Positions 1 to 64,000 of a stretch of DNA of 64,000 bases are shown here, one piece after another. The stretch spans positions 3,797,001 through 3,861,000 of the forward strand of contig NZ_CP025117.1 in assembly GCF_002831645.1 (NCBI RefSeq), read 5' to 3'. The notes under the pieces are model-generated. The model saw only the letters and a program-made list of their open reading frames with translations. It ran no database searches and was not told the origin of the DNA. Both the position numbers and the translations under genes were made by a program. The stretch comes from Olleya sp. Bg11-27. GTDB lineage: Bacteria > Bacteroidota > Bacteroidia > Flavobacteriales > Flavobacteriaceae. Position 1 is the first letter of the stretch, and each line of letters opens with the position of its first letter.

Positions 1-1
1 A

Positions 2-526
2 TCTGCAAGAGGTATCAATTTGGGTAAAGCTAAAAACAGAGCTAAAAACATCAATTATAATTACACGCTAGCAGATAACAACTTAATACTAGATAATTAT
101 TTTACAGTGCCTAAAAATGAAATATCTAGAGATCAAGAAATTGAATTAACACTATACCTGCCAGAAGGAAGTATTTTATATGCCGAAGAAAGCACATACA
201 ATTACCACAGAAACAATACCCATTATTACAACGACATTTTAAATAATGGAATGGAAGAACAGTATTTATTAGTAAAACGGGCTCAATTGGAATGTTTGGA
301 TTGTGATACTGACAATAATGACGAAAATAACAACAAACAATCTAATACAACGACTCAGGATGCCTCTATAATAGTAGTTAACGAAGATGGTTTAGTCGCA
401 AAAACAGAAAATTTAGATGTCATCATTAACGATGAAGGCGCTAAAGCAAGTACAAAAAACGTCAAAGTAACTATTAATGAAGAAGATGGCATTAACATAA
501 CAAGTAATAAAGACAATAAACAATAA
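2..526 (+). CDS. C-terminal part of a PspC-domain-type envelope protein (5' end outside window)
   Basis: The frame is open from the window edge, so the gene is truncated on the left; an internal TTG at 20 is not a convincing start because the reading frame continues upstream (SARGINLG). The visible part resembles the C-terminal region of flavobacterial PspC-domain proteins, with an Asn-rich linker near the end and a final stretch of alternating hydrophobic residues (IIVVNEDG, VIINDEG, VTINEEDG) that looks like a short beta repeat. The next gene encodes a GIN-domain (DUF2807) protein, a common neighbour of such PspC proteins. The family assignment is inference from the tail only, since the PspC membrane part is not visible. 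Confidence 0.55.
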   Translation, partial: SARGINLGKAKNRAKNINYNYTLADNNLILDNYFTVPKNEISRDQEIELTLYLPEGSILYAEESTYNYHRNNTHYYNDILNNGMEEQYLLVKRAQLECLDCDTDNNDENNNKQSNTTTQDASIIVVNEDGLVAKTENLDVIINDEGAKASTKNVKVTINEEDGINITSNKDNKQ

Positions 527-728
527 ATAGTAATCATCAATCAAAAAATCAAATCACTATGATCACAGTAATCGAGTATCTAGTAACAACCATTGTGCTT
601 ATTTTTTTTTAGAACAGGCACCAAATTAAATCAAAAATAATCAATCAAAAAACCAGCCATTTCAAGCTTTAAAAAAAGTTTGGGATGGTTTTTGCTTATC
701 TTTGTGCGTAACATATATTATATTAATA

Positions 729-1556
729 ATGACAAAACAATTACTCCCTCTACTTTTTATTTTAATGACTACTATTACATTTGCTCAAAAAAAGCAAAAA
801 GTAAAAGGAAGTCGTGTCTTAACAACAAAAACGACTGGCGTAAATGCTTTTCAGCGTTTGGTTTTAAATGAAGAATTTGAAGTAAGATTAGTCAAAGCAG
901 ATTCCACTAAAGTGTCTATAATGACTGATGATAATTTACATGAATACATTAAAATTATTTCTCAAGATAGTACCTTAACTTTAAAAACAACAGGTAGACT
1001 TCAAGAAAAAAAATTAGAAATTATTGTTTATTATAGTGATCTATTAAATACTATCGAGCTTAAAGAAGATGCCGAAATTAACTCGACAAGCAGTTTAGAT
1101 TTCAAAGATTTAACACTTACTACTTCTGGAAACGCGAAAGCCTATTTAACTATAGAAAGTAATTTGTTTAAATTAATAAATAACGATAAAGCTAAAGCTG
1201 AACTTAACATCACTGCAAAAGCTGCAACTTTAGAATTAAACAACAGTAGCAAAGTAGAAGCCTTGATAAATGCCTCTAAAATAGTAGTCGATCTATTAGA
1301 AAGTGCTGATGCTAAAATTGAAGGTGATACTGAAAACTTAATATTAAATGCTGATAATTCTTCAGAATTTAATGGCGAAAATCTAACGACAAAAAATGCA
1401 ACAGTTACTGCAGAGAACAGAGCTGAAGCTAGTATTGCTGCAAGTGACAACTTAGTCATTAATGCATCAGGAACCTCAATACTTGAAATCTATGGAAGTT
1501 CTAAAATAACTATTGAACATTTTGAAGGTAATGCTATCTTAAAAAAGAAGGATTAA
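729..1556 (+). CDS. Secreted GIN-domain (DUF2807) protein
   Basis: The 275-residue protein has a signal peptide (about residues 1-20, ending TFAQ) followed by repeated short beta strands of the DUF2807/GIN adhesin-like type (NAFQRLVLNEEFEVRL, then alternating LTTSGNAKAYL-like repeats). It should be exported to the periplasm or cell surface; no enzymatic motif is visible. An upstream in-frame ATG at 702 would place extra residues before the signal peptide, so 729 is preferred. It lies downstream of a PspC-type gene, and the pair may act together in envelope sensing, which is inference from context. Confidence 0.75.
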   Translation: MTKQLLPLLFILMTTITFAQKKQKVKGSRVLTTKTTGVNAFQRLVLNEEFEVRLVKADSTKVSIMTDDNLHEYIKIISQDSTLTLKTTGRLQEKKLEIIVYYSDLLNTIELKEDAEINSTSSLDFKDLTLTTSGNAKAYLTIESNLFKLINNDKAKAELNITAKAATLELNNSSKVEALINASKIVVDLLESADAKIEGDTENLILNADNSSEFNGENLTTKNATVTAENRAEASIAASDNLVINASGTSILEIYGSSKITIEHFEGNAILKKKD

Positions 1557-1572
1557 AGGAATATAAAGACAT

Positions 1573-1608
1573 AAAAAAAACCGAAGCAAATGCTTCGGTT
1601 TTTTTTAT
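1573..1608. terminator. Bidirectional intrinsic terminator
   Basis: Hairpin CCGAAGCAAATGCTTCGG is flanked by an A-run on the left and a T-run on the right. It sits between the convergent GIN-domain gene and trxB, so it can serve both strands. Confidence 0.9.
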
Positions 1609-1625
1609 TTTAAAAAGTTTAAGCT

Positions 1626-2609
1626 CTAATTGTAATTAGAAGTACTTACCTCAAAACTAGAATCTTTAGCTGCTAAGTAACGTTCTGCATCTAAAGCAGC
1701 CATACACCCTGTACCTGCAGCTGTAATAGCTTGTCTGTACACATGATCTGCAGCATCTCCACTTACAAAAACACCATCTATATTCGTTTTAGATGTTCCT
1801 GGTTTAGCATTAATAATATACCCCGTTTCATCTAAATCTAAAAACCCTTTAAAGATATCTGTATTTGGCTTATGTCCAATAGCTACAAAAAATCCTGTTG
1901 CAGGAATTAAATGTGAGTCGTTCGTTTTATTATTAAGTACTTTAACACCTGTTACAACCTGTCCATCTCCAATAACTTCTTCTGTTTCTGTATTGAATAA
2001 GATTTCGATGTTTTTAGTGTTTTTAACACGTTCTGACATGATTTTAGAAGCTCTAAACTCATCACGTCTTACCAACATCGTTACTTTGGTACAAAGTTTT
2101 GATAAGTAATGTGCTTCTTCACAAGCACTATCTCCTGCTCCAACAATTACGACTTCTTGATTTCTATAGAAAAAACCATCACAAACAGCACATGCAGAAA
2201 CACCGCCTCCTAATTTCAAATATTTCTGTTCAGACTCTAAACCTAAATATTTTGCACTAGCTCCGGTAGATATGATTATGGTGTCGCAATGAATTTCTTT
2301 CTCTTCATTAACCCAAACTTTATGGACATCTCCTGAAAAATCAACTTTAGTAATCCAACCGTTTCTAACATCTGTTTCAAAACGTTCTGCCTGCTTTTGC
2401 AATTCCATCATCATAGCTGGACCTGTAATTCCATCAGGATATCCAGGAAAATTTTCAACTTCGTTAGTCGTTGTTAACTGTCCACCTGGTTGAGTACCTT
2501 GATATAAAACAGGTTTCATATTAGCTCTAGCGGCATAAATCGCTGCAGTATAACCTGCAGGTCCAGAACCTATTATTAAGCATTTTACTTTTTCTATTGT
2601 CTCTGACAT
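1626..2609 (-). CDS. trxB: Thioredoxin-disulfide reductase
   Basis: A 327-residue flavoprotein that reduces thioredoxin with NADPH in the cytoplasm. The FAD-binding GSGPAGYTAA motif is near residue 14, the redox-active Cys pair is CAVC at 140-143, the NADPH-binding GAGDSACEEA begins near 157, and the C-terminal FAD motif GVFVSGDAAD is followed by the usual RQAITAAGTGC stretch. Length and motif order match the low-molecular-weight TrxR family. It appears monocistronic, with a Bacteroidota -7 box upstream and a shared terminator downstream. Confidence 0.97.
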   Translation of the reverse strand: MSETIEKVKCLIIGSGPAGYTAAIYAARANMKPVLYQGTQPGGQLTTTNEVENFPGYPDGITGPAMMMELQKQAERFETDVRNGWITKVDFSGDVHKVWVNEEKEIHCDTIIISTGASAKYLGLESEQKYLKLGGGVSACAVCDGFFYRNQEVVIVGAGDSACEEAHYLSKLCTKVTMLVRRDEFRASKIMSERVKNTKNIEILFNTETEEVIGDGQVVTGVKVLNNKTNDSHLIPATGFFVAIGHKPNTDIFKGFLDLDETGYIINAKPGTSKTNIDGVFVSGDAADHVYRQAITAAGTGCMAALDAERYLAAKDSSFEVSTSNYN

Positions 2610-2631
2610 ATTAAATTCGTTTTATCTTCTA

Positions 2632-2639
2632 CAAAAGTA
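2632..2639 (-). promoter_or_regulatory. Putative -7 box of the trxB promoter
   Basis: On the minus strand this reads TACTTTTG, a perfect match to the Bacteroidota TAnnTTTG consensus, about 22 bp upstream of the trxB ATG. The -33 element is weak. Confidence 0.55.
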
Positions 2640-2858
2640 GAATTTTTATAAGGAAACTTACACTAGACTCATTAAAAGTTATTATTAAACCATAAGGACT
2701 TCTTATATCATTATTTTTAAGATCTACTTATCCAAAATACAGTGAGTTAAAATTCTAGCTGAATTAAATTAGATTCAAAAAAAATAAAATCACAGGTCAA
2801 GCCGAAATTAAAAAACTAGGGACTCCATTTTTATGAAGATTATAAAAACACTAACCTG

Positions 2859-3017
2859 TTAACATTCGGAGATTGTTTTATAAAGTTTACCAATAAATAA
2901 ACTCAGAAAAATAAAGCAACAAATCTTTGCTGCAAAAGCCAAACTACCAATAATATGACCGAAGCCAAGAATAGCTGATATAAAGGCTAACATGATAAAA
3001 AAGATGGTCCAACGCAT
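2859..3017 (-). CDS. Small DUF1328-family membrane protein
   Basis: A 52-residue protein beginning MRWTIFFIMLAFISAILGFG, with two hydrophobic segments (about 3-18 and 23-45). The RWTIFF start, the AILGFG turn and the later AAKICCFIFLSLF segment match the small DUF1328 (YtjA-like) membrane proteins, which are usually about 50-60 residues and linked to envelope stress. It lies downstream of the YtxH/holin-like cluster on the same strand and has its own -7 box. The function is unknown. Confidence 0.8.
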   Translation of the reverse strand: MRWTIFFIMLAFISAILGFGHIIGSLAFAAKICCFIFLSLFIGKLYKTISEC

Positions 3018-3040
3018 AAGTAGTATTCTATAATGTTACA

Positions 3041-3048
3041 CAAAGATA
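3041..3048 (-). promoter_or_regulatory. Putative -7 box for the DUF1328 gene
   Basis: On the minus strand it reads TATCTTTG, a perfect TAnnTTTG match, 23 bp upstream of the ATG at 3017. Confidence 0.55.
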
Positions 3049-3208
3049 AAAACCTAACAACATTCAAAAAAATGCTTTAACATGCTATTACAAAGAGTTT
3101 AACGGACATTAACATACCTGGTTAATTATTAAGAACTAATTAAGAAGTCTACTTAAAACTGCAAAATATAACTGATTTGTCTTTCTTAAAAAACGGTGTA
3201 AACCAAAA

Positions 3209-3248
3209 CAAATTCTCTAATAACCATAGTTGGTTACAAGAGAATTTG
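3209..3248. terminator. Stem-loop downstream of the YtxH/holin-like operon
   Basis: The outer arms CAAATTCTCT and AGAGAATTTG are perfectly complementary, with an inner TAACCA/TGGTTA pair. It begins 34 bp past the end of the 66-residue gene. There is only a short T-run on the minus strand, so it may be a terminator or a 3'-end stabiliser. Confidence 0.5.
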
Positions 3249-3282
3249 ATTGTATAATATATTTTTAGGCTGTGTTATTACA

Positions 3283-3483
3283 TCACTTAATTATCTTTTT
3301 TAATAACATCATCATTCCAAATTTAGAAAACATCCGATACCCTGTCTGTAACCACTGTGGTGGTTGAATCGCTTCTTTAAAATCGCCCTTAATTCCTTTT
3401 AATTCTTCCCAAGCAATTTGTTTTTCTAAACTCAGTTTTTTCAATGCTCTTTCTATGTCTGCTTCAGTCTTAAATTGTGCCAT
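3283..3483 (-). CDS. Small conserved hypothetical protein of the YtxH/holin operon
   Basis: A 66-residue protein starting MAQFKTEADIERALKKLSLE, with a basic helical N-terminal half and a C-terminal hydrophobic stretch (MFSKFGMMMLLKKIIK). I chose the ATG at 3483 because the upstream alternative (3558) overlaps the holin-like gene in full. A small gene of this type is the usual third member after YtxH and a holin-like protein in Flavobacteriaceae, possibly DUF6327. The start lies 1 nt past the end of the preceding gene, so co-translation is likely. No function is known to me. Confidence 0.65.
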   Translation of the reverse strand: MAQFKTEADIERALKKLSLEKQIAWEELKGIKGDFKEAIQPPQWLQTGYRMFSKFGMMMLLKKIIK

Positions 3484-3484
3484 A

Positions 3485-3832
3485 TTAATCAAAAAAGGTT
3501 TTAGAAATTGATTGGATAACTTTACTGTTAATTTGCTTTCTGTTAAAATAAATAACAACAGAGAACAACATAAAAACTAGACCGACTATTAAAAAACCTA
3601 AAGAAAAACTATCCAACATACTTCCTATAGCAATAGCACTACCCACTGCAATAAAAACAAATCCTATGAGCACCAATCCACCAATTAAAAGGGCTTTCAG
3701 TACTAAACTAACAGATGTTGTTAGTTGCTGAAAAACCTTAAGCTTGTAGTACTCGTGAGATTTCTTTAAATAATCTTCTCCTTTATCGATAGCCTGATTT
3801 GAAGAGTCTTGTATAGATTCAAAAACAGTCAT
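3485..3832 (-). CDS. Holin-like (YqjE-type) membrane protein
   Basis: A 115-residue protein with two strong transmembrane segments (about residues 45-68 and 75-95) joined by a short loop, a hydrophilic N-terminal helix and a basic C-terminus. This layout matches the phage holin / YqjE superfamily found in bacterial envelope-stress operons rather than phage lysis cassettes; no phage genes are nearby. It sits between a YtxH protein (1-nt gap upstream) and a small conserved protein (1-nt gap downstream). A structural membrane role is inferred. Confidence 0.7.
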   Translation of the reverse strand: MTVFESIQDSSNQAIDKGEDYLKKSHEYYKLKVFQQLTTSVSLVLKALLIGGLVLIGFVFIAVGSAIAIGSMLDSFSLGFLIVGLVFMLFSVVIYFNRKQINSKVIQSISKTFFD

Positions 3833-3833
3833 A

Positions 3834-4160
3834 CTATTTCTGCAATTTTTTATTCTTAGCTTTTAAATCTTTTAATTTACTTTCTAAAGAGGTAATGACA
3901 TCGTCTGCCTTGTAACTTGCACTAGACACAATACTTTCCAATTGCGTATCTAACGTATGTTTTTGAGAGGTTAATGTACTTGACACTTGATCTTTTAAAT
4001 GTATTGCCTCGTTAGCAATTTTATCTTTAGTGGCGATAGCCTCTTCTTTTAATTTTTTTCTTGTACTACTTCCTTTGTCAGGTGCAAATAAAATTCCTAA
4101 TGTTGCTCCAATTGCGCCTCCTAATAAAAGTCCTAATGCTGTATTTGTGTTCTTACTCAT
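3834..4160 (-). CDS. YtxH-domain general stress protein
   Basis: A 108-residue protein with an N-terminal glycine-rich hydrophobic segment (ALGLLLGGAIGATLGILFAP, about residues 7-26), then DKGSSTRKKLKEEA and a long charged coiled-coil-like helix. This is the standard YtxH arrangement. The ATG at 4160 is preferred over 4199 because the upstream extension is poly-Lys and the domain starts directly after MSKNTN. It is first in a three-gene operon and has a -7 box about 73 bp upstream. Members of this family are often induced by stress. Confidence 0.8.
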   Translation of the reverse strand: MSKNTNTALGLLLGGAIGATLGILFAPDKGSSTRKKLKEEAIATKDKIANEAIHLKDQVSSTLTSQKHTLDTQLESIVSSASYKADDVITSLESKLKDLKAKNKKLQK

Positions 4161-4232
4161 CTTCTTTTTCTTTTTTAAATTATTAATAAATAACTGCATT
4201 TTAAAGTAGATAGTTATTCGTCCCTACTGACA

Positions 4233-4240
4233 CAAAGTTA
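4233..4240 (-). promoter_or_regulatory. Putative -7 box of the YtxH operon
   Basis: On the minus strand it reads TAACTTTG, matching TAnnTTTG, in the divergent region between the YtxH gene and the aldehyde dehydrogenase gene. Confidence 0.5.
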
Positions 4241-4362
4241 TAAATCATTCATTTAATTATTCTTAAATAAAACGTAAATTAATTGATAAATATATGTTAA
4301 ATGGAAATTATTAAAAGCATATACTATGGATAATCCATAATTTTAACAAAACAAAACTAAAA

Positions 4363-5727
4363 ATGAAACACGCAATCCATACTAAAAACCCCTATTCAGG
4401 ACAGTCCCTTGACCAGTATAAGTATCACACGACATCAGATATTAATACAATCCTGGAGCACGCTCAAAAAGCGTTTAATAATTGGAAAACAACAGATATC
4501 AAGCATCGCACAAAATTATTAAAAAATGTAGCGAATATTCTAGAAGATAAAAAAGAAGAATTTGGACAACTCATGACTCGCGAAATGGGTAAACCAATAA
4601 GTCAGAGTATTGCTGAAATTGAAAAATGCGCCAAGCTATGTGATTTTTATATTGCTAATGCTGATAAATTTTTATCTGATCAAATTATCAAAACGGAAGC
4701 TCACGAAAGCTTTATAAGTTACGATCCTTTAGGGACTATATTATCTGTAATGCCATGGAACTATCCTTTTTGGCAAGTATTTAGATTTGCAATTCCAACA
4801 TTAACAGCAGGTAATGTCGGCTTACTTAAACACGCTTCAAATAGCACAGGAACTGCTATTGCCATCCAAAAACTATTTTTAGACGCTGGGTATCCTGAAG
4901 GTTGTTTTCAGACATTAGTAATTAATCATGAAGACATGGACGCTATTATTGGTAATGATATAGTAAAGGCAATTACCTTAACAGGTAGTGAAAAAGCGGG
5001 AAAAAGCATTGCGACATTAGCTGGTCAAAACTTAAAAAAGACAGTATTAGAGCTAGGCGGCAATAATGCTTGCGTTGTATTAGACGACGCTAATTTGGAC
5101 AAATATTTAGATACAATGGTTACCGCTAGAATGCAAAATAACGGTCAAAGTTGTATCGCTGCAAAGCGTTTTATTGTCACAGAAAAAATTTACGATTCGT
5201 TTTTAGAACAATTCACTCAAAAAGTAAAAGATTTAAAAATTGGTGATCCTGAAGATACAGACACTTATATTAGCGTTATGGCTAGAGAAGATTTAGCTAA
5301 AGAATTAGAAACTCAAGTCTCAAAATCTATTAAAAAAGGAGCAACTGTACATTATGGTAATTCTAGAGACGGTGCTTTTTACCAACCGACTATTATTACA
5401 AATGTAAAACCTGATATGCCTCTTTTTGATGAAGAAACATTTGGGCCAGTAGCGGCAGTAATTAAAGCGAAGGACAAAAAAGAGGCGTTAGAGTTGGCCA
5501 AAAATTCAAGATTTGGATTAGGGACTATGATTTTTACAGAGAACATTAAAGCTATTTATGACGAGATAAGCGACATTCCTGATGGTGCTTTATTTATTAA
5601 TGATATGGTTAAATCTGACCCAAGATTGCCGTTTGGCGGAACAAAAGCTTCTGGTTATGGTAGAGAATTATCTAAAGAAGGAATACTAGAGTTTGTAAAC
5701 ATAAAGACGGTTTACATCAATAAATAA
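4363..5727 (+). CDS. gabD: NAD(P)-dependent succinate-semialdehyde dehydrogenase family
   Basis: A 454-residue aldehyde dehydrogenase. Visible are the PWNYPFWQ cofactor and substrate region near residue 131, the glycine motif LTGSEKAG near 206, the catalytic base Glu230 in LELGG, the nucleophile Cys264 in NNGQSCIAAKRF, and the C-terminal PFGGTKASGYGREL. The short length and GQSCIAAKRF context fit the Sad/GabD branch that oxidises succinic semialdehyde to succinate; the exact aldehyde is inferred. It is monocistronic, transcribed towards a tRNA gene on the opposite strand. Confidence 0.88.
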   Translation: MKHAIHTKNPYSGQSLDQYKYHTTSDINTILEHAQKAFNNWKTTDIKHRTKLLKNVANILEDKKEEFGQLMTREMGKPISQSIAEIEKCAKLCDFYIANADKFLSDQIIKTEAHESFISYDPLGTILSVMPWNYPFWQVFRFAIPTLTAGNVGLLKHASNSTGTAIAIQKLFLDAGYPEGCFQTLVINHEDMDAIIGNDIVKAITLTGSEKAGKSIATLAGQNLKKTVLELGGNNACVVLDDANLDKYLDTMVTARMQNNGQSCIAAKRFIVTEKIYDSFLEQFTQKVKDLKIGDPEDTDTYISVMAREDLAKELETQVSKSIKKGATVHYGNSRDGAFYQPTIITNVKPDMPLFDEETFGPVAAVIKAKDKKEALELAKNSRFGLGTMIFTENIKAIYDEISDIPDGALFINDMVKSDPRLPFGGTKASGYGRELSKEGILEFVNIKTVYINK

Positions 5728-5772
5728 TTAATTTATCGGCAAAAAAGCGGTAAAAAACCACAAAAAAGACAA

Positions 5773-5807
5773 TAAAAAAAGCCTCAGTAAAAACTGAAGC
5801 TTTTTTT
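5773..5807. terminator. Intrinsic terminator between gabD and tRNA-Pro
   Basis: GCCTCAGTAAAAACTGAAGC forms a 7-bp stem flanked by A and T runs. The stem has one mismatch in the plus-strand transcript but a G-U pair in the minus-strand transcript, so it probably ends the tRNA transcript best and may also serve gabD. Confidence 0.75.
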
Positions 5808-5809
5808 GT

Positions 5810-5883
5810 CGGGGTGGCAGGATTCGAACCTGCGGCCTCCACGTCCCAAACGTGGCGCGATAACCGGGCTACGCTACACCCCG
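5810..5883 (-). tRNA. tRNA-Pro (anticodon TGG)
   Basis: A 74-nt cloverleaf. The acceptor arms CGGGGTG and CACCCCG pair perfectly, the T arm contains GGTTCGAATCC on the minus strand, and the anticodon stem CCACG/CGTGG encloses the loop TTTGGGA, giving anticodon TGG. The 3' CCA is not encoded. A clear promoter lies about 44 bp upstream and a terminator directly downstream. Confidence 0.96.
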
Positions 5884-5926
5884 AATTGATTATCAATTCC
5901 GCTAAACTATTTGTTTTTTGGAGGTG

Positions 5927-5934
5927 CAAATATA
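5927..5934 (-). promoter_or_regulatory. Promoter -7 box of tRNA-Pro
   Basis: On the minus strand this reads TATATTTG (TAnnTTTG), with a TTG placed 18 bp further upstream as the -33 element. Spacing and sequence fit the Bacteroidota housekeeping promoter. Confidence 0.65.
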
Positions 5935-6071
5935 CACCTTTTCTTTAAACCACAACTATTATTTTAAAAAAACTTCAAAAAAAGTTGCTTTAATTATTAA
6001 ATTCTGAATTCTGAATGCAAAGTAATTTATAATTCCCCATATTTCAGTAACATTCATCCTAAAGATTTTAT

Positions 6072-6079
6072 TAAATTTG
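6072..6079 (+). promoter_or_regulatory. Putative -7 box of the udk operon
   Basis: TAAATTTG matches TAnnTTTG, 23 bp upstream of the udk ATG. No strong -33 element was seen. Confidence 0.45.
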
Positions 6080-6102
6080 CCTATTGAATTTAATAAAAAA
6101 AT

Positions 6103-6711
6103 ATGCTGATAATAGGAATTGCAGGAGGTACTGGTTGTGGTAAAACAACGGTTGTTAATCAAATTTTAACCCAGTTGCCAGAAGGAGAGGTTGGTATAAT
6201 TTCTCAGGATTCGTATTATAAAGATACGAGCCACCTGTCTTACGACGAAAGAATTAAAATTAATTTTGACCACCCAAGATCTATAGATTTTGAACTTTTA
6301 GAGCAACATCTTAAGGAATTAAAAGCAGGACAAGCTATAGAACAACCGGTATATTCTTTTGTAAAACACAACAGAACTGGGGATACTATAAAGACAAAGC
6401 CAAGAAAAGTGATGATAGTGGAAGGTATTTTAATATTGACCCATCCTGAACTTAGAGAAATGTTTGATATTAAAATATTTGTTCATGCTGATAGTGACGA
6501 GCGTTTAATTAGAAGATTAAAACGTGATATTACAGAGCGTGGTAGAGATATAGACGAAGTTTTAGCACGTTACCAAAACACACTAAAACCAATGCATCAA
6601 CAGTTTATACAACCAATGATGGAATATGCAGATATTATTATTCCAAACAATAAATACAACACCGTTGCTGTAGATATTGTAAAGACTATTATTAACGAGA
6701 AACTACAATAA
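6103..6711 (+). CDS. udk: Uridine kinase
   Basis: A 202-residue cytoplasmic kinase that phosphorylates uridine and cytidine in pyrimidine salvage. The P-loop GGTGCGKTT is at residues 8-16, followed by the family features SQDSYYKD, FDHPRSIDF (substrate binding), VEGILIL and RLIRRLKRDITERGRD (lid region). Length is typical. It is first in a probable operon with a DivIC-like gene (9-bp gap) and the methylmalonyl-CoA mutase genes. Confidence 0.96.
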   Translation: MLIIGIAGGTGCGKTTVVNQILTQLPEGEVGIISQDSYYKDTSHLSYDERIKINFDHPRSIDFELLEQHLKELKAGQAIEQPVYSFVKHNRTGDTIKTKPRKVMIVEGILILTHPELREMFDIKIFVHADSDERLIRRLKRDITERGRDIDEVLARYQNTLKPMHQQFIQPMMEYADIIIPNNKYNTVAVDIVKTIINEKLQ

Positions 6712-6720
6712 TATAAGGCA

Positions 6721-7020
6721 ATGAAGTGGTACAAAAACATATATATAATTATCCTAATCGGGTTTGGCGTTTGGATGGTTTTTTTTGACACCAACTCATT
6801 ACAAAGTCATATTGAAGTTAATCACGAAAGAAGCAAACTAGAGGACGAAAAAGAATATTATAGAAAGGAAATCGTAAAGGATAAAAAAGCAATTAAAAAG
6901 CTGACCAGTACTGATGGTCTAGAAACTTTTGCGAGAGAGAAATACTATATGAAAAAGGAAAACGAAGATATTTATATCATCGAATACGAAGACAGCTTAA
7001 AGACCAAAAACAATGAGTAA
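6721..7020 (+). CDS. Septum formation initiator (FtsB/DivIC family)
   Basis: A 99-residue bitopic membrane protein with one N-terminal transmembrane helix (about residues 6-23), then a charged coiled coil (HIEVNHERSKLEDEKEYYRKEI) and the FAREKYYMKKENEDIY stretch typical of the FtsB/DivIC C-terminus. It is expected to act with FtsL/FtsQ in divisome assembly at midcell. It overlaps the next gene by 8 nt, indicating translational coupling with methylmalonyl-CoA mutase, an arrangement unrelated by function. Confidence 0.85.
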   Translation: MKWYKNIYIIILIGFGVWMVFFDTNSLQSHIEVNHERSKLEDEKEYYRKEIVKDKKAIKKLTSTDGLETFAREKYYMKKENEDIYIIEYEDSLKTKNNE

Positions 7021-8335
7021 TCCACTTTTTTCCGCATTTGAAAAAGTATCTTCTAAAGCTTGGAAACAAAAAATCCAAGTCGATTTAAAAGGTGCTGATT
7101 ATAACAATACCCTTGTCTGGAAAACTAACGAAGGGATTGACGTACGCCCATTTTATCATCAAGATGAAATGACAGAAACCTTTACTATCCAACCACAACA
7201 TTGGGCTATCGGGCAAATCATTTTTGTTCAAAACGAAAAAGCGTCCAACAAAAAAGCCTTGGATGCTATTGAAAGAGGTGCTGAAACCATAAAATTTATT
7301 ATTCCTAGTAACACTATTTCAATTGAAGAGACTTTAGAAAACATTGATCTAGAAACTACTAGTATTCAACTAGAACTTCTTTTTTCCGACGAACAGTTTG
7401 TTAATAACCTGGCCAAAATTTCTGAGAAAGCACAAATAATACACGATCCCATTGGACACTTAGCAAAAACAGGTAATTGGTTTGAATCTTCAGAAAATAG
7501 ATTAATTACAACTAACCAAATTACAATTGATACCACTACGTATCAAAATGCTGGTGCTACAATGGTACAGCAATTAGCATACGGTCTGTCGCATTTAAAC
7601 GACTATTTTAATACTGCTGACTTTGCTAAAGCAGAAATACAAACGATTCATTTTAATGTTTCTGTAAGTACTAACTACTTTTTTGAAATAGCAAAACTCA
7701 GAGCGTTTCGCGTCTTATATAATACTTTAGCGCCCGAATATAATTGTAAAGCGCAATTAAAAATAAACGCAATACCAACAAAACGTAATAAAACTATTTA
7801 CGATTATAACACCAACATGCTACGTACCACTACAGAGTGCATGAGTGCTATACTTGGAGGAGCAAATACTGTTTTTAACTTACCTTATGACGCACTTTAC
7901 CACAAGGATAATGAGTTTGGAGAACGCATAGCACGTAACCAATTGTTAATTTTAAAAAAGGAAAGTTATTTTGATGAAGTTAATAATGCTTCGGACGGAA
8001 GCTATTATATTGAAACTTTAACCGCTCAATTAGCAGAAAAAGCATTAACTTTATTCAAAGATATTGAAGCCAATGGTGGCTTTATTGCACAATTGAAAGA
8101 CGGTCAAATTCAGAAAAAATTAAAAGAAAGTGCGACTAAAGAACAAGCACAATTTGATAGTGGAAACATCACACTTTTAGGAACTAATAAACATCCCAAT
8201 GCTGAGGATAAAATGAAACACAATCTTGAGTTGTTTCCTTTTTTGAAAATGAATCCAAGAAAAACACTAATCGAACCAATTATAGAAAGACGATTAGCTG
8301 AAACATTAGAACAAAACCGATTAAAAACTGAATAA
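7013..8335 (+). CDS. mutA: Methylmalonyl-CoA mutase small (beta) subunit
   Basis: A 440-residue TIM-barrel-type subunit that pairs with MutB to interconvert methylmalonyl-CoA and succinyl-CoA. It shares the mutase-type stretches seen in the large subunit (TTTYQNAGATMVQQLAYGLSHL; FEIAKLRAFRVLYNTLA; NMLRTTTECMSAILGGANTV; RIARNQLLILKKESYFDEVNNASDGSYY). No B12-binding DxHxxG motif is present, as expected for the non-catalytic subunit. It is shorter than many beta subunits, which often carry a degenerate C-terminal B12 domain. The catalytic partner is two genes downstream. Confidence 0.9.
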   Translation: MSNPLFSAFEKVSSKAWKQKIQVDLKGADYNNTLVWKTNEGIDVRPFYHQDEMTETFTIQPQHWAIGQIIFVQNEKASNKKALDAIERGAETIKFIIPSNTISIEETLENIDLETTSIQLELLFSDEQFVNNLAKISEKAQIIHDPIGHLAKTGNWFESSENRLITTNQITIDTTTYQNAGATMVQQLAYGLSHLNDYFNTADFAKAEIQTIHFNVSVSTNYFFEIAKLRAFRVLYNTLAPEYNCKAQLKINAIPTKRNKTIYDYNTNMLRTTTECMSAILGGANTVFNLPYDALYHKDNEFGERIARNQLLILKKESYFDEVNNASDGSYYIETLTAQLAEKALTLFKDIEANGGFIAQLKDGQIQKKLKESATKEQAQFDSGNITLLGTNKHPNAEDKMKHNLELFPFLKMNPRKTLIEPIIERRLAETLEQNRLKTE

Positions 8336-8349
8336 ACGATTATTAAACT

Positions 8350-9042
8350 ATGAACACACGTATTTTTAAAATTGCATTAGTAGTCATTATGGCTGTAAAT
8401 TTAAGCTGTAAGAAAAGTGAAGCAAAATTATCAGAATTTAAATACGCAGATCAACCTAATGCTGTAGCTTGTAAATCAGGTTATGATGATTTACTAAAAG
8501 AAGCTTTGTACGCTTTTGAAAGTGATATTTTAAATAAGTATGACCAGAAAGGTCAAAATAAATTAAGAGCTTACAGAGCATATATCAGTAATGTTATCTC
8601 TAATAGAACAGAGCTTGAAAAAACAGTAACACCGCATACCAAGGCTGTTTTTGACGTCTTAAAATCAAAAACAGAACTATGGGATGGTAACCACTTAAAT
8701 TACAATAGTGTTGTTGTTAGCTGTATCTTAGAAAACATGATGGATAAAGGTCTTAAACAAAGTTTAAACTCGTTAATAACAACTAACAGTATGCGCTCAG
8801 AATTGTTCGCTGCACCTTTAAGAAGCAGTACTTCATATGCTAGAGACACCTATTTAGCAACCTTTGTCGCTTTAGATTTATACTATTCAAAACTTAATAC
8901 TGTAGATTTTACTAACTTAGACTTAAGTGCAAACATCGCTAAAGCACAACCTATAGACTTTAATAAAAAGCCTACAGCGACTCCTATTCAGGAAAAAGCG
9001 CCAACTAAAGAAGTTGATCACACAGGACACAATCACGACTAA
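8350..9042 (+). CDS. Lipoprotein of unknown function between the mutase subunits
   Basis: A 230-residue protein with a lipoprotein signal ([10 protein letters not shown], Cys at about residue 20). The mature part is predicted mostly helical, and the C-terminus is rich in Pro, Lys and Ala and ends in a His-containing tail ([10 protein letters not shown]). I do not recognise a catalytic motif. It starts 14 bp after mutA and its stop overlaps the start of mutB by 1 nt, so it is translated within the mutase operon. Whether it has any link to propionate metabolism is unknown. Confidence 0.7.
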
Positions 9043-11165
9043 TGGCTAGAAAAGACCTTCAACATATAACCTTAAAATCTGCAACTAGTAGTGATAAGCA
9101 ACAGCCTATCACCTCTTTTTTAACTGCGGAAGATATTACTGTCAAATCAGTATACACCAAAGCCGATTTAAAACAAGTCGAGCATCTTGATTTTGTAGCT
9201 GGGTTAGCTCCAAATCTTCGAGGTCCTTATTCGACGATGTATGTTAGAAGACCTTGGACGATTAGGCAATATGCAGGTTTTAGTACTGCTGAAGAAAGTA
9301 ATGCGTTTTATAGACGTAATCTAGAAGCTGGGCAAAAAGGACTATCTGTTGCTTTTGATTTAGCAACACATAGAGGTTATGATTCTGATCACGAACGTGT
9401 GGTTGGTGATGTTGGAAAAGCGGGTGTAGCCATAGACTCGGTTGAAGATATGAAAGTCTTATTCGACCAAATCCCATTAGATAAAATGTCAGTTTCCATG
9501 ACCATGAATGGTGCTGTATTACCAATTATGGCATTTTATATTGTGGCTGCAGAAGAACAAGGTGTTAAACCTGAATTATTAGCAGGAACAATACAAAACG
9601 ATATTTTAAAGGAGTTTATGGTGCGTAATACCTACATCTACCCTCCTACACCATCAATGAAAATTATTTCGGATATTTTTGAATACACCAGCAAGAATAT
9701 GCCTAAATTTAATAGTATTAGTATCTCTGGTTACCACATGCAAGAAGCCGGAGCTACTTGTGATATTGAGTTGGCCTACACACTAGCCGATGGATTAGAA
9801 TATATCCGTAAAGGCTTAGCTGCCGGTATGGACATTGATACTTTTGCTCCTAGATTATCCTTTTTCTGGGCTATTGGGATGAATCATTTTATGGAAATTG
9901 CCAAAATGCGTGCTGCACGTATGTTATGGGCCAAGTTGGTTAGCCAGTTTAATCCTAAAAACACTAAAAGTTTAGCCTTACGTACACATTGCCAAACTAG
10001 CGGATGGAGTCTAACGGAACAAGACCCGTTTAATAATGTGGCCCGTACAACTATTGAAGCTACTGCTGCTGCTTTTGGAGGTACACAAAGTCTACACACT
10101 AATGCATTAGATGAAGCTATTGCTTTACCAACAGATTTTTCTGCTCGAATTGCTAGAAATACTCAAATATATTTACAAGAAGAAACCAATATCACTAAAA
10201 CGGTTGACCCTTGGGCAGGTAGTTATTATGTCGAAAAACTAACGCAAGATATTACAGAAAAAGCATGGTCTTTAATTGAAGAGGTTGAAGAACTTGGAGG
10301 AATGACTAAAGCTATTGAAGCTGGTATCCCTAAATTACGTATCGAAGAAGCTGCGGCTAGAAAACAAGCACGTATAGATTCTGGTCAAGACATCATTGTT
10401 GGCGTTAACAAATATGTTTTAGATGAAGAAGATGCTATTTCAACCTTAGAAGTGGATAATCAAACGGTACGTTTACAGCAAATTGAAGGTTTAGAAAAAA
10501 TTAAAGCTGAAAGAAATACCGTTAAAGTAAATCAAGCTTTAGCTAATTTAACGGAAGCTGCTAAAACAGGTGAAGACAATTTATTAGCTTTAGCAGTAGT
10601 CGCTGCCAAAGAAAGAGCAACACTAGGAGAAATTAGTGATGCATTAGAAGCTGTTTTTGGACGTTATAAAGCACAAATTAAATCCTTTTCTGGTGTGTAT
10701 AGTAAAGAAATTAAAGATGACAAATCTTTTGCAAAAGCAAAACAACTAGCGGATCAATTTGCAGAACAAGATGGGCGTAGACCACGTATTATGATTGCTA
10801 AAATGGGACAAGACGGTCACGATCGCGGTGCCAAAGTAGTCGCTACAGGTTATGCCGATGTTGGCTTTGACGTGGATATTGGGCCCCTATTTCAAACACC
10901 GCATGAAGCTGCCAAACAAGCGGTTGAAAATGATGTGCATATTTTAGGTGTTTCTTCATTAGCTGCAGGACACAAAACCCTAGTTCCACAAGTAATTGAA
11001 GAGCTAAAAAAATACGGTCGTGAAGATATTATGGTTGTTGTTGGTGGTGTTATCCCGAAACAAGATTACCAATATTTATTTGATGCTGGTGCTGTTGCCG
11101 TTTTTGGTCCTGGAACAAAAATTAGTGAAGCCGCGATTAAAATTTTAGAAATATTGATTGATTAA
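9042..11165 (+). CDS. mutB: Methylmalonyl-CoA mutase large (alpha) subunit
   Basis: A 707-residue adenosylcobalamin-dependent enzyme. The substrate-binding N-terminal barrel carries YPTMY-like [18 protein letters not shown] and [16 protein letters not shown]; the C-terminal B12 domain has the base-off motif D591-x-H593-xx-G596 ([11 protein letters not shown]) followed by [13 protein letters not shown] and [12 protein letters not shown]. All expected catalytic regions are intact and the length is typical. It acts in propionyl-CoA metabolism linked to the TCA cycle. Confidence 0.97.
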
Positions 11166-11418
11166 TCTATAGTTGGATTAAATGCTTTTTTTTGAGTTGT
11201 ATTACTTGGATAAATAACATCCCATTACTTCATTTATCTATTAGATTTATTTCACAATCAGTAACAAATAAAATGAAGGCCTCCCCAATTACTCCTTGTA
11301 TAGTAACCACAGTATTTATAGGGTGATCAAAAAGCATTAAGCAATTACTAAGTCAATAATTGTAATTATTCATTCAACACTTTATAGGTTGTTCAATTAC
11401 CAAATAAAATAACACTAC

Positions 11419-12279
11419 ATGTATTATATTAAGTATTCTATGTCAAAAGCTGCTATTATAGGTCTTTTCCTTGTGCTGTTATTTTCAAATGAGGCTTACT
11501 CACAAGCTTACACAAAACAAGAGTTACAGGATTCGTTAGCTAAAATGCCCTATTTTTCAATCCATAAAGACAATTATTTTATTTCAGGTATACCGACTAA
11601 TAAAGATATTAATAGTACTACTGCGGATGCCAAATATCAAATCAGTTTCAAGCAAACCCTAACCAGAAGCCGATTACCATGGGACACTTATATCTATTTA
11701 ACTTACACCCAAAAATCGTTTTGGAATATATATGAAGAATCCTTTCCGTTTAAGGATATCAATTTTAACCCGTCTTTAGCTGTGGGAAAGTTCATTTATG
11801 ATAAAGAAGAACGTTTAAAAGGTGTAGCGACACTTTCTTTGGAGCACGAATCTAATGGAAGAGACAGTATTTATTCTAGAAGCTGGAACCGCTTAAGTTT
11901 AGAATACACCACAAACCTCTCCAAAAATACGATTGCCAGCTTTAAAGCTTGGTTACCTTACAGTTACAAAGAAGGAAATCCTGATCTTCTAGACTATGTA
12001 GGTATCGGTCAAATTAAGGTATCGCATACCTTTAAACCAGACAAATTAATATTTGATCTTAGATTAAGAAAAGGATTGAATTTAGACGGTAAAGGCTCTA
12101 TACGAACACGGGTTTATTATAACCCCTTTAGTAATAATATTTCGAACCAATATTTAATGTTAGAGTGGTTTTTAGGACAATCAGAAGGTTTACTAAATTA
12201 TCAAAAATCGCGAAGCATGATACGATTTGGCTACGTTATAAGAACCAACGAATTTAGATGGTTTAGAGGTAAAGAATAG
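11419..12279 (+). CDS. Outer-membrane phospholipase A (OMPLA-like)
   Basis: A 286-residue secreted beta-barrel with a signal peptide ending near NEAYSQ (an alternative ATG at 11440 would give a shorter signal). The motif LEHESNGRDS contains the catalytic His143 and Ser145, almost at the residue numbers of the E. coli enzyme, and RSWNRLSLEY follows as in the family. It should hydrolyse phospholipids in the outer leaflet as a Ca-dependent dimer; this is family knowledge. It is monocistronic with about 250 bp of AT-rich DNA upstream. Confidence 0.88.
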   Translation: MYYIKYSMSKAAIIGLFLVLLFSNEAYSQAYTKQELQDSLAKMPYFSIHKDNYFISGIPTNKDINSTTADAKYQISFKQTLTRSRLPWDTYIYLTYTQKSFWNIYEESFPFKDINFNPSLAVGKFIYDKEERLKGVATLSLEHESNGRDSIYSRSWNRLSLEYTTNLSKNTIASFKAWLPYSYKEGNPDLLDYVGIGQIKVSHTFKPDKLIFDLRLRKGLNLDGKGSIRTRVYYNPFSNNISNQYLMLEWFLGQSEGLLNYQKSRSMIRFGYVIRTNEFRWFRGKE

Positions 12280-12854
12280 TCTCTTTTAAATTAACAGACC
12301 ACCAGTATTACATCCTGTTATATTTTGACTGTTTACGCTCAAATTCATTATAAATTAGCTTCAACCAACAATACTACAAACTATATTTTAGTCCTATTAT
12401 AGCCTTTAGATTGGAAAAAACAGTGCTTCCTTTGATTCTGAAATTAAAAAACGACAGGTTTAGACGCTATTTAAGACAGCATCCGATATCATAGACACAG
12501 TTTTAACCGCTTTCATTCTAGTAATAATATGTTACTACATGGTAACACGCAGTTTTAATTGCAATCATTTTTTTCCATAAAAACTTATAAATCAGAGTAA
12601 CTCTTCTCCTTTTTAATAATTTAAAGGTTATGCTAGATTATAATTACGGTTTGTTATTCTTCTATTTTTCAACTAACTTCACTTCGCCGTTATTATAATG
12701 TATACCACCAAAATCAGATAACTTAAACCAAATTAACACTTTGACAGCGACAACAAACACCAGTATCCTAAATAGATAAATAGAGTTAAAACAATCTTTG
12801 GAACAACAAAACTGTCTACTATCTAAGTCATGAAAAAAGTAAAAAAACACAATA
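12280..12854. other. Intergenic region without a convincing gene
   Basis: 575 bp of AT-rich DNA between the phospholipase and esterase genes. A 62-codon minus-strand frame (12662-12850) is present but has no family resemblance or ribosome binding site I can support. No clear repeat, RNA or terminator with a T-run was seen. Confidence 0.5.
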
Positions 12855-13742
12855 ATGAAACAAAGCCTAACCTACTATATTACTTTATTTGTGATTCACC
12901 TAAAAGGTTTAAAAAAAGAGTTTAGTAACGACCCTATAGATTTCAAAAAAATCAGAAAAAACGATGTTCATCATCCAAAAGGAACATTTTTCGAACAAAA
13001 CATAAAACGAAGTTTTAAAATTTCAGACTCACTAATAACTGAAGTTGGTTTAAGCAACAACGTTAACAAATTGGTACTATTTATTCATGGTGGCGCTTTT
13101 ATTTCTGGTCCAGCTCAACATCATTGGGATGCTGTAAAAAAAATCGCTAAACAAACAAATTATAAAATTTGGATGTGCGATTATCCCAAAGCTCCGGAAA
13201 ATAAAATAGTAGACATATCAAGAAATATCGATGCAATATATAAAATAGCATTAGAACACTATCAACCCAATCAGATCTTTATAGTTGCGGACTCTGCAGG
13301 AGGAACACTGGCCACTAGTTTAATCCAAAGATTGATTAAAAAAAACATAGAATTACCCAAGAAAATAATTCTTATTTCCCCTGTTATGGATGGAAGTATG
13401 TCTAATCCTGAAATTGAAAAAATAGATGCTATTGATCCCATGATTTCAAAAAAAGGAATTTTAAGTGCAAAACAAATGTGCGTCGGAAATAACGATTTAA
13501 AAGACACAATGATTTCACCACTATACGGAAGTTTTGAAAAATTCCCACATACTATTATATTTTCAGCACAAAATGATATTACTTATCCAGACCAAAAATT
13601 AGCTGTTCAAAAATGTATAGATTCTAAAATAAATCTTGAATTAATTGAAGGACAAAACATGCCTCATATTTGGCCTTTGCTTCCTATAATGAAAGAAGCA
13701 AAAACAGCTTTGAATAAAATTATAGAAATACTAAAGAACTAA
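12855..13742 (+). CDS. Alpha/beta hydrolase of the hormone-sensitive lipase type
   Basis: A 295-residue esterase/lipase. The oxyanion-hole motif HGGA is at residues 78-81, the nucleophile elbow DSAGG has Ser147, an Asp lies in SAQNDITYPD, and the catalytic His is probably H271 in MPHIWPLLP. The hydrophobic start (about residues 1-18) may be an uncleaved anchor. Substrate is unknown; short acyl esters are usual for the family. An AraC regulator follows after about 100 bp on the same strand and may control it. Confidence 0.85.
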   Translation: MKQSLTYYITLFVIHLKGLKKEFSNDPIDFKKIRKNDVHHPKGTFFEQNIKRSFKISDSLITEVGLSNNVNKLVLFIHGGAFISGPAQHHWDAVKKIAKQTNYKIWMCDYPKAPENKIVDISRNIDAIYKIALEHYQPNQIFIVADSAGGTLATSLIQRLIKKNIELPKKIILISPVMDGSMSNPEIEKIDAIDPMISKKGILSAKQMCVGNNDLKDTMISPLYGSFEKFPHTIIFSAQNDITYPDQKLAVQKCIDSKINLELIEGQNMPHIWPLLPIMKEAKTALNKIIEILKN

Positions 13743-13848
13743 CCAAACAAATTATTAAATAAAACATACCCACTACTATTTTAACCATTACAACTCCTAG
13801 AATAAATAGTCAGCACATTATTTTAAAAAACTATTATATCCGCTATTA

Positions 13849-14997
13849 ATGACACTAAATATTTTCGAAATTTTAGTTTTAGTTAGTTTAACTCAAGGCA
13901 TTTTTTTTTCCATAGTAATCCTAACTCAAAAACCTTTTAGAGTAAAAGCTAACAAACACCTAGCGTATAGCGTGTTTTTACTAGCATATATTGGCATTAC
14001 AGAACTGGTTAGAGCTAAAGGATTTCATAAACAGAACAACGTTATTAGTTACCTTATAGATGATATTCCATGGTTATTATTATTCTATATACCACTATTT
14101 GTCTATTTTTTAAAATCGGCTGGGAATAAATTTAGCAACAGCAAAAAATTAATATTTCTCATTATTCCTTTTTTTATTTTTTTGATTTTATTTAATCTCA
14201 TTATTTTACATCATGAATACAAATTAATTTATTGGCAAGTAATTCAAGATGAATATCGCCTTATCTATGATGTCGGTTATTATTTCGCCATCCTTTTTAA
14301 TATTGTTTTATGTATTCTTTCCTATTTTATTATTCAATCTAGCACGATTAGTTATAACGAAAAAAAATGGTTAAAAAACATATGGTTTTTTAATGTTATA
14401 CTTTTATTAATATGGGTATTAGATTCGTTTCTACCAAAAAATAGTCTGCCATATACCAATGATGATATCACCTACCCTGTTTGGTTTGGCGTTTCATTTT
14501 TTGTGTATTGGCTAATTTTTAGGGGACTGATTCAGTTAAAACTATCACAAGAAAAATCTGAAATAAAGGGCTTATTACAAAGTAAAAATGAGCAAATCGT
14601 TCCGAAAAAAGAAACTGATCGAACAACGGTAAACAAAGAATTCTCTATAAAAAACGAACATTTTGAAAACTTTTTAGAGTTAATCGTTCAAGAAAAACTA
14701 TACCGAAACCCCGATTTGAGTAGAGATATTGTTGCAGATAAGCTAAATATGAGTCCCGGTTACCTGTCTCAACTAATAAGTGCATCTATCAATTCAAATT
14801 TTACTACATTAATTAATGACTATCGGATAGAAGATATCAAATGGATGTTATTAAATCCAGACTTTAACAAATATAGTATTGTAGCCATTGGTTTGGAAGC
14901 TGGGTTTAAATCAAAATCTACATTTTATAGTGAATTCAAGAAAAAAACAGGCTACACTCCCAATCAATTTAAACTAATGAAAAAAAGTCCTAATTAA
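13849..14997 (+). CDS. AraC-family regulator with membrane N-terminal domain
   Basis: A 382-residue protein. Residues 1 to about 235 hold roughly seven hydrophobic segments, then a charged linker, then a C-terminal AraC helix-turn-helix domain (about 275-378) with the second-helix signature GLEAGFKSKSTFYSEFKKKTGYTPNQFK. This is a transmembrane AraC regulator common in Flavobacteriaceae and should sense a signal at the inner membrane. The adjacent esterase is the likely neighbour target, by context only. Confidence 0.85.
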   Translation: MTLNIFEILVLVSLTQGIFFSIVILTQKPFRVKANKHLAYSVFLLAYIGITELVRAKGFHKQNNVISYLIDDIPWLLLFYIPLFVYFLKSAGNKFSNSKKLIFLIIPFFIFLILFNLIILHHEYKLIYWQVIQDEYRLIYDVGYYFAILFNIVLCILSYFIIQSSTISYNEKKWLKNIWFFNVILLLIWVLDSFLPKNSLPYTNDDITYPVWFGVSFFVYWLIFRGLIQLKLSQEKSEIKGLLQSKNEQIVPKKETDRTTVNKEFSIKNEHFENFLELIVQEKLYRNPDLSRDIVADKLNMSPGYLSQLISASINSNFTTLINDYRIEDIKWMLLNPDFNKYSIVAIGLEAGFKSKSTFYSEFKKKTGYTPNQFKLMKKSPN

Positions 14998-15075
14998 TTC
15001 ACTTTTAACTTTCCCGGACTCTTAAAACACTGATTGACATTACTATTGCTATATCAATTTTAAACATGATAAGTA

Positions 15076-15852
15076 ATGAAAGTCAATATCTTTACACTCT
15101 TTTTAATTTTTATTTTAAAAACAAGTGCCTTTGCTCAACAAGAAAAACCTCCATCACAGACCTATTTAGGTTTAGGTATTGGAGTCAGCTTAGACCGATT
15201 AAATGATACCAATTTATCACCTCTTAACCAACAAGGAACAGCTTTATTTTATAGAATTCTATATGAGCATCATTCACGAAACATCTTAAAATTTGACATT
15301 AAATATGGTGATGGTATTTTAAAATCCGGACGTAAAAACAGACTAGAAACCTCTTATTACAAAGGAAGTATTGGTGCTACTTATTTAAAAAACCTGTCTA
15401 CTAACAATAGCACCACTAATGTCTATATTGGTGGAACGTACAAATTGGATATATTATATATGGATTGGTATGATCAAGATGCGTTTAGCTATATATCTAC
15501 CCATGGTTTATCACTAGACGCCTCTATTTCTCAGCAATTAACAACAAACCAATTGGTACAAAGTACTATTTCCGTTCCTGTTGCGCAATATTTAAGCCGT
15601 CCACCTTATAACGGTATAGACGAATACATAAAAGAAAACCAAGATGATCCTATAAACATCATTTTTAATGGAAGACTAACATCGCTTAAGACATATAAAT
15701 CTATAAACTGGAACATAAATTATAATTACCAACCATCAAATCACTTAAATCTTAGGCTTGATTATGATTTAAACATCCAAAAAGCAAAAACTATAAGTGA
15801 ATTTAAAAGCTTATCAAACAGAATTTCAACAAGTATTTTATACAAATTTTAA
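15076..15852 (+). CDS. Secreted hypothetical protein, probably an outer-membrane barrel
   Basis: A 258-residue protein with a signal peptide (cleavage near SAFAQ) and many alternating polar/aromatic strands (TYLGLGIGVSLDRL, NVYIGGTYKLDILY, SINWNINYNYQ, LNLRLDYDLNIQ), ending in a terminal strand with a C-terminal Phe (ISTSILYKF), as in outer-membrane beta barrels. No enzyme motif is seen. The stop is followed 1 nt later by the S41 peptidase start, so they form one operon. Confidence 0.7.
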   Translation: MKVNIFTLFLIFILKTSAFAQQEKPPSQTYLGLGIGVSLDRLNDTNLSPLNQQGTALFYRILYEHHSRNILKFDIKYGDGILKSGRKNRLETSYYKGSIGATYLKNLSTNNSTTNVYIGGTYKLDILYMDWYDQDAFSYISTHGLSLDASISQQLTTNQLVQSTISVPVAQYLSRPPYNGIDEYIKENQDDPINIIFNGRLTSLKTYKSINWNINYNYQPSNHLNLRLDYDLNIQKAKTISEFKSLSNRISTSILYKF

Positions 15853-15853
15853 T

Positions 15854-16888
15854 ATGAAAAATCTACTATTTATAATCGTTATCATTTTATTCTCATCGTG
15901 TAATAAATTAGTTCTTGATAACGATGAAACCGACTCTCAAACTAATAATTTTGAAATTTTTTGGAAAGATTTTGATGAGCATTATGCGTTATTTAATGTC
16001 AGAAATATAGATTGGAATAACCTATATGATGTTTATAAACCACAAGTAAATGATGACCTATCGGACGAAGCGTTTTGGGGCATTCTATCCAATATGATAG
16101 AGCATTTAGACGATAGTCACACCTCCTTGTTTGATGGTAATGGACATGCTTATCGTTCTGGCGCGACCTTAAATAATCAGTCTGGAAATGAAATCAGCGA
16201 ACGACTTATAGTGACAAACTATTTAGATTTCGTGACTAGAGTACCATCCGAAGATAATCTAGCCTACGGCAAAATTAAAAACAAAAATATTGGATACATC
16301 TATTTAGGCACAATGGATGGAGAAAACCCTGGTATAATTGACAATATAATGATAGAATTAAAAGACTATGATGCATTGATTTTTGATATCAGACAAAATA
16401 CTGGCGGTGACGATCGTTACTCTGCAAGAATTGCTAAAGCCTTTTCAGACGGCAAACATTTTATTTATACCGTGGAAACCAGAAATGGATTACATCATGA
16501 TGATTTTGATGAGAAGACCATAGAATATACACACTTAAATCAAGACACGCCTTACTTAAAACCTGTAATTATTTTAACAGATCGGGCCACAATAAGCGCA
16601 GGAGAAATCTTTTTATCGCACATGAAAGCTTTTGAACACACTATACAAATAGGAGATACAACCGCAGGCGATTTTTCGACCGTTAGCAATATGCGTTTTT
16701 TACCTAATGCATGGCATTATAGATATTCAATACAAAAAATCCTATTACCTAACGGTCAAAGTTTAGACGGAATTGGACACGTTCCTGATGTTTATATAAA
16801 AAACACAGAAGCAGATATTAATGCGTCAATGGACAAAGTTATCGAAAAAGCATTGCTATACCTTTGGGATGAATTTCAAATCGACTAA
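15854..16888 (+). CDS. S41-family peptidase lipoprotein
   Basis: A 344-residue lipoprotein (signal MKNLLFIIVIILFSSC; Cys acylation inferred). The S41 core shows NIGYIYLGTMDG, the strand DALIFDIRQNTGGDD, and the nucleophile Ser248 in TDRATISAGEIFLS, then the C-terminal IGDTTAGDFS. It lacks an obvious PDZ domain, so it is a short tail-specific-protease relative acting in the periplasm or outer membrane. The ATG at 15854 is chosen because the lipobox follows it directly; an upstream in-frame start lies inside the preceding gene. Confidence 0.85.
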   Translation: MKNLLFIIVIILFSSCNKLVLDNDETDSQTNNFEIFWKDFDEHYALFNVRNIDWNNLYDVYKPQVNDDLSDEAFWGILSNMIEHLDDSHTSLFDGNGHAYRSGATLNNQSGNEISERLIVTNYLDFVTRVPSEDNLAYGKIKNKNIGYIYLGTMDGENPGIIDNIMIELKDYDALIFDIRQNTGGDDRYSARIAKAFSDGKHFIYTVETRNGLHHDDFDEKTIEYTHLNQDTPYLKPVIILTDRATISAGEIFLSHMKAFEHTIQIGDTTAGDFSTVSNMRFLPNAWHYRYSIQKILLPNGQSLDGIGHVPDVYIKNTEADINASMDKVIEKALLYLWDEFQID

Positions 16889-16982
16889 AACATATTAGAA
16901 TATATAAATATGACTATAAACACAAATAATAATTTTTAATTAAAATAAAAAACAACAATTTGTATCTTGCAAAAGTAAACCT

Positions 16983-17327
16983 TTGAATAACAACTATTTT
17001 ACACTAAAATTATTTAGTCCTAACTATAGAAATCTAAAGAATGATAAAAAAACAATTAATAATCTTTCATGGAACGCTATTTCTGAAACAACACTTGAAT
17101 ATTGGAGTTAGCCTTACATTACGCCGCCTAAAGGTAGGCTTATCGATAAAAATCAATCACAATTATATGAGTTCAATAAACTAGAACTGTTTGATGAGCT
17201 TAAAACGGTCGATAAAAAAATAGGATTTCAAAGCTCTTCAGAATCATAAACTATAGGAGTTATAGAATACACCGATTTAAAAAAAATTATAAAAAAACAC
17301 AGCACACTTCAAGAAAGAAAAAACTAA
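16983..17327 (+). pseudogene. Decayed hypothetical gene with two in-frame stops
   Basis: One frame reads as normal protein from a TTG at 16983 to a TAA at 17325 except for stops at 17109 (TAG) and 17247 (TAA). The readable parts include WNAISETTLEYWS, TPPKGRLIDKNQSQLYEF, NKLELFDELKTVDKKIGF and IGVIEYTDLKKIIKKH. Amino-acid composition is protein-like across both stops, so I interpret it as a gene disabled by point mutation. The family was not recognised. Confidence 0.5.
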
Positions 17328-17382
17328 GATTCTAAAAACTGACTAGCTCCTTCTTTTATCATTACAATGTAAGAGCACTATT

Positions 17383-17898
17383 ATGAAACAAATTATTATT
17401 TTATTTATATTACTCAATACATCTTTATCCTATTCACAGAATGAAACCACTAGCACTAAATTATTTACAAAAAACATAGATAGTATTCAATTTTCTATTT
17501 GGGACATACAGACTAAGGAAATGTCTACCTTTAGTAGTGAAGAAAAAGAATATGAAAAAGAATTAGGGAGTGTTACCCTATCTAACAAAGACAAAGACTT
17601 ACTGATTACTAATCTACTAAACCCAAAATCTTATAATGGAAAAAGCGCTCTATTATACCATTATAATTTAGTTTTTGATTTATACAAAAACGATTCTATT
17701 TCTGTAACAGTTAAAATCTCTACGTTAACTGGAAACATCACTATTGATAATAAAGTATCAGGAGTTTATTTTAGAAACAATTGCACTTTACAATTTGGAG
17801 AAGTTCTAATAGCTCTATTAGACTATTATAACTTCTCTAATTATTTTAACGAGGTCCATTTAAATGGAATAACTGATCATACGACTACGGACGATTAA
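17383..17898 (+). CDS. Secreted hypothetical protein
   Basis: A 171-residue protein with a clear signal peptide (MKQIIILFILLNTSLSYS, cleavage before QNE). The rest is mixed alpha/beta with no motif I recognise. It stands alone between a pseudogene and the beta-helix protein gene. Confidence 0.6.
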   Translation: MKQIIILFILLNTSLSYSQNETTSTKLFTKNIDSIQFSIWDIQTKEMSTFSSEEKEYEKELGSVTLSNKDKDLLITNLLNPKSYNGKSALLYHYNLVFDLYKNDSISVTVKISTLTGNITIDNKVSGVYFRNNCTLQFGEVLIALLDYYNFSNYFNEVHLNGITDHTTTDD

Positions 17899-17970
17899 TT
17901 AGAGTATTTACACCATTTTTAACAATTGAATTATTAAAATCATTATTCTCATTACACAGATTAGCAAAAG

Positions 17971-18012
17971 TTCTAAATTGTCATTTTTTTCGACTAATTT
18001 CGTTTAACGGTA
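17971..18012 (+). promoter_or_regulatory. Promoter-like block resembling the array frame
   Basis: TTGTCATTTTTTTCGACTAA and TTTCGTTTAAC closely resemble the leader of frame copy D at 52441 (TTGTCATTTTTTTCAACTAA, then CTTCGTTTAAC). The -7-like TAATTTCG is at 17995-18002, 39 bp before the beta-helix gene start. It may be an ordinary promoter or a stray copy of the array frame. Confidence 0.45.
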
Positions 18013-18040
18013 AATAAACTCATTTAATCGACTAAAACGA

Positions 18041-20002
18041 ATGAAAAACACAATTACAATTTTTAACAAAAAACTTAATACAATACTCTACATCGGACTT
18101 TTACTAACTGGTATTCAGTCTTTTGCACAAGACACTATTTATGTAGACAATCAATTATCTTCAAATTGCTCAGGTGACTACTCTATTCTTAATCGAAATT
18201 GTTCGGGTACGGATGGTGATGCCTTTAATACATTAGCTGGTGCCTCAGCAGTCGCTGCTCCGGGAGACACAGTCATTATTCGTGAAGGTATTTTCTCTAC
18301 CCAATTAGCTCCATTACATTCTGGTACGGCATTGGACAGAATAGTGTATAAAAACTTTGATAACGAAGATGTACTGATTACTGGAGTCACACTTTCTCCT
18401 GCTGTTTTGCTTTATGAAGTCGATTATATTACTATTGATGGTTTAAAAATAGAAAATGTTAGACGTTGGCTAAATGCACTTGGAGCAAACCACCTTATCA
18501 TAAAAAATAACACCTTTAAAGATGCAGTTGATGGTGGCGGTAGTTCTAAAACAGGCTTATTTTTTCAAGAATCCGATCACAATAGGATCACAAACAATAT
18601 CATTGATAATTCAACTCAAGATAATATAGCGTTAATTCAATCTAACTATAACTTAATTGATACAAATACAATAACTAATGCAGCACACGTATTATGGACC
18701 ATTAAGTGTAGTAATTATAACGTGATTCGAGAAAATTATTTCCATAATGATTTACAAAAAATAGGCGAAGTTTATGATTGTGCCAATGTAGGTCATGGAG
18801 ACTCTCCTTATTTAAAAATCACATCATTTGATGATACCAAGCACAATGTAATTGAACAAAATATTTTTGCATTCACAACCTCTCCTGTTAATGCCTCTCC
18901 CTATTCTGGTATTCAATATGCGGGTCAAAATGGTATTATTAGAAATAATATTTTTTACGAATGTCAAGGCCCTCCAATATCGTTAACGTTATATTCTAAT
19001 GAAGCGACTTTCAATTATGGAAACAGAATTTACAATAACGATTTCTATAATAATGAATTTGGTGGAATAGACATCTCTGGGTCAACCAGTCATACTTTTT
19101 ATAACCAAGAAATAAAAAATAATATTCTATATAAAAATCAATTTATCCAACGTGATTCACGTTGGTCATGGTATGATGCTCTTGACACTAAACCCGTCCA
19201 AATTTTTACAGGACGAACAACAGATGTTGCTTTAGACAACAATAATATATTCAATTCTCAAATTGATGAATTATATACAATTGCATACGGAAGTCGTAAT
19301 TCTTTATCTAATCCTGATCCAGAATCATTAACATGGTGGGAAACCAATCATCCTCAATTATTTTTAAATAATCTCCAAGCAAATCCTGATTTTGTAGATG
19401 CTTTAGCTTACGATTTTCATTTATCACAAGGCAGCCCAATGATTAATGCTGGTGGATTTTTAACTAACACACCTACCGCTGGGAGTGGAACAACAATGGT
19501 CGTAGCAGATGCTACTTATTTTACTGATGGTTTTGGTATCACTGATTATTATGGAGACACTGTCCAATTACAAGGCCAAACTGTAAGCGCTAGTATTACC
19601 AATGTCAATTACACGACTAATACATTAACATTAAACACCCCATTAACATGGACCGCTGGTCAACTATTAAGCAAAGCATATAAAGGAACAGCACCTGACA
19701 TTGGTGCTTTTGAATATGACGAAAACACACTAAGTACCATCAACCTAGAAGCGGAGAAATCACCTTTTAAAGTGTATCCTAACCCTACATCATCTGAAAT
19801 CACTATAGCATTAAATACTACAGAAACTAGCACTATAACTAACTTATCAATTGTCAATCTATTAGGTACAACTGTTTATTCTAACACCATAAATAACAAA
19901 AAAATAATACCATTTGACATGAAAGACCTGCCAAGTGGTGTTTACTTTTTAAAAATCGATATGAACAATAAACAAGTCGTAAAAAGAATTTTAAAAAAAT
20001 AG
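18041..20002 (+). CDS. Secreted right-handed beta-helix protein with T9SS sorting tail
   Basis: A 653-residue protein with a signal peptide (cleavage near SFAQ), a long Asn/Ile-rich repeat region (about residues 100-360) with parallel beta-helix rungs (NHLIIKNNTFKDA, NRITNNIIDNS, NLIDTNTITNA), and a C-terminal type IX secretion signal (VYPNPTSSEITI near residue 580, ending QVVKRILKK). The N-terminal DGDAFNTLAGASAVAAPGDT is typical of polysaccharide lyase family 6-like or DUF1565 folds. A polysaccharide-acting role at the cell surface is inferred; catalytic residues were not identified. Confidence 0.8.
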   Translation: MKNTITIFNKKLNTILYIGLLLTGIQSFAQDTIYVDNQLSSNCSGDYSILNRNCSGTDGDAFNTLAGASAVAAPGDTVIIREGIFSTQLAPLHSGTALDRIVYKNFDNEDVLITGVTLSPAVLLYEVDYITIDGLKIENVRRWLNALGANHLIIKNNTFKDAVDGGGSSKTGLFFQESDHNRITNNIIDNSTQDNIALIQSNYNLIDTNTITNAAHVLWTIKCSNYNVIRENYFHNDLQKIGEVYDCANVGHGDSPYLKITSFDDTKHNVIEQNIFAFTTSPVNASPYSGIQYAGQNGIIRNNIFYECQGPPISLTLYSNEATFNYGNRIYNNDFYNNEFGGIDISGSTSHTFYNQEIKNNILYKNQFIQRDSRWSWYDALDTKPVQIFTGRTTDVALDNNNIFNSQIDELYTIAYGSRNSLSNPDPESLTWWETNHPQLFLNNLQANPDFVDALAYDFHLSQGSPMINAGGFLTNTPTAGSGTTMVVADATYFTDGFGITDYYGDTVQLQGQTVSASITNVNYTTNTLTLNTPLTWTAGQLLSKAYKGTAPDIGAFEYDENTLSTINLEAEKSPFKVYPNPTSSEITIALNTTETSTITNLSIVNLLGTTVYSNTINNKKIIPFDMKDLPSGVYFLKIDMNNKQVVKRILKK

Positions 20003-20353
20003 AATTAAAATACAATACCAATCGGAGTGTACACCATGTAAAGACTTACCCTGTACATTCCGATGTATTATAATAAAACGACTTTATTGTTTCTCTACTC
20101 AAAAACTTAACATTGGCTACTCAAAAAAAAATAAAAACACTGTCAACTAATATTAACTTGAGAGCAACCTATAGCCAATACTCTAAGTTAAAGGCTTAAA
20201 TCACCACTAGAAATCAGCACGATATTTGAATCCACTTCCATTTCATCTAATGTTAACAACTATCATTTTATTTACTCATAAATAATTGTATTTTTACGGT
20301 GGACTTTTAGCTGTAGTTAAAAGCTGAATTTTCAATAAAATCAAATTAAATTA
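20003..20353. other. Intergenic region with an inverted repeat
   Basis: 351 bp before parA. Arms ATCGGAGTGTACA (about 20022) and TGTACATTCCGAT (about 20053) are complementary at 12 of 13 positions and form a hairpin just after the beta-helix gene; no T-run follows, so termination there is uncertain. The rest is AT-rich with no gene seen. Confidence 0.5.
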
Positions 20354-21118
20354 ATGGGTAAAATAATAGCAATTGCCAATCAAAAAGGTGGTGTTGGTAA
20401 AACAACAACCTCTGTTAACTTAGCAGCTTCACTAGGTGTTTTAGAAAAAAAAGTACTTTTAATTGATGCTGACCCACAAGCTAATGCAACCTCAGGTTTA
20501 GGCATAGATGTAGAGTCTGTAGAAATAGGGACCTACCAATTACTTGAGCATACTAATAGCGCCAGACAGGCTGTTTTAAAAACAGATACACCTAATCTAG
20601 ACATTATCCCTTCGCATATCGATTTAGTAGCGATTGAGATAGAACTTGTTGATAAAGAGGAACGTGAGTATATGCTAAAAAAAGCATTACAAGACATTAA
20701 AGATGATTACGATTATATACTAATAGATTGTGCGCCGTCTTTAGGCTTATTAACCCTTAATGCTTTAACTGCTGCAGATGCGGTAATTATACCAATCCAA
20801 TGCGAATATTTTGCACTAGAAGGTCTTGGTAAATTATTAAACACAGTAAAAAGTGTCCAAAAAATACACAATCCGGATTTAGATATTGAAGGTTTATTGT
20901 TAACGATGTACGATTCGCGTTTACGCTTATCTAATCAAGTTGTTGAAGAAGTTCAAAAACACTTTAATGATATGGTTTTTTCAACCATTATACAACGTAA
21001 CGTAAAACTTAGTGAAGCGCCAAGTTACGGAGAAAGCATTATAAATTATGATGCCTCTAGTAAAGGTGCGAGCAATTATTTAAGTTTAGCGAAAGAAATT
21101 ATTACAAAAAACTCCTAA
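20354..21118 (+). CDS. parA: ParA/Soj chromosome-partitioning ATPase
   Basis: A 254-residue Walker-type ATPase with the deviant Walker A KGGVGKTT at 10-17 (sequence IAIANQKGGVGKTTTSVNLA), LIDADPQANAT near 37, and IIDCAPSLGLL-like LIDCAPSLGLLTLNA in the middle. It acts with ParB in origin segregation. It is the first gene in a seven-gene same-strand run, with parB starting 3 bp later. Confidence 0.96.
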   Translation: MGKIIAIANQKGGVGKTTTSVNLAASLGVLEKKVLLIDADPQANATSGLGIDVESVEIGTYQLLEHTNSARQAVLKTDTPNLDIIPSHIDLVAIEIELVDKEEREYMLKKALQDIKDDYDYILIDCAPSLGLLTLNALTAADAVIIPIQCEYFALEGLGKLLNTVKSVQKIHNPDLDIEGLLLTMYDSRLRLSNQVVEEVQKHFNDMVFSTIIQRNVKLSEAPSYGESIINYDASSKGASNYLSLAKEIITKNS

Positions 21119-21121
21119 TTT

Positions 21122-22036
21122 ATGGCGAAGGCAGTAAAAAAACAGGCTTTAGGACGCGGACTTTCTGCATTATTGAAAGATCCGGAAAATGATATCCAAT
21201 CTGCAAAAGATAAAAATGCAGACAAAGTAATAGGTAATATAGTCGAATTGGATTTAGATTCGATTGAAATGAACCCATTTCAACCACGTACTAATTTTAA
21301 TGAAGAAACACTGCGTGAATTAGCATCTTCTATTAAAGAATTAGGTGTTATACAACCAATTACAGTAAGAAAATTAGGTTTTGAAGATTACCAATTAGTA
21401 TCTGGAGAACGTCGTTTTCGTGCTTCAAAATCAATCGGATTAAAAACAATTCCTGCATACATCAGGATTGCAAATGACCAAGAAAGTCTTGAAATGGCTT
21501 TGGTGGAAAATATCCAACGTCAAGATTTAGACCCAATAGAAATTGCAATGTCATACCAACGTTTAATTGACGAAATTCAATTAACGCAAGAACAAATGAG
21601 CGAGCGTGTTGGAAAAAAACGTAGTACTATTGCTAACTATTTACGTTTATTAAAATTAGATCCAATCATCCAAACAGGGATGCGTGATGGATTTTTATCC
21701 ATGGGTCACGGTCGTGCTATTATTACTATTGAAGATCAAAATATACAGTTAGAAATTTACGAGACTATTTTAACGGAAAAATTATCAGTTAGAGATACTG
21801 AAACTTTAGTTCGTAACTACAACACGACCAAAGAAGTTGTAGTGCCTGTTAAAAAAGAAAAACAAACTGAAGAATTGCCAATATATGTTAAAAAAGGCGT
21901 TAGTGCTTTTTCAGAATACTTTGGACATAAAATCGACGTTAAAGTAGCTAGTAATGGTAAAGGTAAAATCACTATTCCTTTTCATTCTGAAGAAGATTTT
22001 AACCGTATAAAAAAACTAGTAGAAGGTGGTCAATAA
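21122..22036 (+). CDS. parB: ParB/Spo0J chromosome-partitioning protein
   Basis: A 304-residue CTPase/DNA-binding protein with the N-terminal KQALGRGLSALL motif, the ParB nuclease-like box PFQPRTNF, the CTP/arginine box SGERRFRASK, the ENIQRQDLDPIE segment and a helix-turn-helix (GKKRSTIANYLRLLKL). It should load at parS sites near the origin. I did not recognise a parS site while reading the window. Confidence 0.96.
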   Translation: MAKAVKKQALGRGLSALLKDPENDIQSAKDKNADKVIGNIVELDLDSIEMNPFQPRTNFNEETLRELASSIKELGVIQPITVRKLGFEDYQLVSGERRFRASKSIGLKTIPAYIRIANDQESLEMALVENIQRQDLDPIEIAMSYQRLIDEIQLTQEQMSERVGKKRSTIANYLRLLKLDPIIQTGMRDGFLSMGHGRAIITIEDQNIQLEIYETILTEKLSVRDTETLVRNYNTTKEVVVPVKKEKQTEELPIYVKKGVSAFSEYFGHKIDVKVASNGKGKITIPFHSEEDFNRIKKLVEGGQ

Positions 22037-22673
22037 GTCCTATTTTATTTGTTTACTCTTTTGTTTGTTTTGTGCACTATCTTTTGCTCAAGACGACTCT
22101 ACTGCAACACCAGCAGATAGTACTGATCAATCTGAAGAGCTTCCAAAAGTTTTAAAACAAAAGAAAAAAAAGAAAGCTGATAAACCAATTATTATAAACG
22201 CAGACGTTTTAAAAAAACAAAGACCCTATGATCCTTTAGCGCCATCAAAAGCTGCATTTTACTCGGCTATTCTGCCAGGTTTAGGGCAAGCTTACAATGG
22301 TAAATATTGGAAAATACCAATTGTTTATATTGCTTTAGGAACAGGAGTTTATTTTTATGTTGATAACAATAAACAATACAATCGTGTCAGAGATGCCTAC
22401 AAAAGACGTTTAGCAGGGTACACTGATGACGAATTCCAAGGTCGGTTAACAGATGATGGGCTTCGTGAAGCGCAAACAAATTATAGAAGAAACAAAGAAC
22501 TATCCTTGTTAGTTACAGTGGGATTATATGCTTTAAACATTCTTGATGCTAACGTTGACGCGCATTTACTACAGTACAACATTAGTGATGACTTAAGTTT
22601 AAGACCACATTATAAAATTGAAGAATTTGATAATAAAGGACGTGTTGGACTATCTTTAAATTTCCAATTTTAA
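22026..22673 (+). CDS. DUF5683-domain membrane protein
   Basis: A 215-residue protein starting with GTG at 22026 inside the 3' end of parB (11-nt overlap), which supplies an exact signal peptide (cleavage after ALSFAQ). A Lys-rich linker precedes the DUF5683 core: KAAFYSAILPGLGQAYNGKYWKIPIVY, then a transmembrane segment and a central helix region. It is a conserved Bacteroidota neighbour of parAB/dapB/lepB. Its function is unknown. Confidence 0.82.
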   Translation: MVNKSYFICLLFCLFCALSFAQDDSTATPADSTDQSEELPKVLKQKKKKKADKPIIINADVLKKQRPYDPLAPSKAAFYSAILPGLGQAYNGKYWKIPIVYIALGTGVYFYVDNNKQYNRVRDAYKRRLAGYTDDEFQGRLTDDGLREAQTNYRRNKELSLLVTVGLYALNILDANVDAHLLQYNISDDLSLRPHYKIEEFDNKGRVGLSLNFQF

Positions 22674-22680
22674 AATACGC

Positions 22681-23382
22681 ATGAAAATCGCTTTACTAGG
22701 CTATGGTAAAATGGGTAAAGCAATAGAGACTATTGCTTTACAACGTGGACACACCATAGTAATTAAAACATCACGAGACACAAACTACAATATAAAAGAG
22801 GCAGACGTCGCTATAGATTTTAGCGTACCAGCAGCAGCTTTTAATAATATTAGCAACTGTATCAATAATCAAGTTCCTGTAATTTCAGGTACTACCGGTT
22901 GGTTAGATAAATACGATGACATTGTTTCGCTTTGCGAAAAACAAAAAGGGGCTTTTATATATGCCTCCAATTTTAGCTTAGGCGTCAATATCTTTTTTGA
23001 ACTCAACGAAACTTTAGCCAAAATGATGGCTAAGCTTAAGGACTATAAGCTTGATATTGAAGAAATACATCACACCCAAAAATTAGATGCACCAAGTGGT
23101 ACGGCAATTACATTGGCAGAAGGTATTATCAAAAATAATACAAAGTATCAAGATTGGCAATTAGATACTGCTCCAGACAATAGTATTCCTATTATAGCTA
23201 AACGTATTCCTGAAGTTCCTGGAACACATGTTATACGCTACACAAGTCCTATTGACACAATTACAATAGAGCACGAAGCACATAACAGAGAAGGTTTTGC
23301 GTTAGGAGCTGTCATCGCAGCAGAATGGTTAGTAGGTAAAACAGGAGTATTTACTATGAAAGATGTGTTAAATATTGGGTAA
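22681..23382 (+). CDS. dapB: 4-hydroxy-tetrahydrodipicolinate reductase
   Basis: A 233-residue enzyme of lysine and diaminopimelate synthesis. The N-terminal dinucleotide-binding motif GYGKMGKAIE starts at residue 7; DFSVPAAAF and SGTTGW follow; the family signature EIHHTQKLDAPSGTA is present with the catalytic His/Lys region; and the C-terminus has HNREGFALGAV. Short C-terminal arm as is typical for Bacteroidota. Confidence 0.95.
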   Translation: MKIALLGYGKMGKAIETIALQRGHTIVIKTSRDTNYNIKEADVAIDFSVPAAAFNNISNCINNQVPVISGTTGWLDKYDDIVSLCEKQKGAFIYASNFSLGVNIFFELNETLAKMMAKLKDYKLDIEEIHHTQKLDAPSGTAITLAEGIIKNNTKYQDWQLDTAPDNSIPIIAKRIPEVPGTHVIRYTSPIDTITIEHEAHNREGFALGAVIAAEWLVGKTGVFTMKDVLNIG

Positions 23383-23445
23383 CTTTAATAAATTTAACAA
23401 CATTTGCACTTATCAAAGTATTAATAGACAATAATTATTACATAT

Positions 23446-25137
23446 ATGGACATTACACAGTGGATTATCTTTTTCTTAGTTATTCAAGTTTTACATGGAT
23501 TAGCCACGTGGAAATTATATAAAAAAGCAGACCGACAAGCATGGGAAGCTTTTGTACCCGTTTACAATGCTCTAATATTAATGAAGGTTATTAATAGACC
23601 TTGGTGGTGGACAATCTTATTGTTTTTACCCATTGTAAATCTTATTTTATTACCTGTTATTTGGGTTGAGATTGCTAGAAGTTATGGCAAAAACTCTGCT
23701 ATCGATACTTTTCTAGCCATATTTACTTTAGGTTTTTATAGCTTTTATTTAAACTACGTCGCAACAGATATAAACCATATTAAAGAGAGAGATCTACAAC
23801 CGAGAACAGAATTAGGAGATTGGGTAAGCTCTATTTTATTTGCTGTTGTTGCTGCCACTATAGTCCATACGTATTTTATACAGCCATTTGTTATACCAAC
23901 GTCCTCATTAGAGAAAACATTATTAGTTGGCGATTTTTTATTAGTTAGTAAAGTACATTATGGCGCAAGAGCACCACAAACTACTGTTGCTATTCCGATG
24001 ATACACGATGCCCTTCCTGGCACTACAACGCCTTCCTATTTAAAATTCCCACAATTACCAAAATTTAGACTTCCCGCTTTTCAAAGTATAAAACGAAATG
24101 ATATTGTTGTATTTAACTGGCCGGTAGATACTTTAGTGGTTATTAATAATCCTTATGGAGAAGTACGTCACAAACCAATTGATAAAAAAACAAACTATGT
24201 CAAACGTTGTGTTGGTCTACCAGGTGATACTTTATCTATAAAGGATGGATACGTTTATATCGATGGTGTTAAAAATCAACTTCCGGACAGAGCAAAACTT
24301 CAGTTTTTTTATAAAGTAATATTAAAAAATACGACACCAGAGGCTTTATATCAAAAATATAATATTACAGAAAAACAAGAGCGTTACGTCTTTAAAACAA
24401 GTGCTTCAAATTTTAACAAAGCAGAGTTTCAAAACTATTTAAAAGTAAAAAAGATTGACGTTGCTATAACCAAACAAGACTCTTTAGAAGTTAATTTTCT
24501 TGCTAATTTAGATCAAAAGTCTTTTGATTTATTAAAATTAGATATGGCAGAAACAGCCTTGTATGTTAATCTAACAGAAGATTTAGCATCAATAATGAAA
24601 AGTGATCCAGATGTTTTAAGCGTTACTAAAGATTTATCCTCTAGCACAACAGAAAATATTTTCCCTAATGCACCAGGTTACACTTGGAACAGAGACTTTT
24701 TTGGACCGATTTATATTCCGCGAGCTGGAAAAACAATCGCATTAAATTTAGAAACCTTACCGATTTACAAACGTGTATTGACTGCTTATGAAGGGAATAC
24801 ACTTAAGGTTAACGGAAATCAAATTTTAATCAATGATAAAGTTGTAGATTCTTACACATTTAAACAAGATTATTACTGGATGATGGGAGACAACAGGCAT
24901 AACTCTCAGGATGCTAGAATGTGGGGATTTGTTCCCTTTGACCACGTCGTTGGAAAACCTGTATTTGTATGGATGAGTTGGGATAATAATGGCAAAGGAA
25001 TTAATAAAATACGTTGGAATAGACTATTTACCACCGTTGGAGGTGACGGAAAATTGACGTCATACTTTATTCCCTTTTTAGTGCTTTTAGGATTATTTTT
25101 TGGATATAATAAATATAGAAAACGTAAGACCGCTTAA
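23446..25137 (+). CDS. lepB: Signal peptidase I with N-terminal membrane domain and long insertion
   Basis: A 563-residue type I signal peptidase. Residues 1 to about 105 form a DUF5684-like multi-pass domain; the catalytic part starts near 125. The nucleophile is probably Ser154 (IPTSSLEKTLLVGD) and the general base Lys253 (YVKRCVGLPGD). The last box MMGDNRHNSQDAR is near the C-terminus, followed by a final transmembrane helix. About 200 residues are inserted between the Lys box and the C-terminal box. Long LepB forms of this kind are usual in Flavobacteriia. Confidence 0.93.
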   Translation: MDITQWIIFFLVIQVLHGLATWKLYKKADRQAWEAFVPVYNALILMKVINRPWWWTILLFLPIVNLILLPVIWVEIARSYGKNSAIDTFLAIFTLGFYSFYLNYVATDINHIKERDLQPRTELGDWVSSILFAVVAATIVHTYFIQPFVIPTSSLEKTLLVGDFLLVSKVHYGARAPQTTVAIPMIHDALPGTTTPSYLKFPQLPKFRLPAFQSIKRNDIVVFNWPVDTLVVINNPYGEVRHKPIDKKTNYVKRCVGLPGDTLSIKDGYVYIDGVKNQLPDRAKLQFFYKVILKNTTPEALYQKYNITEKQERYVFKTSASNFNKAEFQNYLKVKKIDVAITKQDSLEVNFLANLDQKSFDLLKLDMAETALYVNLTEDLASIMKSDPDVLSVTKDLSSSTTENIFPNAPGYTWNRDFFGPIYIPRAGKTIALNLETLPIYKRVLTAYEGNTLKVNGNQILINDKVVDSYTFKQDYYWMMGDNRHNSQDARMWGFVPFDHVVGKPVFVWMSWDNNGKGINKIRWNRLFTTVGGDGKLTSYFIPFLVLLGLFFGYNKYRKRKTA

Positions 25138-25235
25138 AATACAATTTCGCATTACTGCGAAACTAAAGTATGCTAAATACTCTAGTTTTAATTGCTCTTA
25201 AATAAAACACCATAGTTACCTATTTTCATTACTAA

Positions 25236-25853
25236 ATGAATATACTTATACATCCAACATATTTTCCAAGTATAGCACAGTTTTGTGCTATTGCTAAAGC
25301 TGATAGTGTGACTTTTGAGAAGCATGATAATTTTCAAAAACAAACGTACAGAAACAGGGCATACATTTATGGTGCTAATGGTAAACTACAATTAAGTGTA
25401 CCTGTTATTCATAGCCATAAAGAACGTCAACTATATAAGGATGTAAAAATCAGCGCAAAGGACAACTGGCAATTAGTACACTGGAAAAGTTTAGAGTCTG
25501 CTTATAAAACATCTCCGTATTTCGAGTTTTATGAAGATGAGATTCGTCCCTTATTTCAATTAAAATCAGATTATATTTTTGATCACAACTTAAAATGTTT
25601 CGAAATAATCACAGCATGTTTACAGTTAGAAAGCACACCTAAATTCACTTCTAACTTCGAAAAAACACCAACTGATTTAACAGACTATCGTTACTTATCT
25701 AATGCTAGAAAAGAACAAAACATTCCACTTCCCCCCTATACCCAAGTCTTTGGTGAAAAGCATGGTTATATTAATAATCTGAGCATTCTCGATTTATTAT
25801 TTAATGAAGGAACCAATACACTGAGTTATTTAGAAACGCAAAAACTTCCATAA
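25236..25853 (+). CDS. WbqC-family protein
   Basis: A 205-residue protein of the WbqC family (IHPTYFPSIAQFCAIAKAD, QKQTYRNRAYIYGANGKLQLSVPV, LESAYKTSPYFEFYEDEI). These are glycan-associated proteins of uncertain biochemistry. It lies in the parA-lepB run and is immediately followed by the next gene with a 0-bp gap. Confidence 0.88.
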   Translation: MNILIHPTYFPSIAQFCAIAKADSVTFEKHDNFQKQTYRNRAYIYGANGKLQLSVPVIHSHKERQLYKDVKISAKDNWQLVHWKSLESAYKTSPYFEFYEDEIRPLFQLKSDYIFDHNLKCFEIITACLQLESTPKFTSNFEKTPTDLTDYRYLSNARKEQNIPLPPYTQVFGEKHGYINNLSILDLLFNEGTNTLSYLETQKLP

Positions 25854-26168
25854 GTGATACAGCCAATTACACATTATGGAATCCATTTTGGGCTACCACT
25901 TTTAGTTGCACTGATTTGTTTTAAATCCTATTGGGAAAAGGCCTTTATTATCATGTTATTAGGCTTTTTAATAGATATTGATCACTTACTAGCCACGCCT
26001 ATCTTTTCGCCTAATAGATGCAGTATTAACTTTCATCCCTTGCATAATTATTATGCTATAGCAGTGTATATAGTATTGCTAGTGCCTAAAAAAACAAGAA
26101 TTATAGGACTTGGTTTAGTCATCCATATTATCGCAGATACTATCGACTGTTATTTGATGTCTTATTAA
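25854..26168 (+). CDS. DUF6122-type small membrane protein
   Basis: A 104-residue hydrophobic protein with three to four transmembrane segments and the conserved LIDIDHLLATPIF and HPLHNYYAI motifs with several His/Asp residues that could bind metal. The start is GTG at 25854, directly after the WbqC stop, so translation is coupled. Its end overlaps the convergent nuclease-like gene by 4 nt. Function unknown. Confidence 0.75.
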   Translation: MIQPITHYGIHFGLPLLVALICFKSYWEKAFIIMLLGFLIDIDHLLATPIFSPNRCSINFHPLHNYYAIAVYIVLLVPKKTRIIGLGLVIHIIADTIDCYLMSY

Positions 26169-27181
26169 AAGGAAATTTTAGTAAGGATTGGGTAATGATC
26201 GGAATACTCCACATCATACGTTTTAAAATTATCAACCGTCCAAGATTTATCCACAAGTAAAAAATCTATGCGTAATGGAAAAAACTTAAAATTATAAGTC
26301 CGTCCAAACCCATTTCCTTGTTGCTTAAAACTATCTTTCATGTCTCCCCTTATGGTTTTATACACATAAGAAAACGCAGAGTTATTAAAGTCGCCGCTAA
26401 TAATAACTTTATAAGGACTTTTATTTTTATGCTTTAAAAACAGTTCGGTTTGACTTTGCTGTAATTTAAATGCTTCTCCAATACCATTAATTAATTTTTC
26501 AGAGTTCTCTGTTGTCAAACTTTGCTCTCTAGGATCGATACGTAACGATTGCAAGTGTAAATTATAAACGCGGATAGTATCCTTCCCTTTAACTATATCA
26601 GCAAAAATAGCATTGTTTGCAGTATTAGGGAATTCTACCGAACCTGAATTAATTATAGGAAACTGAGAAAATATAGCTTGACCTACTCTAAACTTTTCAC
26701 CTTCTAATTTTATGTACTTGTATTTATAAAAAGAAAAATCTAAATTGTCTTGCGAGTGGTATTCTTGAATACTTAAAATTTGTGGTTGTTCTTTTTTTAC
26801 AAAATCTACTAACTTTTCATCAATTCCTTTTTCTGGAATCCATTCATATAAATTAAACAAACGGACATTATAATTCATGACTGTCAACCCCTCTATCCCA
26901 TCCGCTTCCCAATTAGAAAACTTATACAATGAACCAAATAAAAAATAACCTATGGATATAACCACTAACGACAATAAGAGCTGTTTTTTAATTTTAAATA
27001 ACCAGTACACAAAAAATAAAACATTAAGTAATATCAAAAAAGGCACCCCCAAACTTAGCACGGATAACGTCGCAAATGTTTTAGGTGGAATATTAGGCAA
27101 TACATAAGAAAGCAAGAGTAAAAAGGCAACAACAGAATTGATGAAGAACACTACTTTTTCGAAAAATGTTAAGTTTTTCAT
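26165..27181 (-). CDS. Membrane-anchored endonuclease/exonuclease/phosphatase-fold protein
   Basis: A 338-residue protein with two to three N-terminal transmembrane helices (about 10-90) and a C-terminal EEP domain: NYNVRLFN near 108, QEYHSQD, LHLQSLRID, the Asp/Asn pair in SGDFNNSAFS, and the final SDHYPI. These are the usual metal and phosphate residues. The active site is likely periplasmic, and the substrate could be nucleic acid, sphingomyelin-like lipid or phosphoester. Confidence 0.85.
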   Translation of the reverse strand: MKNLTFFEKVVFFINSVVAFLLLLSYVLPNIPPKTFATLSVLSLGVPFLILLNVLFFVYWLFKIKKQLLLSLVVISIGYFLFGSLYKFSNWEADGIEGLTVMNYNVRLFNLYEWIPEKGIDEKLVDFVKKEQPQILSIQEYHSQDNLDFSFYKYKYIKLEGEKFRVGQAIFSQFPIINSGSVEFPNTANNAIFADIVKGKDTIRVYNLHLQSLRIDPREQSLTTENSEKLINGIGEAFKLQQSQTELFLKHKNKSPYKVIISGDFNNSAFSYVYKTIRGDMKDSFKQQGNGFGRTYNFKFFPLRIDFLLVDKSWTVDNFKTYDVEYSDHYPILTKISF

Positions 27182-27314
27182 GCTTTATTTTACAAATATT
27201 TGACGACTATTACTTGTTATGGTATTCATCTTTTAATTACTTTTTTATCAAACGTTTCCAAATTATTTATTATCAGTAATGTACAAACTAAAAAACAATT
27301 TAAAAAGAACAACT

Positions 27315-28172
27315 CTATTTACCTGCTTTAAATAAAAACTGTTTCTCTTCTTTAGACAAACTATCATAACCACTTTTACTAATCTTATCTAAAATGATAT
27401 CTATTTTTTTCTGATTATTAAACTGATTAAACTCATCTTTCTTATAACCCGCTACTTTACTTTTTTTGTAAACAGTCTTCATTTTAGGCTTACTATTACT
27501 CTTAAACAAAGTACTTACCCAATCCATAAAACGTTCAAAACTGCCCCCTATATCTTGTCCTTTAGCTAATTGCTTGGCATATAAAAAGCCTAAAGCTGCA
27601 CCACCCAAATGTGCTAAATTACCACCGGCATTATTACCTCCAATAATATTTAAAACATCAAAAGCAATAATAGCTGTTCCAATCCACCATAGTTTTAAAT
27701 TAAAAGTAAAAAAAGGCATCTCTTTATTAGGCATATAGGTACATAAAAAGATAAGTATCGCTCTAATACCAGCCGATGCGCCAATTAAATATGCCGTATC
27801 CGAAAATATTTGTGGTAATACATTATAACCAAATAAGAACGTCACTCCTCCAGCAATAATGCCCATAAAATAGATATTCAAAGCCATTTTTGGTTTAAAT
27901 AAATTTAGCATCATACGACCTAAAAAGAACAACCATAACATATTAAATAAAATATGTATCGGATCAAAATGAAGAAAGCCATAAGTTATAATAGTCCATG
28001 GTTTATATAAAAAACCATAGATATCACTTGGCAAGTATAACCACGTAAAAAAACTAGGAATAACACGTCTAAATATAATAGCAAATAAAAATACAACAAC
28101 ATTAATTGCTATTATTTTTTCTAAGACATTAAGTCTAGCATATTTATATTTTAGTTGTTCTAATTGACTCAT
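27315..28172 (-). CDS. Rhomboid family intramembrane protein, second copy
   Basis: A 285-residue multi-pass protein with the rhomboid core: the HILFNMLWLFFLG helix, GASAGIRAIL (nucleophile Ser in GASAG; canonical is GASG) and NLAHLGGAALGF (catalytic His). The C-terminus has about 80 cytoplasmic residues rich in Lys. Its start directly follows the stop of the other rhomboid gene, so the two form a tandem pair. Protease activity is probable, but the altered GASAG box leaves some doubt. Confidence 0.85.
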   Translation of the reverse strand: MSQLEQLKYKYARLNVLEKIIAINVVVFLFAIIFRRVIPSFFTWLYLPSDIYGFLYKPWTIITYGFLHFDPIHILFNMLWLFFLGRMMLNLFKPKMALNIYFMGIIAGGVTFLFGYNVLPQIFSDTAYLIGASAGIRAILIFLCTYMPNKEMPFFTFNLKLWWIGTAIIAFDVLNIIGGNNAGGNLAHLGGAALGFLYAKQLAKGQDIGGSFERFMDWVSTLFKSNSKPKMKTVYKKSKVAGYKKDEFNQFNNQKKIDIILDKISKSGYDSLSKEEKQFLFKAGK

Positions 28173-29000
28173 TTATCTATCCCATCGGTTTTTATTGAAT
28201 TGCGTTTTACGCCAGTACCACATAATAAAAAAGCCCATTAGTGCGCCTCCCACGTGAGCCAAATATGCCGTATTACTTGGACTAAAAAACGACTGTCCAG
28301 TAAACGCAGATATTACATCTAATAGTATAATCCCTGGAATAAAATATTTTGCTTTGATTGGTATTGGTAAAAATAACATCATTAATTCTGCATTAGGGTT
28401 CATCATACCAAAAGCGGCTAAAATCCCCATTATACACCCTGATGCACCTACCATAGTACTATTATGAATCAACACATTAGTTTCAAATAATGTTTGATAT
28501 GCTGTTTGATTAAGTACGCCTTCACTTATATTGTTTTCAGTAAAATAAGTGTTTAATTGTTCTGTTAGTAACTGTCCTGTATATTGGTTACCATCCAAAA
28601 TATTAAAATTAATAATATCATTAATTGCTGTTTTACTTAAACCTGATTCCAATAACGTATTTAAGCCAGGTAAATAATTCCAATAATAGCCTGCCAATTG
28701 AAATAGTACTGCAGCTAAACCTGCTGAGAAATACAAAAATAAAAACTTGTTACGTCCTAAACGTTGTTCTACTGGCCCTCCAAACATCCACAACGCAAAC
28801 ATATTGAATAATAGATGCGTAAAACCACCATGCATAAACATATGTGTTACCACTTGCCAAGGCTTAAAAGCATCACTTGCAGGAAAATGCATTGCAAATA
28901 AATCATAAAATAAACGACCATCTCCTACGGTCATTGTACCAACAAACATGAGTACATTTAAAATTATTAGATGTTTTACTGTATCTGTTATTCTCATCAT
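28173..29000 (-). CDS. Rhomboid family intramembrane serine protease
   Basis: A 275-residue protein with six predicted membrane segments, HLLFNMFALWMFG, the canonical nucleophile box GASGCIMGI and LAHVGGALMGFF with the catalytic His. A loop of about 60 residues with several polar residues lies between the third and fourth membrane segments. It is 3 bp downstream of mutL and upstream of a second rhomboid. Confidence 0.9.
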   Translation of the reverse strand: MMRITDTVKHLIILNVLMFVGTMTVGDGRLFYDLFAMHFPASDAFKPWQVVTHMFMHGGFTHLLFNMFALWMFGGPVEQRLGRNKFLFLYFSAGLAAVLFQLAGYYWNYLPGLNTLLESGLSKTAINDIINFNILDGNQYTGQLLTEQLNTYFTENNISEGVLNQTAYQTLFETNVLIHNSTMVGASGCIMGILAAFGMMNPNAELMMLFLPIPIKAKYFIPGIILLDVISAFTGQSFFSPSNTAYLAHVGGALMGFFIMWYWRKTQFNKNRWDR

Positions 29001-29003
29001 AAC

Positions 29004-30857
29004 TTACATAAATTTTTTATCTAACTCGTCCACAGTCATTGTAATAAATGTGGTTCTATTAGCTGGTGAGACGTTAGGTTCTGTGCAACCAAACAAACGA
29101 TTTACCAAATGTTCTTGTTCTTGGTTGGTTAATGATTGCCCTGTTTTTATAGCTAAGCTTTTAGCCATAGATTTAGCTAATAAATCAGTTGCTGAAAAAT
29201 TACTATCAGGCACTTCATTTTCAACATCACTAATTAACTGTTCTAAAATTATAGAGACCTCACTTTCTGGAACATTTACTGGAACTCCAGTTATTTGCAC
29301 TGTTTCGTTTTCAATAGATTGAAATATAAACCCAGTAGATTCTAAATCTTCTTTCAATTGGTTAATCAATGCAATTTCTTGATTCGAGAAATGCAATTCC
29401 AAAGGAAATAGTAATTGCTGACTAACGCCTTCTTTGATTGTAATATGTCTTAAAAAATCTTCATACAATACGCGTTGATGTGCACGATGTTGATCAATAA
29501 CTAACATCCCCGATTTTATAGTACTAATTATAAATTTATTATTAAGTTGATACGTTGTTTGCTTCTGCTCTACTGCATTCTCATTCTTAAAAATACTTTC
29601 ATTCTGTGGTTGACTTTCAAAATGAATTTCGCTAAAATCCGTATTCGTTTTTGTGCCTTTAGACTCTAATCCAACATATAAACTCTCCCAATTAGCACTC
29701 GTCTCCTTTTTGTATGTCGGAGTACTTGCCACCGTTCTCACTTTGGGTGTATCCTCTTTAAAGGGGTTAAAACTGCGATCCACTTCAACACTAGGCATTC
29801 CCTTTTGTTCGTAACTATATGGTGTATCTAAATTAGCATCACGGTCAAAATCTAAAACAGGTGCAATATTAAACTGCCCTAAACTATGTTTTACTGCCGA
29901 TCTTAAAATAGCATATAATGTATGCTCATCATCAAACTTAATCTCTGTTTTTGTTGGATGAATATTAATATCTATAGTTTGTGGATTAACCGTTAAATTT
30001 AAATAATAGCTTGGCTGGGCGCCATCTTTTAATAAACCTTCAAATGCTGAATTAATAGCATGATTAAGATAAGCGCTCTTAATAAAACGATTATTAACAA
30101 AAAAGAACTGTTCGTTTCTAGATTTTTTAGCAAATTCTGGTTTTCCTACAAATCCGGAAATGGTAAGGACCTCCGTCGCTTCTTCAACTGGTACCAATTT
30201 TTCGTTAGTCTTGTTTCCAAAAATATTAACAATACGTTGTCTATAATTGCTTTGCGGTAAATTAAAGGTCTCACTTCCATTACTAAACATCGAAAATCCA
30301 ATAGAAGGATGTGCTAATGCTACACGGTGAAACTCATCAATAATATGTCGTAATTCTACCGTATTCGACTTTAAAAAATTGCGTCTAGCAGGAATATTGA
30401 AAAACAAATGTTTGACTGACAATGACGTTCCTTTTGGTGTGACAACAACCTCTTGAGACTTAATATCACTACCTTCTATAACAATAGCTGTCCCAACATC
30501 TTCATCCGCTTGTTTTGTTTTAAGCTCGACATGGGCAATAGCCGCAATACTAGCCAAAGCTTCTCCTCTAAACCCTTTGGTATTTAATTGGAATAAATCC
30601 TCTGCAGATTTAATTTTAGACGTCGCATGACGCTCAAAACTTAACCTAGCATCGGTAGTTGTCATGCCTTTACCATTATCTATAACCTGAACTAGTGTTT
30701 TACCAGCATCTTTAATGATAAGTTTAATACTGGTTGAATCTGCATCGATTGCATTTTCTAATAGCTCCTTTACAACGGAAGCTGGACGTTGTACAACCTC
30801 TCCTGCTGCGATTTGATTAGCAACGTGATCTGGTAATAATTGAATAATATCTGCCAT
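29004..30857 (-). CDS. mutL: DNA mismatch repair protein MutL
   Basis: A 617-residue protein with the GHKL ATPase motifs ELLENAIDAD, DNGKGM and TKGFRGEALASI, a middle transducer domain, a variable linker and a C-terminal dimerisation domain. The usual endonuclease motif DQHA-xx-E-xxxx-E reads DQHRAHQRVLYE here (about residue 450), lacking the first Glu, so nicking activity may be absent or altered. It works with MutS in mismatch repair and heads the rhomboid pair. Confidence 0.95.
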   Translation of the reverse strand: MADIIQLLPDHVANQIAAGEVVQRPASVVKELLENAIDADSTSIKLIIKDAGKTLVQVIDNGKGMTTTDARLSFERHATSKIKSAEDLFQLNTKGFRGEALASIAAIAHVELKTKQADEDVGTAIVIEGSDIKSQEVVVTPKGTSLSVKHLFFNIPARRNFLKSNTVELRHIIDEFHRVALAHPSIGFSMFSNGSETFNLPQSNYRQRIVNIFGNKTNEKLVPVEEATEVLTISGFVGKPEFAKKSRNEQFFFVNNRFIKSAYLNHAINSAFEGLLKDGAQPSYYLNLTVNPQTIDINIHPTKTEIKFDDEHTLYAILRSAVKHSLGQFNIAPVLDFDRDANLDTPYSYEQKGMPSVEVDRSFNPFKEDTPKVRTVASTPTYKKETSANWESLYVGLESKGTKTNTDFSEIHFESQPQNESIFKNENAVEQKQTTYQLNNKFIISTIKSGMLVIDQHRAHQRVLYEDFLRHITIKEGVSQQLLFPLELHFSNQEIALINQLKEDLESTGFIFQSIENETVQITGVPVNVPESEVSIILEQLISDVENEVPDSNFSATDLLAKSMAKSLAIKTGQSLTNQEQEHLVNRLFGCTEPNVSPANRTTFITMTVDELDKKFM

Positions 30858-30861
30858 ACGT

Positions 30862-31143
30862 TTAGTTAGGGAAGAATATGGATAAATCGAAGCCCATAAA
30901 TAATAAAAATAGAAATATTAAAACTGCTATAATTACTAAAATACGCCTGTTTGCTGCTTTGTCTGGACTGTTTTTAAACTCGTCCAAAGCAGTATTAATT
31001 TTTTGTTTGAAGTTAGGATTTTCACCTACAGTAGTTCTATGCTCGTCAAATTTGTGTTTTATTTCAAACGGATTGCCTTCTCCTTTATAAAAACGAGGTG
31101 TATAATCAAACTTTTTATTTTTACGTTTAGATAGCAATCCCAT
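30862..31143 (-). CDS. Small membrane protein, paralogue A of a tandem pair
   Basis: A 93-residue protein with a basic N-terminus (KRKNKKFDYTPRFYKGEGNPFE) and one C-terminal transmembrane helix (about residues 67-84). In databases such genes next to ribH are often mislabelled as riboflavin synthase beta; the sequence has no lumazine synthase features. The next gene upstream (31153) shares KNKKFxYxxRF, so the two look like diverged duplicates. Confidence 0.65.
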   Translation of the reverse strand: MGLLSKRKNKKFDYTPRFYKGEGNPFEIKHKFDEHRTTVGENPNFKQKINTALDEFKNSPDKAANRRILVIIAVLIFLFLLFMGFDLSIFFPN

Positions 31144-31152
31144 AGCACAACT

Positions 31153-31371
31153 CTATTTAATTTTAGTTTCTAGATAATACATTAAAATAGCAATAAAAAC
31201 AAGCACACCTATCAGTAAAAATAAGGTAGTTCCTTTTTTAGAGCTCGAGGATTTACGCCTTGTATCATCCCAACTACTATTTAAACTTGCTTTAAGTTTA
31301 GTAGCTGCGGTTTCCTCTTTAGAAAATCGAGACTGATAGCTAAATTTTTTGTTTTTCTTCTGACTAAACAA
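31153..31371 (-). CDS. Small membrane protein, paralogue B of a tandem pair
   Basis: A 72-residue protein with a basic N-terminus (KKNKKFSYQSRFSKEE), a Ser-rich linker and a C-terminal transmembrane helix (FLLIGVLVFIAILMYYL). It shares the start motif and layout with the adjacent 30862-31143 gene, 9 bp away. Function unknown. Confidence 0.62.
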   Translation of the reverse strand: MFSQKKNKKFSYQSRFSKEETAATKLKASLNSSWDDTRRKSSSSKKGTTLFLLIGVLVFIAILMYYLETKIK

Positions 31372-31461
31372 GTCTTAGTAGTTTTAATGTGAATATCACT
31401 CAAAAATACTGAAAATACTACAGAACGACAGAATATGAATGCTAAAAATTGTTAACAGACA

Positions 31462-31941
31462 TTAAGCGTTGTGACGTAATGTTGCCATTTTAAGAGCTGC
31501 AACACCCGCTTCCACACCTTTATTACCGTGTTTTCCGCCAGAACGATCTATAGATTGTTGCTTATTGTTATCCGTAAGTACGCAAAAGATAACAGGCGTT
31601 TCATCAATAACATTAAGGTCTTTTATCCCTTGTGCTACTGCTTCGCATACAAAGTCAAAATGCTTAGTTTCTCCTTGAATAACACTTCCAATAGCGATAA
31701 CGGCATCCACCCTTTGGTTTTGCATTTTCTTACAACCATAAATTAGCTCATAACTTCCAGGAACATCCCAGATTGCAATGTTCTCTAATTTTACACCGTG
31801 CTCTAAAAGTGTGCTTTTAGCACCTTCTAATAACCCTTGTGTGATATCCTCGTTCCATTCTGAAACAACAATCCCAAACCGAAATTGCTCTCCGTTTGGG
31901 ATTGTTGTCTTATCGTATGCTGATAAATTTGTTGTTGCCAT
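31462..31941 (-). CDS. ribH: 6,7-dimethyl-8-ribityllumazine synthase
   Basis: A 159-residue enzyme of riboflavin synthesis, condensing a ribityl pyrimidine with a butanone phosphate. The family stretches FGIVVSEWNEDIT (substrate pocket), WDVPGSYELIYG, IGSVIQGETKHFDFVCEA and VIFCVLTDNN are present, with the catalytic His in TKHFD. Length is typical. It is 8 bp downstream of the TPR protein gene. Confidence 0.95.
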   Translation of the reverse strand: MATTNLSAYDKTTIPNGEQFRFGIVVSEWNEDITQGLLEGAKSTLLEHGVKLENIAIWDVPGSYELIYGCKKMQNQRVDAVIAIGSVIQGETKHFDFVCEAVAQGIKDLNVIDETPVIFCVLTDNNKQQSIDRSGGKHGNKGVEAGVAALKMATLRHNA

Positions 31942-31949
31942 AAATGTAA

Positions 31950-32720
31950 TTAGTTAGACATTGCTTGCGCTTTTCCAATAAATACTTCCGCTTGAGTAGC
32001 TTCAGGTGAATTTGGATAGTTGTCTTTAATTTTATTTAATAATTCTAATGCTTCAGAAGCGTCTCCCATATCTAAAGCCGTTACTCCTGCCTTAAATAAA
32101 TAAGTTGGCGTCGTAAACTCATTTTGACGTAAGTTAGCTGCTTTCTTATAATAGTCTAACGCATTTGATTTTTCATTTGTTTGAGCATAAGCATCTCCAA
32201 TGGCACCTTTTGCTAAAGGCGCTAAAGCTTCATCTTCACTTTCAAACTCGTCAAGATAATCAATAGCCTCTTGGTATTTTTTTGTATTTAAATAAGCCAT
32301 ACCTGCATAATAGTTAGCAAGGTTACCTGCTGCTGTACCACTATATTGATCTGCTATATCAACTAATCCTAATTTACCTTCTCCTCCTTTTAAGGCTAAG
32401 TTATATAAAGAATCTTGACCTACAGTAGCTGTTACTGCTTCGTTAAAGAATTTTTGTGCTTGGTACATTTCATTCATAGCTTCCCCTTGTTTTGGTTTAA
32501 CTATAAATTGTTGGTATCCTAAATAGGCTAAAGCAAAAGCTGCTACAACACCAATAATAATAAAAATGTTTTTCTGATTTTTCTCTACAAACTCCTCTGC
32601 CTTATTTGCAGATTCGTCTAATGTATTAAAAACTTCAGCGGTTGTTGAGCTGTCTTCAACTTCAATTTCCTTTTCTACTGTTGTTTTTGGTTTGTATCCT
32701 CTTTTCTTGTAAGTCGCCAT
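31950..32720 (-). CDS. Membrane-anchored tetratricopeptide-repeat protein
   Basis: A 256-residue protein with one transmembrane helix near residues 52-70 and a C-terminal TPR solenoid (NLANYYAGMAYLNTKKYQEAIDYLDEF, GAIGDAYAQTNEKSNALDYYKKAA). I chose the ATG at 32720 because the upstream in-frame part (to 32804) is AT-rich and lies across the presumed promoter region. It resembles the YfgM/CcmG-type ancillary proteins of Bacteroidota and probably acts as a periplasmic scaffold; the partner is unknown. Confidence 0.85.
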   Translation of the reverse strand: MATYKKRGYKPKTTVEKEIEVEDSSTTAEVFNTLDESANKAEEFVEKNQKNIFIIIGVVAAFALAYLGYQQFIVKPKQGEAMNEMYQAQKFFNEAVTATVGQDSLYNLALKGGEGKLGLVDIADQYSGTAAGNLANYYAGMAYLNTKKYQEAIDYLDEFESEDEALAPLAKGAIGDAYAQTNEKSNALDYYKKAANLRQNEFTTPTYLFKAGVTALDMGDASEALELLNKIKDNYPNSPEATQAEVFIGKAQAMSN

Positions 32721-32854
32721 ATTAATTTTATTAATGCGCACAAAAATATAATTTTTCTTCAGAAATAAAAGGTTATTTATTTGATATTTTTCAATAATTT
32801 GCACATCCTTACAAGGCTCCCCTATTTAAAGCCCTCTATTTTAGTAATAACTCT

Positions 32855-33934
32855 ATGATTTTAAAGTCCTTATCACTTTTAAACTATAAAAATTTTGACT
32901 CCAAAACCTTTACGTTTAACGAGACTATTAACTGTCTTGTGGGTAATAATGGTGTTGGAAAAACAAATGCACTGGATGCTATTTACCATTTATCCTTTGG
33001 TAAAAGCTATTTTAACCCAGTTGCTTCACAGAACATTAAATACGATGAAGAGTTTTTTGTTATCAGTGGAGAATACGATAAAGAGGAAAAGAAAGAAAAC
33101 ATTGTTGTCAGTTTAAAAAAGGGGCAAAAAAAAGTCATCAAACGAAATAGTAAGGCTTACGAAAAGTTTAGTGATCACATTGGGTTTTTACCTTTAGTAA
33201 TTATTAGCCCAGCAGATAGAGATCTAATTATTGATGGTAGCGATACCAGACGTAAATTTATTGATAGTGTGATTAGCCAAAGTGACAAAGACTATTTAGC
33301 AAGTTTGATTAATTACAACAAGATTTTATCGCAACGAAATTCGTTATTAAAGTATTTTGCTGCTAACCACACCTATAATAATGACACTATTGAGGTCTAT
33401 AATCAGCAATTACAGCTATATGGCACTGAGATTTTTCAAAAAAGAAAAGAATTTTTAGACAATTTTATCCCATTATTCAAAGCGCGTTATAAAGCTATTA
33501 GTAACAATAATGAAGACGTTAGCCTAAATTATAAAAGTGATTTATTTGAAAACGACTTAGACCAACTGTTAAGAAAAGCAATCAATAAAGATAAAGCGTT
33601 ACAATACACTAGTGTTGGGGTACATAAGGACGATTTAGAGTTTAATATTGGAGACTACCCTATTAAAAAATTTGGGAGTCAAGGGCAACAAAAATCGTAT
33701 TTAATCGCTTTAAAATTAGCCCAATTTGATAGTCTAAAAGCCATTAGTGGGGATAATCCTATTTTGCTTTTGGATGATATTTTTGATAAATTAGACGAAA
33801 CCCGTGTTGCACAAATTATCAAATTAGTTAACGACGAAAATTTTGGACAAATTTTTATCAGTGATACGCATGCAGAACGTACAGAAAATGCCGTAAAACA
33901 AGTTCACCAATCTTATGAAATATTTAAGCTATAA
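32855..33934 (+). CDS. recF: DNA replication and repair protein RecF
   Basis: A 359-residue SMC-like ATPase: the N-terminal [11 protein letters not shown], the P-loop [15 protein letters not shown] near 30-38, the ABC signature [10 protein letters not shown] and the Walker [14 protein letters not shown]. It loads RecA at gapped DNA. It is divergent from the TPR gene and heads a short operon with a lipoprotein and a DUF721 protein. Confidence 0.95.
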
Positions 33935-33935
33935 C

Positions 33936-34349
33936 ATGAAAAAACTAACCTATATTTTACTTATATTGATAGTAAGCTGTTCTCAAAATCCCGAAGACTT
34001 TAAACAACATGTCTCTGGCTATTGGGAAATAAGCGAAGTGATTTTAAAAAATGGTACAAAAAGGCAATATAAAATTAATGAAACCATAGATTATATTGAA
34101 CTAAATAAAGATTCTGTTGGGTTTAGAAAAAAACTAAAACCTAATTTTAACGGCACTTATGAAACGTCAAAAGACTCCGAGCAATTTGTTTTTAAGATAG
34201 AAAATGACAGTCTTAATTTATATTACAAAACACCTTTTGCTCATTGGAAAGAAACAATTTTAAAAGCAAGTAAAGACAAACTACAGGTTATAAACCAAAA
34301 TAAAGATTTATACATATATAACCGCTACACACCTATAACAATAGACTAA
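33936..34349 (+). CDS. Lipocalin-like lipoprotein
   Basis: A 137-residue lipoprotein (MKKLTYILLILIVSC, Cys about 15) followed by a small beta-barrel-like domain (GYWEISEVILKNGTKRQYK, YIELNKDSVGFRKKL, TYETSKDSEQFVFKIENDSL). It begins 1 nt after recF and overlaps the DUF721 gene by 1 nt. Function unknown; a conserved recF-operon neighbour. Confidence 0.72.
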   Translation: MKKLTYILLILIVSCSQNPEDFKQHVSGYWEISEVILKNGTKRQYKINETIDYIELNKDSVGFRKKLKPNFNGTYETSKDSEQFVFKIENDSLNLYYKTPFAHWKETILKASKDKLQVINQNKDLYIYNRYTPITID

Positions 34350-34645
34350 TGGCAAAACGTAATAACAATTTATTAAATATATCGGACGCATTAAAAAACT
34401 TTGTCACCGAAAACAACCTTGAGAAAGGCCTAGACAAAGTTAATGTTAGAGACGCTTGGGCAAAACTAATGGGTAATGCCATTAACAATTATACGACTGC
34501 TATCGAACTAAAAAAAGACATCCTTTATGTGCAATTAAGCTCTAGTGCTCTTCGTGAAGAATTAAGTTATGGTAACCAAAAAATTATAACTTTATTAAAC
34601 GAAGAATTAGGCAAAGACATTATTAAAAAACTGGTTTTAAGATAA
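34349..34645 (+). CDS. DUF721 (DciA-like) protein
   Basis: A 98-residue protein with the family core (LNISDALKNFVTENNLEKGLDKVNVRDAW, then LYVQLSSSALREELSYGNQKIITLLNEEL). DUF721 includes DciA, a loader or helper of the replicative helicase in many bacteria. Its position next to recF supports a role in replication, which is inference from context. Confidence 0.8.
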   Translation: MAKRNNNLLNISDALKNFVTENNLEKGLDKVNVRDAWAKLMGNAINNYTTAIELKKDILYVQLSSSALREELSYGNQKIITLLNEELGKDIIKKLVLR

Positions 34646-34717
34646 TTAAACTAATAAGACACTGTTTTTTTGATAAAAAAATTCAAAAAAATAATGTTTA
34701 ATTAATATTTTATATTT

Positions 34718-34725
34718 TATCTTTG
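34718..34725 (+). promoter_or_regulatory. Promoter -7 box of the first cold-shock gene
   Basis: TATCTTTG is a perfect TAnnTTTG match, 30 bp upstream of the ATG at 34756. The implied leader is short and T/A-rich, which is usual for cold-shock genes in this phylum. Confidence 0.6.
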
Positions 34726-34755
34726 AGACTATTATTAACAAATTTTTTTATTACA

Positions 34756-34947
34756 ATGGCACAAGGCACAGTAAAATTTTTCAACGATTCAAAAGGATTC
34801 GGTTTTATAACTGAAGATGGATCAGACACAGACCATTTCGTACACATTTCTGGATTAATCGACGAAGTTCGTGAAGGAGATATCGTAGAATTCGACTTAC
34901 AAGAAGGAAGAAAAGGTATGAACGCAGTAAATGTAAAAGTAGTATAA
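34756..34947 (+). CDS. Cold-shock domain protein, copy 1
   Basis: A 63-residue nucleic-acid-binding protein: GTVKFFNDSKGFGFITEDG contains RNP1 (KGFGFI) and DHFVHIS is RNP2. It should bind RNA in cold or growth transitions. The ATG at 34756 is chosen over an in-frame start at 34723, which overlaps the promoter. A nearly identical copy follows at 35121, and each has its own terminator. Confidence 0.94.
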   Translation: MAQGTVKFFNDSKGFGFITEDGSDTDHFVHISGLIDEVREGDIVEFDLQEGRKGMNAVNVKVV

Positions 34948-34977
34948 TTATATATTTTCTATTTAAATCATTACAAA

Positions 34978-35006
34978 AAAACCTTTCCAAACGGAGAGGT
35001 TTTTTC
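34978..35006 (+). terminator. Intrinsic terminator of cold-shock gene 1
   Basis: AACCTTTCC/GGAGAGGTT stem with a four-base loop, followed by T6. Confidence 0.8.
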
Positions 35007-35120
35007 TGTTTATATCACTAATAATCAAATAATTGAAAATAAATAAAATAAAAGCCCATTGTTAAATTTATTGGTCTCATATTTGTATTATTAAAATAAT
35101 CAATATTAAATTTTATTACG

Positions 35121-35312
35121 ATGAGTAAAGGCACAGTAAAATTCTTCAATGACGCTAAAGGTTTCGGATTCATTACAGAAGAAGGTGTAAACAAAGACCA
35201 TTTTGTACACATTTCAGGATTAATTGACGAAGTTCGCGAAGGTGACGAAGTTGAATTCGACTTACAAGAAGGAAAAAAAGGATTAAACGCAGTTAACGTT
35301 AAAGTACTTTAA
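35121..35312 (+). CDS. Cold-shock domain protein, copy 2
   Basis: A 63-residue protein nearly identical to copy 1, with RNP1 KGFGFI and RNP2 DHFVHIS; changes are conservative (DSKG to DAKG, GSDT to GVNK, EGR to EGK). This is a recent tandem duplication with separate control, since the leaders differ. Confidence 0.94.
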   Translation: MSKGTVKFFNDAKGFGFITEEGVNKDHFVHISGLIDEVREGDEVEFDLQEGKKGLNAVNVKVL

Positions 35313-35338
35313 CAACTACCATATATCTTTAAGATTAA

Positions 35339-35371
35339 AGCCTTTCTATTTATTTAGAGAGGCTTTTTTTT
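35339..35371 (+). terminator. Intrinsic terminator of cold-shock gene 2
   Basis: AAGCCTTTCT and AGAGAGGCTT arms (one G-U type mismatch) with an 8-base loop and a run of eight T. Confidence 0.8.
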
Positions 35372-35646
35372 GTGCTTTAATTTTAAAAGACACACAAAAT
35401 TAAATCGAAAATAAAATTATCCTCCTTTTAGGTTAATGTTCCAATTTCTGGTTTAATAGCAGTCATAGGCTTCAATTAGTACTTAGCCTACATTCACTAT
35501 TAGGCCAAACTATAATCTGGTTATAAATAATTTCAATTAGAACTAAACTCTTTTTTTTGCTGAATAAAATTCTACTTCAAAAAAAGTCAGAAAAACAAGA
35601 GAAATACCCCCTCCTCTCTCCTGTATTAAAACCAAAATGTACAAAA

Positions 35647-35680
35647 CAAAAAAAAACCAGCTAATAGCTGGATTTTTTTT
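35647..35680 (-). terminator. Intrinsic terminator of ndk
   Basis: CCAGCTAATAGCTGG stem flanked by A-run on the left and T-run on the right, about 20 bp past the ndk stop on the minus strand. Confidence 0.85.
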
Positions 35681-35700
35681 TAATCTATAGTGTTTTAAAC

Positions 35701-36120
35701 TTAAAACATTTCACGTCCAGAAAAATGGAAAGCACCTTCAATAGCTGCATTTTCATCACTATCACTTCCGTGTACTGCATTTTCTCCAATAGAAGCTGCA
35801 TATAACTTACGGATAGTTCCTTCAGCTGCATCAGCAGGATTAGTAGCACCAATTAAAGTTCTAAAATCGTCTACTGCGTTATCTTTTTCTAAAATAGCAG
35901 CTACAATAGGACCACGTGTCATATACTCTACTAACTCACCGTAAAAAGGTCTTTCACTATGCACAGCGTAAAATGCTTCTGCATCTTGCTTAGTCATGTG
36001 TGTTAACTTCATTGCAACGATTCTGAAACCTGAAGCGTTAATTTTTTCTAAGATTGCGCCAATGTACCCTTTTTCAACAGAGTCAGGCTTAAGCATTGTA
36101 AATGTTCTGTTAGTTGCCAT
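35701..36120 (-). CDS. ndk: Nucleoside diphosphate kinase
   Basis: A 139-residue enzyme that equalises NTP and dNTP pools. [15 protein letters not shown] is at the start and [12 protein letters not shown] holds the catalytic His; [10 protein letters not shown] and [12 protein letters not shown] are the usual nucleotide-binding segments. Length typical. It has an isolated promoter and terminator, so it is monocistronic. Confidence 0.97.
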
Positions 36121-36196
36121 TTTTTTATTTTAATGTTATCTAATTTGTTTAAAAATTAATCCGCCTTACTTACTAAAAACGATTGTTAATTTTGTG

Positions 36197-36204
36197 CAAA
36201 AGTA
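36197..36204 (-). promoter_or_regulatory. Promoter -7 box of ndk
   Basis: On the minus strand it reads TACTTTTG (TAnnTTTG), with TTG 19 bp further upstream as the -33 element. It is about 77 bp from the ndk ATG, giving a leader of about 70 nt. Confidence 0.65.
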
Positions 36205-36263
36205 CGGCATTTATTAATAAAAACAATAAATTCAATTATTAAAAAATCGTATATTCGTGGGCT

Positions 36264-37283
36264 ATGACAAATCAAGACTACACAGACATAAATCAGTTAT
36301 TGGCAACGCCAAAAAAAATTGTAATTGTAAGCCATAAAAACCCAGATGGAGATGCTATAGGCTCTAGTTTGGCTTTGTTTCATTATTTAACAAAAACCAA
36401 TCATCAAGCTACTGTTGTGCTACCAAATGACTATCCTGAGTTTTTAAAATGGATTCCTGGACAGGATTTAATTCTTAAATATGAAAGTCAAAAAGAAGAT
36501 AGTGATCAAAAATTAGCTGAAGCTGATATAATTTTCACTCTAGACTTTAACGCGTTTCATCGTGCAGGAGACATGGAAACTGTTTTAAATAACAGTACTG
36601 CTTTAAAAATAATGATTGATCACCATCAGCAGCCAGATGACTATGCTAAATACACATATAGTGATGTTAGCATGAGTTCTACTTGTGAAATGGTCTATAA
36701 TTTTATAAAAAACCTAAATGGTTTAGACCATATTGACAGTAATACAGCCACTGCTATTTATGTTGGAATAATGACGGATACTGGATCTTTTAGATTTAGA
36801 TCTACCACTAGTGCAACGCACAGAGCTATTGCCGACTTAATAGATAAAGGTGCTGATAATACTATGATTCATAATCAAGTCTATGACACGAACAGCTATA
36901 ATCGCTTACAACTATTAGGTTGTGCATTAAGCAACTTAAAAATAGTTCCAGAATCGAGAGCTGCGTATATTACATTATCTCAAAAAGAACTTCAGCAATT
37001 TGATTATAAAAAAGGAGATACAGAAGGCTTTGTAAATTATGCATTATCCCTTAATAATGTTGTATTAGCTGCCATTTTTATTGAAGACTTACAGCAAGGT
37101 ATTATAAAAATATCATTACGCTCTAAAGGTGATTTTTCTGTAAACGAAATGTCTAGATCACATTTTCATGGCGGAGGTCACACCAATGCTGCTGGTGGAA
37201 AAAGTGATGTTAATCTAGAACAGACCATTGAAAAATTTATTAGTATATTACCTCAATACAACACCGCATTACATGAATCGTAA
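36264..37283 (+). CDS. DHH-family phosphoesterase (NrnA-like)
   Basis: A 339-residue protein with the DHH motifs: VSHKNPDGDAIGSSLAL near 21, DFNAFHRAGD, the name-giving IDHHQQPDD and a C-terminal DHHA1 domain ending FHGGGHTNAAGGKS. It should degrade very short RNA (nanoRNase) and/or pAp or cyclic dinucleotide products; the exact choice cannot be made from sequence alone. It overlaps gldI by 11 nt. Confidence 0.88.
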   Translation: MTNQDYTDINQLLATPKKIVIVSHKNPDGDAIGSSLALFHYLTKTNHQATVVLPNDYPEFLKWIPGQDLILKYESQKEDSDQKLAEADIIFTLDFNAFHRAGDMETVLNNSTALKIMIDHHQQPDDYAKYTYSDVSMSSTCEMVYNFIKNLNGLDHIDSNTATAIYVGIMTDTGSFRFRSTTSATHRAIADLIDKGADNTMIHNQVYDTNSYNRLQLLGCALSNLKIVPESRAAYITLSQKELQQFDYKKGDTEGFVNYALSLNNVVLAAIFIEDLQQGIIKISLRSKGDFSVNEMSRSHFHGGGHTNAAGGKSDVNLEQTIEKFISILPQYNTALHES

Positions 37284-37818
37284 TTTAGCTTTAATATTAT
37301 TAGTGTGCATTACTGCATTAAGCTGCAAAACCCCAGAAGCAAGAAAGCCTGTTTCTGTAAATTCTGGCTCGCTTATAGATGCCTCTATCGCTAGAAACAA
37401 AGCCTTGTATCAAAAAGAAACCAAAGTTATTGAAACCATTATAGCATCACAACCAGAACATCAATATCAGACGTCTGGTAATGGATTTTGGTATCATTTT
37501 AATACAAAAATAGACAACGATAGTTTAGCTAAACCTGCTTTTGGAGATCTTGTAAAGTTTAATTATGACATTAAAGACCTTAACGGAACTACAATTTACA
37601 CTAAAGAAGAACTTAAAACTCAAAACTACGCTATGGACCAGCAAGAGCTGTTCTCCGGACTTCGAGAAGGTTTAAAATTAATGCATGCGGGTGAAACTGC
37701 TACATTTATTTTTCCGTCACAAAAAGCGTACGGGTATTATGGAGATGAAAATAAAATTGGAACTAACATTCCGATAATTTGCGAAGTTTCTGTACTTTCG
37801 GTAACCCAAAAAGAATAG
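37273..37818 (+). CDS. gldI: Gliding-motility lipoprotein GldI (FKBP-type isomerase)
   Basis: A 181-residue lipoprotein (signal ALILLVCITALSC, Cys about 18) with an FKBP-type domain (GDLVKFNYDIKDLNGTTIY, LFSGLREGLKLMHAGETATFIFPSQKAYGYYGD). It matches GldI, which helps fold T9SS and gliding proteins in the periplasm. The start at 37273 is preferred because the in-frame ATG at 37228 lies inside the DHH gene and gives no signal. It precedes another isomerase. Confidence 0.88.
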   Translation: MNRNLALILLVCITALSCKTPEARKPVSVNSGSLIDASIARNKALYQKETKVIETIIASQPEHQYQTSGNGFWYHFNTKIDNDSLAKPAFGDLVKFNYDIKDLNGTTIYTKEELKTQNYAMDQQELFSGLREGLKLMHAGETATFIFPSQKAYGYYGDENKIGTNIPIICEVSVLSVTQKE

Positions 37819-37836
37819 TTATAAACCCTAAACACA

Positions 37837-39051
37837 ATGAATAAATTAATTAACACGATGAAACTATTACTAATTGCCTTAATGGTAAGTTTGACAACCA
37901 ATTCTTGTCAAGAAAAATATCCAACCTTAGAGGACGGATTATATGCTGAAATTGTAACTAATAAAGGAACAATGGTCGCTAAATTATTTTATGACAAAGT
38001 CCCTGTAGTCGTTGCTAACTTTGTAGGATTAGCAGAAGGTACACATCCAAAACTAGAGGACTCTTTAAAAGGAAAACCGTTTTATGATGGTATTATATTC
38101 CACAGAGTAATGGATAAATTTATGATCCAAGGTGGAGATCCAACAGGAACAGGAATGGGAAGTGCTGGATTCAAATTTTTTAGCGAGTTTGACACTAGTT
38201 TAAGTCATGACAAAGCTGGAATATTATCTATGGCAAACTCTGGTGGTTATGATACTAACGGAAGTCAATTTTTTATCACAGAAGTACCAAAACAAAATCT
38301 TGATGGTTTTTATGCAGACGGTAGCCTAAAAAACTGTAGCGGACGTGGTGTAAGTTGTCACTCTGTTTTTGGAGAATTAGTAGAAGGTTTAGAAGTACAA
38401 GATTCAATCTCTAATGTTGCTGTTGCACCAAGAAGCAACAAACCTGTAGAAGATGTGGTTATAGAAAAAGTTAACATTATCCGTAAGGGTAAAGCTGCAA
38501 AAGCTTTTGATGCTCCTAAAGTATTTACAGAGCAAGAACCTTTATTATCTAAAAAGCTAGATGAGTTAAAAGCTAAAGAACAAGCACTTATTAAAGAAAA
38601 AGCTAAAGAAGCTATTAATAACTTTATTAAAGCTAACGCTGAGATGAAAGGGGAAGTAAAAGAATACCCAACAGGATTAGTAATGATTCTTGACGCTAAA
38701 CCAAATGGCGTAACACCAAAACCTTCTGATCGTGTTTTAATAGATTGTACAGGTCTTTTTGAGGATGGAAGTTTTTTCTTTTCTACTACAGAAGAAGATG
38801 CTAAAAAATACAATCAATATAATGAGGACGCAGCAAAACAAGGAGCTTACCAAGCATTTGCAATGCCTTATAACGAGTCTGCTACTCTGGTACCTGGATT
38901 TAGAGAAGCTATGTTAAACATGAATATTGGTGATAAAGCTAGAATTTTTGTACCAAGTTATTTAGGATATGGTGCTTCTGGACGTGGTCCTGTACCACCA
39001 AATGCTAACTTAATTTTTGATATAGAAATTGTTAGCTTAGAAACAAAATAA
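37837..39051 (+). CDS. Cyclophilin-FKBP fusion peptidyl-prolyl isomerase, lipoprotein
   Basis: A 404-residue protein with a lipoprotein signal (TTNSC; either ATG 37837 or 37858 fits), a cyclophilin domain at about 30-210 (GIIFHRVMDKFMIQGGDPTGTG, GILSMANSGGYDTNGSQFFITE) and a C-terminal FKBP domain at about 290-404 (LVPGFREAMLNMNIGDKARIFVPSYLGYGASG). The two catalytic folds are joined by a charged helical linker rich in KAKE. It should speed proline isomerisation of exported proteins, complementing GldI next door. Confidence 0.9.
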   Translation: MNKLINTMKLLLIALMVSLTTNSCQEKYPTLEDGLYAEIVTNKGTMVAKLFYDKVPVVVANFVGLAEGTHPKLEDSLKGKPFYDGIIFHRVMDKFMIQGGDPTGTGMGSAGFKFFSEFDTSLSHDKAGILSMANSGGYDTNGSQFFITEVPKQNLDGFYADGSLKNCSGRGVSCHSVFGELVEGLEVQDSISNVAVAPRSNKPVEDVVIEKVNIIRKGKAAKAFDAPKVFTEQEPLLSKKLDELKAKEQALIKEKAKEAINNFIKANAEMKGEVKEYPTGLVMILDAKPNGVTPKPSDRVLIDCTGLFEDGSFFFSTTEEDAKKYNQYNEDAAKQGAYQAFAMPYNESATLVPGFREAMLNMNIGDKARIFVPSYLGYGASGRGPVPPNANLIFDIEIVSLETK

Positions 39052-39069
39052 ACAATTTGATTAGTATAA

Positions 39070-39099
39070 AAAAGCACTCTCCGGAGTGCTTTTTTTGTT
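39070..39099 (+). terminator. Intrinsic terminator of the gldI operon
   Basis: AAGCACTCTCCGGAGTGCTT stem followed by T7, 20 bp after the fusion isomerase stop. Confidence 0.85.
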
Positions 39100-39221
39100 T
39101 TATAACATTTTAAACTATCATAATCTATTGCTAATTATTGTTGTGATGTTATGACTAAATTTTAAAATTGAATGCTTATTAAGCATTTATAAAAATTAGA
39201 ATTTCACAAATAAATAACACT

Positions 39222-39896
39222 TTAAAACACCTGATATAATGTCGTTACAATCCGACCTTTATTATTATCTAAAGTGTAAGATAACAATGGTCTGTTTTTG
39301 ATTACTTTAAAATTAAACGGAGGTGCCAATACATTAACACCACTTTGTTTTTTAAGCCTGATTCCCTGTCCTGAAACAATGTCCATATTAGGTATAAAGT
39401 CTCCATTAGGTACATGCTCGGTTATTACAACATACTTATAATGGGCTAACTTTTGGACAACACTGGCTACCTCAGCATTTGACAAATGCTGCAATACTTG
39501 TCTTAATATAATACAATCTCCTGCAGGTAAATCCGCTACTGCAATATCTAAACAATAAAATTGTAAATTATCTGCTACAAACTCTTTTTCATTATAAGTA
39601 ATAAGAGCCGCAACAATATCTACTGCTTCATACTTTTTAGCATGTTGTACCAGCTGTTTTCCGATATTAAAATCGCCACAACCTAAATCGCAAACAACCA
39701 ATGGTTTTTTAAAAGACGTTAAAAAAGCGATTAAAACTTCGATGTAAGGCTTTACTATCTCGGGGTCATGTGATCCCTCTCCAGAATAAAAATCAGACTG
39801 ATTACACCCCCAAAGTCTATTAGTGTACACCTGTGCCATAGCGTCTTTTGTTGGCCAAGGTTTTTTATTTTTTTTAATCTCTTTATGTTCCATCAA
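39222..39896 (-). CDS. Class I SAM-dependent methyltransferase
   Basis: A 224-residue protein with the SAM motif VVCDLGCGDFNIG near residue 60, YEAVDIVAA, and DCIILRQVLQHLSNAEVASVVQKL. The substrate is unknown; the N-terminal part (RLWGCNQSDFYSGEGSHDP) suggests a small molecule or glycan substrate. It is monocistronic and convergent with the fusion isomerase. Confidence 0.8.
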   Translation of the reverse strand: MMEHKEIKKNKKPWPTKDAMAQVYTNRLWGCNQSDFYSGEGSHDPEIVKPYIEVLIAFLTSFKKPLVVCDLGCGDFNIGKQLVQHAKKYEAVDIVAALITYNEKEFVADNLQFYCLDIAVADLPAGDCIILRQVLQHLSNAEVASVVQKLAHYKYVVITEHVPNGDFIPNMDIVSGQGIRLKKQSGVNVLAPPFNFKVIKNRPLLSYTLDNNKGRIVTTLYQVF

Positions 39897-40213
39897 AATG
39901 AGGTATTATAATTCAAACCTACAACGTTTAATGTAAATTATACCGTTAAAGCAAACCTACAAATTATAAGCAAAAGGGGTAACATAAAACAAACCATTTG
40001 TATCCTTAAAATTTAAGGATGTGTAAATAAGTATGTCATTTGATAGTGTCAAGTTTTTCAAGTAACTTCGTATAACATCAGATATCTTGACTTGCATTAA
40101 ATGTCTTTCTGTAGTAAAATAAAACAACGATAACAACATACTACCCCTAAAACACACAAGTAATCATATCTACTGAAACCCATATTGTCCCTAACCGCTC
40201 CACTCCTATTAGA

Positions 40214-41029
40214 TTGCAAGATTATGGCGTCGGTATTTTCAATTCGATTTCAACTAAATCCGCCTTAAAAAAAGCCCTTAAAAAAAAACATATTTCGGTT
40301 AATAATGTTGTTGCCACAACTGCTACATTTATAAATGGAGGAGAATTTATTACACTATCTCTTGTAAAAGAAGTTAGTCAAAATAAAAAATTGATTTTTA
40401 AATTAGACGTTTTATTTGAAGACGATTATTTAGCACTAATTCACAAACCTGCTGGTATTTTAGTTAGCGGTAATAGTTTTAAAACTGTTGCCAATGCATT
40501 ACCACAAAACATAATACAAAGCCAACTTACGGATGCTACAATTCCGCAACCAGTACACCGTTTAGATTTTGCGACAACAGGTGTTTTATTAGTCGGAAAA
40601 ACAAGTAGCAGTATTCGGGCATTGAATAAGTTATTTGAACAAAGAGTTGTAACTAAAATATACTATGCAGTAACCATAGGTAATATGCCTACTAAAGGAA
40701 TTATATCGACTACAGTGGATGGTAAACTAGCTGAATCCAACTATACGCTATGCGAATCCGTCTCTTCTGAGCGATTTGGCACATTAAACTTAGTAAAATT
40801 AGAACCACAAACAGGAAGACGTCACCAATTACGTAAACATCTATCAGGAATAGGACATCCCATTTTAGGGGATAAAGACTATGGCTTAGAGAACTTAATT
40901 TTAAACGGAAAAGGCATGTACCTACACGCCTATTCTCTAACATTTGTACATCCCTTTACAAATAAAAAAATCCATCAAATAGACCCATTCCCAAAACGGT
41001 TTAAAAAACTATTTAACACCTTAAAGTAA
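40214..41029 (+). CDS. RluA-family pseudouridine synthase
   Basis: A 271-residue RNA pseudouridine synthase with HRLDFATTGVLLVGKT (catalytic Asp in RLD) and LEPQTGRRHQLRKHL, LGDKDYG near the C-terminus; an N-terminal S4-like segment (KKALKKKHISVNN) is present. The listed start is TTG at 40214, but the same frame is open to 40151 and reads TETHIVPNRSTPIRL just upstream, which looks like the true N-terminus; no ATG, GTG or TTG exists there. The true start may be ATA, ATC or ATT. Confidence 0.88.
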   Translation: MQDYGVGIFNSISTKSALKKALKKKHISVNNVVATTATFINGGEFITLSLVKEVSQNKKLIFKLDVLFEDDYLALIHKPAGILVSGNSFKTVANALPQNIIQSQLTDATIPQPVHRLDFATTGVLLVGKTSSSIRALNKLFEQRVVTKIYYAVTIGNMPTKGIISTTVDGKLAESNYTLCESVSSERFGTLNLVKLEPQTGRRHQLRKHLSGIGHPILGDKDYGLENLILNGKGMYLHAYSLTFVHPFTNKKIHQIDPFPKRFKKLFNTLK

Positions 41030-41092
41030 CTCGCCTTATTGTTGTTTAGCGCTTTCAAAAAAAGCACCTTTTGGTTTTATTCTCAAACGGAA

Positions 41093-41160
41093 TTTGTCCT
41101 TATTTTTAATTAATGTCGTTTAACGATGTCTATAATTTATTGAAATAGAATCGAATTACA
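41093..41160 (+). repeat. Degenerate promoter frame outside the main array
   Basis: TAATGTCGTTTAACG, then TATAATTTATTGAAATAGAA and TCGAATTAC, align with the frame leader of copy K (TAACTTCGATTAAC, TATAATTCATTAAAACGGAA, TCATATTCGCTAC). TTTG is present at 41093 but only 14 bp from the -7, so 6 bp appear deleted. It lies directly before the 41181 gene. Confidence 0.5.
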
Positions 41161-41180
41161 AATCAAAATAGACTATCAAT

Positions 41181-41420
41181 ATGAAAAGAGAGCTAAAAGT
41201 AATTGAGTTTAATAAAAAACAAAAATTATTAGATTTTGTAAATAGTAGAGCATCTAAACTGGAAATTGTCTCTATCTCTGGTAGTCAAAACGGGTCTTAT
41301 CAACACTTTTTATGGTACTACGATGTTTAAAAAAACGGAATAAACAGTGAGAAAATAAAATTATTACGGACTAAAACCACTATTCCATTGGACCTTATTA
41401 TAACACTTGTAAAAATGTAA
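41181..41420 (+). pseudogene. Short gene or gene disabled by one stop
   Basis: An ATG at 41181 opens a 49-codon frame (MKRELKVIEFNKKQKLLDFV..., ending YYDV) that stops at 41328. The same frame continues after the stop to 41420 as protein-like sequence (KNGINSEKIKLLRTKTTIPL). Either a 49-residue protein or an 79-residue gene broken by TAA. It follows a degenerate promoter frame. Family not recognised. Confidence 0.45.
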
Positions 41421-42166
41421 TACTATAAAACAGAAGTACATTTATACTATTATTATTTAGGTGCCTTCAAAAAAGGTTTAGGTTGATGCAAATAAGGTTT
41501 CTGTTGAAAATATTTGATTTCTATCTATAATAATTTGAACTAAAGGTCATTATTGACAAGAAAAAACATAGAATAGAATATTCAAATGAACAAATTAAAG
41601 CGAGCGTTTAAAACATCTCTGCTCCTACAAAAGCTTTAATTACTGCTCATTTTTCAAAAATGAAAGCATCGTTTTAATCAATTACACAACTCTATTATTA
41701 ATTAGAGCCAAAAAATAAAAATCCATTTTTACAATACTATCACTTATTCTAGAATGAAAACCCCTCATTTCTAACTAATCCAAAATTAGTCGTGTTTGTA
41801 CTTATTTTTAATTTTCCTTCAAAAAAAATTATTTAAAAACAATACTATTTCCCAAACCCTAACAAAAAACCTTTGTTCAAATAGAGAGTTTCTGATTTTG
41901 CCTAGGCGCATAAAACGAAACTGTTTTAGTATTATCAGAACTACTTCTCTTTACTAAGACAGGTTAAACAACCTTGATAAAAAGGTTTTTCCCCTCATAC
42001 TTATTCTGTCATTTAGTATGAGTTTTGCATTAATAACTAGAAATATTCAACTTGCCACTTGATAATCTCATCAGCGTTTATCTTAAAATTAGCTAATTGT
42101 ATATTAAAATTGTTATTCAAGGTAACCGAAAATTGTAAAGAGTAGGTAAATTAAAAATATATAACG
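41421..42166. other. AT-rich intergenic region
   Basis: 746 bp with many stops in all frames and no gene, RNA or repeat I can support. It contains short coding-like scraps of fewer than 20 codons (for example 41586-41640) and may be decayed sequence. Confidence 0.5.
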
Positions 42167-42610
42167 ATGAAAATTAAACAAAATGCTTTATTAGCCGAAT
42201 TGCCACTTGAACAAGATTTACCCAGACCTATAGCAATCTCTGGATATGTAAAACAGTATGAAAAAGTAATACACTTGTATTATGACTTAGAACTTTTAGT
42301 GTATTTAGAAATTCGCTTAGAAGATGTCATTTCTCAAAAAGATTCAGAAAGTCCAAAAGAACCAAGTATCTTATATTTAAATGCTAATGCAAAAGTACGC
42401 GAAGTTATTTTGCCTTCTGATTACCAGTCCATTCAAAATTTCCTAGACCAACCTACCATTGAAGACTTTTTAGAAGAGTTAAAAAATGAAAAAGACTACA
42501 TTGATGATTCAAATCCTGACTTCGCAAAAAGACGTCCTAAATTTCCGCGTCGAACGCGACGTCTTTTACGTCGATTTAGAAGAGGAAGATGTTACAATTG
42601 GAAATGGTAA
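42167..42610 (+). CDS. Hypothetical protein with Arg-rich C-terminus
   Basis: A 147-residue protein with a compact acidic N-terminal domain (AIAISGYVKQYEKVIHLYYDLELLVYLEI-like strands, described from about residues 20-50), and a strongly basic end (RRPKFPRRTRRLLRRFRRGR, residues 123-142) that could bind nucleic acid or membranes. The gene starts with a good ATG and is followed by a perfect hairpin. No family recognised. Confidence 0.65.
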   Translation: MKIKQNALLAELPLEQDLPRPIAISGYVKQYEKVIHLYYDLELLVYLEIRLEDVISQKDSESPKEPSILYLNANAKVREVILPSDYQSIQNFLDQPTIEDFLEELKNEKDYIDDSNPDFAKRRPKFPRRTRRLLRRFRRGRCYNWKW

Positions 42611-42647
42611 CTATTAAACCTCAATAAAATAATTAGTTTTACAAAAT

Positions 42648-42680
42648 AAACGCATAACTATTAAATAGTTATGCGTTTAT
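42648..42680. terminator. Perfect 14-bp hairpin terminator
   Basis: AAACGCATAACTAT pairs perfectly with ATAGTTATGCGTTT across a 3-base loop, followed by ATTTTAT. It separates the plus-strand Arg-rich gene from the minus-strand operon. Confidence 0.8.
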
Positions 42681-42742
42681 TTTATCACCTGCATTACACA
42701 CTTTATAATTGAGATTATACAAAAACAGCAAAAAAAAGCACC

Positions 42743-44143
42743 TTAAAACACTTGCCCAATCCCAACATAAAATAATTTATCTTCTTTTGATATTCCATAA
42801 TCAAAAGAAATAATTGTGGATTGATTCCAAGCTATTCTTGCCCCTAAACCATTAGAATATTTTATGTGTTTAAAGTTTAAATCACGCCAACGATTTCGAA
42901 CAGTTCCTGCATCAAAAAAAGGTGTAACGCTTAAACCAAAACTTTGCTTTCCTAATTTGGCTTCAGCGACTCTATACCTAAGTTCAATATTTGTAAACCA
43001 TAATGAGCGCGCTAAAAATCGATTAGCTCTGTAACCTCGCAACGATTGCTTTCCTCCAAGTGAATTTATACTACCTTCAGGACTCCATTGATCTTGAAAT
43101 TCAAAAAACGGAACCTTTGATCCAAAAATATTTCCAATTCCTAATCTACCAGCTAAAACAGTTCTTTTCCCAAAAGGTAGTTTTTTATAAGCTCGTCCTT
43201 GTATAAATAGTTTATTGAAATTATATTCAGAACCTATATATTTACTGGAGTACTCATTAGCAACTTCAAAATAAAACCCTTTTGTTGGGTCTGGTTCAAA
43301 ATCTCTTGTGTCATAAATTAGAGCTGTTTGAAAAAGAGAAATCCAACCACCGTCTAACCCTGAAATGTTGCCTTGGTCAAAATCTCTTTGTAAAAGTGAA
43401 AAACCATTTTGTGCAGTTGTTTCTTCTCCTGTAATGGAATTAATGGCATCTGCTTCTTCTCCTTCAAACGTTTTATAACTTAAATGTTGAATTTCATAAC
43501 CACCCATTATACGCCATTTCCCATTACCTATAGCGTAATCTGCCTTTAAATTCAACATATATTCTGTTTCTCTAAATCGGTTTGAAAGTGCATCTGTTAC
43601 AAAATCAGCTTCTCCTGCTTCTCCTGCTCTTAATGTTTTTCTTGCTCTGTCATATTCCGCATATGTGACATAAGTTTCTCCACCTACTGGAGTCGATGGC
43701 AACCTTAATTGATCTAGTGTAAGTTCTGTAAGCCCAAAATATAAATTAGCTGGATTTTGTTGTGCTTTAAAATCAATTTTAAATCTCCAACGAGTTCCGT
43801 TATAATAAGGTACATCTAAAGACAACGCTAATTCTCTTGCGTTAGACGTATAATAAGATGCATTTGCTTTCAATTTTGCCAAATATGGTGTATGTGCAAA
43901 TAATGGATTTGTACGTTCTCCATTCCAATATACATTACTTCTAATTCCAAAACCGAAACCGGTAACTGGGTCTGAAGAAAAATTTGGTATTCCAGTTATA
44001 AAAGTTTCTTCACGCTTTTTCAAAAGGTCGGCATCAGATATTTTTCTCGATTTTATAAACGAAAGTGAATCTTCTACTTGAGCATTAATTGAATGTGATG
44101 AAACAAAAAGTATCACACTCATCAAAAATTGTCTTTTATTCAT
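42743..44143 (-). CDS. Omp85/D15-type outer-membrane protein with DUF5982 N-terminus
   Basis: A 466-residue protein with a signal peptide (cleavage near SINAQ), an N-terminal DUF5982 segment (KKREETFITGIPNFSSDPVTGFGFG) and a C-terminal Omp85/bacterial surface antigen barrel (TALIYDTRDFEPDPTKGFYFEV, SLGGKQSLRGYRANRF with the conserved RGY, FFDAGTVRNRW, and terminal VGIGQVF). No POTRA repeats are visible. It is the last gene of the membrane operon, 32 bp after the four-repeat membrane protein. Confidence 0.85.
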   Translation of the reverse strand: MNKRQFLMSVILFVSSHSINAQVEDSLSFIKSRKISDADLLKKREETFITGIPNFSSDPVTGFGFGIRSNVYWNGERTNPLFAHTPYLAKLKANASYYTSNARELALSLDVPYYNGTRWRFKIDFKAQQNPANLYFGLTELTLDQLRLPSTPVGGETYVTYAEYDRARKTLRAGEAGEADFVTDALSNRFRETEYMLNLKADYAIGNGKWRIMGGYEIQHLSYKTFEGEEADAINSITGEETTAQNGFSLLQRDFDQGNISGLDGGWISLFQTALIYDTRDFEPDPTKGFYFEVANEYSSKYIGSEYNFNKLFIQGRAYKKLPFGKRTVLAGRLGIGNIFGSKVPFFEFQDQWSPEGSINSLGGKQSLRGYRANRFLARSLWFTNIELRYRVAEAKLGKQSFGLSVTPFFDAGTVRNRWRDLNFKHIKYSNGLGARIAWNQSTIISFDYGISKEDKLFYVGIGQVF

Positions 44144-44175
44144 TTATCAGTATATAATTATTAATTCGGTTTGTG

Positions 44176-44931
44176 TTACACCAATTTCTTTTTATGGCTA
44201 TAGAAAACCAAAAAACTCAAAAGAACTACACTTACTAAAGTTGCTGGAATTGTTCCCAAATCAAAACCGCCTTGGTCGGCTGTTTTTGTGAGTAAGTCGC
44301 CAAAGGTTGCACCAAATGGCCGCGTAAAAATAAATGCTATCCAAAACAAAATGATATAATTTATTTTTGTTGCATAATGCAACAGAACAACTATTACAAT
44401 AACACCTGCAGTTACCATCGCACCTTGCAAATAGCTCAATCCTACATTATCGGTTAAGAAGTCACCAAAAGCTGTCCCTAAACTGTTTGAAAAGAGTATT
44501 GCAATCCAATAAAAAAGTTCTACTTTTTTATTAAAAATAGGATAAACCTCAATTTTATTAATACTTCTATTCCAAATCCAAAGTGTATTAAATAACAATG
44601 TTATCAGAATCAAAGAACCAGCGAGGTAACCTAAATGGAGTGTTCTGTCCATAAAGTCGGATATTTCTGTACCAACAGTTGTAGTACCAACAATAACTAA
44701 CCAAAATAAAACAGGAATATATTTTTTCGATCTTAATTGCACAACTAACACCAAAACAAAAAACACACCAGTTATTCCAAGTCCGACAGCATAACCTAAT
44801 TTAAGTGTGTGAGCTAACAAATCACCTAAAGTTTCGCCTAAAGTTGTAGCAATAATCTTCATTATCCAAAATAGAAAAGTGATTTTTGCTACTTTGTTCA
44901 ATTTTTCAGAATCAAGAAGTTTTTTTTTCAT
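44176..44931 (-). CDS. Multi-pass membrane protein with four internal repeats (COG4705-like)
   Basis: A 251-residue protein with eight membrane segments. Four related motifs are TTLGETLGD (29-37), TTVGTEISD (84-92), NSLGTAFGD (149-157) and RPFGATFGD (204-212), spaced 55, 65 and 55 residues. This suggests a tandem-duplicated unit giving an inverted or rotational bundle, as in small transporters. It matches the uncharacterised COG4705 membrane family. In an operon with PAP2, ICMT-like and D15 genes, a role in lipid or cation handling is possible but not shown. Confidence 0.75.
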   Translation of the reverse strand: MKKKLLDSEKLNKVAKITFLFWIMKIIATTLGETLGDLLAHTLKLGYAVGLGITGVFFVLVLVVQLRSKKYIPVLFWLVIVGTTTVGTEISDFMDRTLHLGYLAGSLILITLLFNTLWIWNRSINKIEVYPIFNKKVELFYWIAILFSNSLGTAFGDFLTDNVGLSYLQGAMVTAGVIVIVVLLHYATKINYIILFWIAFIFTRPFGATFGDLLTKTADQGGFDLGTIPATLVSVVLLSFLVFYSHKKKLV

Positions 44932-44935
44932 TCTA

Positions 44936-45688
44936 TTATCTATTCGATTCGTCCAACATTTTTCGCTTTTTCATCACTTTTAATATCAAATAAATGATAG
45001 TTGAAATAATTGCTCCATAAAACCAAAAACCAGTTTCGATTTCAAAAGGGTCTTTTTCAACAAAATCGCCTACCAAATCAAAAATCCAAAAAAGTAAAAA
45101 AACTGCACAAAGCCCATTTTTCTCTTTTTTTAGCACCTTTTTAATACTAAAAGAATAATCTGCTTTTTTATAATTTTTTAATGACGGAATAAATGCGGGA
45201 ACATTTTCTGCCCAATCCAAATAAATTTGTCCAAATTTTCCTCTCAAAAAATTTTCTTCTGCATACATTATTCTCTCATAATAAAAGGCATAGAAAAACA
45301 CAAATGCAATAGAAAACCAAACGTTTTCAGTTAGCATTGCAACACCAAGCCACATAAAAAAATTCCCAACATATAATGGATGGCGAACTATTGAATAAAT
45401 CCCTGTAGTGTTCAATTCTTCTGCAACTTGTCCTACTTTTGTATTTCTTCCTGAAGTATTTTTTGGAGTAAAACCAACAGTGATCACTCGAATAAAAAGA
45501 CCAAGTAAACTTACTGCCAAACAAATAAATTCGAAATTTTCAGAAAACCACGTTTCAGGTGTCTGTATTTCATAGTATTCAGTATGTATATAAACTGATA
45601 AACCAATCACTAAAATAATTAAGGGTAGATAACTTCTATTTTTGAATAGATAATCGCCTTGTACTTTTAATTCTTCTTGTAATGCCAT
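44936..45688 (-). CDS. ICMT/PEMT-like membrane methyltransferase
   Basis: A 250-residue protein with about five membrane helices. The family motif RHPLYVGNFFMWLG and EENFLRGKFGQIYLDWAENVPAFIPSL are typical of isoprenylcysteine carboxyl methyltransferase-like enzymes, which in bacteria often modify lipids. The N-terminal 45 residues and the C-terminal membrane helix are extra. It has 4-nt gaps on both sides, so it is co-translated with PAP2 and COG4705 genes. Confidence 0.82.
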   Translation of the reverse strand: MALQEELKVQGDYLFKNRSYLPLIILVIGLSVYIHTEYYEIQTPETWFSENFEFICLAVSLLGLFIRVITVGFTPKNTSGRNTKVGQVAEELNTTGIYSIVRHPLYVGNFFMWLGVAMLTENVWFSIAFVFFYAFYYERIMYAEENFLRGKFGQIYLDWAENVPAFIPSLKNYKKADYSFSIKKVLKKEKNGLCAVFLLFWIFDLVGDFVEKDPFEIETGFWFYGAIISTIIYLILKVMKKRKMLDESNR

Positions 45689-45692
45689 TTTG

Positions 45693-46277
45693 TTAAAATT
45701 TATATGTTAGACCTATTAAATAATTGTTATTTCCACTTCTAAAACTAATTTTATAGTGCTCCTTTTGATATGGCGTTGTGAATAAATAAGTACTACCTAC
45801 TCCTACGAGGATTCCACCTAAAACATCCCAACCATCATGTCTGTCATTTATACCTTCAATTCTTGAATAAGCGACAATACTTGCTATCGCGTAAGCAGGA
45901 ATACCATATTCCAAACCGTAACGTCGTTGTAAAAAAGATGCACCTGAAAATGCTACAGCTGTATGTCCCGATGGAAACGCGTGTCCATCGGTTGCTCCAT
46001 CTGGTCTTGGCTTGTTAATCGAATATTTTAAAATGTAAGTTGCAGTAATTGTTGTGCCATAACTTTTTGCAAATTGCCAAAAACCTTTAGTATCCTTTTT
46101 GACTAATATTGTTATCAATGAGGCAAGTGCCGGAGCATGTTGAGCATAATCACCAAAATCTTGAATAGTAGTTTCTCTACGAATTTCAGAAGGCGTATCA
46201 ATATCTTGCGCACTGATATTAATTGAATATATAGTGGTAAGGAATTGGATAAATAAAAATAATTTTGATAGCTTCAT
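45693..46277 (-). CDS. PAP2-family membrane phosphatase, copy 1
   Basis: A 194-residue protein with a signal peptide and three PAP2 motifs: KYSINKPRP, PSGHTAVAF (catalytic His) and SRIEGINDRHDGWD (catalytic His, with two extra residues before it compared with the usual spacing). It should dephosphorylate a lipid phosphate at the periplasmic face. The adjacent copy 2 is related, so the pair arose by duplication. Confidence 0.9.
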   Translation of the reverse strand: MKLSKLFLFIQFLTTIYSINISAQDIDTPSEIRRETTIQDFGDYAQHAPALASLITILVKKDTKGFWQFAKSYGTTITATYILKYSINKPRPDGATDGHAFPSGHTAVAFSGASFLQRRYGLEYGIPAYAIASIVAYSRIEGINDRHDGWDVLGGILVGVGSTYLFTTPYQKEHYKISFRSGNNNYLIGLTYKF

Positions 46278-46281
46278 AAAC

Positions 46282-46869
46282 TTAAAATTTAAATTTAAAA
46301 CCTACCAGATGATTGCCTTCAAAGTTTGAATAGGTCAATTCCATATGCTTTTCTTGATATTCTGTAGTAAACAAAAGATTGCTTCCCAAACCAATCGCTG
46401 CACCAGCAATTACATCGAGAATATCGTGTTTATTACTGTCTATTCTACTTGCTGCTGTAAAACCTGCGAATACATAAGAAGGAATAGCGTATATAAAACC
46501 ATAACGCCTATGAATATAACCTGCGCTATGAAAAACTATAGAAGTGTGTCCTGAAGGAAAAGAGTTCTCGTTGCTCATGTCCGGACGTTGTTTATTTATA
46601 CTATACTTTAGTCCATACGTCACCCCTCCAGTTAGCAATAAACCTTTTGTAAATTGCCAAGCGCCCTTCTTATCTCCAATAATAAAACTTGTAGCTAATG
46701 TAATAGTTGGTAAACCAATAAGAACTACATCCCCAATTTTTTGAGTAGTTCCAACTTGAGGTTGAATTTTGCTCGTATCTTGAGCTTGAGCTTGAATTTG
46801 TAGTGTTGTTAAACTTAATATGAAACAAAGTACATAAAAAGTATTGTGTCTAAAAAAGATAATATTCAT
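46282..46869 (-). CDS. PAP2-family membrane phosphatase, copy 2
   Basis: A 195-residue protein with a signal peptide and the PAP2 motifs KYSINKQRP, PSGHTSIVFHS and SRIDSNKHDILD with canonical spacing. First gene of the operon, 4 nt before copy 1. Likely a lipid A, undecaprenyl-phosphate or phosphatidic acid phosphatase; the substrate is not decidable from sequence. Confidence 0.9.
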   Translation of the reverse strand: MNIIFFRHNTFYVLCFILSLTTLQIQAQAQDTSKIQPQVGTTQKIGDVVLIGLPTITLATSFIIGDKKGAWQFTKGLLLTGGVTYGLKYSINKQRPDMSNENSFPSGHTSIVFHSAGYIHRRYGFIYAIPSYVFAGFTAASRIDSNKHDILDVIAGAAIGLGSNLLFTTEYQEKHMELTYSNFEGNHLVGFKFKF

Positions 46870-46964
46870 TTGCGTAATTGAATTGTTAGTTCAAAAAACG
46901 CTAGAATTTTAGTTTAAATTTCACGGATTAGGTGCAGAATAATTTTCTCGTACAAATTTAAGTT

Positions 46965-47990
46965 TTAAGCCATATTTTTTTTGAATTCCGTAGGCGTTAA
47001 ACCCTTGAATTTCTTAAAAGTAGCATTAAATGATGACTTTGAGTTAAAACCTACATCCGTTGCAATACCAAGTAGTGTTAAATGGTCATTTTGGTCGTTT
47101 TGCAATCGATTTATAAATTCTTCCACCCGGTATTGATTCACAAAATCTTGAAAACTTGTGTGCATATGTTCATTTAAAACTTCAGAAATATATTGTCGTG
47201 GAATGTTAAGTTTTTCCGAAACATCGTGAATAGATAATTTTCCATTAAGATATAATTTATCAAATTCCATTACACTAATTAAATCGATTTTATATTTATC
47301 AATCAGTTTTGTATTTAGATTTGAATTTTTGTATTTACTTGTTTCTATTTTTGGTAAAATCGACTTGCTTTTATTCAACAATTTAAAGGCAATAAAATAA
47401 AACAGAAATGCAACGACCAACAATAAATAAGTGTTAAAATTTTGATCATTAAACATAGGTATTTCATTCAACCCAAACGCTTGCAGTATATCATTTAAAG
47501 AGGAAAGTGCAAACAAAACAACAATGGGAATAGCAAAGTAAATTATCCAATGCTTCTTTTTAGTAGTAAGTATAGAGTATACAATTAACCATAGATAGAC
47601 TACAAAAGTTAATTCCGAAAGTATCTCAAAAATCTCAACAAGAAAATGCTCTTTGATCATTAAAATCTCGAATCCTTCAATAATAAAATAGATAATATTA
47701 GGAAGAAATAAGAGATAATCCAGCTTTGCGAATTTTTCCTTACCATTTTTATAGTATCGAAAAAACAGAAACAGAAACGTTACAAAAAGTGAACTATCAA
47801 AAAGAAACCAATCTGCTTGTTGCACAAAGAGATTATTTTCATCATCACCCAGAATATAAAATAGTACGGAAAGTAAACTACCGAAAAGTAACCAAAAAGT
47901 AGTTTTTTTATAGTCTTTACGATTGACAAACAAAACAGAAAGGACAAAAAGACCTTGCAATAAGGCTATTATTTGAAGTGTTTTAAGCAT
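46965..47990 (-). CDS. AraC-family regulator with membrane N-terminal domain
   Basis: A 341-residue protein with about seven N-terminal transmembrane segments (to about residue 205) and a C-terminal AraC domain (about 240-340; LGIATDVGFNSKSSFNATFKKFKGLTPTEFKK). It is 95 bp upstream of the PAP2 operon on the same strand and is the natural candidate regulator of it. Confidence 0.85.
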   Translation of the reverse strand: MLKTLQIIALLQGLFVLSVLFVNRKDYKKTTFWLLFGSLLSVLFYILGDDENNLFVQQADWFLFDSSLFVTFLFLFFRYYKNGKEKFAKLDYLLFLPNIIYFIIEGFEILMIKEHFLVEIFEILSELTFVVYLWLIVYSILTTKKKHWIIYFAIPIVVLFALSSLNDILQAFGLNEIPMFNDQNFNTYLLLVVAFLFYFIAFKLLNKSKSILPKIETSKYKNSNLNTKLIDKYKIDLISVMEFDKLYLNGKLSIHDVSEKLNIPRQYISEVLNEHMHTSFQDFVNQYRVEEFINRLQNDQNDHLTLLGIATDVGFNSKSSFNATFKKFKGLTPTEFKKNMA

Positions 47991-48188
47991 TTACTTTATT
48001 TAAAGTTTGACAATATATTAAATTTTGTGATTTCGATTGCTATGCCATATACTTTTACGCCCTCTACATAAGACAACAAAAAAAGAATATACCATTACTA
48101 GACGCGTGTTAAATATAAAAAAAACACGTTTCATTGATAGGCCACGTTTCATACACAAACCCGTTAAAAAACGCAATGAATCACGTAA

Positions 48189-48432
48189 AAAAACATAATC
48201 CTAAGATGGTGATTTTTATTCTAAAAAAAAGGACTATTACTTAAAAAGAGATATTATTTTATTTATAAGAATCTGCATTAATATTTCTAATACAAAATTC
48301 CAGTAATTTGAGTCGACCATAAACCCGTGTTTTAGTCAGCTTTATTTTAACTATTATTTTGACATAACATCAATTACCTATTTGACTTTCTCAAAATATT
48401 CAACTAACTTCGTTTAGCAATCCATATCATTT
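48189..48432 (+). repeat. Array frame copy A (terminator, pepD tail, promoter)
   Basis: The leftmost recognisable frame. A decayed terminator (CATAATCCTAAGATGGTGAT from 48194) is followed by a pepD-tail copy at about 48269-48318 (TAATACAAAATTCCAGTAAT) and a promoter (TTTG 48381-48384, TAACTTCG 48405-48412). The cassette it serves is the DUF3024/UPF0158 pair. A decayed cassette end (CCCGTTAAA) precedes it at 48160. Confidence 0.65.
48381..48412 (+). promoter_or_regulatory. Array promoter A
   Basis: TTTG and TAACTTCG separated by exactly 20 bp, 77 bp upstream of the DUF3024 gene. Confidence 0.65.
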
Positions 48433-48488
48433 AACCTTACGGAACCCAGTAAGCTATATATTGTGCACATACTAAAAAACATAATTAA

Positions 48489-48833
48489 ATGAAAAACACC
48501 ACAATTGATATAAACGAATCAACTGTAAAAAATTATGTAGAATCATTACGTCCTGAAGATCTTGACATCCGTACAAAACTGGATTTCGGATATTCTTATG
48601 ATAAAAAAGTAGTCATTATTTATAAAATAAGACCAGTGTGGAATAATCCAAAAAAAACTCAGAATATCGAGTATGTCAAAATCAGATTTTATAAATCAAA
48701 ACAAGAGTGGCTTTTATACTGGAAGCGAGCAAGTGGAAAATGGGAAATTTATCCTTCTTCTAAAGGTTCAACGCATTTAGAAAAAATAATAGAAATGATA
48801 AAAGAAGATAAACATGGGTGTTTTTTTGTATAA
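48489..48833 (+). CDS. DUF3024-domain protein
   Basis: A 114-residue protein matching DUF3024 through YDKKVVIIYKIRPVWNNPKKTQ, AKIRFYKSKQEWLLYWKR-type strands and WEIYPSSKG ... DKHGCFFV at the end. Members are small single-domain proteins of unknown function found in accessory DNA. It overlaps the UPF0158 gene by 20 nt, and both sit in the first array cassette. Confidence 0.75.
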   Translation: MKNTTIDINESTVKNYVESLRPEDLDIRTKLDFGYSYDKKVVIIYKIRPVWNNPKKTQNIEYVKIRFYKSKQEWLLYWKRASGKWEIYPSSKGSTHLEKIIEMIKEDKHGCFFV

Positions 48834-49251
48834 TACTGAACAGAATAGCGTTAAAAGAATCGCGGAAGAATTAGATTCTGGATTTGATTGTTATTATAAC
48901 TCAAAATCCGATGACATTATAGCAATCCCAAGTGTTTCACTATTTTCAGACGAGGAAGATTTTAAAGAGGCTTTTCAAACTCAGTTAGAAACAATCGAAA
49001 AACATGAAACGGATTTTATCAAATTTGAAGTTTTGCAAAGTTTTCAGTCCTTTAAAATTATGGAACAATTTGTTAAGTTGATCACTGACCAAATGCTTAA
49101 AGCAGAATTGGAACAAATTTTAGCAAATAAAAAACCTTTTCAAAATTTTAAATACAAAATTGACCATTCGGAGTTTAGACAAGATTGGTTTGATTTTAAA
49201 CGAAATGCGTTAGAAAAAATAGTAGTAAATCAATTAAACAATCCTATATAA
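48814..49251 (+). CDS. UPF0158-family protein
   Basis: A 145-residue protein resembling UPF0158: an N-terminal EELDSGFDCYYNSKSDDIIAIP, and a helical C-terminal half (KPFQNFKYKIDHSEFRQDWFDFKRNAL). Start overlaps the DUF3024 end by 20 nt, giving translational coupling. No function is known. Confidence 0.7.
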   Translation: MGVFLYNTEQNSVKRIAEELDSGFDCYYNSKSDDIIAIPSVSLFSDEEDFKEAFQTQLETIEKHETDFIKFEVLQSFQSFKIMEQFVKLITDQMLKAELEQILANKKPFQNFKYKIDHSEFRQDWFDFKRNALEKIVVNQLNNPI

Positions 49252-49335
49252 AATACAATTACTGACTACTGACTAAAACACTTCTACTTATCCTAAATAA
49301 ATTACTATCCTAAATTAAATAAAAAAAATATTTTT

Positions 49336-49533
49336 TCAGGAATCTCTTTTAATATTTCTAACACAAAATTCTAGTCTTTTTTTAACCACAAGCTAGTTGC
49401 ATACACTACCAACATTTATCTTGTCTTCTTTTTTACACAACCATAATTACCCATTTGACTTTGTCAAAATTTTAAACTAACTTCGTTTAACTTAGAATAT
49501 AACACTCTGAAACAGAAGCCTATTCGCTATGTA
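49336..49533 (+). repeat. Array frame copy B
   Basis: A pepD-tail copy at about 49336-49380 (AATATTTCTAACACAAAATT) is followed by TAGTTGCATACACTACC, also present in copy D, then the promoter (TTTG 49454, TAACTTCG 49478-49485) and a leader ending TATTCGCTATG. No terminator is preserved. Confidence 0.65.
49454..49485 (+). promoter_or_regulatory. Array promoter B
   Basis: TTTG, 20 bp, TAACTTCG. It overlaps the perfect inverted repeat TTTGACTTTGTCAAA. Confidence 0.65.
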
Positions 49534-49594
49534 ATAGCAGTAATTAAAACAAGGTATTTAACGACACTGAATATCTAATCAAAATAATGAAGGA

Positions 49595-51112
49595 ATGAAA
49601 AAATTAATATTTCTAGCCATATTCTCAATATCTTTAAACCTTTTTGCGCAATCAAACACAGACATTTTTTTATTGGATATAACAAGAACTAATAATAAAA
49701 TCGAATTGATAAATCTTAAAAACATTTCGAATAGTGAAGGTTATGACAACCAACCTTCTTTTTATGATAACAATACTGTTCTTTTCTCTTCCACAAGAAA
49801 CAATCAGACCGATATTAAAAGTTACAATATAAGTAGCCGTGACAATTCTTGGAAAACAAATACTTCCTTCGGTAGTGAGTATTCGCCATTAAAAATACCC
49901 GATGAAGAAGCTGTTTCCTTTGTGCGTTTAGATAAAAGCGGATTACAACGATTGTATCAATATAACTTGGAAACTGAAAAATCTGAAATAATTTTAAAAG
50001 ACTTAAAGGTAGGTTATTACGTTTGGTACAATCAAAATATTTTGGTTTCATCAGTTTTAGTAGATGATAGAATGGATTTAGTTATCTCTAAACTAAAGGA
50101 TAATTCCGATCTAACAATGCATAAAAATGTTGGGCGCTCATTACATAAAATTCCAAATTCTAATTTAATTGGTTTTATAAGTTTCGAAAACAATTCCACT
50201 ATAATAAAAACCCTCAACCCTATAACGGGAGATATAAAAATTATCAAAGCATTACCCATCCCGATTACTGATGTTTGTTGGCTATCAGAAAACAAAATCT
50301 TGATTCCTGATGGTAAAATAATTGCCCAATTCAATACTTTAGAAGATAGCATGAGTATTTTACACCATTTTAAAGAAGATGAAATAAATGGGATTTCCGC
50401 AATTTCGATAAGTCCTGACAGCAAACATTTGGCTCTGGTTTCAGAAGAATCACCGGTTCATTTGATTCAAAAACAATCTCTTGCATTTAACAATAAGGAT
50501 TTAAAAAGTTTTGCATCCTACTATTCTGATAATGTAATTGTTCAAAACTTTCCCAATGACACATTATATGTGGGTAAATCTAAACTAATATCAAATTATA
50601 AAGATATCTTCTCAAGTAATCCCGAAGCCAACGTTCAGGTTTTAAAACGAATAAAAAAAGGAAATATAGTCATCCATGAAGAACGTATAACCATTAACGG
50701 TATAGACAATCATCGCGCTGTATTGTATGAAATACATAACGCAAAGATAGTTAGCAAGACTTTCATTCAGCAGAAAGAAAAACTACCCGAAGCAGAAGCT
50801 ATTGTTCAGCAACAATTAGTAGCATTCAATGCAAAAAACATTGATGCTTTTGTTAAGACCTTCGATAGCGAAGTAAAAGCTTATGACTTCCCGAATAAAC
50901 TTTATGTAGAGGACAAAAAACAGTTACATAAAACTTTTAGTGATTTCTTTTCACAAACAAACGATTTACACTGCAAAATCACAAACCGAATAATTATTGG
51001 AAGTATAGTTATTGATGAAGAATCTTTGACAGTTAATGGCGACAACTTCAATGCGATTGCCATTTATGAAATAGAAAATGGCAAAATTTTAAAAATGACT
51101 ACGATAAGATAA
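49595..51112 (+). CDS. Secreted protein with beta-propeller-like N-terminus and two SnoaL-like domains
   Basis: A 505-residue protein with a signal peptide (cleavage near FAQS), TolB/PD40-like strands in the N-terminal 270 residues (DNQPSFYDNNTVLFSSTRNNQ), and two tandem SnoaL-like (NTF2-fold) domains at about 285-385 and 395-505. The two share the pattern QxxAFNxKxxxxFxxxxx, IVIxEExxxxNG and a closing AIYEIENGKI/VLYEIHNAKI strand. It may bind a small ligand in the periplasm. The fusion is unusual. Confidence 0.68.
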   Translation: MKKLIFLAIFSISLNLFAQSNTDIFLLDITRTNNKIELINLKNISNSEGYDNQPSFYDNNTVLFSSTRNNQTDIKSYNISSRDNSWKTNTSFGSEYSPLKIPDEEAVSFVRLDKSGLQRLYQYNLETEKSEIILKDLKVGYYVWYNQNILVSSVLVDDRMDLVISKLKDNSDLTMHKNVGRSLHKIPNSNLIGFISFENNSTIIKTLNPITGDIKIIKALPIPITDVCWLSENKILIPDGKIIAQFNTLEDSMSILHHFKEDEINGISAISISPDSKHLALVSEESPVHLIQKQSLAFNNKDLKSFASYYSDNVIVQNFPNDTLYVGKSKLISNYKDIFSSNPEANVQVLKRIKKGNIVIHEERITINGIDNHRAVLYEIHNAKIVSKTFIQQKEKLPEAEAIVQQQLVAFNAKNIDAFVKTFDSEVKAYDFPNKLYVEDKKQLHKTFSDFFSQTNDLHCKITNRIIIGSIVIDEESLTVNGDNFNAIAIYEIENGKILKMTTIR

Positions 51113-51137
51113 AATCATATACTCATAAGTACAAATA

Positions 51138-51320
51138 CGTTTCAAGGAAAAAAAATGGGATTGGTTAAACTCTTAAGAGATAACCTTATGTGAAAAGGAT
51201 GATGCGGGGAAAGTAAAAATGACAACAATGGATTATTAAACACAAGAAATGTTTTTGGACGCAGATGGACAAATAACTATTGAAGAGTATTTAAATGCCC
51301 TTATAAAAAAATCAGGATAG
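51138..51320 (+). pseudogene. Remnant of an EF-hand protein gene
   Basis: One frame reads, with two stops (TAA at 51162 and at 51237), TLCEKDDAGKVKMTTMDY and then TQEMFLDADGQITIEEYLNA, ending in a stop at 51318. DADGQITIEEY is a textbook calcium-binding EF-hand loop. The gene has no intact start and is broken; it lies between the SnoaL gene and a cassette tail. Confidence 0.55.
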
Positions 51321-51352
51321 CAGAATGCAAATTCCAACGGACTTGGATAAGT

Positions 51353-51475
51353 TTATGAATAGAAGTCTTATGGGTTTAGCTTTATAATAGAAAAAATAAA
51401 ATGTTTAGCTAAGTTATAAATCGAAACACTAATCCTTACCTCCTGCCTTATGTTTTCTTATACTTAACGTTAAAC
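51353..51475 (+). repeat. Cassette tail related to the 62965-63155 tail
   Basis: TTTAGCTTTATAATAGAAAA and GTTTAGCTAAGTTATAAATC mirror TTTGGCTTTATAAAGAAAAA and TTTGGCTAAGTGCTTAATC of the other tail, in the same order. It ends in CGTTAAACG (51468-51476), as do other cassette ends. Confidence 0.5.
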
Positions 51476-51503
51476 GAAAAAAAATTGGGGTCTTTTACTC
51501 TTT

Positions 51504-51725
51504 TAAAACAAGTCACCTTAATTAAAAGCTTCCTGTTTTTTTTTTATAGATCTCCTTTAATATTTGTGGTACAAAGTTCCAGTATTTTTGAGTCGACGCG
51601 CACTAAATATTTTAATCACCTTTATCTTGTCTTTTGTTTTTATATAACCGTAATTACCCATTTGACTTTGTCAAAATTTTAAAATAACTTCGAATATAAT
51701 GCATTGAAACGGTATTCTATTAGTT
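51504..51725 (+). repeat. Array frame copy C
   Basis: TTTAAAACAAGTCACCTTAA is shared with copy G. A pepD-tail copy at about 51548-51594 (GGTACAAAGTTCCAGTATTT) still reads QKYWNFVPQILKEI on the minus strand. The promoter is TTTG 51661, TAACTTCG 51685-51692; the following GTTTAACTTCG is deleted compared with other copies. Confidence 0.65.
51661..51692 (+). promoter_or_regulatory. Array promoter C
   Basis: TTTG, 20 bp, TAACTTCG, 86 bp before the lipocalin-like gene. Confidence 0.65.
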
Positions 51726-51777
51726 ATATAATCAATTTCAACACCAAAATCTTTAACTTAAATTTTAAAATAAAAAC

Positions 51778-52230
51778 ATGACAACAAAAAATTTCTTTTT
51801 TATTGCAATCATCTCAATTTTCACCTTTAGCTGTGATAATAATAATAATGATGATGACTCCAACTCTAATCCTGAAAATAATCCTGAATCAATTATTGGG
51901 GAATGGAGTTACACATCACAAACTTTAAATGGCGACAATATCGCTTTCCAAGATGAATGCCAACAAAATAATGAACATCAAATTTATAGTTCAAATGGAG
52001 ATTATGAGCAAACTGAATTTGAAAATCTAAGCGGAACTGGTTGCGAACAAGTTACTAGCTCTACAGGAACTTATACACTAGAAAATAACATCCTTAATTT
52101 TACACAAAATGGAGAGCCTTATACGGCACAAATTTTAGAATTAAATGACTCTACATTAAAATATGAATTGTCAATTGACTATGATGATGGTAGCATAGAT
52201 GAATTTACACAAACCTTAACAAAGATTTAA
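51778..52230 (+). CDS. Lipocalin-like lipoprotein
   Basis: A 150-residue lipoprotein (Cys19 in TFSC), a very acidic Asn/Asp linker, then a lipocalin-like barrel (SIIGEWSYTSQTLNGDN, NEHQIYSSNGDYEQTEFE, GTYTLENNILNFTQNGE). Such proteins are common in Flavobacteriaceae, role unknown. Sole intact gene of cassette C. Confidence 0.75.
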   Translation: MTTKNFFFIAIISIFTFSCDNNNNDDDSNSNPENNPESIIGEWSYTSQTLNGDNIAFQDECQQNNEHQIYSSNGDYEQTEFENLSGTGCEQVTSSTGTYTLENNILNFTQNGEPYTAQILELNDSTLKYELSIDYDDGSIDEFTQTLTKI

Positions 52231-52293
52231 AAAAACCAATTTCTAGTTGCTGTATACTTCTTAAACCAAGACAACAACTTTAAATACCACAAT

Positions 52294-52326
52294 AGAAAAG
52301 CACAATCACATGATTGTGCTTTTCTA
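52294..52326 (+). terminator. Array terminator D
   Basis: GAAAAGCACAATCACATGAT followed by TGTGCTTTTC: the pepD-type terminator with two changes in the loop. It ends the lipocalin-like gene. Confidence 0.8.
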
Positions 52327-52432
52327 TTTTTTAATATGTTTCAAAAATAATTAGTCTTTTTTGAACAGAAAAAAGTTGCATACACTACTCGCCTTTATCT
52401 TATCTTCTTTTTTATACAACCATAATTCTCCA

Positions 52433-52464
52433 TTTGACTTTGTCATTTTTTTCAACTAACTTCG
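52433..52464 (+). promoter_or_regulatory. Array promoter D
   Basis: TTTG, 20 bp, TAACTTCG, preserved in full; 82 bp before the 353-residue gene. Confidence 0.7.
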
Positions 52465-52545
52465 TTTAACTTCGAATGTAATGCATTGAAACGGAATCAT
52501 ATTCGCTATACGTTATAGCCAATTAAACAGAACTCACATTAAACT

Positions 52546-53607
52546 ATGAATAATGAGAAAATAAGAATAAACAATGAGTGGGTTTCTATTAATGCAATAA
52601 GGGAATTATTAAAGATTGCTACGCACGGAGATTACACAAAATCCACTTATGATGTTGCGCTTGAACTTGGAGGGGAATTATATCCTGAATTACTAAGTGA
52701 AGAAAACAGTCTTCTGCGTAGAGAAAGACAAAGCACAACAGCTAAAGAATTCATACAACGCGCTAAACTAAAATCAATTCAAGCTGAAAAAGAAATATTT
52801 CCGGTAGATTTAATAGCTGAAGAGATAATTGATATACAATCATTAATTGCACTTGAATCAGAAAAAAGAAGAAACGACCAGCTTAATTTAAGGTTAAGAA
52901 AATTAATAAAAGCAAAAGACGAATTAGGTAAAACAAAGCATACAGAGAATCAGTTAATTTTCAGAGACGCATATAATGTCAATAGAAAGTTACCAATACT
53001 ATTTAAAGGACAATCTTCATTAGATTATGAATTACCAAACTCGAATAATTTAAGAATTAGAGTTTTACATCCCGATAAACCAGAACATATTACTGGAGCA
53101 GATTTAGTCTATGAATATCACCATAAAGAATCTGAGAAAGTAAGTTTGGTTTTTATTCAATATAAAATTTGGGAAAACAAAAAAATGTATTTATCAGACC
53201 CTAGATTAATAAAACAACTTGATAGACTTAGGAAAACGACTTGTGACAAAGGTTTATGCGAATGTACAACCGAAAACAAAGGGTTCAGATTTCCTTTCTG
53301 TTCTAGTTTTCTAAGACCTACAGATGCACTTCAATCCGTTAATCAAAACTTAATTTCTACGGGAGAACATATACCAATTTGCGTTCTTGACAAACTTAAA
53401 GATATTGGTAGTCGTGGCGGAGAATATATAGATTACAAAGGAATTAAAGAACATTCAATTTCAGGCTTATTATTTGAAGAGCTCTTTAATAGAGGGAAAA
53501 TTGGTTCTAAATCATTTTCTTATTCCGAGTTGGAGGAATATTATAAAAGTTTAGAACTTATTGAATCTGGTGGTTCAGTAATAATTTACGCACAGGAATT
53601 GAACTGA
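52546..53607 (+). CDS. Cassette gene of unknown function with nuclease-like and Cys motifs
   Basis: A 353-residue protein not recognised as a known family. The first 135 residues are helical and charged. The middle has E180, D186 in GADLVYEY and QYK at 205-207, an arrangement compatible with a PD-(D/E)XK nuclease fold (inference). Cys233, 238, 240 and 252 (CDKGLCEC ... FCSSF) could bind zinc. The last 90 residues resemble a domain with two beta hairpins (EHIPICVLD, GSVIIYAQEL). It is the only gene of the cassette at 52513-53812; a defence role is possible. Confidence 0.55.
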   Translation: MNNEKIRINNEWVSINAIRELLKIATHGDYTKSTYDVALELGGELYPELLSEENSLLRRERQSTTAKEFIQRAKLKSIQAEKEIFPVDLIAEEIIDIQSLIALESEKRRNDQLNLRLRKLIKAKDELGKTKHTENQLIFRDAYNVNRKLPILFKGQSSLDYELPNSNNLRIRVLHPDKPEHITGADLVYEYHHKESEKVSLVFIQYKIWENKKMYLSDPRLIKQLDRLRKTTCDKGLCECTTENKGFRFPFCSSFLRPTDALQSVNQNLISTGEHIPICVLDKLKDIGSRGGEYIDYKGIKEHSISGLLFEELFNRGKIGSKSFSYSELEEYYKSLELIESGGSVIIYAQELN

Positions 53608-53617
53608 AACAATAACT

Positions 53618-53812
53618 GGCTATAACAATGTATATAAAAAATAGCGCAAGTCGTTGCTAACTCAATGGTTTGTGCATTTTTGGAAAGTCGCCAAATTTTT
53701 AAATTTGACAAATTCCCAAAAATAAAATAATTAATAAAATTTAAAAATTCGGCTTGTGTTCATCCGAAAAGAAACCGCTTATTTTCAGCGCTACTTTTCA
53801 TATACGGAGCCG
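53618..53812 (+). repeat. attC-like foldable cassette tail
   Basis: GTATATAAAAAATAGCGC (53630-53647) pairs with GCGCTACTTTTCATATAC (53788-53805) at 16 of 18 positions. The outer GGCTATAAC pairs with the cassette start. The ends are inverse-repeat arms about 160 bp apart, like a long attC site. The right arm is repeated at 62051-62068. Confidence 0.65.
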
Positions 53813-53836
53813 TTAAACGAACTAAATAAATCATAT

Positions 53837-53869
53837 CTAAAAGCACAATCCTTAAGATTGCGCTTTTTT
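53837..53869 (+). terminator. Array terminator E
   Basis: AAAGCACAATCCTTAAGATT followed by GCGCTTTTTTT; pepD-type hairpin with one arm mismatch. Confidence 0.8.
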
Positions 53870-53990
53870 TATTTATCATAATCTTTTAAAAGCTTGGTAC
53901 AAATACTACTTTCAATTTATAACACCTACTTAGCTTTCTCCAAAATTCAAACTAACTTCGTTGTACAACGACTGTAACACACTGACCTAA
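53837..53990 (+). repeat. Array frame copy E
   Basis: Terminator is good; only a trace of pepD tail remains (TTGGTACAAAT near 53894). The promoter -7 TAACTTCG is at 53953-53960, but the -33 region at the expected distance is degraded (CTTA). It precedes a large secreted-protein gene. Confidence 0.6.
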
Positions 53991-54033
53991 AATACTAAAC
54001 ATTAATTTTAGCAGTGATGATAATTCCCCTCAA

Positions 54034-56109
54034 ATGAGACACCTACACTTTATTATAATTACATTTTTATTAACTTCTTTCAGTGGTTTGGCTCAATTTG
54101 GAGCCGATTATTCTTCCTATGGTTTTAATTTTATCAATGACGCCAACAATCAAGGTTTAAAACACTGGACAGGAAATAATATTGACGACACTAATAAATT
54201 TTACATTTATAAGCAGGACGAATTAAATAATTACGCACTTAAATTAAAACCTGTAAACGAAACTTTAAGCATAAACTATAACGATTTTGGTTACATGGAT
54301 TTAAATCCTTGTGCTTTTAAAATAAATATAAGAGTCAAAATAAATCAATATTCAGGTAATGATGATGCGCTGACATTTACACTATTTACTGGTGCTAAAA
54401 AGGTAGAAATTGATTTTAAATCTAACGGAATATTCTATACCAACAACTCAAATACTTCCCAGTTAATTACAACTGCTGCTCCAATAAGCCAATGGGTAAC
54501 CTACTCTATTGCTCTAGATAATTGTAATGACATGGCGTCAATAATGTTAGAAAACGATGCCACCAATAGTTACACCTTAAGCTTACCAGACAATACAACT
54601 GCACAAAATATAAACCTAACAGCCACAACTAATGGTACAACACCTTTTACATCAGAAATAGACCACTTATTTATCTACAGTAATCCTATTAAATGGTGGT
54701 TAGGACCGTCCAGTGCATTTATCAACGATACGCCTGCGGGTTACACCAGTACAACAGGAGATAGACAGCATTTTTTAACGCTACCTAATGGCGAAAAAAT
54801 AGGTGTTAATAAAAACGGTGGTGGTTATGTTACTTTTACCCAGTTAACTCCTGGTGGCCCAAATCTAGATCCATTTCCTAAATTTGGATCCGGTGGCACA
54901 AAAACACTGAGAGGTTATTTTCATACTAATAAATTTAACCCGGTACAAGCTGGTGTTTCAAGCACATCTGGCGGACATTTAGCAAGCGTTATCTCGCTTC
55001 CTAATAAATTAATGGTCGAGAGTTTTCCGTTACACGCCTATTTCCAAGATGATTTTATTGAAAACACGCCTTTAGTATTTCCTAATAATGAAACACTTGA
55101 AGACGAAAATCATCCTGCCATAATTGATGATGATGTCTATGACGAGTTTGGTCTAGATATGAGACACGAATTAATGAGCGAATTAGACTTTAATACATCA
55201 ATAGAAAACGTCACACAACCAAACGGAATATCTACCGTTAGACATGTTGCCGAGTGGGAATATATAAGACATCCTTCTTTTATCCTTCAGTTTCATGAAG
55301 TCACCGTTAATAAACGACCAGAATTTGAAAGCTTTATTGGTGGCAACAACGATATGGGAGACATGAGACATAAGTTTGAATTCAGACTTAATAAAGACTT
55401 GGGTTACGAGTGGATTTTGTGGAGAGACACCAACAATACATGGCAATCATTGCATGTGGAAGCAGTTGGAGATTCTAAACAAATTCAAATTACTATAAAT
55501 ACGCCATTAGAAAACCGCTTTTTAGTCTTTTCTACATCCTCCAATCCTGACACCCCTGGAGCTGTCTCTTGGTTTTATCCTGAAAGTGATTTTAATACTA
55601 ACAGTACTTTACAAAAAAGCAGAGTAAACCAAAACACAATGATGTCCATGGATAGAAGAAACTCCATGAAAATAGTTGCCGATTGGAGAAAAACAAACTG
55701 GTGTAGAATGAATTTATATATTAGAAACGAGGGCTTAGCTGCACCATGTAATGGAGATCCAAATCTGTATGAAGCGTTCCAAATAGAAGCTTTACAACTG
55801 TTTGGCACACCAAATCAAATCCTTAATAACGTTTTAAATTACACTACTACTTTAAATACTGAAGCAGTAAGTTTAATTAAAACAACCATTGCTTACCCAA
55901 ATGCTTTTTTATCCAAAATAACAATAAAAGGATCTAACCTTCTAAACGAAACACTTAAACTCTATACTGTTTTAGGTAAAGATATTACACATGCATTACA
56001 CGTAACATCGCGCACAAACAAGAAAATACAACTTAAAATAAAAGGCTTAAATTCTGAAATATATTTTCTGAAAATTGGATACAAAACCATAAAAATTCAT
56101 AAAGAATAA
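54034..56109 (+). CDS. Secreted protein with laminin-G-like N-terminus and T9SS-like tail
   Basis: A 691-residue protein with a signal peptide (cleavage near GLAQ), an N-terminal jelly-roll-like part (KINQYSGNDDALTFTLFTGA), a central region with unusual motifs (LPNGEKIGVNKNGGGYVTFTQL, GYFHTNKFNPVQAGVS, RHVAEWEYIRHPSFILQFHE) and a C-terminal type IX secretion-like domain (AYPNAFLSKITIKGSNLLNE ... KTIKIHKE). Several His/Tyr/Asp residues in the middle suggest an enzyme such as a lyase or hydrolase of polysaccharide. Family not identified. Largest cargo of the array. Confidence 0.65.
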   Translation: MRHLHFIIITFLLTSFSGLAQFGADYSSYGFNFINDANNQGLKHWTGNNIDDTNKFYIYKQDELNNYALKLKPVNETLSINYNDFGYMDLNPCAFKINIRVKINQYSGNDDALTFTLFTGAKKVEIDFKSNGIFYTNNSNTSQLITTAAPISQWVTYSIALDNCNDMASIMLENDATNSYTLSLPDNTTAQNINLTATTNGTTPFTSEIDHLFIYSNPIKWWLGPSSAFINDTPAGYTSTTGDRQHFLTLPNGEKIGVNKNGGGYVTFTQLTPGGPNLDPFPKFGSGGTKTLRGYFHTNKFNPVQAGVSSTSGGHLASVISLPNKLMVESFPLHAYFQDDFIENTPLVFPNNETLEDENHPAIIDDDVYDEFGLDMRHELMSELDFNTSIENVTQPNGISTVRHVAEWEYIRHPSFILQFHEVTVNKRPEFESFIGGNNDMGDMRHKFEFRLNKDLGYEWILWRDTNNTWQSLHVEAVGDSKQIQITINTPLENRFLVFSTSSNPDTPGAVSWFYPESDFNTNSTLQKSRVNQNTMMSMDRRNSMKIVADWRKTNWCRMNLYIRNEGLAAPCNGDPNLYEAFQIEALQLFGTPNQILNNVLNYTTTLNTEAVSLIKTTIAYPNAFLSKITIKGSNLLNETLKLYTVLGKDITHALHVTSRTNKKIQLKIKGLNSEIYFLKIGYKTIKIHKE

Positions 56110-56244
56110 TTCTATTTTGGAGTTTTAAATTAACTTCGTTTTGATTAAAATTCAGGTTTAGCTAGTAATTAACCCAAACAAAAGTGTTTTTTTTAACCGC
56201 CCGAGGTTTCATACAAAAGACGTTAACCAAACCTAAATTAAAAA

Positions 56245-56390
56245 AGACCTCTCCTTTTTTTTATGAATCTCCTTTAATTTTTCTAATACAAAGTTCCAGT
56301 GTTTTTGAGCAAACTATACTGCTCATTTAATTTTGATAAAATGCTCCACTAACTTCGTTTATCTGAGGATATAATTCATTGGAGCGCACT
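56245..56390 (+). repeat. Array frame copy F
   Basis: A pepD-tail copy at about 56263-56310 (TAATACAAAGTTCCAGTGTT); the hairpin is lost. Promoter -7 TAACTTCG is at 56350-56357 with TTTA where TTTG is expected. A cassette end CGTTAACC precedes it at 56221, and TTTCATACAAAAGA resembles the end of the tail at 53795. Confidence 0.6.
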
Positions 56391-56617
56391 TATATTATCT
56401 TTAACGTTAACAAAAAGGCAAAACCAAGATTACAAGATAAAAGAAGAATTAATTAGTCCCAAAATCATTTAATTTTTAATCATAGATTTACTTTATCTAA
56501 TCAAAACGTGGTTTAATCAAATGAAATTAACGTTTATTCAATCAGTGTTTTTAACAACAAAATTAACTAGTTACTTTTATAAAGACATATTAACTTTAAT
56601 CTAAAACTATTTTCTTT

Positions 56618-57376
56618 ATGAAATTAAAAATACTTTTCTTTTTTTTAATTGGGGTGTTGTTTACCAACATTTCTTTTAGTCAAAATACACCTATACCTTC
56701 TGGAAGTTTTAATGTAGCATCAGATGTTAATGATTGGACTATTTTACCAAATACAGTATCTAAATCTTGGTTTAATGGAGGTTGTCAAACAATGTTTGTT
56801 GATAATCTTCCAAATACCCAAACAGCAATTATTACATCACCAATTTTTAATATTGGGTCACCTGGTGATTATGAGCTAGAATTAGAGTATGGCGTAATTT
56901 ATTCTACAACTGCTGCAGTATTTGAATTAATAGATGATAATAGTATTGTTCTTAGTGCTTCTACAAATAACACTATTACTGGTACATGTACAGATTGGCC
57001 AAACCCTAAAAAGAGCACTTTAGTTTTTTCTAATTTGAGCTCAGGGGACTATCAACTAAGAATAACGATACCTAAATCACAGTTTTTTATCGATGGCGTA
57101 AGTTTAGGTATTACAAACACATTATCTGTACATAATTATAAATTAAAAGAGGCATTAATTATATCTCCAAACCCTACAAATGACACACTTCTAATAAATT
57201 TAAATTATTCAGGAAACTACTCATTATTTAATATTAATGGTCAATTATTACAAAAAGGAAGTTTAAATATAGGAGAAAATATTCTAGACATAACAAATTT
57301 ACCTAATGGCTTATACCTAATGAAGACGACAACGTTGGAAGGAAAAACTTTTGCTAACAAAATTTTAAAAAAATAA
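56618..57376 (+). CDS. Secreted protein with T9SS sorting domain
   Basis: A 252-residue protein with a signal peptide (cleavage near SFSQ), a jelly-roll-like domain (about residues 22-165) and a type IX sorting domain from about 185 (ISPNPTNDTLLINLNYSG ... GKTFANKILKK). No catalytic motif is visible, so a surface adhesin or binding protein is likely. The leader upstream is unusually long (about 230 bp). Confidence 0.72.
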   Translation: MKLKILFFFLIGVLFTNISFSQNTPIPSGSFNVASDVNDWTILPNTVSKSWFNGGCQTMFVDNLPNTQTAIITSPIFNIGSPGDYELELEYGVIYSTTAAVFELIDDNSIVLSASTNNTITGTCTDWPNPKKSTLVFSNLSSGDYQLRITIPKSQFFIDGVSLGITNTLSVHNYKLKEALIISPNPTNDTLLINLNYSGNYSLFNINGQLLQKGSLNIGENILDITNLPNGLYLMKTTTLEGKTFANKILKK

Positions 57377-57490
57377 GTGAAACATCGCTAAATTAAAAGC
57401 TTTTGGTGCGTACTGAACATTATACTTAACTGAAATTTCACCCTTTCATAACTACCAACTTTTAATATACAAATCGTTAAACTACTCTAT

Positions 57491-57523
57491 AAAAAAGCAC
57501 AATCCTAAGATTGTGCTTTTTTA
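57491..57523 (+). terminator. Array terminator G
   Basis: AAAAAGCACAATCCTAAGAT followed by TGTGCTTTTTT, the perfect pepD-type hairpin. Confidence 0.85.
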
Positions 57524-57670
57524 TATTTTAAAACAAGTAACCTTAATTAAAAGCCTAATATTATTTTTTGGACCGCGGTTAATATTTCTAATACAAAGTT
57601 CCTGTATTTTTAATAAGGCGATAATTTCGTGTAATAATAATTTTCATTTTGATACAACAATAATTCCCCA

Positions 57671-57702
57671 TTTGCCTTTATGAATATTTTAAACTAACTT
57701 CG
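57671..57702 (+). promoter_or_regulatory. Array promoter G
   Basis: TTTG, 20 bp, TAACTTCG; the TTTGAC repeat reads TTTGCC here, as in copy I. Confidence 0.65.
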
Positions 57703-57771
57703 TTTAGCTTTGGATGTAATTCATTTTAATGAAATCAAATTATTTACACACCACAACGATTTAAATAAACT

Positions 57772-58125
57772 ATGGTATTAATTTATTCTTTAGGTATTTT
57801 TACTCTTATTTCAATCGGAATCTATTATTTTATTTGGAAAGACAGACTGAATGACAAAAAGAATTTGGAAAAAGATTGGCAGACGTTTCTTAAATATGAA
57901 TCTTTAAATGACAGAAAAGGAATCGCTATTAGTGGTGATAAATTAATTTGGAATAGATACCTGTTAACAGAACAACTTGACGCAATAATAGATGTGGTAA
58001 AGTCAAAAACATCTAGTTTCCCTGAATTGAAAAATTTAGAAAATAATGCATTTAATAAAAAGTTACATTTTGATCGACCTTTACCTTCTCCTGGTAGTAG
58101 TGGAGGAATAAAACAAAGTTGGTAA
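57772..58125 (+). CDS. Small membrane protein of cassette G
   Basis: A 117-residue protein with one N-terminal transmembrane helix (about residues 3-20) and a charged cytoplasmic or periplasmic domain (KNLEKDWQTFLKYESLNDRK). The end is rich in Pro, Gly and Ser (RPLPSPGSSGGIKQSW). No known family. Confidence 0.6.
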   Translation: MVLIYSLGIFTLISIGIYYFIWKDRLNDKKNLEKDWQTFLKYESLNDRKGIAISGDKLIWNRYLLTEQLDAIIDVVKSKTSSFPELKNLENNAFNKKLHFDRPLPSPGSSGGIKQSW

Positions 58126-58291
58126 TTTACCCCAAAATAAACAAAGACAGTACATAACAACAACGAGAAATCTTTACAATAAATTAAATGCTTAACGTAT
58201 TTAGTCTAATTAGTTACAATTAGAAAACCCCTCGCTTTCTAACCCATAGCCACTCTCTTGCACGCATACGTAACTAAACATTTAAGTTCCA

Positions 58292-58834
58292 ATGAAAATT
58301 AAAATAAAATATATTGCTTTAGGTCTTTTTCTAATTGATGCGATTTTTATAATAATCAATATAAAATATCGTGATCAAACACTAAGTGTGGTACCCGGTT
58401 TAAATCAGACTAAATTCTTTTTTTTCTTAGGAACTCTTAGTTTTATTGCTTACTTAATTTTATTAAAACAAAAAAAATCATTACAACTTGCCGCGATTAT
58501 TACCATTACTTCACTCAGTATTGCGATGTATAACAACTTGCGATTAGCAAAAGATAATTATGATAGAATCCAGTGTCTTAAAGGAATATCTGAGTATTTT
58601 CAATACTTTGAAAATGACTCGTGTTCAAAAATTGAAAAGAAGTTTAAAGAGGATGTCATAAACGGCACAATAAAATATTTTCAAGATGAATATAATTTCG
58701 ATTTGGAATTTGAAGAGAGATTAAGAGACAAATATAATGTTGAACTAGTCGGAATAAGTTGCACTAGATATAGCGCAATGAATTGCTACAACGACCTAGT
58801 AAAGGATCACATCAAAAAACTAAAGGAAAGATAA
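58292..58834 (+). CDS. Hypothetical membrane protein
   Basis: A 180-residue protein with about three transmembrane segments in the first 95 residues and a C-terminal soluble part with four Cys (CLKGISEYFQYFENDSC; SCTRYSAMNC) that could form disulfides. Family not recognised. No frame copy precedes it, so it may share cassette G. Confidence 0.6.
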   Translation: MKIKIKYIALGLFLIDAIFIIINIKYRDQTLSVVPGLNQTKFFFFLGTLSFIAYLILLKQKKSLQLAAIITITSLSIAMYNNLRLAKDNYDRIQCLKGISEYFQYFENDSCSKIEKKFKEDVINGTIKYFQDEYNFDLEFEERLRDKYNVELVGISCTRYSAMNCYNDLVKDHIKKLKER

Positions 58835-58871
58835 CTATCTGCAGTATTAAACTTAATATTCAACTTAATAT

Positions 58872-58950
58872 TTAACCATTTGACTTTATCAAAATATTCC
58901 GCTAACTTCGTTTTGAACCAAATATAATTAGTTAAAACAAAATCCCATTC
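58872..58950 (+). repeat. Array frame copy H (promoter part only)
   Basis: TTTG 58879-58882, TAACTTCG 58903-58910 at 20-bp spacing and a TTTGACTTTATCAAA inverted repeat; the leader is altered (CGTTTTGAACC). No terminator or pepD tail remains. Confidence 0.55.
58879..58910 (+). promoter_or_regulatory. Array promoter H
   Basis: TTTG, 20 bp, TAACTTCG, 69 bp before the hydrolase gene. Confidence 0.6.
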
Positions 58951-58978
58951 GATTTACATTATACTTAATTTCTCTAAA

Positions 58979-59782
58979 TTGAAAAACAAAAAATATATAA
59001 CCATAATTCTATTGTTTTTAAGCTTTCATAATTATTCACAATCTAACAGCAAAGCATTTAATGAATCATTAATTATTTCAATTAACCAAGATTCTATTTC
59101 GGCTTATGCTTTTATAGCTAAAGGCGCTGCGCCAAAAGAAACTGTTATTTTATTACATGGACTTCCTGGCAATGAAAAAAATATTGATTTAGCAGAAAAA
59201 TTAAGACAGGATGGTAAAAATGTAATTTACTTTAATTATCGAGGGTCATGGGGAAGTCAAGGTCAATTTTTATATTCAAACTGTTTGGAAGATATTTCGA
59301 AAGTTATAGATTACTTAACAAATGACATAATCTCTAAAAAATTACGGATTAAGAAAAACTCCTTTTGTTTATTAGGACATAGCCTAGGAGGAGGAATTGC
59401 GGTACTTCATGGCGTAAAAGATAATCGTGTAAAAAAAATAATAGCTCTATCGGCATTTAATGCTGGTTACGAACTAAATAATGATAGCTTTGATGAACTA
59501 AAAAGTTTTCAAAACTACTTAAACAAACAGTTTATGCTAAATATTGATACTAAAAAATTTATTAGTGAGGTATTAAACCATTATATATCATGGAACTTAT
59601 TGTTTGTAAATTCATATCAATTTGACAAACGTCTTATATTTATAGATGAAAACAAGAACAACTACTCTTGGGTAAAAAGTATTAAGAATAGTGAGTATTT
59701 GATAATAGATTCTGATCATTCTTTTTCAGATATGCGCAATGAATTAGCTATTGAAGTCCTAAAATGGATAAATAAAAACTAG
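58979..59782 (+). CDS. Secreted alpha/beta hydrolase
   Basis: A 267-residue protein with TTG start and a signal peptide (cleavage near NYSQS). Motifs are LLHGLPGNEKN, the nucleophile GHSLGGG near residue 137, and SDHSF near 254 with the catalytic His. The TTG start is supported because it gives an exact signal peptide. Likely an acyl hydrolase of periplasmic substrates. Confidence 0.75.
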   Translation: MKNKKYITIILLFLSFHNYSQSNSKAFNESLIISINQDSISAYAFIAKGAAPKETVILLHGLPGNEKNIDLAEKLRQDGKNVIYFNYRGSWGSQGQFLYSNCLEDISKVIDYLTNDIISKKLRIKKNSFCLLGHSLGGGIAVLHGVKDNRVKKIIALSAFNAGYELNNDSFDELKSFQNYLNKQFMLNIDTKKFISEVLNHYISWNLLFVNSYQFDKRLIFIDENKNNYSWVKSIKNSEYLIIDSDHSFSDMRNELAIEVLKWINKN

Positions 59783-59904
59783 AGACTATTGTGTTGTTGT
59801 TGTTTTTATAATACCTCATTACTGTTTTCGCTAATTATTAAAGCTTTTTTAAGTTTTAGTAAACAATAGTGGCGTATATCACTTTACTTTTTGTTTAACA
59901 CAAG

Positions 59905-59996
59905 AGTAATTCCCCATTTGCCTTTATGAATATTTTAAACTAACTTCGTTTAGCTTTGGATATAATTCATTAAAACGGAATCAAATTCGCTACAGG
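59905..59996 (+). repeat. Array frame copy I (promoter part only)
   Basis: Almost identical to copy G from CCCCATTTGCCTTTATGAAT to TTTGGAT, with TTTG 59917 and TAACTTCG 59941-59948, and leader AAAACGGAATCAAATTCGCT. No terminator or pepD tail. Confidence 0.65.
59917..59948 (+). promoter_or_regulatory. Array promoter I
   Basis: TTTG, 20 bp, TAACTTCG, 65 bp before msrA. Confidence 0.65.
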
Positions 59997-60012
59997 CTAG
60001 CACTAATTAAAA

Positions 60013-60549
60013 ATGACAAAAAAAGAACAAACAGGATCAATAGAAACGATATATCTAGCGGGCGGATGCCTTTGGGGCGTGCAAGAGTTTTTAAAACACA
60101 TCCCTGGTGTGGTTGATACTCAAGCCGGCAGAGCTAATGGCGTTACACAATCCACTAAAACAACCTATGATGGTTTTGCAGAATGTGTCAAAACAGATTT
60201 TGACTCTTCCCTTGTTTCGTTTGAAGAGTTAATACATTACTTGTTAGAAATCATTGACCCTTATAGTATAAACAAACAAGGAAATGATATAGGAGAAAAA
60301 TATCGCACAGGTATCTACAGCACGGACAAAAATCTTCTTTTAAAAGCAAAACAGTGTATTAAGACAATAGACCAAACGCTAAATGATAAAAATAAAACCA
60401 CAAAAAAAATAGCGATTGAAGTACTTCCTTTAACAAATTTTATCCCAAGTGATGCAGAACATCAAGATAGACTAACCTTACACCCTAGTGACTACTCTTA
60501 TTGCCACATTCCTTTAGACTTACTGTATAAGTATAAAAACAATAACTAA
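60013..60549 (+). CDS. msrA: Peptide-methionine (S)-S-oxide reductase
   Basis: A 178-residue enzyme that repairs oxidised methionine. YLAGGCLWGVQEFLK holds the catalytic Cys in GCLWG (canonical GCFWG, so a Phe to Leu change), DPYSINKQGNDIGEKYRTGIY is the substrate region, and SDAEHQDRL follows. The C-terminus lacks an obvious resolving Cys pair. It is carried in the array under promoter I, so it may be a recent acquisition. Confidence 0.88.
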   Translation: MTKKEQTGSIETIYLAGGCLWGVQEFLKHIPGVVDTQAGRANGVTQSTKTTYDGFAECVKTDFDSSLVSFEELIHYLLEIIDPYSINKQGNDIGEKYRTGIYSTDKNLLLKAKQCIKTIDQTLNDKNKTTKKIAIEVLPLTNFIPSDAEHQDRLTLHPSDYSYCHIPLDLLYKYKNNN

Positions 60550-60649
60550 TATTAAACTAGGTGACTAGAATGTTGTCAAGACTGTAATTTAAAATAAGAA
60601 TCACCAATCGTAATCGGCTTATCTATTCATAATTAACAAGCACTTAGAA

Positions 60650-61525
60650 CTATTCCTTTATATATTTGTTTCTTTTATTTAGGTATTGGTTAATGGTAAG
60701 AGAAGCAAAAATAAGACTACCACCAATTAAAATCTTCTTAATATCTGCCTCCTTATTCCATATAAGAAGGTTGACAATTAATCCTAACGGAATCAACGCA
60801 TTGTTCATAATTGCTAACGCGCCCGTATTTACCCTAATAACACCTTGGTTCCAAAAAAAATAACCTAGACCTGAAGCCACAGCTCCTAGGTATAGTAATA
60901 CGCTCCATTGTATTGGTGTCGTTGGCATCTTTTCGGTTGAACCAAAAATAAAAAAAGCAATCAGAGACACTATAAACGCCCCAATAAAAAATAATCCAAA
61001 AATAGTATGCTTTGGTGTATTTTTCAATTGAGGTGTAGATCTTAATACATACTTATAGGCAACTTGACCAACAGCAAAGCATAAATTAGCACCCTGGGTG
61101 ATCAAAAAACCTAAAACTACATTTTCACTAATACTTGAATATTGAATATAAGCTGCACCTAAAACAGCTATTAAAGCCGTTAGTAAATAGCCTTTATGAA
61201 ATTGCTTGCTTAAAATATCATTTAACAACGTAATGTAAATGGGGGTAAACACACTAAAAAGTAACACTTCAGGTACAGTAAGATAGTTAAACGACTGAAA
61301 ATAAAAGCAATACATTAAACCTAATTGCACCGCACCAATTGCAGTCAGTTTAAAAATTGTTTCTGCTTTAATTTTATTAAGTCTTAAAAAAGGTAAAAAT
61401 AGCAGTGTAGCGATACCTATACGCATCAATACAGAAAACCATGCATCAACAACCCCAGAAAGGTATACTCCAATTAAACTAAACGAAAACGCCCAAATAA
61501 TAGTAACTCCTAATAAATACCTCAT
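60650..61525 (-). CDS. EamA-family drug/metabolite transporter
   Basis: A 291-residue membrane protein with ten hydrophobic segments in two EamA halves (IGVYLSGVVDAWFSVLMRIGIATLLFLP; SVLLYLGAVASGLGYFFWNQGV). It exports small molecules. The ATG at 61525 is preferred to 61573 because the core starts with the MRYLLGV helix. It is the only minus-strand gene inside the array. Confidence 0.82.
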   Translation of the reverse strand: MRYLLGVTIIWAFSFSLIGVYLSGVVDAWFSVLMRIGIATLLFLPFLRLNKIKAETIFKLTAIGAVQLGLMYCFYFQSFNYLTVPEVLLFSVFTPIYITLLNDILSKQFHKGYLLTALIAVLGAAYIQYSSISENVVLGFLITQGANLCFAVGQVAYKYVLRSTPQLKNTPKHTIFGLFFIGAFIVSLIAFFIFGSTEKMPTTPIQWSVLLYLGAVASGLGYFFWNQGVIRVNTGALAIMNNALIPLGLIVNLLIWNKEADIKKILIGGSLIFASLTINQYLNKRNKYIKE

Positions 61526-61730
61526 AAATACATCCTTAATCAAATAAATGATGGTAAACAGTACACAAACCACTTACCGCTTTAGCTAAAATCTTTACTT
61601 CAAAGCGAATATATAAAATTAGAGAAATTAAAGACCATGATTTTTATTTAATGCTTTGGCAACAATCATTAAAATGCTCTAACTAGTGCCTGTTTTGAAT
61701 GAGAGAATGGAACAAAAGAAAGCATTAATT

Positions 61731-61813
61731 ACCTGTTTGAAGTTGTCCTTTTTTCAACTAACTTCGTTTAACTTTGAATACAAATCATTGAAAAGTAATC
61801 ATATTCGCTATAC
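61731..61813 (+). repeat. Array frame copy J (promoter part only)
   Basis: TTTG 61736, TAACTTCG 61759-61766 with a 19-bp spacer, then ATTGAAAAGTAATCATATTC-GCTATAC. No terminator or tail left. Confidence 0.65.
61736..61766 (+). promoter_or_regulatory. Array promoter J
   Basis: TTTG, 19 bp, TAACTTCG; 61 bp before the truncated secreted gene. Confidence 0.6.
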
Positions 61814-61826
61814 TTTAAGAAAAATT

Positions 61827-62081
61827 ATGAACAAGAACATTGCAATCATCATATTAAGTTTTGTATCGACTATTTTAAGTGCCCAAACGAAACCAAATTT
61901 AGCAGATTTATCACCATTGGAAAGTACTAAAATCGTTTTACTCGGCGAGCAAACTCAATATGAAAGTTGCCTAATTTCGAATTTTGATAAATTCAGAAAA
62001 ATAAAAAAATTAGGCTTGTGTTTAATCCGAAAAAGAACAGCTTATTTTCAGCGCTACTTTTTATATACTAAACATCAATAA
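61827..62081 (+). pseudogene. Truncated secreted-protein gene fused to a cassette tail
   Basis: The ATG at 61827 gives a good signal peptide (ISFVST-like, ends TILSAQ) and TKPNLADLSPLESTKIVLLGEQTQYES, which resembles the N-terminus of Bacteroidota erythromycin-esterase-like proteins. From about 61973 the sequence is the cassette tail (LISNFDKFRKIKKLGLCL...), so the gene is cut off and ends by chance at 62081. A larger in-frame start at 61686 begins before the promoter and is not used. Confidence 0.6.
61973..62069 (+). repeat. Half of an attC-like cassette tail
   Basis: AATTAGGCTTGTGTTTAATC, CAGCTTATTTTCAGCGCTAC and CTTTTTATATAC match the right part of the tail at 53745-53805 (CGGCTTGTGTTCATCC, CCGCTTATTTTCAGCG, CTACTTTTCATATAC). 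The left arm was lost with the gene's 3' end. Confidence 0.6.
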
Positions 62082-62219
62082 ATCGCATAAAAAAAGCACA
62101 ATCCTAAGATTGTGCTTTTTCTATTTTATATAATACGACTTAAAAAGATTACTTTTTAGGAATCTCTTTTAATATCTCTAATACAAAGTTCCAGTATTTT
62201 TGAGCAGACGATATTTGTG
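62070..62219 (+). repeat. 150-bp direct repeat, left copy (pepD 3' end plus terminator)
   Basis: It matches 63162-63311 over 150 bp with three differences (62086, 62121, 62182). It begins AAACATCAATAAATCG, contains the terminator (62088-62122) and the last 23 codons of pepD (62149-62217), and ends GATATTTGTG. The repeat unit is 1,092 bp. Confidence 0.92.
62088..62122 (+). terminator. Array terminator K
   Basis: Perfect hairpin AGCACAATCCTAAGATTGTG with A/T runs; a copy of the pepD terminator. Confidence 0.85.
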
Positions 62220-62272
62220 TGTATTAATCAACTTTATCCTGACCTTTATTTTGATACAGTATTAACTGCCAA

Positions 62273-62304
62273 TTTGACTTTGTCATTTTTTTCAACTAAC
62301 TTCG
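62273..62304 (+). promoter_or_regulatory. Array promoter K
   Basis: TTTG, 20 bp, TAACTTCG; 73 bp before the 193-residue gene. Confidence 0.7.
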
Positions 62305-62376
62305 ATTAACTTCGAATATAATTCATTAAAACGGAATCATATTCGCTACACGTTGGCAACAATATAAACCAAATCA

Positions 62377-62958
62377 ATGGAAGTACTTTTTCACTTCATA
62401 TTTCAGTTAATTAAAATCGCAATTCTTGCTTCTATTTATGCTTCAATTTTAATTGGAATTATATTAATTATTGGGAAATTCAAACAGACTGAATTTCTAA
62501 AAAGAGTAAAATCAGAAAAGAAAAAATATTGGTTTTCGTTTGGGGTTTTAATCTCAATCGGACTTTTTGTTTTCTCTTTTACTTATTGGGGAAATCATGG
62601 ACTTGGAGATGGACCTATGATTCCAATTGGACATTGGGAAACGATTGAAAACACGAATTGGACTGAATATGGATATCTAAAAGACAAAAAAACCAAAAAT
62701 GGAAATGACATTGAAACGACAAAATTTAAAGTTACGAACCACAAATTATGTGGAAATCTAAAAAGTTCGTTTTATAATTATGAGAACTCATTCTTTGTAT
62801 TGGACTTGAAAACTGACAAAATAACTGAATTCAAAACAGAATCTGAATTTAATCAATATGCGGAAAAGAACGAATTACCGAAAGTAAATGAACTTTTGAG
62901 CTTTGCAGAGAATTATAGAAATCGCTGGAGTGGAATTAGATTTTTGCTTTTACCATAA
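62377..62958 (+). CDS. Membrane protein of the newest cassette
   Basis: A 193-residue protein with two N-terminal transmembrane segments (about residues 3-28 and 45-68) and a soluble domain (GPMIPIGHWETIENTNWTEY, KITEFKTESEFNQYAEKNELP). Base composition is less biased against G than the old cassettes. Family not recognised. Confidence 0.6.
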   Translation: MEVLFHFIFQLIKIAILASIYASILIGIILIIGKFKQTEFLKRVKSEKKKYWFSFGVLISIGLFVFSFTYWGNHGLGDGPMIPIGHWETIENTNWTEYGYLKDKKTKNGNDIETTKFKVTNHKLCGNLKSSFYNYENSFFVLDLKTDKITEFKTESEFNQYAEKNELPKVNELLSFAENYRNRWSGIRFLLLP

Positions 62959-62964
62959 AATACT

Positions 62965-63155
62965 GTTGCCAAAAAGGGCTATAATTAATACGGGTTTTGG
63001 CGCTTAACCTAAAGTTTAGGCATATTTACGAAGTCCGCCAAATCTTTTTGATTTGGCTTTATAAAGAAAAAGATAAAACAAAATAAAAAGTTTTGGCTAA
63101 GTGCTTAATCGGAAATTAATTACTTTTAATTCCCGTACTAACCATAGCCTAAACG
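62965..63155 (+). repeat. attC-like foldable cassette tail
   Basis: GGCTATAATTAATACGGG (62977-62994) pairs with CCCGTACTAACCATAGCC (63132-63149) at 14 of 18 positions. Inside are CCTAAAGTTTAGG (a small palindrome near 63010) and the two TTTGGC blocks. The layout is a long hairpin with unpaired interruptions, like attC. Confidence 0.6.
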
Positions 63156-63161
63156 TCAAAC

Positions 63162-63311
63162 AAACATCAATAAATCGTATAAAAAAAGCACAATCCTAAG
63201 ATTGTGCTTTTTTTATTTTATATAATACGACTTAAAAAGATTACTTTTTAGGAATCTCTTTTAATATCTCTAAAACAAAGTTCCAGTATTTTTGAGCAGA
63301 CGATATTTGTG
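63162..63311 (+). repeat. 150-bp direct repeat, right copy (native pepD 3' end plus terminator)
   Basis: Native partner of 62070-62219. It contains the pepD terminator (63180-63214) and the last 23 codons of pepD. Homology stops at 63312, inside the pepD coding region. Confidence 0.92.
63180..63214 (-). terminator. Terminator of pepD
   Basis: AGCACAATCCTAAGATTGTG hairpin flanked by A7 and T8, 27 bp beyond the pepD stop; also ends the last cassette from the left. Confidence 0.85.
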
Positions 63312-64000
63312 CACGCTCATCAGGACTATGTGCGCCTTTTATGTTTGGTCCAAAACTAATCATTTCCATATCTGGATAGTTTTGCCCTAAAATACCACAT
63401 TCTAAACCAGCGTGACATGCAGCAATATGTGCTTTTTCGCCATTTAACTTTTGGTATAAATTATCTAACACTTTTAATATAGCGCTATCCATGTTTGGTG
63501 TCCATCCTGGATAATCTCCTGACAGCTCAACCTCACAACCTGTAAGCTCAAATGCTGAACGTAACGTGTTTGCTAAGTCCATTTTACTACTTTCTACAGA
63601 GCTACGTGTTAAACACCCTATTTTTACGTGACCATCCTTAACAATTACTCGTGCAATGTTATTAGATGTTTCTACCAATTCTGGAATATCTGCACTCATA
63701 CGGAACACACCGTTTAAAGCAGCGTAAATAGCACGTGTTAATCCTTCTTGAACACCAAGATCCATCATTAGTTCTGGAGTTTCTGTTTTAGAGACTTCAA
63801 TCACTAAATCTGGTTCCATTGTTTTAAGTTCGGTTTTAATGCTATTACCTAACTCCTCCATTTCGCTGATAAAAGCAGCTTCGTGTACAGTGTCTATTGC
63901 AACTACTGCTCTACTTTCTCTTGGAATAGCGTTACGTAAACTTCCTCCATCAATTTCCGAAATACGTAAACCAAAGTTTTCAAAACCATCAAATAATAAA
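63241..64000 (-). CDS. pepD: Aminoacyl-histidine dipeptidase (M20), 5' part outside window
   Basis: The C-terminal 253 codons are visible; the frame is open to the right window edge, so an internal Met at 63861 is not the start. The visible part has the M20 features ISEIDGGSLRNAIPRES, a dimerisation region, and the C-terminal AACHAGLECGILG (metal-binding Glu) and GPNIKGAHSPDERA with the last metal His. It ends AQISSAQKYWNFVLEILKEI-PKK. Its 3' end is the source of the repeated tails in the array. Confidence 0.93.
   Translation of the reverse strand, partial: LLFDGFENFGLRISEIDGGSLRNAIPRESRAVVAIDTVHEAAFISEMEELGNSIKTELKTMEPDLVIEVSKTETPELMMDLGVQEGLTRAIYAALNGVFRMSADIPELVETSNNIARVIVKDGHVKIGCLTRSSVESSKMDLANTLRSAFELTGCEVELSGDYPGWTPNMDSAILKVLDNLYQKLNGEKAHIAACHAGLECGILGQNYPDMEMISFGPNIKGAHSPDERAQISSAQKYWNFVLEILKEIPKK

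Follow-up and report, generated by a model that had tools for sequence, protein, structure and literature searches.

Sedentary chromosomal integrons, built from IntI, attI and attC, are the closest described systems to the locus analyzed here. They share with it folded attC sites, G|TT joints (the bar marking the joint), complementarity of R'' and R', an attI beside the recombinase gene and tandem arrays of accessory genes; the flavobacterial system differs from them in that its recombinase resembles XerA and lacks the IntI-specific insert, and in that its attI lies behind the integrase gene. According to the current view of integrons, IntI must have its extra domain in order to act on folded attCs, and expression within an array is largely limited to the first cassettes. 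Secondary genomic cassette sites, named attG, were reportedly described by Loot et al. in 2024; there, too, cassettes are inserted away from the integron, whereas the sites considered below, which we call sockets, are conserved, structured, fused to a promoter, present in many genera and able to multiply into arrays. Vibrio superintegrons contain gene-less cassettes that carry promoters, i.e. non-coding array units expressing downstream cassettes (PMC11014356), but in a socket the promoter and the site are interlocked at a fixed place, usually one per cassette, together with a terminator and a fragment of a flanking gene. Delta-attI-type cassettes likewise place copies of an attI-like site among cassettes (PMC12901181); these lie inside mobile integrons, whereas a socket stands alone and is copied with its chromosomal flank. 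In the IntegronFinder 2.0 survey, Salinibacter ruber is the only complete integron named in Bacteroidetes proper (PMC9024848), and our searches of the open-access literature brought up no account of such integrons from Flavobacteriaceae. The integron-like system of marine Flavobacteriaceae apparently has not been described so far. We propose, with a probability of roughly 0.78, that the array beside pepD consists of integron-type cassettes, each in its own copy of a socket that was multiplied together with its flank, and that it belongs to a family-wide integron-like system.

The window, a stretch of 64,000 nucleotides from the single-contig, 4.31-Mb genome of Olleya sp. Bg11-27, contains 11 promoter-leaders, seven copies of the pepD tail and five hairpins between 48.2 and 62.4 kb, to the left of native pepD (Table 1). 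The promoter-leaders were positioned by a weight-matrix scan. With frame K as query against the whole genome, the native copy was recovered at E = 2.7e-69 and the other array frames at 1e-7 to 4e-36, far beyond chance, and the 11 copies with tails and hairpins claimed in the sequence-only reading are present at the positions given there. The same search returned no pepD tail outside its own locus, and exact copies of the 20-nt hairpin occur in the pepD array and nowhere else in the genome. From left to right, the tails are 76, 77, 75, 62 (the degenerate copy), 84, 76 and 98% identical to native pepD, and the 150-bp repeat adjoining pepD is 98% identical. The expectation that divergence is least next to pepD is borne out by the 98% value there, but a smooth gradient with distance is not.

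Table 1. Features of the array to the left of pepD (positions in the window).
Feature	Position	Strand	Remark
Promoter-att module A	48380..48462	+	diverged
Promoter-att module B	49453..49535	+	
Promoter-att module C	51660..51732	+	
Promoter-att module D	52432..52514	+	junction CTATACG|TTATAGCCA
Promoter-att module E	53928..54010	+	weak
Promoter-att module F	56325..56407	+	
Promoter-att module G	57670..57752	+	
Promoter-att module H	58878..58960	+	
Promoter-att module I	59916..59998	+	
Promoter-att module J	61735..61816	+	
Promoter-att module K	62272..62354	+	junction CTACACG|TTGGCAACA
Gene cassette D	52513..53812	+	353-aa gene; own attC at end
Gene cassette K	62353..63155	+	193-aa gene
attC of cassette D	53617..53819	+	model R1, E 5e-9
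attC of cassette K	62964..63162	+	model R1, E 8e-6
Leader of frame K	62301..62359	+	scored as attC by model R1, E 8e-4
Degenerate attC-like site	58152..58277	+	model R1, E 0.02
Cargo: DUF3024 protein, UPF0158 protein	48489..49251	+	
Cargo: SnoaL-like protein, 150-aa putative lipoprotein	49595..52230	+	
Cargo: 691-aa and 252-aa secreted proteins	54034..57376	+	type IX sorting tails (weak for 691-aa)
Cargo: 117-aa and 180-aa proteins, alpha/beta hydrolase, MsrA, EamA transporter	57772..61573		EamA on minus
pepD 3' tail copy	62152..62214	-	regarded as bystander
Further pepD-tail copies	48261, 49332, 51540, 56257, 57563; 52314		52314 degenerate
Native pepD tail	63244		
Native pepD	63241..64000	-	3' part; runs on past window edge
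Terminator-like hairpin copy	62095..62114	none	
Other hairpin copies	52299, ~53843, 57496; 48192		48192 diverged
Native hairpin	63187		
Native right flank	63156..63206		|TCAAAC (R' half, one base off TTAAAC), spacer, hairpin

The leader of the frame has the organization of an attC-like recombination site. A socket consists, in this order, of a promoter, whose -33/-7 boxes of the Bacteroidota type are kept at the sockets as judged from sequence, R'' TTCGTTTAAC, which the -7 box overlaps, a covarying hairpin and G|TTAAACGAA. Where a gene is present, TTCGTTTAAC and the hairpin are followed by CTATACG and a gene stretch opening with TT, and the flank resumes 3' of the gene with TTAAACGAA, the complement of TTCGTTTAA, so that leader and resumed flank, when joined, yield a complete attC-like site. 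In other genera, two clean empty sites have this form, one reading TTCGTTTAAC-GATGGATAT..ATATCCATC-GTTAAACGAA (L184) and the second being similar (L216). The arms of the hairpin are CGAATAT/ATATTCG in the host and GGATAT/ATATCC or TGATAT/ATATCA elsewhere; within the genus we counted 13 two-sided changes compared to 5.3 in shuffles, and with other genera included 28 compared to 10.5 (0/500). No Rfam family reached its gathering score in the pepD array or the attC arrays, the sole family seen being Flavo-1, near pepD of another species. By their sequence, the repeats are copies of a promoter fused to a putative recombination site, rather than remnants of pepD that serve some function themselves. 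The sequence-only reading recognized neither the recombination site in the leader nor the integron-like cassette nature of the genes, which is the central point.

The joints of the cassettes are G|TT, and well-preserved cassettes carry their own attC. As in integrons, the cassette start is complementary to R'' of the cassette's own attC: the start of cassette D, TTATAGCCA, pairs with R'' TGGCTATAA, where its attC begins, and that of cassette K, TTGGCAACA, with R'' TGTTGCCAA. Such complementarity was found at 8 of the 16 well-kept junctions in the genus, compared to 12.7% in the control (p = 3e-4). This count replaces a plain 8-mer complementarity test, which was dropped as unspecific (9/49 compared to 9.4% in the control). 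For the search for attC sites, covariance model R1 was trained on 30 attCs from integrase-side arrays of other genera only; those arrays contain 57 attC candidates with chained R'/R'', at least two of which are false. The attCs conform to the integron type, being imperfect inverted repeats with R'' ..AAC, R' GTT.. and a variable loop. Model R1 gave two good scores among the window cassettes, for D and K, and recognized no attC in most of the others, which look decayed by this measure; it scored the leader of frame K as an attC and, with filters off, no other leader of the window. In genome G005, each of three frames contains a different cassette, and the attCs of these cassettes are intact and of this same type; in filled sockets of other genera the model matches the cassette ends, mostly with E values of 1e-15 to 1e-23. 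Genome-wide, the host has about 90 sites, and further attC-like clusters at 1703–1722, 1868–1918, 2611–2624, 3076–3096 and 4004–4008 kb, suggesting that it holds many more cassette arrays than those analyzed here.

Several details of the cargo were recorded in addition. The DUF3024 protein in the outermost cargo unit (48489–48833) matches the PADLOC candidate defence protein PDC-S43. The gene that follows promoter J (61830–62081) appears to be incomplete, and the end of an attC-like element runs into it. Another genus has a socket array in which the attCs of the internal cassettes are reduced to their 5' half (L233:760–2200, L232:640–720), so that these cassettes look frozen in place, the last attC alone being intact.

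The tyrosine recombinases of the host are XerC, XerD and one further enzyme encoded at 1108 kb. The gene of this integrase (about 1108.69 kb, L054) is frameshifted in an A-rich run, due to either a sequencing error or a real loss, and directly behind it lies an attI (GAG|TT) followed by cassettes in ordinary tandem. The arrangement recurs in the family: in 29 of the 30 closest loci of Flavobacteriaceae, attI is found 15–55 bp behind the integrase stop codon (27 by the strict pattern (T)ATAAC.AG|TT and two by eye), and a first cassette arm was found there in 15. As in integrons, attI adjoins the integrase gene and cassettes are joined to it. A search for the integrase family with E up to 1e-30 returned 193 of 299 Flavobacteriaceae genomes, including a distant subgroup of 45–50% identity. 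The integrase aligns to XerA and IntI4 and carries an N-terminal extension. Its alignment to IntI4 (2A3V) breaks between IntI4 residues 183 and 227, a segment without flavobacterial counterpart, so that the additional domain specific to IntI (patch III region) is absent, and against TIGR02249 it scores 199–201 bits, below the cut-off of 265. No canonical IntI exceeded this cut-off in the host genome, nor in any of 149 genomes, the latter search having no positive control. A close homologue of the integrase is absent from G002, G005 and G008 despite the well-kept cassettes in their sockets, and the gene is missing or broken in several socket-bearing genomes, although several genomes of the Olleya group do have an intact copy; considering these three genomes and the frameshift in the host, present activity is doubtful here. 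In several host arrays, IS1182-like transposase genes lie in or next to attCs (L054:740–2440, L047/L048 at about 2003–2005 kb, L012, L064), which suggests an insertion sequence that targets attC.

Other arrays clarify the role of pepD. In the host, the promoter-leader also occurs with other neighbours and without pepD, in arrays at 2001–2010 and 2480–2490 kb. The frame of the former carries the 5' end (first codons) of a hypothetical gene from its own flank, and that of the latter part of a flanking ankyrin-repeat gene; the array at 955–990 kb uses a hairpin of its own, and in place of the leader it has the integrase 3' end copied together with attI. In genus g131, one array copies about 45 nt of its right flank and another the terminator of its left flank. 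Because other arrays copy the ends of other genes, pepD is a bystander. The sequence-only reading had tied the whole frame to pepD and named frames spread over the genome without pepD as an outcome that would speak against it. Such a spread is found for the promoter-leader part, which severs the proposed link for that part, whereas the pepD tail is confined to its own locus. Frames acting as mobile composite cassettes were also considered as the main route and rejected, given this confinement of the tail. Judging from the repeats, the simplest account would be tandem duplication of socket and flank, followed by homologous recombination and cassette exchange.

Among 299 genomes of the family, 47 from 41 of 236 genera contain the 15-nt core comprising promoter and R'', with about 130 matches compared to 15 for the reversed pattern. 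In these 41 genera, the sockets occur singly, either empty or with cassettes. We inspected 64 socket records, nearly all from other genera and with three sites appearing twice; filled sockets account for 42 of them and empty ones for 4, including the two clean ones, and 18 showed neither a cassette nor an empty site. The sequence |TTAAACG lies within 3.2 kb in 38 of the 64 records, compared to 3 of 60 on the opposite strand. A cassette arm complementary to R'' was found in 31 records, and arm plus |TTAAACG in 27, the arm being defined by a simple pattern of which a few matches may be due to chance. A palindrome, TACGTAGAACTACGTA / TACGTAGTTCTACGTA, lies just upstream of a cassette promoter in two different genera (L232:60–90 and L233; L011–L013 in the 955–990 kb array) and may be an operator.

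At the pepD locus of relatives, each species represented by one genome, the number of cargo genes to the left of pepD ranges from 1 to about 14 among five genomes of the genus. The data support the pepD 3' flank as a hotspot at which cargo varies: each of the five genomes has another gene beside pepD. One of these genes recurs further out in the array of the window, and cargo common to two species is colinear further out. Growth strictly at the pepD end does not follow from the data, as internal positions also differ between species. In the sister species G001 and G008, a single socket lies between a YceI-like gene and the pepD terminator; it holds a single cassette, which is not the same in the two species, and tail copies are absent. 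Together with the pieces of other neighbours in other host arrays, this lends no support to the idea that the pepD tail is a working part. At pepD, G002, G005, O. namhaensis, G006 and the host have one, three or more frames with tail copies, and G009 has no socket. In G002 and G005, the leftmost socket is already flanked on its left by a pepD tail, so that the tails, including the native one, number one more than the sockets. Simple tandem duplication without further loss does not predict this extra copy, which points to either a single-crossover insertion or a later loss at the left end.

That surplus tail would be expected of a device specific to pepD, in which every insertion would be directed to the 3' end of pepD and would leave behind a second hairpin and tail along with a restored pepD, in the manner of tyrosine-recombinase islands that target gene ends. 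The nearly identical 150-bp repeat at pepD and the changing pepD-adjacent cargo fit such a device as well, yet it is hard to reconcile with two sister species that have the socket and no tail copies, with the fragments of other genes in other arrays, with the absence of pepD tails elsewhere in the genome and with precise junctions that read G|TT on both cassette sides, outside the tail; we consider it unlikely. The locus does not match a tyrosine-recombinase island proper at the gene 3' end, since no integrase is found among the listed ORFs of the array or near it among the genome-wide integrase matches, and the sockets of G001 and G008 lack direct repeats. Homologous recombination could also have acted alone, with ordinary promoter-terminator repeats catching genes by unequal crossing-over and the att-like features being decayed and irrelevant. 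The exact G|TT joints, complementary arms, covarying hairpins, empty sites and family-wide spread make this improbable, even though the host integrase is broken, internal attCs are truncated in another genus and the frames remain at their own locus. Slightly less probable still is that the leader hairpin primarily regulates the cassette promoters as an RNA element and resembles attC only secondarily: lying downstream of the -7 box, it would be transcribed, and its covariation would equally fit an RNA, but cassettes are joined exactly at the leader end and at its TTAAACGAA complement, and an attC model derived from non-promoter sites recognizes the leader. The two roles of the leader can coexist.

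In the integron-type reading, a cassette circle would be inserted at G|TT of the socket, such that the promoter reads straight into the gene, and the terminator beyond TTAAACGAA would close the cassette unit. Cassettes would be supplied by the system with the XerA-like recombinase and attI behind its gene, this enzyme presumably carrying out the insertion, and sockets would be scattered singly over Flavobacteriaceae genomes. At pepD of Olleya, the socket would have been multiplied with part of its flank, namely the terminator and the pepD 3' end, by tandem duplication or by homologous recombination between frames. As a result of this joint multiplication, each cassette would have a promoter, a site and usually a terminator, and the cassettes are probably switched on one by one by their sockets. 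Integron-like, rather than integron proper, is the best label for the system, because the defining IntI domain is absent and the recombination side is read from sequence. A broader claim appears to us evenly balanced, namely that Flavobacteriaceae possess a separate, family-wide class of integrons, in which a XerA-like recombinase uses folded attCs without the IntI domain and solitary capture-and-express sockets, about ten in the richest genomes, occur anywhere in the chromosome and multiply locally to give one promoter, site and terminator per gene.

For the biology of the family, this means that Flavobacteriaceae appear to have integron-like cassettes with a recombinase that lacks the extra domain of IntI. 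They also appear to have a second solution to cassette expression, with the promoter built into the capture site at many genomic places. If confirmed, this would add for Flavobacteriaceae a system of gene exchange that goes unnoticed under the standard integrase criterion; it would also provide a test of the purpose of the IntI domain and possibly a tool for inserting expressed cassettes in Bacteroidota.
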